A DNA stretch of 34,646 nt from Candidatus Omnitrophota bacterium. GTDB taxonomy: Bacteria; Omnitrophota; Gorgyraeia; JABMRN01; RBG-13-46-9. The DNA is taken from the NCBI GenBank assembly GCA_020346285.1, contig CP070780.1:1386955-1421600 (forward strand), in the 5' to 3' direction. The notes beneath the pieces were generated by a model. It saw only the letters and a list, made by a program, of their open reading frames with translations, searched no databases and had not been told where the DNA came from. The translations under genes and the position numbers were made by a program. Below are positions 1-34,646 of the stretch, one piece after another; position 1 is the stretch's first letter, and every line of letters begins with the position of its first letter.

Positions 1-752
1 CCGGCTACATAGCCAATCCTCCATCCGGTCATAGAGTATGTTTTGGAAACGCCGTTTACCGTAAGGGTTAATTTCGAAATCTCCTTATTTAACGAACCGA
101 TGGAAACGTGTTCCTCGCCGTCGTAAATGAGTTTTTCATATATTTCGTCGCTTATGACAAAAATCTTTTTGGATATTGCGATTTTCGCGATTTTCTCCAA
201 CAGCTCTTTCCCGAGCACGGCCCCGGTCGGGTTTGAGGGGCTGTTTATAATTATGGCTTTCGTGCGTTTTGTAATATTTTTCTTTATTTCTTCCGGCACC
301 ACGACAAAGCCGTTAGCTTCCTTTGATTCGACGATACGCGGCTCGGCGCCGCTAAGCCTTACCATTTCCGCATAGCTTACCCAGTACGGCGAGATAATGA
401 TGACCTCATCTCCCTTCTGGCACAAGACCTGGAATATATTGAATAAGGCGTGTTTCGCCCCGCATGATATGGCAACCTCGTCCGGCACATGGACAAGTGA
501 ATTGTCTTTTTTTAGCTTTTCGCACACAGCGTTTTTTAACTCTATTGTTCCCGCAGCCGGCGTGTATTTCGTGAAACCTTTTTTAATAGCTTCGATTGCC
601 GCCTCTTTTATATTGAGCGGGGTATCAAAATCGGGCTCGCCTGCTCCAAAACCGATAACATCAAGCCCTCTTTTTCTCATCTCCTTGGCCTTCGCGCTTA
701 TCGCAAGTGTAGGCGAGGATTTAAGTTGCGAAACTCTATCCGAAAATTTCAT
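1..752 (-). CDS. aspC: Class I aspartate/aromatic aminotransferase, 3' end cut off by window edge
   Basis: PLP-dependent transaminase of fold type I, expected to move amino groups between aspartate (or prephenate) and 2-oxo acids in the cytoplasm. My translation from the ATG at 752 gives 250 residues before the window ends; the family is usually about 390-400, so the C-terminal third is missing. Visible marks are GAGEPDFDTP near residues 36-45, the SPSNPTG loop at 171-177, SDEIYE at 201-206 with the Asp that contacts the PLP ring nitrogen, and VSKTYSMTGWRIGY with the Schiff-base lysine at about residue 237. A strong Shine-Dalgarno (GGAGGTGG) lies a few bases upstream at 755-762. It follows the giant gene on the same strand but has its own promoter. 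The exact substrate (aspartate, prephenate or both) cannot be decided here. Confidence 0.93.
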   Translation of the reverse strand, partial: MKFSDRVSQLKSSPTLAISAKAKEMRKRGLDVIGFGAGEPDFDTPLNIKEAAIEAIKKGFTKYTPAAGTIELKNAVCEKLKKDNSLVHVPDEVAISCGAKHALFNIFQVLCQKGDEVIIISPYWVSYAEMVRLSGAEPRIVESKEANGFVVVPEEIKKNITKRTKAIIINSPSNPTGAVLGKELLEKIAKIAISKKIFVISDEIYEKLIYDGEEHVSIGSLNKEISKLTLTVNGVSKTYSMTGWRIGYVA

Positions 753-772
753 ATCCACCTCCAGAAAACGCT

Positions 773-801
773 AATATAACATAATATTATTACTAAGACA
801 A
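773..801 (-). promoter_or_regulatory. Sigma70-type promoter for the aminotransferase gene
   Basis: On the minus strand a -35 box TTGTCT (796-801) and a -10 box TATATT (773-778) are separated by exactly 17 bases. Transcription would start near 766, giving a leader of only about 14 bases that contains the Shine-Dalgarno. This points to an aminotransferase transcript separate from the giant gene. Confidence 0.6.
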
Positions 802-811
802 GCGAAATTTT

Positions 812-854
812 TGAAGCTGTTTCAGGCGTAAATATACGCATAGAAACAGCTTCA
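812..854 (-). terminator. Two-tier hairpin after the giant gene, possible terminator
   Basis: Perfect 12-base arms (812-823 and 843-854) enclose a second inverted repeat, GCGTA/TACGC (826-830 and 835-839), with an AATA loop. It begins 25 bases after the stop of the giant gene. On the minus strand the stem is followed by AAAATTTCG rather than a clean U-run, so as an intrinsic terminator it is imperfect; it could also protect the 3' end of the mRNA. Confidence 0.45.
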
Positions 855-879
855 TAGGTTGGTGTCTAAAAATCCGGCG

Positions 880-3800
880 TTAGAGCGAGGTAGCAATGGC
901 TTTGCGATATTTCTGCCACTTTGCGATGTTTTCGAATACGATTGGCCTTATTTTGAGAGGATTTAAGATATCCAGTAATTGCTCCAGCGTAGAAATAACG
1001 GCGTTTTCTGATACCTGTTGCAGCAGTTTATTTATAGATTCAATAGCTGATTTTTGGTCATTTCCGTTATAATAAAATGCAACGTGCCGCGCTAAAGCGA
1101 CTCTAACTTCGATATCAGGATACTCGTTCTGCTCCGGATGTGAGTCAGTGTAGGCATCGGGAATAACAGTGATATATCCTTTTTCCTTGTATTGGTCTTG
1201 AGCTTGCTTCGCAAGTTGCGGGCCTATGTCGATTTGAGGGGCAAATAAGACAATCCTTCCGTTTTCAGGAAGTTGCTTGTGCGCATTATCCATGGCCTGT
1301 TCGTAATTCTTCCTTGTTTGTTCTGGATTCGCTACGTCTATTTCAAAGGTTATCACTTGATGGGTATCCCTTATATCTCCAAACCCGCTTCTTGCAAGGC
1401 CTCGGTTAATTACTCTAAGCGCCTGCTGGATTTGTGTTTGATTCATCTCCTTCGGCACGCCTACTACGGCTTTTACCGTATCGGCTTTACGGTTTATGGA
1501 GTTAAAGGCTTCAATGGTTTGAGCTTGGCGGGATTCTAAAATATTCTCAAACTTACCGTCATAGGTTGCGTCTGGATCGGTACTAGCATCTCGGCCACGT
1601 TCCGCATTATAATTGCCGATATAAGCTCTATAAACTGTTTTATCTACTCCAATCCCTTGATAAATAATTGTAAGGAGTTCATGCTCCAGAACTTTTTCTC
1701 TGACATCGGGAGTTTCGAGATGAGTGCTTGTTATGTTTGCTGTGTCAATACGATAAACGTCATTGGTCGTCTCATCTATAACGAATTGCTTTAAATGAGA
1801 ATCCCCGGCAACTAACCCAGCATTATGAAGAGCGCCTAGTATTCTTCCAAGGTTAGCCCCAACTGCAATGCGCCTGGAGTCCCCTTCAGAAGTTTTTTGA
1901 AACAATTGAATCAAGTTAGGGCCTATCCACTCTGAAACAAATAGAGCGATATAGCCAGCGCTACCTAATGAAGAAAATAAATAATTGGGCTTAATTCCTA
2001 AATCATCTTCTGCATTTCTATAATCTCTATAAGTTCTTAACTCTACAAGCTCAAACAAACCTTCTTGCGCCCCATTTCGGATAATCGATAGAACCTCTGG
2101 CCTAAGTCTTGTATTTTTACATAAAACTGCTTTATTTCTTGCAGCGCATTCATGAATATCAGGTACACTAACCGGTACATATACCTTATGAACTGGCGCT
2201 ATGGCCTTCTTGCCGCTTTTTGTCCTGGTGCGCAACGAGTTTATGTAATTTCTGCACACCCGTCGGTCAAGCGCAATACCTCGAACATGCACGTCCTGAT
2301 TTTGAAATTGGCCGCGATAACCATCAAGAAGTCTTTTTTCATCTATTTCTTCACCTTCACCGTACTCTAATTCTGCTACATCAATAGAGGCAAAATCCCT
2401 ATCAACTCGAGATCTTTCAGCTTGTGCAAACAAGCGTTCAAATTCCGCCAACTTTTCCGGATTCGATTTTAACGCTTCTTTAATTATATCCGCTTGATAA
2501 AAAAGACCTGTCTGCTTAAGATATTCGACTAATTGCGCGGGTGTGGTATCGCTCCTTTGCGCATACTTTGTTAAGGTTATAGGATCCATCCCGCCACCCA
2601 TGGGGGGTTCAATGTCTGTTGCGTAATTGAATATCCTTGTATCTCTATAAAGAGCTTCTTCAATAGATACAGGAGGTGGATTAGGCCTTTGTTCATATTG
2701 TATCTTCTGGGGTGCCTGCGACCAGTGTATTGTCTTTATTCCTATGGAAGAGGCGTATTTGAGGATTTCCCGTTCGAATTGATTTCTGTCGTAGGGGATG
2801 AATATATGCTGGTATATCTCTTCCACCAGCAAAACAGGTTTTCCGTCTTCCGTTGTTGTTTCAAGATGCGTCCTTGCAATAACAGTGTTTCCTATTAGAT
2901 ATTGAGCGAGTTTGAATTGGCCGTGTAATATGCGGTTTATGAGCTGGCCGTCTTTATTTTGAGCTGTTCTTGAGGTGGCTCTCTGGCATGTGGAATGTGG
3001 TTCTAACCCTGCTCTCATGAAGATATTTGAATCGGAAGTTATTCTGATTCTTGAAGCTTTCTTTAGTTCTTCCTCATCTATTCTCGCCGGCAGGAGGTTT
3101 CTTAAATCGGTTATAAGCTCTTTATTGAAAATACCTTTTCCCTGAGGTGAAGATATAAAGGCAAGGGCGATATTGACAACGTGCGCATCCGGAAGTTTCC
3201 CTTCTTTTAGCGAGGAGATTATATTAAGCAAAGCCTCTACCGCTTCTTCCAAATGCTCTTCTTTATGTTCTTGGGGTAATCTCTCCAGTTCATCTTCGGT
3301 CATATTCAAATGGAGCATTATCTGGGATAAGAGAGATTGGTAGGATATTTCTATTTCCTCCGGTTTCGGTTTTTCTATATAGTAGCTTTTGTCTTCTTTC
3401 CATTTATCGATGAATTCCTGGCTAAAGCCTTTTTCCCTCATCTTTTCATAGTGGACATTATCTTCTAATGAAGGCTTATCCCTATTCTTTGCCATGCCTA
3501 ATACAAGCTTTTTCAGGGATTCTTTGCCTTTTTGGGTAAAGAAGGCGGCTTGAACCACCACTCTCTCGAAGAACTTATCGTTTTGCCAGTATTCCTGGAA
3601 GTTCTCCATGCTACTGTTGAGAAGCGTTTCTTCCTCGTCGCTTAATGATAGAAGCGCCTTTAGTTTGGATGTGAGTATGCTTATCAGGGTTTTTCTCTCT
3701 CTTACAAGTTGTATTCTATTATTTTCTATCTCTGGTTTATATTCATCCATATATTCTTCCGGGAATGCGTTCAACAAAGAGATGTATCTGAAGAATCTCT

Positions 3801-6800
3801 TCAGGTCTTTTTCCCTGCCGGGGTTAAAACTGTTTAGGATGAGGTCGTATAAAGACTTTTCTATCTTCTCTTCGCCAAAGGTATTTATGAAGAATACGAG
3901 AAGTTCCTTCTTTCTTTCAAGATCAGATTCTATCTTGCCCTTCTTAAGCAAGCGGTTTAACGAATCTATGTCCTCTTTGAAGAAGATACCTGTTAAATCT
4001 AAAAATATAGAGAGTATTTCCTCATCGTTCATCTTTATACCCATTATCCGGTCTTTCAGGGAGTCGAAGTCATCTGTTATAAGATCTGTTATACATGAAA
4101 GCGTGTTAAGCAGCTTCTTTCTATCGGTTAATATATCGTTATCCCAATGGGGCATTCCAGGATATAGATATGAGAGGATAGCTAATGGTATATTGTGTTC
4201 TTTCTCTTCCTTATTTAAGATATCCTCTTTAATAAAATCCTTGAATTGATTGTATCTTTCTATATCTTGTTGGTCCAATTCCTTATCTCTTATATTCGAG
4301 GCAAAGAATAAAGAATTTATAATAGATGGGTTTTCTTTATTTAAAAATGAGTGCTTTGCTATTAAATCGCTTATTATTCTATCTGCCCTATTTGAAAATA
4401 GTTCAAATATGCTTCCGATACCACTTGTTGCCCCTATTTGGACATACGGATCAGGATCTTTCAGGGCTTTTTTGAGGAGGTTTTTTGCTTTTTTGGGCTT
4501 GTGTTGGAATATGCCTCCGATACTACATGCTGCTTCTTTTCGGACATTCGGCTCAGTATCTTTCAAAGTTTTTTTAAGGAGACTTTCTGCTTCTTTGGGG
4601 TTGTGTCGGAACATGCCTCCGATACTACTTGCTGCTCCTCTTCGGACATACGGATCAGGATCTTTCAGAGTTTTTTTAAGGAGACTTTCTGCTTCTTTGG
4701 GGTTGTGTCGGAACATGCCCCCAATACTACTTGCTGCTCCTTCTCGGACAGACGGATTCTGATCTTTCAGGACTTTTTTGAGGAGGCTTTCTGCTTCTTC
4801 GGGGTTGTGTTGGAACATGCCTTCAATACTACTTGCTGCTCCTTCTCGGACAGACGAATTCTGATCTTTCAGGGCTTTTTTGAGGAGTTTTTCTGCTTCT
4901 TTGGGGTTGTGTTGGAACATGCCTCCAATGCTACTTGCTGCTTTACTTCGGACGAGCCAATCACGCTTTTTCAGGGCTTTTTTGAGGAGTTTTTCTGCTT
5001 CTTTGGGGTTATGTTGGAATATGTCTGCAATACTACTTGCTGCTTCACTTCGGATGTACCAATCACGGTCTTTCAGGGCTTTTTTGAGGAGTTTTTCTGC
5101 TTCTTTGGGATTGTGCTGGAACATGCTTCCGATACTACCTGCTGCTTTTTTTCGGACATAGGAAAAATCAGACTTTTTCAGGGCCTCTTTGAGGAGTTTT
5201 TCTGCTTCTTCGGGGTTGTGTCGGAACATGCCTGCGATATTACTTGCTGCTTCTCTTTGGATATACGGATTAGGATCTTCCAGGACTTTTTTGAGGAACT
5301 TTTCTGCTTCTTCGGGGTTGTGTTGGAACATGCCTCCAATGCTACTTGCTGCTCTTTCTCGAACAGACGGATTCTGATCTTTCAGAGCCTTTTCTAATAA
5401 TAATTCTCCATCTAAAATAATGCCTGTAACTTCTGCGTCAGTAAGGGCACGAGGCAATGTTTCGGTGGTTTCTCTGGCCTGTGCAAACAAGCGTTCAAAT
5501 TCCGCGTCTTCATTGCCAGCTGCTAAAATCACATCTTCTTCCTCTTCATGCTCTTCATAGATATCCTCTATACCATCGATAGCGTAGGATTCTATGAGCT
5601 TTTTTATCTGTTCGATTCTTAATCTCTCGCTTAGATAAATATCTTTGGATGCCACTTTAAACAGATATCGGCCTATAATACCTCTCTTAAAAGTATTTCT
5701 TGCCGTTATCATTTTATTCATGGAAGATTTCGCTGCGGCAGGTTCGAACCCCGCTTTTACCGTTAAAAATAAACCGAGCTCATCAGGAATGGTTTCCGCA
5801 TCATGCGATAATATTATACGTTCCCTTATCTTTTCCATCTCCCCTCTTAATTTCTGGTTGGGTATGAATATATCGCAGATAATTCTTAGAATATCCCAGA
5901 CAAATTTCAGGGCTCGAATAAACCGTCTGGGCATAAGATATCTCATCTTACCTATTTTAGAAATTCTTCCGTCCCAGTCTTTCCTATTTGAAATAATCTC
6001 TTGAAAATGAGCGAGCTCATGGCCAAGGGCATAGGCAACTTCATCATCATTCAAAAGCTCTGCCGTACTTTGCGGGATTCCTATAATAAGCCCGCCGTCT
6101 TTAGTGATAGCTACAAAGGGGCTTGCTGTGAGTTTTTCGTAAACAAAAAAAGATACTTCTTTAATTTCTTTTAAATCTACGCCATATCGTTCTAAAAATT
6201 TATCTTTATATTCCTCGCTCTGCGCAGCCTGTACGAGCATGGCTCCGATTCTTTCAATTCTTCCCTGCTGTATAGTAAATCTACATTTTAAGCTTGCATA
6301 AATCCAATCGATAGAAGGCGCTTCTCTATCCCATTTTTTAGCTAATCGCTGCGCTAATCCTGTGCCTTCATTATTAGAATTTTCCCTAATCCAGCTTCTC
6401 ATCTCTTGATGGCTAAAATCTACCTTTTTCCTGAAGCTTTCCCATTTGCCTATCTCATATAATTCATGCGCTTTAACAAATTTGAGTGCGTTTTTAGTAA
6501 AAGAACTATCAGCATATATTACAGGTTCGCCATAATATTGGCCTAACCCAATATGTCCTAACAAACCTGTTTTTCTAATGAATGCTTTTATAGGAATTGC
6601 AATTTGGCCTGTATTGTCTCTGTATCGTTCGAGTACCTGTTTTTTTGCTCCAGCTGGCAAGGACCGGAAGTTCTTTAAGTCATCCGGTAACCCCTCCTCT
6701 ATCGCTTTATGGATATCATCATGTTTAGACTTTCTATATTTTCCAGCCGCTAACGCTACGTCTTCTTCTTGACCTTCCGCTTGATCTGTTGCAGTTGGTT

Positions 6801-9800
6801 TTCTATCTACTATGTCAATATTTTGGGGAGCTACATGTAAAATGGCTTTTTCATAAAACCCAAAATCTTTTTGGTTTATTCCTCTGATAGCCATGTTTTC
6901 AAATACTATGCCTTGTTCATCAAGAATAGGTTGTATTCTTTCAATCCACATTATTTTAATCTTACTCTGAACTTTTTTAACATGGTGCCAGCCAAAACGT
7001 TCGGCAATATCTCTTTTTCTTGGTGAAAATGCAAATACCTTCCCGTTCCATGGGGTGCGCATTCGGAACATAGCTGTCTCTGATTCCATTAAGATATCCT
7101 TATGGATATAATTCGCGCTGTGCTGCACAAGGCCTTCAAAAACTTGATATAAATCCATGCCACCGGTTGCAGTTTTCGATATTATGTCCAAGATTTCCAT
7201 GTAATACTGCCCTTGTCTTTTATATAATTCAAACTGTAATATAGCTTTCCCTTCCGGTACAAGGTCTTGGTCATATACCGGCAAATATTCATTGGTTGAT
7301 TCAAATATAACTTTAATACCGCCGTCTTGGGAAAGCGACATTTCTCCCCGGACAACTACCTGATTAAAAGAAGGAAGATATTCGCCAAACAAATTTTCAA
7401 ATTGTTTCTTTGCGGGAGGTTCTTGAGTATGCCTATCGCTTATTAGCAAAGCTTTGTCTAAAAACGCATTAATCTGTCGGATTATTGTATCAGGTAATTG
7501 CCCGGCTCTTATTGGCATATGAGTGCCTTTAGATTGGAAGCCGTCGGTTTTACTCAAATTTAGATTCATTTTTTCTGTTAATGTAACATAAAGAATATCT
7601 TGAATGACGGCAGTATTGACTATATCATCTTCGGCTAATTTTCTTTTTATTTCTTTTTCAACATAGTCAAAGGCCTTTTTTACTTTGAATTCGATTCTTA
7701 ACTCTCCTAATGCCTCTTTTAGCCTCTTTTTATCTTTCTCCGGGGCGCCTTTTCGCGGATCTGCCCTGCTCTTAATCCCATCGATAATCGCGGTTATTTC
7801 TTCCTCTGTGGCTCTTAAAATAATATAGTCCATATTGGAAAGAACCGGCTGAAGCTGTATATCCAGGTTAAGTTTGAACAAAGCCTTGGTAATAGCCTTT
7901 CTTTCCCCTTTTTCTAAGTTCCATAACATGGCTTCTGCTTTGGATTCTTGGTTTACCTCTTTCTTTTTTGTTTCTTTTGTTGAGTCCTCCTGCATCTCGG
8001 GGAACATTTGTTTCTTCAATACTATAGCCCCTTGATTGGTAAAAGACCAATCACCGTTTCCACTGCATTTCCCAAAATCATAATACAAGGGCCCAAAAAA
8101 GATTGCCTCTTTAGTAACGGTTATTGACCGGGTAGCACCAATATTATATCTCTCTGCAAATTTTCTGCCGCCGATGCGGTCGCTTTCTGGTAATTTGGGC
8201 AGAATAACTGCCGGAGTAACCCTTGAAAGGGCCATCCACGCTTTAAGCCAGGCCTTCTCAAGATCAAGGTCAGTCCTCGTGTTATATGCGCCAAAAACCA
8301 CCACACCTTTATCCGTCAGCGCTAATACCGCGTTAGCGAACATTGTCCCGCTTTCATCATAGACTAAAGCAAAAAAACTGTTTGCTTCTAATGCGTGAAC
8401 TATAGGCATTTCGCGGTGTAATCCGTTAGGCGAAAAGCATCCCGGAACGCCTACCCCGGCATTTGCTTCTTCTACAAAGTCCTTTTTAATAACTATTCTG
8501 ACCTTTGTAGGGGCAGTCGCTTTTACTTTATCTTTGCTGTCTTCTGCTTTTTTGATATTTGCGAGAATTTGTCCAATCCTGCTTAATTGCTCTTGAGCTA
8601 ATGGCCTTCCGGAAAGATCTTTTTTCATTTGCTCGGTAAACTCTTTGGCATCATTATACGTAAAAAATTTCATCTGTGACAACTCTTGCGCGCTTATCCC
8701 TTCCGGCTGGTATTTTAACTGTTCGGCTATTTCTATTATTTCATGAGAAATTTGCGCAATATTTTCCCTTATCTGCTCAAGTTGCATAGCTTCCGACAGC
8801 GGTAATATTTCTGTTTCTACCTTAACGCCTTCTTTCCAAAGGCTTTCACTATAGCCTGCCTTCTTTAATTTACTTATTTGCCCCTTGTTTTCTTTTTCAG
8901 CCAGAAGGATTTTTTGAACAGCATTTTTGTCGCCCTTGGACTTCTGATATTTGGTAAGAAGCTTCCGTATTTTTCCCCTCATCCTTTCCCTGTCCGCATA
9001 CGACCCGCCACTATGTCTTGAAAGATTGAAATAAAGATTGCAAATCGTCAATAATTTAGATGTTATGCCTTCATCGCTTAGCATGGCCTCATCTATAGCC
9101 CCTATACCCGTAATTTGTCCGAAAAGCTGCGCCATAAAACGATTTTCAATAGCGGCCATTTCGCCGGGGGTCTGTTTTTCATCAAAACCTTTTCGTAAAA
9201 TCGAATTTATCTCTGAAATTCTACTTTTCAAAATATCTTTAATCTCCGCAGCCAGGCGAGAGTCCGCATTTTTTGCGGCAATATTGCCGATATGCTTCAA
9301 GGTCTTTATCTTTGCCTTTAAACTCCGCTTGCCTTGTTTTGCGCCAATAGCGCCACTTTCGATTTTAAGCATCTTCTGAAGCGGAGCGACTTCTATTATA
9401 TGCTCGGAAGACACGAGGATATTCGTAAAAGTATTCAGGTCATAAATTAAATCTCGTATACCTGTTTTTAAAATACCGAGGCAAAATTCCCGAGCTGTTT
9501 TCTCCCTTATTCCGTACACGTTCATTTTACCAAACAGGCTAAAAACCAAAGAAAAAGCACTTAAGCTTGATACCCAGCCCCTTATGCATTTGCTATCCAT
9601 AGCTAAAACTTCCGGTAATATCTTGCTTGAGCTGAAATTGCTTAATATTCCAAGGTACCCCGTTTTTTCCTCGAAAGACCACCCTTTCATTTGGCTCTTA
9701 AAAATAGCAAAAATCTTTGAATCAATACCTACTACATCGAAAAACTTAACCCATTTAACAAAAACCTGATAGTTACCTTGTGAAAGAAACTCGTCTAACG

Positions 9801-12800
9801 CTTCATGTCCTAAGATTTCCCTAAAAATCGGCATGTAAACGCGCAATTTATCAGATTCTTCATTTACCAGTTTAATTAAATTTTGAGATACATTTTCTGC
9901 AAATTCAAAACGCTTGTTTTCTCCAAAAATGGCATTGACCTTTTCGGATAAAATTCCAGTATAGTTATTTTGCAGATATGTATCTATGGCGCGGGGGGCT
10001 GCTTTTATCATGCTTAAAATAACCTTTATAACCTTCTCGCCGAACATAGACCGAAGATTTTTTAAGTTTTCAAAAAATGTTTTGTTAAAAAGCTTGTTAA
10101 TCAACTTTAGCTCTTCATCTGTAATCTGAACTACATAAAAGCCACCTTGCAGGGGTTTTTTAGAAATAATGCCGAGTGTGCTGTCGATATTTTCTTCTTC
10201 TAAAACGAGAAACGCCCTCAAACTTTCGCCGTCAATAAAATCAGATATCGGATGCCCCTCTATTCTTTTTTCATCTTCCGGGTAGCACCTTTCCCATCCT
10301 ATAATTTTTTTAACTATTTCTTCAGAAAGACTATTTAACCTGGCAACCTCGGTTTCATTTGACAGCATATCAATCAGCGCTTTAACTGACTTCTGGTCTC
10401 TTTTTTCAATGTAACCATGGAATGCATGGATAAGAAAGTTATTCAATTCGACCGAGGATATTCTGCCTAAAACATCCAATAGAGATTTTCTAATAGCTGC
10501 GGTTTCATCCCATAAGACACTTTCGCTTAAATGTGGATAGGCGAGAATTTTTAAACTTTCGGGATGGATTTTTCTAAAAAGTTCTATATTGTCGATAAAA
10601 GCTTTAAAATTAAATGACCGAGATTCCGATATCTTTATCAAAAATTCAGCCAACTGGTATCCATAAGGTAAGCGATTAGTCGCATGAGTCGCGCCGACTG
10701 GCAAATCACGGATTCTACGGCTAAAGTTATGCGGGAATATTTTGGGCGGAAGCTTTACGCCACTTCTTTTGTCCTCCCGAATAAGTTGTATTATTTTATT
10801 ATAGATCTCATCCGAACTTAATAGCTCCGGATTATATCTTGCCGCAAGTATATATAACTGGCCCATATAAGGCGACTCTGCATAAAGCGTCCTGCATTTT
10901 GTAATATCAATTTTTTCTTTCAGCAAAGCAGGTTTTCCTGAAATCATAGTCATGATTTCTATGGCGAAACCTTCCGGCTCTTCAAGCAGAAACTTTTCAT
11001 ACTGCTCCTTAAATTTGGATAAAATAGATTTTTCATTTGAGGCAAAACGAACTATGTAAGCCTGTGCCAAATTCTTTGAACGAGCGGCAAGGGAAACAAC
11101 AAATTCAAAATTATCCTCGATGCTCAAATAACTGCCAAATTCTATATATTTTGATACTGCCTCTATCAGGTCTTCTTTGAGCTCATTATCCCGTATCCTT
11201 GCGTTTATTTTATCTATAATGTTAAAATCCTTGCCGGTATTTAAAAATTCCACGCTAACATGCGTGAGCAGCGCATTTTGGTCTGCTGAAGCATCTGAAA
11301 GAAGGCTAATAAGTTTTTTTCTTGTATCATTATTTAAAAGAAGTTCTTTAAATTTCTCTTCCGCCAGTTTTTGCTGCAATAATTCAAAAATTTTTACATC
11401 TCTTGCTACCGCGAGAATCTCTGCCACAGGAACCGAATACAAAATATCACGGACAGGATTATTTATAATGCGCGCGTCATCCACATATTTCTTTCTGACT
11501 TCCGGCAAGATTTTAACGAAATCGGATATAAAAACCGGCTCCATAATTGCATAAATAAATGTCTCACCTGTGGGAACAAAATTTAAAGTGTCTTTTTCTT
11601 TTTGCGCATATCTCTTTGCCGCATTTGCTAATTTAAGGAAATCCCGCGCGGTATCAACATCTTTACCGGCCATATCAATAATTATTTTCAATGCTTTATC
11701 CGTTGTTAACCCGATGCTGTGTTGCCCTAATCCGATAAACGCGTCCGCATATTCTTCTCCTACGCCCAAGCCGGAAATCTGGGCTAGCTTTTTGATAAAG
11801 ATTTCGTCTTTGATATAACGTTCAAATTCTTGCGGGAAATATGCGATAATTTTTAGTAGGGGGTTAAGCAATGGCCCATAAGAATTATATAGGTAGATTA
11901 TTGGTTCACTTAAAAGCTTTTTTAAAATATCCGGAGTCATTTTATCCATGAAATAATTCGAATTCCCGTATATATATCCGGCAAAACCGGCCCGGTTTTC
12001 CGGACTCAATTTCCGGAAATTATCAAGAAGGCCTTCTTTTTTAAGAAGTTCCGGGACATCCTTGCCTAAACCTGTTAACCTGAAATAATTTATCATTGAT
12101 TCTGTAGCTTTTTTATCATCCCCTTTATAAGCAAGAGTCTCTTCCAAAACGTTGGCAGTAAAAAAGGGATTACGATAATTTTCATCATGAAGATATTCTT
12201 TATTTTGTTTTGAATGGTATATAGAAGCATAATCTATATATAGTTTTACAGCATGCGGTGACCCCAGGTTTAGGATTTTATCCGCGTTCTCTATCATAAA
12301 TTTAATACCTTGAGGATCGGAAAGAACGCCCCAAGTTTTATCCTCAACGGCTATTCCAAAGAGTTTAAAAAGGATTAGATTGGCTTCCTTACGTTTTCCT
12401 CTTTTTCCGCCATAGAGCCGGGCAATATCAGATGCCAAATCTAAAAACTTTTCGTCAATAAGAACATAAAACTGGTCTGACGGCATTCCTGTTTCAAGAT
12501 CCAGCGTTTTGTTCAAAATAAACAGATAATCTTTAATAAATTCGCCCATGGCTTCCATCTGTTTGCTATAACCCCTTAGTGGTATTAAAAAATAAGGATA
12601 TTCACAAGCCCAATAAAGATCATAAACATCAAAATTAAGCTTAGTCATAAATAACAAATCTTTAGCTTCTACCTTGAGTATTTTTCCGTCATCTAACGTA
12701 ATAGATTTACGGTCAGCATAATATCTCTTCGCTTCATCCAGATGTTCAACGGAATCCCCGGAGATTAAACCCAACAACATCTTTTCTTTTTCCAAAATTC

Positions 12801-15800
12801 CAGCTATAAAAGGCGTATCTTTGGATAACAGGCCGCTTGTAATAACCTCCTGTATATCAAGTTCTTCGTCTATAGCGTTCTTTATGTCCTTCTCAAGCAA
12901 TTCCTTTTCGACTTTTTTTCCGGTTAATCCTGTCTCATGAGAAAGCTCATGTTTAAGGCCGATTTTTAGAAGTTTTTGAGCGGTTTGGGGGGCAGAGCCA
13001 AGTTTTTCAAAAAGCGACCGGTGAATACCTATAAAGCCGTTAGCCAGATGGTCCTCAAAAAGATATCCGGCTGTGTCAAGAACAGAAACTACCAATTCTT
13101 TTTGTTTTATCGGCCGGGCTAAAATTTCATTTGCGAAAAAATCATTAAGAAACGCTAAAAACGAATTTTTATCCTTAAATCCGAAGGCCTTGTGTTGTTT
13201 CGTGAGGTCGTTATCAATAAAAACGGTTGTATCATCAATGCTAACCCTCGATGAACCGCGTTTAACACTTTCTTTAATCCTACCTATATCCCTAACCCCA
13301 TTCTTAGAAATCGATTGGGGATTTTCAAGAGGCATGCCTTCGGCATGAGCGAATGAAGGTGGCGGGATATATTGCAATGTAATTATCTCATTATTCTCTA
13401 TATCTACCCTTATCCATCGAGAGCTGCTCAATCCCTCCAAACGATTATAGAGCTCTATGTCTACAAATCCGTCCATAAGCCCGTCTTCGTCCACTAGCCT
13501 AATATCGTTGTAATATATATTTCTGAAATCCAATCCATCGAATATCTCGCTAATTCTATCTTTTTCATCAACTATAATTGCAAAAGCGTCGCTTATCATT
13601 TTCTGCGCTTGTGCTTTCGGACTATCTTCCCCTTCAAAATGGCACACGGTTCGCCAGGTAATCTCATAAGTTAAGGCCTCCCCCTCAAGGAGAATCATAT
13701 CAGGATTTTCGATATGTAATCTCTCGTGGGCTATCTTATACGCGAGCCAGGCAATCCTCTCGTCTCCTTCCCATCTCTGCGAAGCATCTAATCCAACAAC
13801 AATAATGCCCAAATCCGTAAATGCCTGGGCATAGTTGTCTTTATCCAGCCCTTCTAAAAACAAAACAGGATATGTCGTGCCACTGCCGATATCGGCATCG
13901 TTCAGTTCATCATAAGCACGGAGGACTAATTCCTGATACTCATCAGAGTTAGATATTTCAATGGAACGTGTTATGCCCTCCATTGTCACGTCGTGCGCGT
14001 ATTCTAAATAGGCCAATAAATAAGGCGCGAAATCCGCAGGTACAATGGTGCTTCCTGCTATGGCAACTTCTTCAAATGGAACAGGGGCAGGACTTGTTCC
14101 GCCACAATAGGCCAAAAAGGGCATTAACCCAAGAATAAGAGAAATTTTCATGCTTGATTTCAGCTTTGCCAAAATTTTGCCCTTTAAACCACGGCGCGGT
14201 TTAAAGCTCTTAGGAAGTATTATTGGCGGTTCGGTATGGAATAGAGTTGCTGTAGCATATGATTTGCTTAGCGCCGGCCCGGAAGCGGGAGGGCGTTTTG
14301 CCCATATACCAGTTAACCCTAATCCCCTCTCTTGTATCGATTCCAATTTATATAATCCCGCTACATCCCGTTGGTTTGACATGTTAAGCATAAGCAGGCC
14401 GTATTCATTTAAATAGACAATGGCTCTGTCTATCCAGGCAGAAGATAAATCCTTTGGTATTCCTTTTTCAATATATAAATCATAACCATTTTTCAGTTCG
14501 TTAGGGAAATAATTACGCGCATCTGTTCTATATAAAATTATCTGCCTTTTGCCGCCATTATAATTGTAAGTGAATACTAACTTTTCAAATTGTTCTTTTG
14601 TAGCATCATTTTGTATAGTATAAACTTCTGTATCAACATCTGACGCGCCTTTACATGCCAATATCTCGGTTACATAGTGATCTTGCAGGTATCTTGTGGG
14701 GCCGTCTTGAGGATCCACCCCGACTATCGTCTCTGCATCAGTAGATTCAATCGCTACTTTAGCATCAAAGCCGATCCCGGGATAATAAGCGATACGGATT
14801 CCGCCTGGCTTATGCTTTCTTATCAAAGCGCTGAAATAGGTTATAATTCTTTCGCTACCGGACGCATTAATCATATGTATCTGTTGGGCAAAAAAGTTTG
14901 TTAGTTTTTTCATGCCAAGATATTTTGCGATTTTAAAGCCGACGCGGCGGATAGCAGTTCTTAGCCGAGTGATTAGCAGTAGAAAGGAAAGTGCGCTGGC
15001 AAATATCTTAGTATTAATCTTTGCTTTGGTGCCGGACAGCCCTTTGGCTTCGCCCGGGACGGGCAATGAGGTTTTGAATTGGGTGTAAGCGGGTCTTGTC
15101 GGCAATGTTATTCCGGCGGATCGGGCAAGCGCTGCTATATCCAGTTCTGTGGCCGGGTCCGCTATTTTGCCTTCCTCAACCTGCCTTCGCCATTCTGCCA
15201 GCAATCTGCACACCAGCGCTTGCTCTTCTCCGTGCATGCCTGTGCAAAGCGCGGGGTCGCTTAAAAATGTAGCGATGGCAAGGGATGAATGCAATGCTTT
15301 CTGCAATTTCGCAATCATTGAATTCGGTTTAGCGCCCAAGAGTTCGAAATACGGGCTTTTATAGGCGGTCCCATTTTTAAAATTCGGCATAATTGAAATG
15401 TAAGAGATGTTATTTCTTTTAAACAGCTCACACAGATTTTCGGTGTGGAAGCCGCCTGCGACAAGAATGGTAATTTGAGGCTGTCTCGCCTGTCTAACGG
15501 GTATCGAATATCTGGTATTTCTTAGAAATACCGAATCTCTTTTAAGCGAATATTCGTAAAATTCGGCAAGGTTTTCACGGTAATCATTAATTTCATCTAT
15601 GTTATCATCAAGTTTCGCCGTTATTTTATGTAACGGTGCTTGTTTATCGATGAACGCTACATAGTTTTGCGCATCGAATGTTTTTTTGTTTTTCTTGTAA
15701 TACGCGTAGTCGTCACTTGTTAAAGAAACGTTAAAAATGTTTCTTGTCAGGGCAAGGTTTTTGGAAAGGAGATTAAGTTCTTTTTGCGTGCCGTTCTTGT

Positions 15801-16938
15801 ATAAAGAATCTTTAATCCTGTTTTCAAGCGTATCCATTTCCTCCATTACCTCGAATTTATCAATGGCGTCGTACATGGATATATAAACTATATATTTTTT
15901 AAGTTCGGAATATTTGCTTAGGTCCAAATTCATCGATTTTGCTTTTTTGACAAGATATGCATAGAAGTCTTTTTGCGAGATTTGTTCTGCCTTGAATGCC
16001 ACTGTTTTCTGAACGAGTTCCTCGATGTCGTTTTTGGAGAGCATTTTTTCGAATTCGTCAATGAGGCGATTTCGTTCCATGTTGGCGGTTTTAAAATTTA
16101 TATCATCTTCCTGTTTTAATGACTGGTGAAGGAGGTATATATTCGTGAGCGTTTTTATATCGATTGCCTTTTGGCCTGCTTTCCGGATTAGGTAGGCAAG
16201 GTAATCTTTGAATTCGAGTTTTCCCTGTTTATAACCGGTGTATTTTCGGTCAAGCGCAAGAAGTTCGGCGCTATATATGTGGCGTTTCAGGTTTGAAATG
16301 ATATGGTCGAGTCCTTTTAAGTATTTTTCTATCGTGCCTTTGTGCTTAAGCGAGTCCTTGTAGACATTGAAATTCCTAAGATAAAGCTCTGTATTTTCAA
16401 CGCCCCAAAGATGCGCTTTATCGGGATTATTTATGGCGAAGTATTCGGCGCCGTTAACAAGGCCTTCCTTTACAAAGTAATCTACCACCTTTTTTCTTAT
16501 ATCTTTATCCTGAATCCTCGTAAAAACGGACAGGTCGTATTCGCCTTTTCCGCCTTCGAGATTAACTACTTTTATTCCGTATCTTTTATGAAGATATTCG
16601 ATTATATCGGCTATTTTGTGCTGTGCCGCGTAATTGCAATGAGCATCCTGGATATGAACGATAACCTTGCCGGAATCCGCCTTATGCATGTCTTTAATAT
16701 GCCCGAGGTATTGGGGCAGGGTAAATGTATTGACATTAAGCTCTTTGAAAGGACCCGGGCCGCCGGCCCTATCAGAGCCGACGCGAGCAGGCTCTAAGGG
16801 CGTTCCGGCAGCCCAGGCTTTTTCGAGAAGTATATCGGGTCCTACGGTATTAAACAAAAAAGACCATATAGTGATAAATACAATTATCCCCTTATATGGT
16901 CTTTTAGCTATCCAACTATTGAATCTCGCGTCTTTCAT
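880..16938 (-). CDS. Giant multidomain exported protein, 5352 aa
   Basis: One uninterrupted frame codes for about 600 kDa. I do not recognise a named family for the whole. Visible parts: basic n-region plus hydrophobic stretch 17-33 and AWAA (41-44), a Sec signal or anchor; a domain at about 90-520 with HIQDAH (H100), NLEGG (E128) and AGGFH (H498), reminiscent of the EreA/ChaN/TraB group; a possible Rossmann methyltransferase at about 700-870; a buried lipoprotein-like signal (930-945); HERLH at 1071 and HELSH at 1330; a long helical stretch to about 2700; HELYE at 3491; an M48-like unit with HELAH (3640-3644) and E-x-x-P-D (3715-3719); ten HEAT-like repeats (3847-4187); a TCQ-motif domain (about 4640-4750); a kinase-like loop (H5038, D5046, D5065). 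Start is the ATG at 16938 with a weak GGA Shine-Dalgarno. A surface or cell-contact role is inference only. Confidence 0.9.
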   Translation of the reverse strand: MKDARFNSWIAKRPYKGIIVFITIWSFLFNTVGPDILLEKAWAAGTPLEPARVGSDRAGGPGPFKELNVNTFTLPQYLGHIKDMHKADSGKVIVHIQDAHCNYAAQHKIADIIEYLHKRYGIKVVNLEGGKGEYDLSVFTRIQDKDIRKKVVDYFVKEGLVNGAEYFAINNPDKAHLWGVENTELYLRNFNVYKDSLKHKGTIEKYLKGLDHIISNLKRHIYSAELLALDRKYTGYKQGKLEFKDYLAYLIRKAGQKAIDIKTLTNIYLLHQSLKQEDDINFKTANMERNRLIDEFEKMLSKNDIEELVQKTVAFKAEQISQKDFYAYLVKKAKSMNLDLSKYSELKKYIVYISMYDAIDKFEVMEEMDTLENRIKDSLYKNGTQKELNLLSKNLALTRNIFNVSLTSDDYAYYKKNKKTFDAQNYVAFIDKQAPLHKITAKLDDNIDEINDYRENLAEFYEYSLKRDSVFLRNTRYSIPVRQARQPQITILVAGGFHTENLCELFKRNNISYISIMPNFKNGTAYKSPYFELLGAKPNSMIAKLQKALHSSLAIATFLSDPALCTGMHGEEQALVCRLLAEWRRQVEEGKIADPATELDIAALARSAGITLPTRPAYTQFKTSLPVPGEAKGLSGTKAKINTKIFASALSFLLLITRLRTAIRRVGFKIAKYLGMKKLTNFFAQQIHMINASGSERIITYFSALIRKHKPGGIRIAYYPGIGFDAKVAIESTDAETIVGVDPQDGPTRYLQDHYVTEILACKGASDVDTEVYTIQNDATKEQFEKLVFTYNYNGGKRQIILYRTDARNYFPNELKNGYDLYIEKGIPKDLSSAWIDRAIVYLNEYGLLMLNMSNQRDVAGLYKLESIQERGLGLTGIWAKRPPASGPALSKSYATATLFHTEPPIILPKSFKPRRGLKGKILAKLKSSMKISLILGLMPFLAYCGGTSPAPVPFEEVAIAGSTIVPADFAPYLLAYLEYAHDVTMEGITRSIEISNSDEYQELVLRAYDELNDADIGSGTTYPVLFLEGLDKDNYAQAFTDLGIIVVGLDASQRWEGDERIAWLAYKIAHERLHIENPDMILLEGEALTYEITWRTVCHFEGEDSPKAQAQKMISDAFAIIVDEKDRISEIFDGLDFRNIYYNDIRLVDEDGLMDGFVDIELYNRLEGLSSSRWIRVDIENNEIITLQYIPPPSFAHAEGMPLENPQSISKNGVRDIGRIKESVKRGSSRVSIDDTTVFIDNDLTKQHKAFGFKDKNSFLAFLNDFFANEILARPIKQKELVVSVLDTAGYLFEDHLANGFIGIHRSLFEKLGSAPQTAQKLLKIGLKHELSHETGLTGKKVEKELLEKDIKNAIDEELDIQEVITSGLLSKDTPFIAGILEKEKMLLGLISGDSVEHLDEAKRYYADRKSITLDDGKILKVEAKDLLFMTKLNFDVYDLYWACEYPYFLIPLRGYSKQMEAMGEFIKDYLFILNKTLDLETGMPSDQFYVLIDEKFLDLASDIARLYGGKRGKRKEANLILFKLFGIAVEDKTWGVLSDPQGIKFMIENADKILNLGSPHAVKLYIDYASIYHSKQNKEYLHDENYRNPFFTANVLEETLAYKGDDKKATESMINYFRLTGLGKDVPELLKKEGLLDNFRKLSPENRAGFAGYIYGNSNYFMDKMTPDILKKLLSEPIIYLYNSYGPLLNPLLKIIAYFPQEFERYIKDEIFIKKLAQISGLGVGEEYADAFIGLGQHSIGLTTDKALKIIIDMAGKDVDTARDFLKLANAAKRYAQKEKDTLNFVPTGETFIYAIMEPVFISDFVKILPEVRKKYVDDARIINNPVRDILYSVPVAEILAVARDVKIFELLQQKLAEEKFKELLLNNDTRKKLISLLSDASADQNALLTHVSVEFLNTGKDFNIIDKINARIRDNELKEDLIEAVSKYIEFGSYLSIEDNFEFVVSLAARSKNLAQAYIVRFASNEKSILSKFKEQYEKFLLEEPEGFAIEIMTMISGKPALLKEKIDITKCRTLYAESPYMGQLYILAARYNPELLSSDEIYNKIIQLIREDKRSGVKLPPKIFPHNFSRRIRDLPVGATHATNRLPYGYQLAEFLIKISESRSFNFKAFIDNIELFRKIHPESLKILAYPHLSESVLWDETAAIRKSLLDVLGRISSVELNNFLIHAFHGYIEKRDQKSVKALIDMLSNETEVARLNSLSEEIVKKIIGWERCYPEDEKRIEGHPISDFIDGESLRAFLVLEEENIDSTLGIISKKPLQGGFYVVQITDEELKLINKLFNKTFFENLKNLRSMFGEKVIKVILSMIKAAPRAIDTYLQNNYTGILSEKVNAIFGENKRFEFAENVSQNLIKLVNEESDKLRVYMPIFREILGHEALDEFLSQGNYQVFVKWVKFFDVVGIDSKIFAIFKSQMKGWSFEEKTGYLGILSNFSSSKILPEVLAMDSKCIRGWVSSLSAFSLVFSLFGKMNVYGIREKTAREFCLGILKTGIRDLIYDLNTFTNILVSSEHIIEVAPLQKMLKIESGAIGAKQGKRSLKAKIKTLKHIGNIAAKNADSRLAAEIKDILKSRISEINSILRKGFDEKQTPGEMAAIENRFMAQLFGQITGIGAIDEAMLSDEGITSKLLTICNLYFNLSRHSGGSYADRERMRGKIRKLLTKYQKSKGDKNAVQKILLAEKENKGQISKLKKAGYSESLWKEGVKVETEILPLSEAMQLEQIRENIAQISHEIIEIAEQLKYQPEGISAQELSQMKFFTYNDAKEFTEQMKKDLSGRPLAQEQLSRIGQILANIKKAEDSKDKVKATAPTKVRIVIKKDFVEEANAGVGVPGCFSPNGLHREMPIVHALEANSFFALVYDESGTMFANAVLALTDKGVVVFGAYNTRTDLDLEKAWLKAWMALSRVTPAVILPKLPESDRIGGRKFAERYNIGATRSITVTKEAIFFGPLYYDFGKCSGNGDWSFTNQGAIVLKKQMFPEMQEDSTKETKKKEVNQESKAEAMLWNLEKGERKAITKALFKLNLDIQLQPVLSNMDYIILRATEEEITAIIDGIKSRADPRKGAPEKDKKRLKEALGELRIEFKVKKAFDYVEKEIKRKLAEDDIVNTAVIQDILYVTLTEKMNLNLSKTDGFQSKGTHMPIRAGQLPDTIIRQINAFLDKALLISDRHTQEPPAKKQFENLFGEYLPSFNQVVVRGEMSLSQDGGIKVIFESTNEYLPVYDQDLVPEGKAILQFELYKRQGQYYMEILDIISKTATGGMDLYQVFEGLVQHSANYIHKDILMESETAMFRMRTPWNGKVFAFSPRKRDIAERFGWHHVKKVQSKIKIMWIERIQPILDEQGIVFENMAIRGINQKDFGFYEKAILHVAPQNIDIVDRKPTATDQAEGQEEDVALAAGKYRKSKHDDIHKAIEEGLPDDLKNFRSLPAGAKKQVLERYRDNTGQIAIPIKAFIRKTGLLGHIGLGQYYGEPVIYADSSFTKNALKFVKAHELYEIGKWESFRKKVDFSHQEMRSWIRENSNNEGTGLAQRLAKKWDREAPSIDWIYASLKCRFTIQQGRIERIGAMLVQAAQSEEYKDKFLERYGVDLKEIKEVSFFVYEKLTASPFVAITKDGGLIIGIPQSTAELLNDDEVAYALGHELAHFQEIISNRKDWDGRISKIGKMRYLMPRRFIRALKFVWDILRIICDIFIPNQKLRGEMEKIRERIILSHDAETIPDELGLFLTVKAGFEPAAAKSSMNKMITARNTFKRGIIGRYLFKVASKDIYLSERLRIEQIKKLIESYAIDGIEDIYEEHEEEEDVILAAGNEDAEFERLFAQARETTETLPRALTDAEVTGIILDGELLLEKALKDQNPSVRERAASSIGGMFQHNPEEAEKFLKKVLEDPNPYIQREAASNIAGMFRHNPEEAEKLLKEALKKSDFSYVRKKAAGSIGSMFQHNPKEAEKLLKKALKDRDWYIRSEAASSIADIFQHNPKEAEKLLKKALKKRDWLVRSKAASSIGGMFQHNPKEAEKLLKKALKDQNSSVREGAASSIEGMFQHNPEEAESLLKKVLKDQNPSVREGAASSIGGMFRHNPKEAESLLKKTLKDPDPYVRRGAASSIGGMFRHNPKEAESLLKKTLKDTEPNVRKEAACSIGGIFQHKPKKAKNLLKKALKDPDPYVQIGATSGIGSIFELFSNRADRIISDLIAKHSFLNKENPSIINSLFFASNIRDKELDQQDIERYNQFKDFIKEDILNKEEKEHNIPLAILSYLYPGMPHWDNDILTDRKKLLNTLSCITDLITDDFDSLKDRIMGIKMNDEEILSIFLDLTGIFFKEDIDSLNRLLKKGKIESDLERKKELLVFFINTFGEEKIEKSLYDLILNSFNPGREKDLKRFFRYISLLNAFPEEYMDEYKPEIENNRIQLVRERKTLISILTSKLKALLSLSDEEETLLNSSMENFQEYWQNDKFFERVVVQAAFFTQKGKESLKKLVLGMAKNRDKPSLEDNVHYEKMREKGFSQEFIDKWKEDKSYYIEKPKPEEIEISYQSLLSQIMLHLNMTEDELERLPQEHKEEHLEEAVEALLNIISSLKEGKLPDAHVVNIALAFISSPQGKGIFNKELITDLRNLLPARIDEEELKKASRIRITSDSNIFMRAGLEPHSTCQRATSRTAQNKDGQLINRILHGQFKLAQYLIGNTVIARTHLETTTEDGKPVLLVEEIYQHIFIPYDRNQFEREILKYASSIGIKTIHWSQAPQKIQYEQRPNPPPVSIEEALYRDTRIFNYATDIEPPMGGGMDPITLTKYAQRSDTTPAQLVEYLKQTGLFYQADIIKEALKSNPEKLAEFERLFAQAERSRVDRDFASIDVAELEYGEGEEIDEKRLLDGYRGQFQNQDVHVRGIALDRRVCRNYINSLRTRTKSGKKAIAPVHKVYVPVSVPDIHECAARNKAVLCKNTRLRPEVLSIIRNGAQEGLFELVELRTYRDYRNAEDDLGIKPNYLFSSLGSAGYIALFVSEWIGPNLIQLFQKTSEGDSRRIAVGANLGRILGALHNAGLVAGDSHLKQFVIDETTNDVYRIDTANITSTHLETPDVREKVLEHELLTIIYQGIGVDKTVYRAYIGNYNAERGRDASTDPDATYDGKFENILESRQAQTIEAFNSINRKADTVKAVVGVPKEMNQTQIQQALRVINRGLARSGFGDIRDTHQVITFEIDVANPEQTRKNYEQAMDNAHKQLPENGRIVLFAPQIDIGPQLAKQAQDQYKEKGYITVIPDAYTDSHPEQNEYPDIEVRVALARHVAFYYNGNDQKSAIESINKLLQQVSENAVISTLEQLLDILNPLKIRPIVFENIAKWQKYRKAIATSL
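2423..2448 (-). repeat. Copy 2 of a 26-bp exact repeat inside the giant gene
   Basis: These 26 bases are identical to 5480-5505. Both lie in the same reading frame and code for the core of a shared EFERLFAQA motif (residues about 4831-4839 here). It marks the junction between a helical region and the module that contains the kinase-like domain. Confidence 0.85.
4378..5400 (-). repeat. Ten tandem 34-residue HEAT-like repeats (102-bp DNA period)
   Basis: Ten consecutive units of 34 residues (one of 35) cover residues 3847-4187 of the giant protein. Each follows the pattern LLKKALKD, then a variable VR pair, AASSIGGMF, HNPEEAE. The arrangement of two helices with a D-x-x-x-x-V-R turn is typical of HEAT repeats, which form curved protein-binding scaffolds. 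At DNA level adjacent units are close to identical; for example 4568-4617 and 4670-4719 match over 50 bases. This implies recent expansion or gene conversion and a region prone to length change. The last unit is degenerate. Confidence 0.9.
5480..5505 (-). repeat. Copy 1 of a 26-bp exact repeat inside the giant gene
   Basis: Identical over 26 bases to 2423-2448, in frame, coding for the FERLFAQA junction motif at residues about 3812-3820. It lies between the M48-like module and the HEAT repeats, just after an EEDVILAAG linker that also occurs in a similar form (EEDVALAAG) at about residues 3390-3400. Confidence 0.85.
14104..14151 (-). other. Lipoprotein-type signal peptide buried in the giant protein
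   Basis: Residues 930-945 read Met-Lys, a hydrophobic run, then a lipobox LAYC followed by GG and a Pro/Ser/Thr-rich tail. This is the layout of a bacterial lipoprotein signal peptide, with Cys945 as the would-be lipidated residue. It sits 929 residues inside an open frame, so it is either the fossil N-terminus of a formerly separate lipoprotein gene or a real internal start. No clear Shine-Dalgarno precedes the internal ATG at 14151. Confidence 0.65.
14182..14206 (-). other. Perfect hairpin in coding DNA just before the buried lipoprotein start
   Basis: Nine-base arms (14182-14190 and 14198-14206) with a 7-base loop form a perfect inverted repeat. It lies about 30 bases upstream of the internal Met codon at 14151 and would look normal in an intergenic spacer. 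On the mRNA it is followed by an A/U-rich stretch. It may be the remnant of a terminator or leader from before the two genes fused. Confidence 0.55.
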
Positions 16939-17020
16939 ATCTGTTCCGGTGTCCGTTCTTGGGTGTTTTACACAAATACTTTTTAAATGTCTAAAATAAG
17001 TTATGAAAAAAATTACCCGC

Positions 17021-17047
17021 TTGAATACACTCTAAGCTTATATTCAA
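17021..17047 (-). promoter_or_regulatory. Inverted repeat in the 5' leader of the giant gene
   Basis: TTGAATA (17021-17027) and TATTCAA (17041-17047) form 7-base arms around a 13-base loop. The repeat lies between the predicted transcription start near 17070 and the ATG at 16938, within a leader of about 130 bases. It may be an operator or a leader hairpin; no further evidence decides. Confidence 0.35.
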
Positions 17048-17076
17048 ACAGGGCGTATCTCACGTATCTTAATATA

Positions 17077-17105
17077 AGTATACCTTACTTATACAATAAT
17101 ATCAA
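17077..17105 (-). promoter_or_regulatory. Sigma70 promoter for the giant gene
   Basis: On the minus strand TTGATA (17100-17105) and TATACT (17077-17082) stand 17 bases apart, one mismatch each from consensus. The predicted start is near 17070. It lies after the hairpin that ends the ribosomal operon, so the giant gene is expected to be a separate and potentially strongly transcribed unit. Confidence 0.75.
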
Positions 17106-17153
17106 GCAAAGACAGCAAACTTTTTTATGCCCTAACATTTGGGGGGAATCAAA

Positions 17154-17178
17154 TTGTTCGAGGTTCGACCTCGAACAA
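17154..17178 (-). terminator. Hairpin at the end of the ribosomal superoperon
   Basis: Perfect 10-base arms (17154-17163, 17169-17178) with a 5-base loop begin 8 bases after the rplQ stop. The following bases on the minus strand are ATTTGATTCC, so the U-run is short. Position and stem strength suit an operon terminator. As DNA it is also a clean palindrome, so a repeat family is an alternative. Confidence 0.6.
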
Positions 17179-17185
17179 GGACGTG

Positions 17186-17776
17186 CTACATATTGGTCTT
17201 GCGGCGGAAGAAGCCGTGGACTTTTTTGAGGAAGCCTTTTTGCTTTTCGATTTTCCTGGTTTCGACTTTTGCCCTTTCTTTCTTTACCTCTTCTACGGTT
17301 TTCTCCTCTTTAACTTTTGGCGCTATCTCGGGGGCCGCTTTAGGCCGTTTTGCCTCCTTCGGCTTGACAGGCGCGCGCATTTTTTTCGTTTCCCTGGCAG
17401 GTTTTAGCTTGGCTTCCGGCTTCTTCTCTGTCAGCTCCAAAAATACGACGCTTGCCCCGTCCCCTTTCCTGAAATTAAACGGGATTATGCGCGTATAGCC
17501 GCTCTGCCTGTCCTTGAAAAGAGGCACAATTTCTTTAAATAGCTTGGAAACAAGCGTTCTGTCACCCAGGATCGCGAAGGCCTTTCTCCGTGCGGCCAGA
17601 GAGTCGGCTTTGGCCGTTGTAATAAGGCGCTCGATAACTCTTCTGGCCTCTTTGGCTTTAGTGTGGGTTGTCTTAATCCTTTGATGTAAGATAACGCTTC
17701 TAGTCAAGCCCTTAAGGGTTGCTATTCGGTGTGAATGTTGTCTCCCAAATCTGGTTCGTCTTTTTCTGTGGCGCAT
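17186..17776 (-). CDS. rplQ: 50S ribosomal protein L17 with long C-terminal extension
   Basis: L17 binds 23S rRNA near the peptide exit side of the large subunit. The N-terminal part (about residues 1-118) matches L17 throughout, beginning MRHRKRRTRFGRQHSHR, with KTTHTKAKEARRVIERLIT and the closing GYTRI followed by VFLEL. The protein is 196 residues, against about 115-130 for most bacteria. The extra 75 or so residues are rich in Lys, Glu, Ala and Pro, probably disordered or helical, and end in a basic FLKKVHGFFRRK segment. It lies 1 base after rpoA, the standard alpha-operon order, and is the last gene before the operon hairpin. Confidence 0.96.
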   Translation of the reverse strand: MRHRKRRTRFGRQHSHRIATLKGLTRSVILHQRIKTTHTKAKEARRVIERLITTAKADSLAARRKAFAILGDRTLVSKLFKEIVPLFKDRQSGYTRIIPFNFRKGDGASVVFLELTEKKPEAKLKPARETKKMRAPVKPKEAKRPKAAPEIAPKVKEEKTVEEVKKERAKVETRKIEKQKGFLKKVHGFFRRKTNM

Positions 17777-17777
17777 T

Positions 17778-18755
17778 TTATTTCTTTTCTTTCTCCGCTT
17801 GCATTCCGAGATGTAGTCCCATATCCGCCAAAATCTTATTGATTTCGCTCAAAGATTTTTTACCGAAGTTTCTATATTTTAGCATCTCCACCTCGGGCTT
17901 CTTGACCAGGTCGCCGATGGTCTTGATTTTGGCTTCCCTCAAGCAGTTAGAGCTTCTTACGGAAAGCTCGAGTTCCGTTATGGGCATATTGAGCTTTTCC
18001 ATAACGTCTTTTTCTTCTTTGGATTCTTCCTCTTCGGTAATCTCCTCGGGGAGTTGTCCGAATTCTACAAAGATATCCAGGTGCCTTTGTAGTATGTTGG
18101 AGGCGTAGAGCATTGCTTCCTTCGGATCCATGCTGCCATTCGTCCAAATTTCTAAAATCAGCCTGTCGTAATCGGTTATTTGCCCGACGCGGGTGTTTTC
18201 AACGGCAAAATTAATGCGCTTTACGGGTGAAAACACGGAATCTATCGGTATTACACCGATGGCCTGGTTCTCCTTCTTGTTTTTTTCGGCCGGAACATAA
18301 CCCCTGCCCCGCGATACCTCTAATTCCATTTCGAGTTTTGCTTTCTTTGTCAATGTGGCGATATGCAAATCGGGATTCAAAATCTGGATAGTCTCGTCAA
18401 CCTTAAAATCTTTCGCTTTAACCTCTCCCTTTTTATCCACTTTAAGAAACATGGGTTTTGGCTTTTTGAAGTGCGATTTCAGGATGAGTTTTTTGATATT
18501 CAAGATAATTTGAGGCGTATCTTCTGCAACGTTTTTTATCGTAGAAAATTCGTGTGAGACGCCTGCGATTTTGACCGATGTTACCGCCGTGCCCTCTATG
18601 GATGAAATAAGCACGCGTCTCAGGGAATTTCCCACCGTCATTCCGTAACCGCGCTCAAAAGGTTCTGCTATAAATTTGCCGTAAGTTGGCGTGAAAGTTG
18701 ACTCTTCGCATACGAGCTTCTTCGGCATTTCAAAATTCCTGAGTTTAACCCCCAT
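17778..18755 (-). CDS. rpoA: DNA-directed RNA polymerase subunit alpha
   Basis: Alpha dimerises to start assembly of RNA polymerase and contacts promoter UP elements and activators through its C-terminal domain. The 325-residue length is normal. The start MGVKLRNFEMPKK is typical, and the strong Shine-Dalgarno GAGGAGG supports the ATG at 18755. The N-terminal domain shows PFERGYGMTVGNSLRRVLISS near 32-52. The C-terminal domain keeps ELSVRSSNCLREAKI and NFGKKSLSEI, which include the Arg and Asn that bind the DNA minor groove in E. coli. A short Glu-rich linker (EEITEEEESKEEKD) joins the domains. It sits between rpsD and rplQ. Confidence 0.98.
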   Translation of the reverse strand: MGVKLRNFEMPKKLVCEESTFTPTYGKFIAEPFERGYGMTVGNSLRRVLISSIEGTAVTSVKIAGVSHEFSTIKNVAEDTPQIILNIKKLILKSHFKKPKPMFLKVDKKGEVKAKDFKVDETIQILNPDLHIATLTKKAKLEMELEVSRGRGYVPAEKNKKENQAIGVIPIDSVFSPVKRINFAVENTRVGQITDYDRLILEIWTNGSMDPKEAMLYASNILQRHLDIFVEFGQLPEEITEEEESKEEKDVMEKLNMPITELELSVRSSNCLREAKIKTIGDLVKKPEVEMLKYRNFGKKSLSEINKILADMGLHLGMQAEKEKK

Positions 18756-18773
18756 TGAATTCCTCCTCGAATT

Positions 18774-19403
18774 TTATTTCGAATATAATTCTACAATTAA
18801 CTGTTCCTGTATCGAAAAATCTATGTCTTCTTTTTGCGGAAGGTTCGTAACAGCTCCTTTCAACAAAGTTCCCTTATCTCTCTGGAGCCTTTTGGGTATG
18901 GCCCGCTCTTTTAAATCTTTACGAATTTCGGATATCTTTTTGAGGATATTTTCTTTGCCCCTCATTTCAAGAACGTCGCCGACCTTTACCATGTACGACG
19001 GTATATTAACCTTCTTGTTGTTCACGTAGACATGGTTATGCCTGACCAGCTGCCGTGCTTGAGAGCGCGAGTATGCAAAACAGAGCCTGAAAATAACATT
19101 GTCGAGCCTTCTTTCCAGCATCTGGAGAAGTACGTGGCCTGTTATTCCCCTGGCCCTCTCGGCTAATTTAAAATATTTTCTAAACTGTCGTTCGAGTATC
19201 CCGTAGATTCTTTTGGCTTTCTGTTTTTCACCGAGTTGCAGGCCATAGTTGGATTCCTTGCGCCTTCGTTTTCCGTGCTGCCCGGGCCCGAAGGGCCTTT
19301 TCACTACCGGGCACTTTTCCGTGTTGCATTTAGCGCCTTTAAGAAATAATTTCTCGCCGTAAGCCCTGCAAAGCTTGCATTTTGCTTGTATCTGTCGTGC
19401 CAC
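18774..19403 (-). CDS. rpsD: 30S ribosomal protein S4, zinc-binding form
   Basis: S4 is a primary 16S rRNA binder that starts assembly of the 5' domain; in enterobacteria it is also the translational repressor of the alpha operon. The 209-residue protein has the S4 RNA-binding domain (about 98-160, RRLDNVIFRLCFAYSRSQARQ). Near the N-terminus lie Cys9, Cys12, Cys26 and Cys31, the zinc-binding form. It lies 21 bases after rpsK and 18 bases before rpoA. Whether it autoregulates here cannot be seen. Confidence 0.98.
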   Translation of the reverse strand: MARQIQAKCKLCRAYGEKLFLKGAKCNTEKCPVVKRPFGPGQHGKRRRKESNYGLQLGEKQKAKRIYGILERQFRKYFKLAERARGITGHVLLQMLERRLDNVIFRLCFAYSRSQARQLVRHNHVYVNNKKVNIPSYMVKVGDVLEMRGKENILKKISEIRKDLKERAIPKRLQRDKGTLLKGAVTNLPQKEDIDFSIQEQLIVELYSK

Positions 19404-19424
19404 TTATTTTACTCTCCTTCCAAA

Positions 19425-19814
19425 TCAAACCCGTCTTCGTTTTGGAGGCCTGCAACCGTTATGTGGAATGGGCGTAACGTCCCTTATTGCCTTTATTGAC
19501 AAACCGGCTTGTTGCAGGCTTCTGATAGCGCTTTCTCGTCCTGAACCAGGGCCTTTTACGAGTACCTCGAGTTCCCTTACCCCGAAATCCCTGGCCTTCC
19601 TGGCAGCGTTTTGCGCGGCTATTCCGGCGGCAAACGGGGTTGATTTCTTGGAGCCCGAGAAGCCCACCGTCCCTGTCGAAGACCAGCAGATAGTGTCACC
19701 CTTCGTATCCGTGATAGTGATAATCGTATTGTTGAATGACGCCAAGATATGGGCGATCCCCTTCGGGATATTTTTTGTAACTCTTTTTTTTGCCTTGGTT
19801 TTTGTCTTTTGCAT
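19425..19814 (-). CDS. rpsK: 30S ribosomal protein S11
   Basis: S11 sits on the platform of the small subunit near the mRNA exit. The 129-residue length is standard. Recognisable stretches are [36 protein letters not shown] and the C-terminal [19 protein letters not shown], which is near-invariant in the family. The N-terminus ([11 protein letters not shown]) is lysine-rich. One base separates it from the rpsM stop, so translation is probably coupled. Confidence 0.98.
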
Positions 19815-19815
19815 T

Positions 19816-20214
19816 TTATTCTACCTTTAGTGGTTGTTTTACCTTTTTCTCCCTTAAAACGCCTACGGTTTTACGCGGGCCCTTGCGAGTCCTCGCATTT
19901 GTGCGTGTCCTCTGCCCTCTTACGGGTAGCCCCCTCCTGTGCCTGAACCCCCTATGCGTTCCTGTTTCGATAAGACGTTTTATATTAGCGGAAACCTCCC
20001 GTCTTAAATCACCCTCGACCTTGCATTCCCGCTGTATCAGAGAGGTTATGCGCGAAACCTCTTCTTCTGACAGATTCTTGGCGCGCGTGTCGTGATTGAT
20101 GCCTGCCGCCTTCAGAATTTTATTCGATGTAGAGCGGCCGATACCAAGAATGTAAGTCAGGGCTATCTCTATCCTCTTTTCTTTCGGTATATCAACGCCT
20201 ATTATCCTCGGCAT
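19816..20214 (-). CDS. rpsM: 30S ribosomal protein S13
   Basis: S13 lies in the head of the 30S subunit and forms bridges to the 50S and contacts to P-site tRNA. I chose the ATG at 20214, giving 132 residues starting [22 protein letters not shown]. The frame is open further upstream to 20262, but that part overlaps rpmJ and is not S13-like, while AGGGAG sits in the right place before 20214. The helix-two-turn-helix region and the basic tail [26 protein letters not shown] are classic. The extra C-terminal residues ([12 protein letters not shown]) are slightly longer than usual. Confidence 0.97.
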
Positions 20215-20225
20215 ATATTTCTCCC

Positions 20226-20339
20226 TTATCCTTGCTTCTGTTTGTGTTTCGGGTCCTTGCATATAACCCGCAACACGCCTTTTCTCCGGATAATCTTACA
20301 GTTAGAGCAGATTTTTTTTACACTCGAACGTACTTTCAA
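20226..20339 (-). CDS. rpmJ: 50S ribosomal protein L36, zinc-binding form, TTG start
   Basis: A 37-residue protein that fits L36 from end to end: [15 protein letters not shown], then [10 protein letters not shown] and PKHKQKQG. Zinc ligands are Cys11, Cys14, Cys27 and His32, the C+ form. The start codon is TTG, one base after the infA stop; GGAGGGG, inside the last codons of infA, lies 8 bases upstream as a strong Shine-Dalgarno. It holds the standard place between infA and rpsM. L36 helps fold the lower part of 23S rRNA near the L7/L12 stalk base. Confidence 0.95.
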
Positions 20340-20340
20340 G

Positions 20341-20562
20341 CTATTTACCCCTCCGTATAATTCTACCCCTGGTAAGGTCGTAGGGCGAGAGCTCAACCGT
20401 TACCTTGTCCCCGGGTAATATTCTTATAAAATACATGCGCATCTTTCCGGAAACATGGGCCAGGACCTTGTGTTTATTCTCAAGCTCTACCCTGAACATG
20501 GCATTCGGCAGGGTTTCTAAAACCGTGCCTTCTACAATAATTCCTTCTTCTTTTGGGCTCAT
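20341..20562 (-). CDS. infA: Translation initiation factor IF-1
   Basis: IF-1 covers the A site of the 30S subunit during initiation and supports IF-2 and IF-3. The 73-residue single OB-fold protein keeps [45 protein letters not shown] and the TRGRI end. Its ATG overlaps the stop of map by four bases (ATGA), and its stop almost touches the rpmJ start, so translation of the three is probably coupled. Confidence 0.98.
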
Positions 20563-21302
20563 GTTATAATCTCGGGATTTTCCCCGTTAACAATAACGGT
20601 GTGCTCGAAATGGGCCGAAAGCCGGCCATCCTCTGTTACGGCTGTCCAGCCATCGTCTAATATTCTTACATTGCCTGTACCCGCGTTCACCATTGGCTCT
20701 ATCGCCAGCACCGCGCCGTCCTGGAGAAGGCATCCTTTGTGCGACTGGCAAAAATTCGGCACCTCGGGCGCCTCATGGATTTTCCTGCCTATGCCATGGC
20801 CGACAAACGCGCGTACGACATTGAACCCGTTTGATTCGACAAAGGATTGTATTGCCCTCGAGATATCCTTTACATAATTACCGCTTTTTGCCATTTCAAT
20901 GCCCCTGGTAAGCGCTTCTTCGGTTACAGAGATTAATCGTTCGGCTTCTTCGGAAGCCTTTCCAACCACAAATGTCTTGGCGCCGTCTGCGAAATAACCC
21001 TCGTATTCGGTCCCTACATCTACGCTTATAATATCCCCGTCTCTTAAAACCTCTTTCTCGCTCGGTATTCCGTGCACGACGACATTGTTTCGCGATGTAC
21101 ATATGCTGGCCGGGAACCCTTTATAGCCCTTGAATGCCGGCTTTGCCTTACGGGAGGCCATGAATTCATCTGCCTTTTGCTCAAGCGTTTTTGTATTTAC
21201 GCCTTCTTTTATTTCTTTAGATAACTGCTCCATACAATCCCTCAAAATAGAACCCGCTTTTCTGATAAGAATAAATTCTTCTTTTGACAAAGGTTTTTTC
21301 AT
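20559..21302 (-). CDS. map: Methionine aminopeptidase, type I
   Basis: Removes the initiator methionine from new proteins in the cytoplasm, using two metal ions. The 247-residue length is that of the short type Ia enzyme without an N-terminal SH3 or zinc extension. Metal and catalytic residues are visible in context: [26 protein letters not shown] (two Asp ligands), [15 protein letters not shown] (His), AIEPMV (Glu) and HFEHTV (His and the final Glu). It overlaps adk and infA by four bases at each end. The secY-adk-map-infA-rpmJ order is conserved in many bacteria. Confidence 0.98.
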
Positions 21303-21964
21303 CCCGCGCCCCGGAGGCCTTCTTTCGCAAAAAGTTTTTTTATTTCTTCGAAGAGTTTCTCTACGTCGAAATCGCCGGAAACCTCTTTCAAGATACCTTT
21401 GTCCTCGTAGTAACCGATTAAGTATTTAGTTTCTTTTTTATATACCACCAGTCGGTTTTCAACGGTTTCCCTCTGGTCATCCTTGCGGTGAACAAGGGGG
21501 CCGTGACAGTAATCGCACGTTCCTTTTATTTTTGCCGGCATAGTCTCTATATGGAAGTTTGCGCCGCAGTTCGCGCAAACCCTCCTGCCGGAAAGCCGTT
21601 TAATTGAGACCTCGGGAGAAGTTTTAAAATACAGGACCATATCTATTTTTTTATCCTTTTTAGAAAGGGCCTGGTCAAATTGGTCGGCTTGCTTTTTGTT
21701 TCGCGGAAAGCCGTCTAATAAAAACCCGCAGTTGGCGTCTTTCTGAGAGATTCGTTCGGTCACTATGTTTATGACAATATTATCCGGTACGAGCTCGCCC
21801 TTATCCATATAGGCCTTGGCCTGCTTTCCGACCGGCGTTCCTTTCTTAACCGCTTCCCGCAGCATATCACCGGTAGAGATGTGTAAAAACCCATACTCCT
21901 GTGAAAGAACGCTTGCCTGTGTCCCCTTGCCGGCTCCCGGCGGACCGAGTAAAACGATATTCAA
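21299..21964 (-). CDS. adk: Adenylate kinase with zinc-type lid, TTG start
   Basis: Catalyses ATP + AMP to 2 ADP. The 221-residue long form begins MNIVLLGPPGAGKGTQ, with the Walker A at about 7-15, and continues with STGDMLR in the AMP-binding region and LLDGFPR. The lid carries two Cys pairs, CANC and CDYC (about residues 130-156), which bind zinc in Gram-positive and thermophile enzymes. The first codon is TTG; GGAAGGAG nine bases upstream, within the end of secY, and the canonical N-terminus support it. It overlaps map by four bases. Confidence 0.98.
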   Translation of the reverse strand: MNIVLLGPPGAGKGTQASVLSQEYGFLHISTGDMLREAVKKGTPVGKQAKAYMDKGELVPDNIVINIVTERISQKDANCGFLLDGFPRNKKQADQFDQALSKKDKKIDMVLYFKTSPEVSIKRLSGRRVCANCGANFHIETMPAKIKGTCDYCHGPLVHRKDDQRETVENRLVVYKKETKYLIGYYEDKGILKEVSGDFDVEKLFEEIKKLFAKEGLRGAG

Positions 21965-21969
21965 GCCCT

Positions 21970-23316
21970 CTATCTCCTTCCCCTGATGCGGCCTTTTTTC
22001 ATAAAACCTTCGTAGTGCCTGACGAGAAGATGGGACTCTATTTGCCTCATCGTATCCAGCATAACGCCGACTATAATAAGAAGTCCCGTCCCTCCAAAAA
22101 AGCTTGCCACCAGGTAGGGAATTTTAAGCGCCCCTGAAATAATACTGGGAAGAACCGCGATTATAGCTAAAAATACCGCTCCCGGCAGTGTAATGCGTGT
22201 CATGATAAAATCCAGGTATTCGGCCGTCTGCCTTCCCGGCCTGATACCGGGAACGAACCCTCCGAACCTTTTCATATTATTTGAAATATCGAGAGGGTTA
22301 AATGTTATCGCGGTATAAAAATAACAAAAGAATATGATTAACAGAGAATATATGACATTGTACACAAGGGTCTGCCTTGTAAGCACGCCCGCAACATTTT
22401 GTATGGCCTGGCTCGGTATGAGCCCTGCTATGGTGGCGGGAAAAAGGATTATACTCTGGGCAAAGATGATGGGAATAACCCCTGCCTGATTAACCCGGAG
22501 GGGTATATATGTACTCTGGCCACCGTAAATCTTCCGTCCAATAACTCTTTTGGCGTATTGGATAGGAATCTTTCTCTGGCCCTGCGTAATCGCCACTACA
22601 GCCACAACCACGCCTATAAGCATAGCTGCCATAAAAATAAGGGTAAAAGGGTCTATCTGCGATCTCTCGGGAGAAAAGGGGCTTACTAACTGCACAAGCT
22701 GATATATGGCTGCCGGAATTCTCGAGACAATTCCCGCTGTGATAATAAGGGATATGCCGTTACCTATGCCGTATTCCTGTATTTGTTCGCCAAGCCACAT
22801 TATAAAGGCTGTACCGCTTGTCAATGTAATTACCGTAAGGACCCTGAACGGCCAACCCGGGAATTGCACGATTTGCATTCCCTGGAATCTGGCAGGGTTT
22901 TCTAACCACAACGCTATGAAAAATGACTGTATTATAGCCAGAACTACCGTGCCGAAGCGCGTGTATTGAATAATTTTTTTTCGCCCTTCTTCCCCCTCTT
23001 TCGACAATCTTTCAAGATACGGAACGACCGCCGTAAGAAGTTGGAGTATGATCGAGGCGGATATATAGGGCATAATGCCTAATGCGAAAATCGTCAATCT
23101 CTGAATGGCGCCTCCCGAGAACATATTTATCATTCCGAAGAGCGTCCCCCCTTGAGTCTTGGCCATATTTTCGAAGAACATCGCGAGTTTCGCTCCGTCA
23201 ATCCCGGGCGTAGGTATAAACGCGCCTATCCTGTAAACCGCGATTAAGGCGGCTGTTATCAGGATCTTACGCTTTAAATCCGGAATTTTAAATAAATTTG
23301 CGAATGTCCCTAACAA
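21970..23316 (-). CDS. secY: Protein translocase channel subunit SecY
   Basis: Forms the membrane pore of the Sec translocon with SecE and SecG; the export signal at the N-terminus of the giant protein downstream would use it. The 448 residues hold ten hydrophobic segments. Recognisable stretches are PDLKRKILITAALIAVYRIGAFIPTPGID at the N-terminus, GGAIQRLTIFALGIMPYISASIILQLL (plug and TM2 region), the QEYGIGNGISLI motif and the late cytoplasmic loop with FGGFVPGIRPG. It follows rplO by 10 bases, as in most spc operons. Confidence 0.98.
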   Translation of the reverse strand: MLGTFANLFKIPDLKRKILITAALIAVYRIGAFIPTPGIDGAKLAMFFENMAKTQGGTLFGMINMFSGGAIQRLTIFALGIMPYISASIILQLLTAVVPYLERLSKEGEEGRKKIIQYTRFGTVVLAIIQSFFIALWLENPARFQGMQIVQFPGWPFRVLTVITLTSGTAFIMWLGEQIQEYGIGNGISLIITAGIVSRIPAAIYQLVQLVSPFSPERSQIDPFTLIFMAAMLIGVVVAVVAITQGQRKIPIQYAKRVIGRKIYGGQSTYIPLRVNQAGVIPIIFAQSIILFPATIAGLIPSQAIQNVAGVLTRQTLVYNVIYSLLIIFFCYFYTAITFNPLDISNNMKRFGGFVPGIRPGRQTAEYLDFIMTRITLPGAVFLAIIAVLPSIISGALKIPYLVASFFGGTGLLIIVGVMLDTMRQIESHLLVRHYEGFMKKGRIRGRR

Positions 23317-23326
23317 TTTTAAATCC

Positions 23327-23773
23327 TCACTTATTTGCGGTCTCTATTTTCCCGCCGGCATCCAGAATTTTCTTCTTTGCCTCTTTAGAAAACGCATCGG
23401 CAGAAACAGCCAGGGATTTGGTAAGTTTGCCGTCCCCCAGAATTTTTACCGGGCAACTCGAGTTTTTAATAATACCCGCTTTTTTCATGGCAACTTTGTC
23501 GACGGGTGAATCCTTCCTGAAATGATTGAGTTTTTCCACGTTTACAACCTGGTAGACCTTTTTTATTACCCTTGTAAATCCCCGTTTTGGAAGCCTTCTT
23601 ACAAGAGACATCTGGCCGCCTTCAAACCCAAGCCGGAGCGATGATCCTTTTCGCGATTTCTGGCCTTTTGCGCCGCGACCCGATGTTTTTCCATGGCCGG
23701 AACCGGAACCTCTCCCCACTCGTCTGTGCGCTCTATTCGCGCCTTTAGGCCTTGGTATATCGTGTATCTTCAT
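23327..23773 (-). CDS. rplO: 50S ribosomal protein L15
   Basis: L15 is a late-assembly large-subunit protein with a long basic N-terminal tail reaching into 23S rRNA. The 148-residue length is standard. Diagnostic parts are RRVGRGSGSGHGKTSGRGAKGQKSR (about 18-42), GFEGGQMSLVRRLPKRGF and the C-terminal domain ending KKKILDAGGKIE. rpmD, which normally lies between rpsE and rplO, is absent here; only 10 bases separate them. The Shine-Dalgarno is weak and far (AGGAAGG about 15 bases upstream). Confidence 0.98.
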   Translation of the reverse strand: MKIHDIPRPKGANRAHRRVGRGSGSGHGKTSGRGAKGQKSRKGSSLRLGFEGGQMSLVRRLPKRGFTRVIKKVYQVVNVEKLNHFRKDSPVDKVAMKKAGIIKNSSCPVKILGDGKLTKSLAVSADAFSKEAKKKILDAGGKIETANK

Positions 23774-23783
23774 TTTTATTTTA

Positions 23784-24275
23784 TTATACCTTCCTGTAAA
23801 GCCTTAATTCCCGTAACGCCATAAGCGTAGCTTTCATGACATTTATAGGATTTCGCGAGCCGAGGCATTTCGTGAGTATGTCTTTTATGCCGAATGCTTC
23901 GCATATAGCGCGCACCGCCCCTCCCGCTATTACGCCCGTTCCGGGGCTGGCGGGTTTAAGTAATACCTTTCCGGCCTTAAACTTGCCGATGACCTCGTGC
24001 GGTATAGATGTTTCCTTCATTTGAATGCTCACAAACGATTTCTTTGCATGATTTAACGCCTTGCTTATAGCTGCGGAGATTTCGTTAGCCTTCCCGAAGC
24101 CTATACCCGCCATTCCTTTTCCGTTGCCGGCCACTACCACTACATTAAAGGAAAATCTCCTACCGCCTTTGACAACCTTGGCCACCCTTCTGATACTGAC
24201 CACTTTTTCTGTTAAAGTTTCTTGCTCTTCCTGAAATTTGTTTTCTTTTTTTCGTGTTTTAGCTATGCGGCTCAT
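23784..24275 (-). CDS. rpsE: 30S ribosomal protein S5
   Basis: S5 helps shape the mRNA entry tunnel and affects decoding accuracy. The 163 residues show the double-stranded RNA-binding-like domain ([22 protein letters not shown], about 22-43) and the C-terminal domain with [23 protein letters not shown] and [16 protein letters not shown]. The start ATG overlaps the rplR stop by four bases (ATGA), a standard coupling in this operon. Confidence 0.98.
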
Positions 24276-24640
24276 TTTTTACCCTCAAAAACCAACCCAT
24301 TTTTTCTGGCACCTTCGGCAAACGCTTTTACGCGGCCATGATAGAGATAACCTGCTCTATCAAAGACTATTTTGTTAAAACCTTTTTCCTTTGCCCGCTT
24401 GGCAAATGCCTCTCCCAGAGAAGCAGCCGCTTTTACATTGCCTCCGTAGGCAACTTTAGTTTTCAAAGCGCCCGTATTCGTAGAAAATGAAAACAGCGTA
24501 TGCCCCTTCATATCGTCAATTAACTGGGCGTATAGATTTTTACCGCTTCTAAAAACGCAGAGCCGCGGCTTATCCTTGGTGCCGGTGACTTTTTTTCTTA
24601 TAATTTTATGTCTTTTTATTCTACCTTTTATTTTTTTCAT
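24272..24640 (-). CDS. rplR: 50S ribosomal protein L18
   Basis: L18 carries 5S rRNA into the central protuberance together with L5. The 122 residues match the family: basic N-terminus ([19 protein letters not shown]), then [19 protein letters not shown] near 26-44 and the closing [23 protein letters not shown]. It lies 2 bases after rplF and overlaps rpsE by four bases. Confidence 0.98.
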
Positions 24641-24642
24641 AT

Positions 24643-25182
24643 TTATTTTACAACCGTTTTTCCGGCTTTATGCCTTACATACTCGCCCAAATATCTAATG
24701 CCCTTGCCCTTATATGGCTCGGGTTTAAAATAGTCTCTTATTTCGGCGGCCGTCTCGCCTACCTTAACTTTGTCTATACCCGTTATGCTTATCTTTGTAG
24801 GTTTAGCTGTTTTTATAGTTATGCCTTCGGGGATCGCATACCGCACGGCGTGGGAAAAGCCAACGTTTATTTGTAATATATTTCCCTGGACAGCAGCCTT
24901 AAAACCAACGCCTTTTATCTCCAATTCCTTTGCATACCCGTCGGTAACGCCTTTGATAAGATTAGATATAATACTTCTTGTCAGCCCGTGAAGAGAAAGT
25001 TCTTTCTTCAGAGATGAAGACCTTCCGACAATAAGCTTGTTTTCCTTCAAGGACACCGACAATCCGCCCGGAACCGTATATTCCAGTTTTCCTTTTGGGC
25101 CTTCGACGGTGATGTTATTACCCTTTATATCTACCTTTACATTATTCGGTATATCTATGGGTTTTTTGCCAACGCGCGACAT
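24643..25182 (-). CDS. rplF: 50S ribosomal protein L6
   Basis: L6 lies near the sarcin-ricin loop at the factor-binding site of the 50S subunit. The 179 residues form the usual two related domains. Clear marks are MSRVGKKPIDIPNNVKV, VEGPKGKLEY, then the C-terminal EPYKGKGIRYLGEYVRHKAGKT. GAGGTG upstream of the ATG at 25182 is a good Shine-Dalgarno, located at the end of the hairpin element in the rpsH-rplF spacer. Confidence 0.98.
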   Translation of the reverse strand: MSRVGKKPIDIPNNVKVDIKGNNITVEGPKGKLEYTVPGGLSVSLKENKLIVGRSSSLKKELSLHGLTRSIISNLIKGVTDGYAKELEIKGVGFKAAVQGNILQINVGFSHAVRYAIPEGITIKTAKPTKISITGIDKVKVGETAAEIRDYFKPEPYKGKGIRYLGEYVRHKAGKTVVK

Positions 25183-25196
25183 CGTCTTTCACCTCA

Positions 25197-25288
25197 TTTG
25201 AGATCCCTCGGGCACTTCATGCCCTCGGGATAAATTCGCGCCTATGACTTACGTCAACCACTGTGGTTGACGTAAGTCATGCGCTCAT
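25197..25288 (-). repeat. Double-hairpin spacer element, copy A (rpsH-rplF)
   Basis: The spacer begins directly after the rpsH stop. Its first hairpin is an almost perfect 37-base palindrome (25244-25280, 18-base arms around one central base). The second (25203-25231) has 5+5 base pairs split by a symmetric two-base internal loop that reads GA/GA on the transcribed strand, with a five-base loop. The same element, with changed but still pairing stems, lies at 25707-25795 on the other side of rpsH. Such spacers are unusual in an operon where neighbours mostly overlap. Confidence 0.85.
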
Positions 25289-25687
25289 TTACCAAACCTC
25301 GCAGATAATTTCTCCGCCGAGATTCTCTTTTTTTGCTTCTTTATCCGTCATAATGCCTTGCGGGGTCGAAATCAAGGCTATGCCTATTCCACCGTAAACA
25401 TCTTTGATTTCTTTACTCTTTACGTAAATTCTTAAGCCGGGTTTTGAAATTTTTTTAAGGCCCGTCAAAGCGGTTTCATTATTCTTGCCGTATTTAAGGT
25501 ATACCTTCAGTATTCCCTGTTTTTTATCGTCGACAGTTTTGCAATTTGAAATAAAGCCTTCCCGTTTCAAAATTTCCAAAATGCTTTCGTTTATCTTTGA
25601 ACGCTTAACTAAAACATCATCCTTATGAGCCATGACTCCGTTCCGAAGAACTGCGAGCATATCCGCTATCGGGTCAGTTACCGGCAT
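25289..25687 (-). CDS. rpsH: 30S ribosomal protein S8
   Basis: S8 binds the central domain of 16S rRNA; in E. coli it also represses translation of the spc operon by binding its mRNA. The 132-residue protein starts MPVTDPIADMLAVLRNG, typical, and ends with the signature STPQGIMTDKEAKKENLGGEIICEVW (about 107-132). It is the only gene here flanked on both sides by copies of the same double-hairpin element. Whether S8 binds these elements is an open idea, not a finding. Confidence 0.98.
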   Translation of the reverse strand: MPVTDPIADMLAVLRNGVMAHKDDVLVKRSKINESILEILKREGFISNCKTVDDKKQGILKVYLKYGKNNETALTGLKKISKPGLRIYVKSKEIKDVYGGIGIALISTPQGIMTDKEAKKENLGGEIICEVW

Positions 25688-25706
25688 TTTTATTTTTCCT
25701 TTACGT

Positions 25707-25795
25707 TTTTGATATCCCTCGGATACTTTATATCCTCGGGAGAATTCGGCTTTATGACTTACGTCGGCTATCGCCTCCGTAAGTCATGGCCTCAT
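25707..25795 (-). repeat. Double-hairpin spacer element, copy B (rpsN-rpsH)
   Basis: This copy starts directly after the rpsN stop. The first hairpin keeps the 10-base arms of copy A (25754-25763 and 25778-25787) but has a different interior with GGC/GCC arms and a GA/GA internal loop on the transcribed strand. The second hairpin (25715-25741) keeps the GA/GA internal loop and a similar five-base loop, while the inner stem has changed from GGGCA/TGCCC in copy A to GGATA/TATCC here. Paired changes with kept structure argue for a functional or mobile RNA/DNA hairpin. Confidence 0.85.
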
Positions 25796-25981
25796 TCACC
25801 AGCTTGCCTTTACGACGCCTGGTATCTCTCCTTTTGAGGCAAGCTCTCTGAAGCATATACGGCAAAGCGTAAATCTTCGCATGTAACCGCGCCTTCGGCC
25901 ACAAAGCTTGCAACGATGGTATCCTCTAACTTTAAATTTTGGTTTTCTTTTAACTTTTTCAATCAGGCACTTTTTCGCCAT
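25796..25981 (-). CDS. rpsN: 30S ribosomal protein S14, zinc-binding short form
   Basis: S14 lies in the head of the 30S subunit. This is the 61-residue zinc type (S14Z): Cys24, Cys27, Cys40 and Cys43 form the zinc ribbon, and the end [12 protein letters not shown] is characteristic. It abuts rplE with no spacer. The longer zinc-free S14 is not seen in the window. Confidence 0.98.
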
Positions 25982-26530
25982 TTATGTTACCTTTTTAAAA
26001 GGCATTCCGAAAAGATTCAATAATTCGAAGGCCTCAGTTCTGTTTTTTGCTGTCGTAACTATAGCTATATCCATACCATGCACCATTTGTATTTTATCAA
26101 TTTCTATTTCCGGAAAGATACCCTGCTCGGTAATGCCGAGAGAATAATTTCCGCTTTCATCAAACGAATCGGCGCTCACCCCTCTAAAATCCCTGATTCT
26201 CGGCAACGCAACGTTAATAAGCCTATCCAAAAATTCATACATTCGCGCGCGCCTGAGAGTTACCTTGCACCCTATAAGAGAGCCCTTCCTTATCTTAAAG
26301 CCGGCAATAGCTTTTCTTGCCTTTGTAAAGGCCGGTTTTTGTCCCGTAATTTCGGCTATATCGCGCATTACGCCATCCAGAACCTTTTTATCATGCGCCG
26401 CTTCTCCCAGGCCGACATTTATTACAATTTTTACCAGGCGCGGAACTTCGTAGATATTTTTAAAGCCGAACTTCTCTGCCATCTTCGGGACAATGTCATT
26501 TTTGTATTTTTCCAGCAATCTTAGCACCAT
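25982..26530 (-). CDS. rplE: 50S ribosomal protein L5
   Basis: L5 binds 5S rRNA in the central protuberance and contacts P-site tRNA. The 182 residues show the family stretches [16 protein letters not shown] (about 29-44), [23 protein letters not shown] and [21 protein letters not shown]. The spacer before it contains a GGGGAGAGGG hairpin repeat whose GGTGAGGGG end lies immediately upstream of the ATG at 26530 and probably serves as its Shine-Dalgarno. Confidence 0.98.
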
Positions 26531-26532
26531 AT

Positions 26533-26568
26533 CCCCTCACCCTAACCCTCTCCCCTACGGGGAGAGGG
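26533..26568 (-). repeat. GGGGAGAGGG hairpin repeat between rplX and rplE
   Basis: Ten-base perfect arms (546-555 and 559-568 in the 26,000 range) enclose a 3-base loop, followed on the transcribed strand by TTAGGGTGAGGGG and the rplE start. A related copy lies at 29199-29252 before rplV. I recall this C-rich/G-rich unit as a dispersed intergenic repeat in many bacterial genomes. Here its tail seems to supply the ribosome binding site of rplE. Confidence 0.8.
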
Positions 26569-26576
26569 AATTTTAT

Positions 26577-26888
26577 TTAAAATACCTCTTTACACCTTTT
26601 GCAGAAACGTGCTTTTGTCCCGTCCTTTAAAACATTAATACCTATCTTCGTGGGCCTGTTGCAACCCTTGCAGAAAATGGCAAGGTTAGACAGGTGAATC
26701 GCGGACTCCTTCTGAATTATCCCGCCCTTATCTTCTTCCTTGGTGCGTCTCCGGTGTTTTTTTACGAAGTTTATACCTTCAACGATAGCTTTGTCTCGCC
26801 GGGGAAATACAGCCAGTACCTTGCCGGTCTTGCCTTTATTCCTTCCGGCCAGCGAGATAACCGTATCATTTTTCTTAATTCTGGACAT
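26577..26888 (-). CDS. rplX: 50S ribosomal protein L24 with zinc-ribbon Cys pairs
   Basis: L24 starts large-subunit assembly by binding the 5' end of 23S rRNA. The 103 residues hold the KOW motif (about 6-33, VISLAGRNKGKTGKVLAVFP) and KKHRRRT. In the C-terminal half two pairs, Cys73/Cys76 and Cys96/Cys99, could form a zinc ribbon, which E. coli L24 lacks. It lies 32 bases after rplN, and a repeat-bearing spacer of 46 bases follows before rplE. Confidence 0.97.
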   Translation of the reverse strand: MSRIKKNDTVISLAGRNKGKTGKVLAVFPRRDKAIVEGINFVKKHRRRTKEEDKGGIIQKESAIHLSNLAIFCKGCNRPTKIGINVLKDGTKARFCKRCKEVF

Positions 26889-26920
26889 CGTTAAAACCTA
26901 TTCAACCTGCGAAGTTTTTG

Positions 26921-27289
26921 TCAAATTACTTCAGGTGCCAGTGAAACAATTTTTAGAAAATTCTTCTCTCTAAGCTCCCGCGCTACAGGGCCGAAAATTC
27001 GCGTCCCCTTTGGGTTGCCCTGGTCGTCTATTAAAACTACGGCGTTCCTGTCAAATTTTAAATATGAACCATCGGGCCTTCGTATAGGGAAGGCGCATCT
27101 CACAACCACCCCTTTTACCACTTCACTTTTTTTTACAGCCGCCTCGGGGGTTGCCTCTTTTATATTACAAGTGATAACATCGCCTATTTCGGCGTATTTT
27201 TTTCCGGAACGGGCTATAACACCTATGCATGATGCTTTTTTTGCACCTGTGTTATCCGCTACGTCTAATATCGTCCGCATTATTATCAT
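26921..27289 (-). CDS. rplN: 50S ribosomal protein L14
   Basis: L14 lies at the subunit interface and forms bridges to 16S rRNA. The 122-residue length is standard. The sequence shows [20 protein letters not shown] at the N-terminus, [47 protein letters not shown] in the middle and the [11 protein letters not shown] end. Its ATG follows the rpsQ stop by one base. Confidence 0.98.
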
Positions 27290-27290
27290 T

Positions 27291-27566
27291 TTAATTATAT
27301 ACCTGTATAAGCCGCCAACACTTGTTTTTCGAAATCGGCCTTGTCTCTCTGATTTTTACGGTATCGCCTGTTTTCGCTTTGTTTTTCTCGTCATGCGCTT
27401 TAAATTTATTATATCTTTTAATCGTCTTTTTAAAAACAGGGTGCACTGTTAAGTGACTTACCTTCACAATTATTGTCTTATCCGGCTTGTCGCTTATGAC
27501 TGTACCGATCATCTCTTTTTGCACCTTGCTGCCGGCAGCGAGACGCTGCTTCTTATTTTTCTGCAC
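27291..27566 (-). CDS. rpsQ: 30S ribosomal protein S17, GTG start
   Basis: S17 is an early-binding OB-fold protein of the 30S body. From a GTG at 27566 it is 91 residues, with [31 protein letters not shown] (about 21-51), [23 protein letters not shown] and W near the end. The GTG lies inside the last codons of rpmC (14-base overlap) and AAGGAG sits about 8 bases upstream. A later Met (residue 19) would cut off only the basic tail and is a less likely start. Confidence 0.96.
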
Positions 27567-27756
27567 CCTTTTTCTCCTTTAAAATCGTGTATAAGCGCGC
27601 TATTTCCTTTTTTGCCACCGCTATCCGGTGAGGTTTTTCAACCCTGCCCGCCTTCTGTTCAAATTGAAGCTTGAATAGTTCTTCTCTAAGCGAAATAACC
27701 TTATTATTTATCTCGTCTACGGTCATGTTTCTTATATCATCCGGTTTTAATGCCAT
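27553..27756 (-). CDS. rpmC: 50S ribosomal protein L29
   Basis: L29 lies near the peptide exit of the large subunit, where signal recognition particle and trigger factor dock. I chose the ATG at 27756, one base after the rplP stop, giving 67 residues that begin MALKPDDIRNMTVDEI. An in-frame TTG at 27777 would add seven residues inside rplP and is less likely. Two long helices (LREELFKLQFEQ, then RVEKPHRIAVAKKEIARLYTIL) match the family. Confidence 0.96.
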   Translation of the reverse strand: MALKPDDIRNMTVDEINNKVISLREELFKLQFEQKAGRVEKPHRIAVAKKEIARLYTILKEKKGAEK

Positions 27757-27757
27757 T

Positions 27758-28171
27758 TTAATGTGCTCTCGTAACAAATTTTGTTCTAAAAGGCAGCTTA
27801 TGCGCAGCCAGGCGCATAGAATCTCTGGCTAAATTGAGGGGTAGCCCCTCCATTTCGAAAAGAATCCTTCCTTTCCTGACAACCGAAACCCAGTGGTCAG
27901 GCGCTCCCTTACCCTTTCCCATTCTTGTTTCAGCGGGTTTCTTTGTAACAGGCTTATCCGGAAATATGCGTATCCACACCTTTCCGCCACGCCGGGTATG
28001 CCTCATAAGGGCAACACGCGCAGCTTCTATCTGCCTGTCCTTGATCCATGCATTCTCAAGGGCCTTAAGGCCATATTCGCCGAAATTTAAATTGGAGGCG
28101 GCAAGGCTTGTGCCCTTTCTTCTGCCTCTTTGCGCTTTTCGGTATTTAACGCGCTTTGGCATGAGCGCCAT
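27758..28171 (-). CDS. rplP: 50S ribosomal protein L16
   Basis: L16 helps shape the tRNA A site on the 50S subunit. The 137 residues start [25 protein letters not shown] eight bases upstream supports the ATG at 28171 rather than the next Met three codons later. Family marks include [39 protein letters not shown] and [16 protein letters not shown]. It overlaps the end of rpsC by 26 bases. Confidence 0.98.
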
Positions 28172-28826
28172 TTTTCTTTCCTCCTACCTCTTTTATAGCA
28201 AGTTTCTCACCTTTATAAACCCAAACTTTAACGCCGATAAGGCCATAGGTTGTATGCGCCTCGGTAAAGCCGTAATCGATATCTGCCCGTAGTGTCTGGA
28301 GAGGAATTTTTCCGTATTTTAAAGTTTCGCGCCTGGCAATTTCTGCCCCGCCGAGCCTCCCCGACACCTTTATTCTTAAACCTTCGCAGCCGGCGTCCCT
28401 GGCCATTTGAAGAGCTCTTTTCATCGCCCGCCTGAAGGGAATCCTTCTTTCAAGCTGTAGGGCGAGATTCTCGGCAACGAGCTGAGCTTCCGTAGCAGGT
28501 TGCTTAATTTCTTTTATATCTATGAAAACTTGCTTTTCGCCGACCATGGGTTGCAATGCGTCTTTCAAGGCCTCTATCTCTGAACCCCGCCTTCCTATTA
28601 TGACACCCGGCCGCGCGGTATGAATAATTATCCTGATTCGTTCGCCTGTCCGCTCTATCTCTATGTTCGCGATGGCTCCGCCCGAAAGCTTATCTTTAAT
28701 ATATTTTTTTAATTTCTGGTCTTTAATAAGGGTATCGTGAAAATGGTCTTTTTTGGCAAACCATCTCGATTTCCAATCCTTTATTATCCCTACCCTTAAA
28801 CCATATGGATGAACTTTTTGGCCCAT
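28146..28826 (-). CDS. rpsC: 30S ribosomal protein S3
   Basis: S3 lines the mRNA entry channel and has helicase-like activity with S4 and S5. The 226 residues show [20 protein letters not shown], the KH domain with [19 protein letters not shown] (about 74-92) and the C-terminal [22 protein letters not shown] plus [21 protein letters not shown]. The C-terminal tail is short and basic. It lies 2 bases after rplV. Confidence 0.98.
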
Positions 28827-28828
28827 TA

Positions 28829-29176
28829 TTATTTCCTTTTCAAGGCGTCAAGCTCTATCAACACATGGCTGGTTCGTTTTCTTATCATACCAGCTCTTCC
28901 CATTGACATAGCCCTGAATCTTTTTAGCGTCGGACCCTCATTGACAACAACCTTCGAAATATAGAGATTCTCTTCCGTAAATTTCTTCTGCGGAATTCTT
29001 TTCGCGTTAGAGAGGGCCGAGTCTATAGCTTTTTTTAAGAGAGATGCCCCTTTTTTATTTGTATTAACTAACATATAGAGCGCCTCATCGACCTTTTTTT
29101 CCTTAAGGAGCCTGGCAATAGGCCTTAATTTCTTAGGTGAAATCCGTATATGCTTCTCTAAAGCTCTTGTAACCAT
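28829..29176 (-). CDS. rplV: 50S ribosomal protein L22
   Basis: L22 reaches into the peptide exit tunnel and takes part in macrolide response in other bacteria. The 115 residues match the family: [23 protein letters not shown] (about 11-33), SNAKRIPQK and the tunnel loop [20 protein letters not shown]. The spacer in front (29177-29270) is long for this operon and packed with palindromes; the probable Shine-Dalgarno is AAGGG about 9 bases upstream of the ATG. Confidence 0.98.
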
Positions 29177-29198
29177 TTCTTAACCCTTTATTTTTCCC

Positions 29199-29252
29199 CT
29201 CACCCCTGCCTGCCGGCAGGCAGGCTTCCCTCTCCCCAAAGGGGAGAGGGAA
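29199..29252 (-). repeat. Nested palindromes between rpsS and rplV
   Basis: One hairpin has arms 29226-29237 and 29241-29252 with an AAA loop and is the same GGGGAGAGGG unit as at 26546-26568. Next to it a perfect 20-base palindrome (29205-29224, CCTGCCTGCC and its complement) sits exactly where the rplE copy has TTA, before the shared GGTGAGGGG tail. It looks as if one palindromic element was inserted into another. Confidence 0.85.
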
Positions 29253-29270
29253 TTTTTCCTTGATCCTGAA

Positions 29271-29555
29271 TTATGTTTTCTCCAGTGAAACTTCAGTCGC
29301 GGCGCCATGTCTTCTGAAAAACCTTGTCGGCGCAAATTCGCCGAGTTTATGGCCGACCATATTTTCCGTAACAAAAACCGGCATAAATTTCTTTCCATTA
29401 TGGACCATAAACGTAAGGCCTACAAAATCCGGCGGTATAATTGAGCGCCGGGCCCATGTCTTTACGGGTTTTTTTGCCCGCGTTTTCAACATCTTCTGAA
29501 CTTTCATTAGCAATTTTTCGTCTATGTATGGGCCCTTTTTTGTCGAGCGCGACAT
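29271..29555 (-). CDS. rpsS: 30S ribosomal protein S19
   Basis: S19 lies in the head of the small subunit with S13. The 94 residues begin [19 protein letters not shown] and carry [46 protein letters not shown], diagnostic for the family. It follows rplB by three bases. Confidence 0.98.
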
Positions 29556-29558
29556 AAC

Positions 29559-30380
29559 TTATTTTCTCCTCTTTAATATATATTTGTCCGATGCCTTTCG
29601 CTTCCTGGTCTTTAGGCCTTTTGTTATCTTGCCCCATGGCGTAGACGGGTGCCTGCCGCCCGAGGATTTACCCTCGCCGCCACCCATCGGGTGATCAACC
29701 GGATTTTTCGCAACACCCCTTACGTAAGGCCTTATGCCTAAATGTCGCGACCTGCCGGCTTTTCCCAGGAGAATGGTATCATGTTCTGTGTTGCCTACCT
29801 GCCCGATGCACGCAAGGCAATCGAGTTTAATAAGCCTGACCTCGCTACTTGGCATTTTAACGTGGGCGAACCCTTTTTCTTTGGCTACGATGACAGCGAG
29901 GTTGCCTGCGCTTCTGGCAACTTTAGCGCCTCTCCCTTTTTGTAGCTCAATATTGAAAATCGGTATTCCAAGGGGTATTTTCTCTAAAGGAAGCGCATTT
30001 CCTACCTTAATTTCCGCATTTTCGCCGGAAACTATCTCATCCCCGACTTTCAGGCCGTCAGGACATATAATATAGCGTCGCTCCGTGTCCTGGTATTCTA
30101 AGAGCGCTATACGCGCTGTCCTGTTTGGGTCGTACTCAATAGCGATAACCTTTGCCGGAATATCATGCTTGGCTCTTTTAAAATCGATTATGCGCCATTT
30201 TCTTTTATGGCCGCCGCCTCTGTGGCGGGAGGTTATTCTTCCATATATATTTCTTCCTCCCGTTTTCTTTAAAGATACGGTAAGGCGTTTTTCAGGCGAA
30301 TCCTTTGTAATTTCCTCAAAGCTATAGCCTGTTTCCCATCTCCTGCTTGGCGTTGTTGGTTTGTGCTTCTTCATTCCCAT
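29559..30380 (-). CDS. rplB: 50S ribosomal protein L2
   Basis: L2 is a core large-subunit protein next to the peptidyl-transferase centre. The 273-residue length is standard. Visible marks are [19 protein letters not shown] near 60-78, [43 protein letters not shown] (about 209-251; it includes the universally conserved His of the HPMGGG loop) and the basic end [17 protein letters not shown]. It lies 9 bases after rplW. Confidence 0.98.
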
Positions 30381-30389
30381 CTCTTAATC

Positions 30390-30668
30390 CTAGATAATAT
30401 CTATCTTCTCGCCCTGTTTAAGGGTTACAATCGCCTTTTTCCAATCGGGGGTTTTACCTTCGACGAATCTAACGCGCTTCTTTTTACCCCTTACGGTTAT
30501 TGTGTTTACCTTTTCAACCTTGACTTTATATATCTCTTCGATGGCTTTCTTGATCTCAATTTTATTTGCCTTCTTGTTTACATAAAAAAAATATTTATTA
30601 AAAGGCAATAGCTCCGTGCCTTTTTCGGTTCTTAAAGGGCTTATTATTGCTGAATACGAATCTTTCAT
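30390..30668 (-). CDS. rplW: 50S ribosomal protein L23
   Basis: L23 sits at the tunnel exit and is the docking point for trigger factor and SRP. The 92 residues show [16 protein letters not shown] at the N-terminus, [30 protein letters not shown] in the middle and [16 protein letters not shown] at the end. It overlaps the rplD stop by four bases. Confidence 0.97.
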
Positions 30669-31321
30669 TGCGTAACCTTTTTGTTCAGGTATTCGGCTAC
30701 TTTCTTCGTCATAACTATGTGCTCATTCGACAGGACATCAAGCGCCGTAGCCTCGTTTATCTTTTTCAATGTAAGATTTTTTATATTCCTACTTGCCAGG
30801 TACAAATTTTTATCTATCTTTTCTGCGAGAAGCAGGACGCGCTCTTTTTTTATATTTATTCTCTTGAAGCGTTTCGCAAAATCTCTGGTCTTCGGCTTAT
30901 CTATAGATTCTTCTTCAAGGGCTAAAATTTTTCTACTTTTTAGTTTCGCGTTCAAGCTCGATATAAAGGCGCTTCTTTTCATTTTTTTGGGCATGCTATA
31001 TCTAAAATCTCTCGGATGCGGCCCAAAAGCAATGCCGCCGCTCCGCCAGACGGGATTTCTTGTAGAGCCGAATCTTGCCCTTCCCGTTCCTTTCTGCCTC
31101 CATGGTTTTTTACCGCCGCCCCTGACATCGCCCCTCGTTTTGGTTGCGGCCGTACCTCTTCTCTGATTCGCCCTGTACATTGTAACAGACTGGTATAGAA
31201 GCACTTTATTAATATTGCCATTAAATATATTTTTATCCAACTCTACTGTATCTATTTTCTTTCCGTGCGAATCGAATAGTGGAATCTGATTTAGTTCGCT
31301 GTCAGCTTTTGTCTTTGACAT
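30665..31321 (-). CDS. rplD: 50S ribosomal protein L4
   Basis: L4 binds 23S rRNA, reaches into the exit tunnel and represses the S10 operon in E. coli. The 218 residues hold the extended loop [52 protein letters not shown] (about 50-101) and the globular domain ending [13 protein letters not shown]. Its N-terminus is about ten residues longer than usual, and the ATG at 31321 lies 20 bases inside rplC. There is no long leader before rpsJ of the kind used for L4-mediated control in E. coli. Confidence 0.97.
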
Positions 31322-31967
31322 CTTCTCGTCTCTCTTTTGGCGGCCTCTTCTTTGCGTATCTAACTACTAAAAGGCTGCCCTTATGTCCCGGGACGCCGCC
31401 TTTCACGCTCAATATACCTTTTTTTTCATCTACGGCTATGACTTCCAGGTTCTGTATGGTCCTTTTTATATTACCCATATGCCCGGGCAAATGTTGCCCC
31501 TTGAACACCCTTGAAGGAAAAGAGCTTGCTCCGATAGAGCCGGGCGCCCGATGAAACATGGAACCGTGCCCCTTGTCGCCTCCGTGCCAGTTCCATCTTT
31601 TAATCCCGCCTTGAAAGCCCTTTCCGATGGTTACGCCGGTCACGTCCACATAGTCACCGTTCTTAAAGATGTTAACGCCGATGGTGTCTCCGGCCTTATA
31701 GGTAGGTTCGTCATCCATTCGTATCTCTTTAACCACTTTTTTTGGGCTTATCTTCAGTTTTTTAAACCACTTCTTTTGGGCTTTATTTACCTTTTCCTCC
31801 TTCACGTCTTTGTAGCCTAAAACTACGGCGCAATATCCGGCTTTCTCTTTTGTCCGCGTTCCGAGGACAGAGCAGGGTCCGGTTTCAATGAGGGTAACGG
31901 GTATAAAGCGGCCCTCCTGGTCAAAAATACTTGTCATGCCTATCTTTTTTCCGAGTATACCTGTCAT
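31302..31967 (-). CDS. rplC: 50S ribosomal protein L3
   Basis: L3 is an early-assembly protein whose loop approaches the peptidyl-transferase centre. The 221 residues begin [28 protein letters not shown]. The conserved loop runs [55 protein letters not shown] (about 117-171). Where E. coli has a methylated Gln in the GQMG stretch, this protein has GHMG. It overlaps rpsJ by four bases. Confidence 0.97.
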
Positions 31968-32305
31968 AATCCCTTTATCTCCACGTTAACACCTGCCGGC
32001 AAATCGAGTTTTCTCAGCGCATCGATTGTTTTGGCGGAAGGGTTTACTATTTCAAGGAGTCGCTTGTGCGTTTTAATCTGAAACTGTTCCCTGGACTTCT
32101 TGTCAATATGCGGCGACCTCAATACCGTAAAGACCTCTCTTTTTGTCGGAAGAGGTACCGGTCCGGAAACAATAGCCCCCGTCCTTTTCACGGTTTCGAC
32201 AATTTCTCCGCAGGATGAGTCTAAGATTCTATGGTCATACGCCATAAGCCTTATTCTCAGCCTTACCATTTTTTCCGTTTTTATCTTTGCCGTTTTAGCG
32301 CTCAT
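31964..32305 (-). CDS. rpsJ: 30S ribosomal protein S10
   Basis: S10 is part of the 30S head and, in its free form, pairs with NusB in antitermination. The 113 residues match the family from [16 protein letters not shown] (about 14-29) through [39 protein letters not shown] to [10 protein letters not shown] basic N-terminal extension ([12 protein letters not shown]) precedes the usual start; GAGGT upstream of the ATG at 32305 supports the longer form. It lies 39 bases after tuf. Confidence 0.97.
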
Positions 32306-32344
32306 GTTAACTAACCTCTTTCAACCTCGCAGGTCAAACAATGG

Positions 32345-33541
32345 TTATTCGATAACCTCCGTTATTACGCCTGCGCCTACGGTGTGCCCGCCTTCGCGTA
32401 TGGCGAAACGTAAGCCTTTTTCCATGGCTATGGGTTCTATGAGTGCGATTTCAATGGTGATGTTGTCTCCCGGCATAACCATTTCCACGTCTTTAGGGAG
32501 AGTGGCTGATCCTGTAACGTCTGTGGTCCTGAAGTAGAACTGTGGCCTGTAGCCGTTGAAGAAGGGGGTATGGCGGCCTCCCTCTTCTTTTGTCAGGATG
32601 TATATCTCTCCTTTAAACTTCGTGTGGGGGGTTATGCTTCCGGGTTTTGCCAGAACCTGCCCTCTCATGAGGGCTTTTTTGTCCACGCCTCTTAGGAGGA
32701 CACCTATATTATCGCCGGCTTGCCCCTGGTCAAGAATCTTTCTGAACATTTCGACGCCTGTTACGATGGTTTTCTTGGTGGGCTTTAAACCGACGATTTC
32801 AATCTCTTCTCCGGTCTTTATCTGGCCGCGTTCGACTCTTCCTGTGCCTACTGTGCCACGTCCTGTGATTGAGAATACGTCTTCTATGGGCATAAGGAAG
32901 GGTTTGTCTATGTCTCTTTTCGGGGTGGGGATGAATTCATCGACTGCTTTCAAGAGCTCGAAAATGGGCTTGTTGCTCTCCGGGTCTTCGGGTTTTTGCA
33001 TGGCTTTAAGAGCGCTTCCTTTTATTACGGGGGTTTTGTCTCCGGGGAATTTGTACTTTGTAAGGAGCTCTCTTACTTCGAGTTCTACCAGTTCTAAGAG
33101 TTCTTTATCATCTACGAGGTCTATTTTATTGAGGAAAACTACTACTGCGGGAACGTTGACTTGCCGCGCAAGGAGGATGTGCTCTCTTGTCTGTGGCATG
33201 GGGCCGTCTGCTGCGGATACTACGAGGATTGCGCCATCCATCTGGGCAGCGCCTGTAATCATATTTTTAATGTAATCCGCGTGCCCCGGGCAATCGATAT
33301 GCGCGTAGTGGCGCTTCTCTGTTTCGTATTCAACGTGGGCTACGGCTATAGTAAGGATTTTGGATTTATCCCGAACCGCACCGCCTTTTGCTATTTCTTC
33401 ATAGCTCTTTGCCTGGGCCTGGCCTTTTTTGGATAGGACCTTGGTTATGCAGCTTGTGAGAACCGTCTTTCCGTGGTCTATGTGCCCTATCGTACCTATA
33501 TTTATATGCGGTTTTGTGCGTTCGAATTTTTGCTTAGCCAT
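32345..33541 (-). CDS. tuf: Elongation factor Tu with unusual switch I region
   Basis: EF-Tu carries aminoacyl-tRNA to the ribosome as a GTP complex. All three domains are present in 398 residues. G1 is GHIDHGKTV (19-27), with Val27 where most have Thr. G3 is DCPGH (83-87) and G4 is NKID (138-141). The effector stretch usually reading RGITI is KILTI here (61-65): the Thr (64) that binds the magnesium remains, but the Arg-Gly is replaced. The preceding loop is [12 protein letters not shown] recall a similar loop in planctomycete EF-Tu. The start ATG has AAGGAGG upstream; tRNA-Thr ends 24 bases before it, an arrangement known from tufB operons. Confidence 0.97.
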
Positions 33542-34217
33542 ATTTTACCTCCTTGTAATCGCCAGAGCCCACGGCCGGATTTGAACCGGCGACCCCATCC
33601 TTACCATGGATGTGCTCTACCAACTGAGCTACATGGGCATATTCTCTTGCCCATTCTTTTATAATACCTAAAAGTTTTGTATTATGAACATATATGGTAA
33701 TGGTGCCGAATTCCGAATGTTTTTTTGAGCTTGAGTTACTCCTGTTTTTTAAAATCGTTGTTTTTGTAAATTGTTTTAAAGAGAGCCCTAAAAAATCTGA
33801 CCAATATTCCCTTGCCTTTTTCTGTGAAATATCGGGATATATAATTAAGGACAATTTTATTTTATCGGTCCTGACACCGCATATAACTTTTAAAAATTTA
33901 ACAAAAATTTTCACAAGCGCCGGATTTGAGTTTGAAAAACGTATAGAATTTTTATTTTTTGTATTTCCTTCCGTAAGATAAAGCCCGAGTGCCATCGCCT
34001 TCAAATGCTCTTCCTCCGGCGTGAGCGATGTTAAGACATTAAAAGGATCGCCTGTCTTATTATTTTTTATATATGAAGCTTCTTTACGACTTCTCATTAT
34101 AATATTATTATTATACAATATATCCCTTATTTTTCTCGTCGAGAGACTGAACATGGCGGCCGTTTCGTTAATAGAATTTCCTTTTTTGTAAGTCCTTATA
34201 ATTGCACTAACTTGCAT
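33534..34217 (-). CDS. HTH plus LAGLIDADG-like protein whose frame runs through tRNA-Thr
   Basis: The 227-residue frame has an N-terminal helix-turn-helix-like part (about 14-45, [20 protein letters not shown]) and a LAGLIDADG-like core with ALGLYLTEG (76-84), [17 protein letters not shown] and a second strand-rich half, [19 protein letters not shown]. Such small proteins relate to homing endonucleases, but some act as regulators. GAAGGAC seven bases before the ATG at 34217 is a fair Shine-Dalgarno. Residues about 194-217 are encoded by the tRNA gene itself, and the TAA stop overlaps codons 2-3 of tuf. The natural protein probably ended near residue 190, so its own stop seems to be lost. Whether it still cuts DNA cannot be told. 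Confidence 0.7.
33566..33638 (-). tRNA. tRNA-Thr (anticodon GGU)
   Basis: A complete 73-base cloverleaf: acceptor GCCCATG pairs with CGTGGGC, the D arm has GCTC and GAGC, the anticodon stem CATCC/GGATG holds loop ATGGTAA with anticodon GGT (33603-33605), and the T arm is GCCGG-TTCAAAT-CCGGC. The discriminator base is U, and CCA is not encoded. It lies just upstream of tuf in the same direction, probably cotranscribed. Confidence 0.97.
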
Positions 34218-34268
34218 CTTTATGTCCTTCTGTAGGAGAAACTCGTCCGCAAGGTTAACAAGTTACCC

Positions 34269-34296
34269 AATATACCATATAAATTTTTTTTGTCAA
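34269..34296 (-). promoter_or_regulatory. Sigma70 promoter of the tRNA-Thr/tuf/ribosomal operon
   Basis: A perfect -35 TTGACA (34291-34296) and a -10 TATATT (34269-34274) are 16 bases apart, in an A/T-rich setting. Transcription would start near 34262, about 45 bases before the HTH/LAGLIDADG start codon. No other good promoter is evident before tuf, so the small ORF, the tRNA and the ribosomal genes probably share this transcript. Confidence 0.75.
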
Positions 34297-34348
34297 GGAT
34301 TTTTTTAAGATTTTTTTAGGTTTTCTAAAAGGTAGGTTTTAATAATAA

Positions 34349-34462
34349 ATTCCGCGCTTTTTTCTCCGAAGCCGCAGCCATTCAAGAACAGTATTATCAA
34401 CTCCCCTTCCTATTAGGAAGGGATACAGGCCGCCGTAGGCGGCCGTCATAAGGGAAACCTTA
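34349..34462. repeat. Hairpin-rich direct repeat, copy 1
   Basis: 114 bases that recur 184 bases further on (34533-34646) with five differences. Inside are a 9-base-arm palindrome (CCCTTCCTA and complement), a GGCCGCC/GGCGGCC hairpin and half of an AAGGGAAACC/GGTTTCCCTT hairpin. A frame of 81 codons crosses both copies on the minus strand, but I take it to be a by-product of the repeat. No other gene is seen from 34218 to the window end. Confidence 0.9.
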
Positions 34463-34532
34463 GGTTTCCCTTTGAAATGATTTGGGCGCAAGCCTTTTTG
34501 CCGAAGGCAAAAAGCTGAGGAGAAAAAAGTAT
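34463..34532. other. Spacer between the two direct repeats, itself hairpin-forming
   Basis: It holds the second arm of the AAGGGAAACC hairpin, a CTTTTTGCC/GGCAAAAAG hairpin with a GAA loop (about 34492-34512) and the first arm (34519-34529) of an 11-base stem whose partner (34541-34551) lies in repeat copy 2. Nearly every base of the unit can pair. No gene is seen. Confidence 0.7.
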
Positions 34533-34646
34533 ATTCCACACTTTTTTCTCCGAAGCCGCAACCATTAAAGAACAGTATTATCAACTTCCCTTCCTATTAG
34601 GAAGGGATACAGGCCGCCGTAGGCGGCCGTCATAAGGGAAACCTTA
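34533..34646. repeat. Hairpin-rich direct repeat, copy 2 (runs to window end)
   Basis: Matches copy 1 at 109 of 114 positions and is cut by the window edge, so more units may follow. The unit length of 184 bases and the lack of short identical repeats with unique spacers speak against CRISPR. Confidence 0.9.

What the first reader, a model, noticed from the sequence alone, without database searches (positions are those of the whole stretch)
880..16938. A 5352-residue exported protein that joins enzyme-like, protease-like, scaffold and kinase-like parts
One open frame of 16 kb holds a signal/anchor, an EreA/ChaN/TraB-like domain, a possible methyltransferase, several zincin motifs, HEAT-like repeats and a kinase-like loop. 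I know of no described family with this order. Giant proteins are reported from Omnitrophota, but the domain set here looks more like a modular enzyme or effector than a simple adhesin. It has a strong promoter of its own directly after the main ribosomal operon.
Basis: partly seen in the sequence, partly recalled or inferred. Interest (0 to 1): 0.72.

Follow-up and report, generated by a model that had tools for sequence, protein, structure and literature searches.

The report
Giant exported proteins with shared ends
The 5,352-residue protein is real and belongs to a large, uncharacterised family of giant exported Omnitrophota proteins that share the same enzyme-like start and the same short end tag but have different middles, which suggests a built-in system for exporting or delivering interchangeable enzyme modules.

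Summary
Confirmed: one uninterrupted 5,352-aa frame on the minus strand (880-16938), no assembly gap, between rplQ and an aminotransferase gene. In the same-genus genome and four others that site has no giant gene; an order-level relative has one whose first ~800 aa are colinear. The bigger finding: this is not an isolated oddity. Its ~500-aa head, with the Tiki-superfamily constellation (DxH, 28 residues, E, GGFH), occurs in 173 of 384 sampled Omnitrophota genomes, in frames up to 12,701 aa, behind a signal segment in all 107 frames that could be checked. Interiors are mosaics: this protein's modules recur one or a few at a time in other giants. Most giants also end in the same ~30-residue C-terminal tag (LxIxPIDxxxI...VLxSL-COOH; 54 of 61 against 15 of 639 control gene ends), found only at the terminus. 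I found no description of head or tag. Best explanation: a modular giant effector family with constant export ends and exchangeable enzyme cargo. Architecture is shown; delivery into other cells is inferred.

The parts
880..16938 (-). giant open reading frame, 5352 aa
   Evidence: no N
16804..16938 (-). residues 1-45: Sec-type signal segment ending AWA; N-terminal MKDAR-N motif as in other family members
   Evidence: a hydrophobic segment precedes the head in 107 of 107 family frames with upstream in view
15238..16770 (-). residues 57-567: conserved head, Tiki (TraB/EreA/ChaN/RRSP)-like core split by a ~300-aa helical insert; D98, H100, E128, H498 constellation
14950..15024 (-). residues 639-663: hydrophobic segment followed by RLRTAIRR; a similar segment lies at this place in the giant gene at the same locus of G403
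14164..14871 (-). residues ~690-925: Rossmann/methyltransferase-like stretch, unconfirmed
13384..13950 (-). residues 997-1185: zincin-like module 1 (HERLH at 1071)
   Evidence: HExxH kept in three other giants
12790..13353 (-). residues 1196-1383: zincin-like module 2 (HELSHE at 1330)
   Evidence: recurs in at least five other giants, HExxHE kept
9049..12789 (-). residues 1384-2630: region almost without relatives
6835..9042 (-). residues 2633-3368: module of unknown fold shared with L071 and partly L209
6283..6768 (-). residues 3391-3552: module with HELYE motif, beginning with linker EEDVALAAG; widespread in other giants
5506..6258 (-). residues 3561-3811: M48/M56-like zincin (HELAH at 3640)
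   Evidence: weak Pfam M48/M56, homologue L203
4399..5418 (-). residues 3841-4180: HEAT repeats
   Evidence: Pfam HEAT_2 E 1.5e-24; tandem array 4409-5393
2596..4398 (-). residues 4181-4781: module that accompanies the HEAT repeats in three other giants
1684..2406 (-). residues 4845-5085: Bud32-type kinase-fold module (GDSHLKQ ... RIDTAN)
973..1539 (-). residues 5134-5322: C-terminal alpha/beta domain shared with the exact C-termini of other giants
883..972 (-). residues 5323-5352: C-terminal tag DILNPLKIRPIVFENIAKWQKYRKAIATSL-COOH
17077..17105 (-). promoter-like TTGATA-17-TATACT; the giant gene at the same site in G403 has TTGACA-17-TATACT
17154..17178 (-). REP-like palindrome, possible rplQ terminator

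Best explanation
The gene encodes a member of a phylum-wide Omnitrophota family of giant modular exported proteins. Constant parts: a Sec-type signal, a ~500-aa Tiki-like head with an intact hydrolase-type constellation, and at the other end a C-terminal domain finished by a ~30-residue tag. The middle is a mosaic of exchangeable modules; here three zincin-type modules, a HEAT scaffold and a kinase-fold domain. Proposed working: the signal takes the chain across the inner membrane; the C-terminal tag is recognised by a sorting or secretion machine that puts the protein on the cell surface or into another cell; the head and interior enzymes then modify target-cell proteins or envelope. Shown: architecture, conservation, modularity, terminal-only tag, presence or absence of the whole gene at one site among relatives. 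Inferred: export beyond the inner membrane, the tag's role, enzymatic activity, delivery into a partner cell.
For: Head in 173 of 384 phylum genomes in frames up to 12,701 aa. Head constellation invariant or nearly so in 47 sequences with H-to-E spacing exactly 28 in all, matching RRSP E3900-x-H3902, E3930, H4030 and Bcr135 H85/E113 (PMC6254334). Signal segment in 107 of 107. Tag in 54 of 61 head proteins against 15 of 639 control gene ends; scores higher at the end than anywhere inside in 54 of 55; holds when whole clusters of similar pre-tag sequence are left out of training; a scan of 59 genomes puts the strong hits (E <= 1e-3) mainly in large frames, and in the own genome finds only this protein and its 2,464-aa paralogue. 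Interior modules recur singly or in small sets in other giants. Other family interiors carry protein kinases, ABC1 kinases, GHKL ATPases, phosphohexomutases, GNAT, M48 and a MafB19-type deaminase. At least two giants carry a kinase catalytic loop with no predicted membrane span between head and kinase. RRSP shows that a Tiki-fold domain can act as an effector inside a giant modular toxin.
Against: No secretion machine was identified. No experiment shows export. The kinase-fold module has Q in place of the usual Mg-binding N, and several modules could be inactive. Foldseek gave no significant PDB match for the head, so the Tiki assignment rests on motif and spacing, three low-ranking Ere-family hits and weak ChaN profile hits. 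Some family members have predicted membrane spans after the head, so their tails could be cytoplasmic. Seven of 61 complete-looking head frames fail the tag threshold; at least one of them crosses a scaffold gap.
Confidence: 0.5

Rival explanations
1. Inner-membrane receptor: the head is a periplasmic sensor or hydrolase, the hydrophobic segment at 639-663 turns the chain back, and part or all of the tail works in the cytoplasm as a signalling scaffold.
For: Residues 639-663 are hydrophobic with RLRTAIRR on the C side (positive-inside); a similar segment is present in the G403 gene at the same locus. ATP- or NTP-dependent domains in tails make sense in the cytoplasm. Two family kinase loops follow exactly one predicted span.
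Against: Many members have no span after the head, and two have kinase loops with no span before them. A second hydrophobic segment at 930-948 could send this chain out again.
Confidence: 0.22
2. Surface coat or adhesin: a giant structural layer protein whose enzyme-like domains are mostly decayed; the tag anchors it to the cell surface.
For: Adhesion and coat roles were proposed for Omnitrophota giant ORFs (PMC10066038). Most interior regions have no recognisable domain.
Against: No adhesin-type domain was found here; HExxH and head constellations are conserved; other interiors carry recognisable catalytic domains.
Confidence: 0.15
3. Polyprotein: the chain is cut after export into separate enzymes, with linkers such as EDVxLAAG as cleavage sites.
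For: The linker [DE][VILM][AVIN]LAAG occurs 9 times in the large frames against 0.11 expected, next to module borders in this protein.
Against: Only 6 of 144 large frames carry it, and it may simply travel with one module.
Confidence: 0.1
4. Artefact: assembly join of several genes.
For: Several paralogous frames in the same genome do cross 100-N scaffold gaps.
Against: No N in the window; uniform coding signal; family head at one end and family tag at the other in a single frame; a colinear relative at the same locus in G403 over the first ~800 aa.
Confidence: 0.03

Closest known systems
Giant ORFs of Omnitrophota (Seymour et al. 2023, PMC10066038; giant multi-domain proteins also noted in the lipocone paper, PMC12419801)
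   Same: Same phylum; giant multi-domain proteins with few annotated domains; predation or symbiosis proposed.
   Different: They describe ORFs over 20 kb as poorly conserved; this one is 16 kb. In the passages read, no shared head or shared C-terminal tag is described.
Tiki superfamily (TraB/PrgY, EreA/B/C, ChaN, PMT C2, RRSP)
   Same: Acidic-x-H, 28 residues, E, and a second H near the end of an alpha/beta core.
   Different: ~300-aa helical insert; no significant fold or profile match; sits behind a signal at the front of long proteins.
MARTX toxins
   Same: Giant exported chain with several effector-type domains, one with a Tiki fold (RRSP).
   Different: No RTX repeats or cysteine protease domain matched; different ends; a C-terminal tag of another kind.
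Polymorphic toxins (CDI, Rhs)
   Same: Constant N-terminus, diverse cargo, exchange of modules.
   Different: The C-terminus is constant and the middle variable; no immunity-type gene seen next to it.
Bacteroidota type IX secretion C-terminal domain
   Same: A conserved C-terminal region on otherwise diverse exported proteins.
   Different: Not an Ig-like beta-sandwich; here an alpha/beta domain plus a short strand-helix tag.

Membership tests
Tiki superfamily | Acidic-x-His, then Glu 28 residues on, and a second His near the end of the core | tested here: met
   D/E42, H44, E72, H442 (head numbering) in 47 of 47; spacing 28 in 47 of 47; compared with RRSP and Bcr135 residues
Tiki superfamily | Fold: parallel beta-sheet core flanked by helices | tested here: inconclusive
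   Confident model with a small alpha/beta core and a helical insert; Foldseek no hit at E <= 0.001, Ere-family chains at E 0.3-1.3
Tiki superfamily | Profile match | tested here: inconclusive
   9 of 47 heads match Pfam ChaN, best E 0.007
Tiki superfamily | Hydrolase activity | not testable with these tools
   needs expression and assay
Omnitrophota giant ORFs (Seymour et al.) | ORF over 20 kb in an Omnitrophota genome | tested here: not met
   16,059 bp; relatives with the same head exceed 30 kb
MARTX toxin | RTX repeats, cysteine protease domain | tested here: not met
   no such Pfam match along the protein
Polymorphic toxin (CDI/Rhs) | Variable C-terminal toxin with adjacent immunity gene | tested here: not met
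   C-terminus constant; the neighbours are rplQ and an aminotransferase
T9SS cargo | C-terminal Ig-like beta-sandwich domain | tested here: not met
   modelled C-terminus is alpha/beta followed by a low-confidence strand and helix
Sortase or PEP-CTERM type C-terminal signal | Motif, membrane span and basic cluster at the C-terminus | tested here: not met
   no hydrophobic span at the C-terminus
Protein kinase superfamily (Bud32-like) | Kinase fold with catalytic D and DFG-like D | tested here: met
   Foldseek E 2e-4 to 1e-3, top hits almost all kinases; GD-H and RID motifs; usual Mg-binding N replaced by Q

The most novel reading that the evidence does not exclude
The C-terminal tag is the recognition signal of an undescribed protein-sorting or delivery system used by Omnitrophota to place giant, mix-and-match multi-enzyme effectors on or into other cells.
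Probability: 0.35. Interest if true: 0.88.

Novelty: new variant of a known kind. Interest (0 to 1): 0.68.

Why it matters
Giant ORFs of Omnitrophota have been called poorly conserved and hard to interpret. A shared catalytic-type head and a shared C-terminal tag turn many of them into one tractable family: members can be recognised by profile, the tag gives a handle for finding the sorting machinery by co-occurrence and for testing localisation, and the variable interior can be read as a catalogue of enzymes that these tiny, possibly host-dependent bacteria send out.

Tried and rejected
RecA C-terminus fused to the paralogue at 118-122 kb: rejected as a scaffold-gap artefact, 100 N at the junction. 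PDB profile searches of the head and of the C-terminal domain gave nothing significant; Pfam gave only weak matches for the head. NCBIfam has no model for head or C-terminal domain. Plasmids: no head. Viral contigs: one hit in 2.9 million, so probably not a viral gene. Membrane-span counting to place kinases inside or outside was inconclusive. The structure search for the head gave mostly coiled-coil noise. A test of tag against head presence by genome was too weak to use: many head-bearing genomes gave no tag hit below the threshold.

Full report
OBSERVATION. The frame 880-16938 is real, on the minus strand, 5,352 aa. It is far longer than chance allows, has a uniform coding signal and no N, while several other giant frames of the same 1.43-Mb, one-record genome cross 100-N scaffold gaps. 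Pfam recognises only HEAT repeats with confidence, and weakly an M48/M56 zincin.

GENOMIC PLACE. The gene follows S13-S11-S4-rpoA-L17 and precedes an aminotransferase gene. In the same-genus genome G197, in G409 and G312 of the same family, and in the more distant G151, rplQ is followed directly by that aminotransferase; in G413 only a short opposite-strand ORF lies between. In G254 other genes follow rplQ. In the order-level relative G403 a head-bearing giant gene sits after rplQ, and its first ~815 aa align with residues 8-745 here at 41% identity before its contig ends. So the gene comes or goes as a unit, or is old and often lost. Both copies have a promoter-like site of their own.

HEAD. 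Residues 57-567 recur in paralogous giant frames of this genome and in 173 of 384 Omnitrophota genomes, often several per genome, in frames up to 12,701 aa. The best 79 loci found in the genome collection were all titled Omnitrophota or named members of it; that the head is restricted to the phylum was not proven. One viral-collection hit and no plasmid hit argue against a mobile or viral origin. The head carries D-x-H (E-x-H in one), E exactly 28 residues on, and GGFH in 47 of 47 aligned members, the pattern of the Tiki superfamily as laid out for RRSP and Bcr135 (PMC6254334). The predicted model is confident (mean pLDDT 88.8), but Foldseek finds only weak Ere-family hits and Pfam only weak ChaN hits. 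I therefore call it Tiki-like by constellation, with the fold not independently proven.

TAG. Giants that differ in the middle end alike. A position matrix of the last 30 residues, scored leave-one-out, reaches a score of 4 in 54 of 61 head proteins with the stop in view and in 15 of 639 control gene ends, several of the best of which are 5'-truncated frames. The terminal window outscores every internal window in 54 of 55. The signal survives when whole clusters of similar pre-tag sequence are left out. A scan of 59 whole genomes finds most of its strong matches in large frames; the own genome has two, this protein and its 2,464-aa paralogue. Large frames with their own signal segment but without this head (L201, L205) end in a variant tag. 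In the model the tag is a strand and a low-confidence helix after an alpha/beta domain.

MIDDLE. The modules of this protein recur singly or in small sets in other giants in other contexts: zincin-like modules with conserved HExxH, a HELYE module, the HEAT block with its neighbour, and the kinase-fold module. The kinase fold is supported by structure search and by weak Bud32 matches. Other interiors hold recognised kinases, GHKL ATPases, phosphohexomutases, acetyltransferases, M48 and a MafB19-type deaminase. The order of this protein beyond the head region was found in no sampled genome. A linker motif EDVxLAAG flanks some modules.

HOW IT MOST LIKELY WORKS. Constant export ends plus variable enzyme cargo fits an effector family better than a coat. 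Domains that need ATP, NTP or acetyl-CoA behind a signal peptide make most sense if the protein ends up in another cell's cytoplasm, but some members could instead be membrane-anchored with cytoplasmic tails, and membrane-span counts did not settle it. Delivery is an inference; architecture and conservation are results.

NOVELTY. Giant Omnitrophota ORFs are known (PMC10066038), and giant multi-domain proteins with a predation role have been proposed (PMC12419801). I found no report of the shared head or the shared tag in the literature library held here, which lacks preprints and most subscription papers.

Noticed in passing
window 17154-17178 and the other sites listed: A REP-like palindrome TTCGAGGTCGAACCTCGAA with variants, many copies in the genome and none of the reversed control pattern; not explained.
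   Followed up: partly
L020, L021, L022, L023, L024 (own genome): 100-N scaffold gaps lie inside or beside giant frames; frames read across them, including a RecA tail, are artefacts.
   Followed up: yes
window 4409-5393: 9.6 copies of a 102-bp tandem repeat encode the HEAT repeats, recent enough to be 83% alike at DNA level.
   Followed up: no
N-termini of L080, L082, L083, L084, L092, L106 and others; window 16938: A short DARSN-like motif lies before the signal segment in about 20 family members, with MKDARFN here; possibly an extended signal region.
   Followed up: partly
G079, G037, G069, G386: Frames of 42,913, 25,332, 18,052 and 14,198 aa carry stretches related to this protein; their ends were not examined.
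   Followed up: no
L252: The only viral-collection contig with the head (17 kb), perhaps a misassigned cellular contig.
   Followed up: no

Follow-up and report, generated by a model that had tools for sequence, protein, structure and literature searches.

Among the described systems, those closest to the repeat reported here are the REP elements (with their BIME and REPIN forms), the PATEs of Haloquadratum and IS608, with its IS200/IS605 ends. REP elements (PMC3733652 and PMC6006769) carry, by definition, GTAG or CGTC tags and RAYT flanks (RAYT being the REP-associated tyrosine transposase). They are short intergenic hairpins without a gene of their own, many per genome, mostly 3' of coding regions and combined into palindrome mosaics, and these latter traits apply to the hairpin described below, HP1, as well. 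PATEs, as PMC3119063 presents them, resemble HP1 in the lack of a coding gene, the palindromes near the ends, insertion without target duplication and, if our proposal for HP1 holds, a targeting sequence that lies outside the element; their palindromes, however, resemble those of IS605-type transposons of the same genome, whereas no such partner was found for HP1, and they belong to one species, whereas HP1 is phylum-wide. In IS608 (PMC5934647), a guide at the foot of the hairpin pairs with a short target, which is kept and 3' of which the element inserts, and we propose the same for HP1, except that the IS608 guide is 4 nt long and 5' of the hairpin, whereas the pairing strand of HP1 is 5 nt long and 3' of it, and that no tnpA was found for HP1.

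HP1 is, like REP elements, a multi-copy intergenic palindrome, but it departs from them in a 5-bp foot that covaries with its flanks, in two GA/GA loops in many copies, in a foot reading N5-GA..GA-N5' instead of GTAG/GTGG or CGTC in the aligned copies, and in not flanking a Y1 tyrosine transposase gene in the manner of a REPtron at any of 71 Y1 loci. With both the REP tag and the RAYT flank missing, HP1 is not filed as a REP member, and is likened instead to PATEs for the absence of duplication and to IS608 for the pairing; by analogy, it seems to work like these systems without being assigned to any of them, and is ordinary in kind and unusual in its covarying foot. No description of it was found in the available parts of the open-access literature on palindromic or mobile repeats of Omnitrophota, including PMC10066038 and PMC12306157. 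In our opinion, the two elements treated here probably both represent a palindromic mobile DNA element that is non-autonomous, is dispersed through the Omnitrophota and chooses its target by pairing, as in IS200/IS605.

Two composite elements beside rpsH

The window (the whole stretch of DNA analysed, 34,646 nt, from what is hereafter the own genome, or G000) holds rpsH (uS8) at 25289..25687 of the minus strand, flanked by two composite elements, copies A and B, which lie on the same strand, the coding strand of rpsN, rpsH and rplF, and each end a short way 5' of the following gene. Copy A (25199..25291, rpsH/rplF interval) starts within the rpsH stop codon TAA (25289-25291) and scores 113 bits (E 3.4e-26) in an own-genome search with R1, a covariance model made from eight own-genome copies; copy B (25710..25798, rpsN/rpsH interval) starts within the rpsN stop codon TGA (25796-25798) and scores 94.4 bits (E 2.8e-21). 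The long hairpin, HP1, of copy A (25231..25291; 66.7 bits with R2, a covariance model of HP1 alone) is made up of the foot TAAAT/ATTTA, a GA/GA loop, GCGC/GCGC, a 2-nt 3' bulge AG and a long stem from ATGACTTACG/CGTAAGTCAT, with ATGACTTACGTC..GACGTAAGTCAT coming after GCGC/GCGC. The host-side strand of its foot (TAAAT, 25287..25291) includes the stop codon, and the element-side partner (ATTTA, 25231..25235) is the proposed guide. HP1 of copy B (25741..25798; 64.1 bits with R2) has the foot TGAAT/ATTCT, in which four of the five positions pair, followed by GA/GA, GGC/GCC and ATGACTTACG-GA..GA-CGTAAGTCAT. The short hairpins, HP2, read ATCCC-GA-GGGCA-TGAAG-TGCCC-GA-GGGAT in copy A (25203..25231, folding z -4.15) and TCCC-GA-GGATA-TAAAG-TATCC-GA-GGGA in copy B (25715..25741, folding z -3.52), all of these features being on the minus strand.

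The paired structure of both copies is more than chance, as the folding energy z-scores of the whole elements are -8.55 (copy A) and -7.40 (copy B), and none of 200 dinucleotide shuffles of either copy folded as low. Sequence and folding therefore confirm the original prediction of two elements of about 90 nt, placed after the rpsN and rpsH stop codons and built on one common plan, and the exchanges that it had pointed out (GGGCA/TGCCC for GGATA/TATCC and GCGC/GCGC for GGC/GCC) were read correctly, the compensatory changes being real and the structure idea standing; its plan of the hairpins holds as described, with the GA/GA loops of the long hairpin and the inclusion of the stop codon in the paired foot having been overlooked.

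Some other features of the window might be recorded here as well. A second dispersed palindrome, CCCTCTCCCC-N3-GGGGAGAGGG, lies at 26546-26574 and 29228-29256 (one of the copies being just 5' of rplE) and turned up at 7 sites in a 415-kb sample of the own genome. On the minus strand, 880-16938 is taken up by a 5352-aa open reading frame, with 102-nt (34-aa) tandem repeats at 4299-5417, and a 122-nt direct repeat, 93% identical, occupies 34341-34462 and 34525-34646, thus reaching the window end. The own genome has a located dnaA, and its sampled GC skew flips sign many times along a contig with N gaps.

A covarying palindrome dispersed through the Omnitrophota

Across 74 distinct copies, HP1 is an approximately 60-nt hairpin with the consensus N5-GA-GNNC-AYRACTTAYG-..-CRTAAGTYRT-NN-GNNC-GA-N5', in which N5 and N5' form the foot, a 5-bp helix. 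These copies had been located by R1 and then re-found by a script (R1 matches not fitting the script being dropped, uncounted), which required the outer GA/GA and partly the inner stems, making those positions no independent evidence, and left the foot free. A second GA/GA loop is often seen further up the stem, the inner loop, also left free by the script, being GA/GA in 31 of the 74 copies and paired TC/GA in 12. The 2-nt bulge, mostly AA (29 copies) or AT (27), sits on the 3' side only and thereby orients the element. On its 3' side, HP1 is usually joined by a second, variable hairpin, and as some copies consist of HP1 alone or carry a different second hairpin, the right end of the element is not defined; a looser HP2 pattern matched only twice in the 415-kb sample of that genome mentioned above, once at copy A and once in what looks like a chance match. 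At three loci (L174, L177 and L205), inverted HP1 pairs surround other hairpins in what, by eye, is a REPIN-like arrangement.

HP1 covaries strongly. When 28 equal-length copies were aligned, 96.4% of the pair cells were paired (79.5% in shuffles), both sides changed in 16 of the 23 pairs of the helix, the covariation value was 0.458 against 0.144 after shuffling, and sliding the partner by 1-3 columns dropped the pairing to 24-39%; since the copies were picked by patterns that partly favour pairing, it is the double changes that weigh more here than the percentage.

The dispersal of the element is directly observed. R1 located copies at 15 places in the own genome (E up to 1.5e-7), the other 12 of its 27 rows there being the palindrome seen on the opposite strand (10) or weak (2), and R2 matched all 15 of these loci and yielded 15 matches in a whole-genome search as well. 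R1 found matches in 30 of 39 genomes, the own one included, and R2 (E up to 1e-4) detected HP1 in 156 of 237 sampled Omnitrophota genomes (in 125 of the 193 of good quality), with at most 23 candidates scored per genome in this survey, which makes its copy numbers lower bounds. A GTDB-wide pattern scan returned at least 117 stretches, and among the matches listed, 105 are titled Omnitrophota or Omnitrophica, five come from Velamenicoccus, Zapsychrus and Aceula (all of which we take to be Omnitrophota), and seven are others (one each from Planctomycetota, Neomarinimicrobiota and Ratteibacteria, and four unnamed or uncultured) that may be misnamed bins. HP1 is thus a phylum-wide family in Omnitrophota, to which almost all of the GTDB matches listed belong, and it may occur in other phyla too. 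Viral contigs gave no HP1 match, and no Rfam family exceeded its gathering threshold for HP1 in the window and 13 loci, where the sole match above threshold was a tRNA at 33566-33638, a further search giving sub-threshold matches only.

Such a distribution bears directly on the idea, put forward in the original prediction, of a regulatory or processing RNA tied to S8, that is, a regulatory RNA of the spc operon, S8-binding or otherwise, on either side of rpsH. The covariance-model search proposed there did bring up further copies, in the form of scatter over 15 places of the own genome and not of confinement to rpsH. Two copies do flank rpsH, directly at stop codons and on the transcribed strand, which speaks for such an RNA; the own genome, however, has 13 further places with copies, and neither rpsH copy has a counterpart in the same-genus genome G001 (RpsH 90% identical), where R2 found no HP1 match at the site of copy A or copy B and the rpsH-rplF spacer reads TGGTAGGTGAGATATG. 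Although rpsH is present in all 39 genomes searched, R1 matches adjoin it, among the 30 rpsH loci examined (the own one and those of 29 relatives), only in the own genome and a single relative, G020, and the G020 copy is inverted, R2 placing its HP1 on the strand opposite rpsH; in G013 and G025, an R1 match lies about 1 kb from rpsH. No special link to rpsH was found, and the S8 leader, which the original prediction was prepared to give up should the copies prove scattered without a link to rpsH, is rejected for the dispersed copies and for the lack of HP1 conservation at rpsH among relatives, such an RNA now being a very improbable explanation. The other suggestion made there, that of a mobile palindromic element having landed twice, has fared well, given the dispersed copies, the copy-free sites in the same-genus genome and the rpsH copies being mostly absent from relatives and once inverted. 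The G001 rpsN-rpsH spacer, the site of copy B, holds a different palindrome, TGAACCTGTTTCA..TGAAACAGGTTCA.

Comparison with G001 was extended to the 13 further own-genome copies by searching that genome for their 150-nt upstream flanks. Matching flanks were found for 11 of the 13 sites: identity is 86-96% at ten of these, one match covering 104 nt, and 100% at the last, where the match covers no more than 33 nt. Ten of the 11 sites are without a copy in G001 (as judged by eye and with R2), the remaining one (L032/L142) having a copy of clearly different sequence; with both rpsH sites included, 12 of 13 comparable sites lack HP1 there. The cleanest junction reads GGTCACTTAA|ATGAAGCC..GATCTCAA|GAATGGAGG in the own genome and GGTCACTTAAGAAGGAGG in G001, with no duplication evident, and a second clean one reads TTTCAAAATTTAA|ATGAGGCC against TTTCAAAATTTAAAAAAGGAG, again without target duplication; by eye, no repeat is left at the cleanest three of the ten copy-free sites (L030, L037 and L029), where insertion without target duplication, as in PATEs, is accordingly what is seen. 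At L028, the insertion seems to shorten the upstream gene and to provide its stop codon (G001 frame judged by eye), and G001 copy L150 faces an apparent decayed remnant in the own genome. At L041 (approximately 1501-1593), HP1 stands alone, in frame, and is translated near the 3' end of what we take to be a peptide-deformylase-like gene upstream of a presumably tatA-like one, G001 having a short, different stretch there. Rickettsia palindromic elements are palindromic repeats likewise able to lie in frame inside genes, but they differ from HP1 in sequence and phylum, and most HP1 copies examined lie at gene edges.

In principle, a copy-free site could also have arisen by loss. One site (flanks 77% identical, preceded by what is presumably hisD) bears a copy in G001 as well as in G005, of another genus, which, judging from the sequences, could be retention or re-use. 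HP1 identity is 0.71 within and 0.66 between genomes, the former being above all 500 label shuffles. A recent burst from a single master copy, considered as well, was not seen, as all ten own-genome copies compared are nearest to a copy from another genome. Mobility of the HP1 element is well supported, and HP1 is a real, phylum-wide palindromic repeat and very probably a mobile one.

The foot helix and the gene edges

The foot is where HP1 meets its host, as host-side bases, often those of the upstream stop codon, are paired there to the 3' side of the element. Over the 74 copies, Watson-Crick pairing at positions 1-5 outside the GA stands at 100/99/97/93/92%, compared to 100/86/92/44/75% with shuffled flanks, positions 6-12 being at shuffle level; when shuffling is done within genomes, positions 4 and 5 are above all 1000 shuffles, whereas 25 of the 1000 come up to the value of position 2 and 120 to that of position 3. 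The covariation of the foot is directly visible in the pairs themselves, as TAAAT faces ATTTA in 30 of 32 cases, TTAAT faces ATTAA in 16 of 17, TCAAT faces ATTGA in 5 of 7, GAAAT faces ATTTC in 3 of 4 and TAAGT faces ACTTA in both of two, the ten fully paired foot types also including single cases such as CAGGT/ACCTG, where a gene end reading CAGGT-GA (the gene presumably being groES) faces ACCTG. Among 119 copies from the 117 named stretches, found by a pattern scan that fixed foot positions 1-3 and likewise required the GA on both sides, position 4 pairs in 87% (37% shuffled) and position 5 in 87% (78% shuffled), and position 6, at 40% vs. 28%, was reached in none of 2000 shuffles, making the 5-bp limit not perfectly sharp.

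Does the foot match reflect the reading of a target, or does it arise later? By the target-guide pairing known from IS200/IS605, the foot covaries as expected, yet the G001 host bases, compared by eye, match the outer three foot bases at five of the ten copy-free sites and not at the other five. This match at no more than half of the sites, together with the above-shuffle pairing of position 6 in the named copies and with the foot being part of a helix that covaries throughout, fits a foot whose pairing is maintained by compensatory mutations or created after insertion through fold-back DNA synthesis, a course of events that we regard as possible, if clearly the less probable one. It sits less well with pairing that drops to shuffle level beyond 5 bp in the 74 copies, and with two of the 13 copies that have a non-Watson-Crick foot position, these two being the inner units of a three-unit tandem array in G002: the first foot of the array pairs, and the two feet abutting a neighbouring unit do not do so fully, as would be expected if the foot were matched to the target when the element inserts, with no selection on the single hairpin to maintain the match, a recent duplication explaining this equally well.

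A different reading would make HP1 a general gene-end RNA (protecting mRNA 3' ends, stalling ribosomes at stop codons or serving RNase III processing), selected site by site and covarying due to RNA folding. By script, 21 of 28 copies from G000 (15) and G001 (13 examined, of 19 R2 matches listed) have a stop codon inside the foot or the GA, two of the 21 being doubtful (L036 is antisense and L142 has a short frame), the GA/GA loops form on one strand only, and ribosome stalling is attributed, in PMC12306157, to E. coli REPs that lie no more than 15 nt from a stop codon, all of which would suit such an RNA. Gene edges called mechanically within 150 nt tell against it, however, as among 81 copies (from 80 of the 117 named stretches), 40 are antisense to a gene start, 18 follow a sense stop and 23 do neither, and so do the 12 of 13 comparable sites free of a copy in the same-genus genome and the copy translated in frame at L041, leaving this reading improbable. 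The 5' end of HP1 is often towards a gene edge on either strand, which favours a DNA element with any RNA role being secondary, and such a secondary role may exist at single sites. In the L222-L301 set, the inner stem seems, by eye, tied to orientation, GAGG starting 12 of the 18 copies after sense stops and 3 of the 40 antisense at starts, to which lineage effects may contribute.

Search for a transposase partner and the proposed insertion mechanism

PF01797 (Y1) genes are present in 32 of the 39 genomes (107 matches), and HP1 was found at none of 31 Y1 loci with R1 and at none of 71 with R2 (71 of the 107 matches, 31 with flanks of up to 1.5 kb and 40 with up to 0.3 kb). With a profile of 31 Y1 domains, all 40 control Y1 loci were recovered but the six-frame translations of 324 further loci gave no match, and clustering of 71 of the 107 Y1 proteins gave no group common to G000 and G001 above 120 bits and no cluster that tracks HP1. 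The two Y1 transposase genes of the own genome (L025 and L026) each have flanking hairpins of their own, which by eye are unlike HP1, no ends common to HP1 and a tnpA-bearing element were seen in the loci examined, and, when a further protein family recurring beside HP1 was sought, ABC-transporter-like, ribosomal and other housekeeping genes (named by eye) headed the 25 clusters listed. Genomes with more copies tend weakly to have more Y1 genes (Spearman 0.38, p 0.016), and the HP1/Y1 presence table (27/3/5/4, with three genomes having matches and no Y1 gene) gives a Fisher p of 0.037, both values being uncorrected for the relatedness among genomes.

That HP1 is nevertheless a classical REP of a RAYT, with the link having been missed, is a tentative possibility, which its palindromic and intergenic nature, its mosaics with REP-like hairpins (e.g., GATTGCTTCG..CGCAATGAC), some inverted HP1 pairs like REPINs and the commonness of Y1 genes would all speak for, and against which stand the foot of the aligned copies, free of GTAG and CGTC tags, and the Y1 loci and clusters just described, none of which goes with HP1.

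For the mobile element with pairing-based target choice that we favour, we infer transposition as a single strand. The strand bearing the GA/GA loops would fold as single-stranded DNA and insert beside a few target bases (TTAA, TAA or TGA, for instance), which would pair with the 3' foot strand of the element, much like the guide-target pairing of IS200/IS605, and the insertion would leave no target duplication. Targets found at gene edges (stop codons, Shine-Dalgarno edges), combined with selection against insertions within genes, would then make copies pile up at those edges. HP1 might even be a self-programmed insertion unit without an enzyme of its own, each copy carrying a 5-nt DNA guide matched to its target, the guide diversifying and the family exploring new targets phylum-wide while being moved in trans, perhaps by an enzyme outside the Y1 families, a bolder version that we deem rather unlikely.

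As for what this means, covarying hairpins beside ribosomal genes need not be ribosomal leaders, a caution that the two elements at rpsH illustrate well, and the Omnitrophota, mostly known from metagenomes, gain a repeat of clear anatomy that can serve as a marker. Should the foot be a target guide, HP1 would represent plain base-pairing target choice in a short non-autonomous repeat, and its natural guide variation would make the rule testable by comparison alone.
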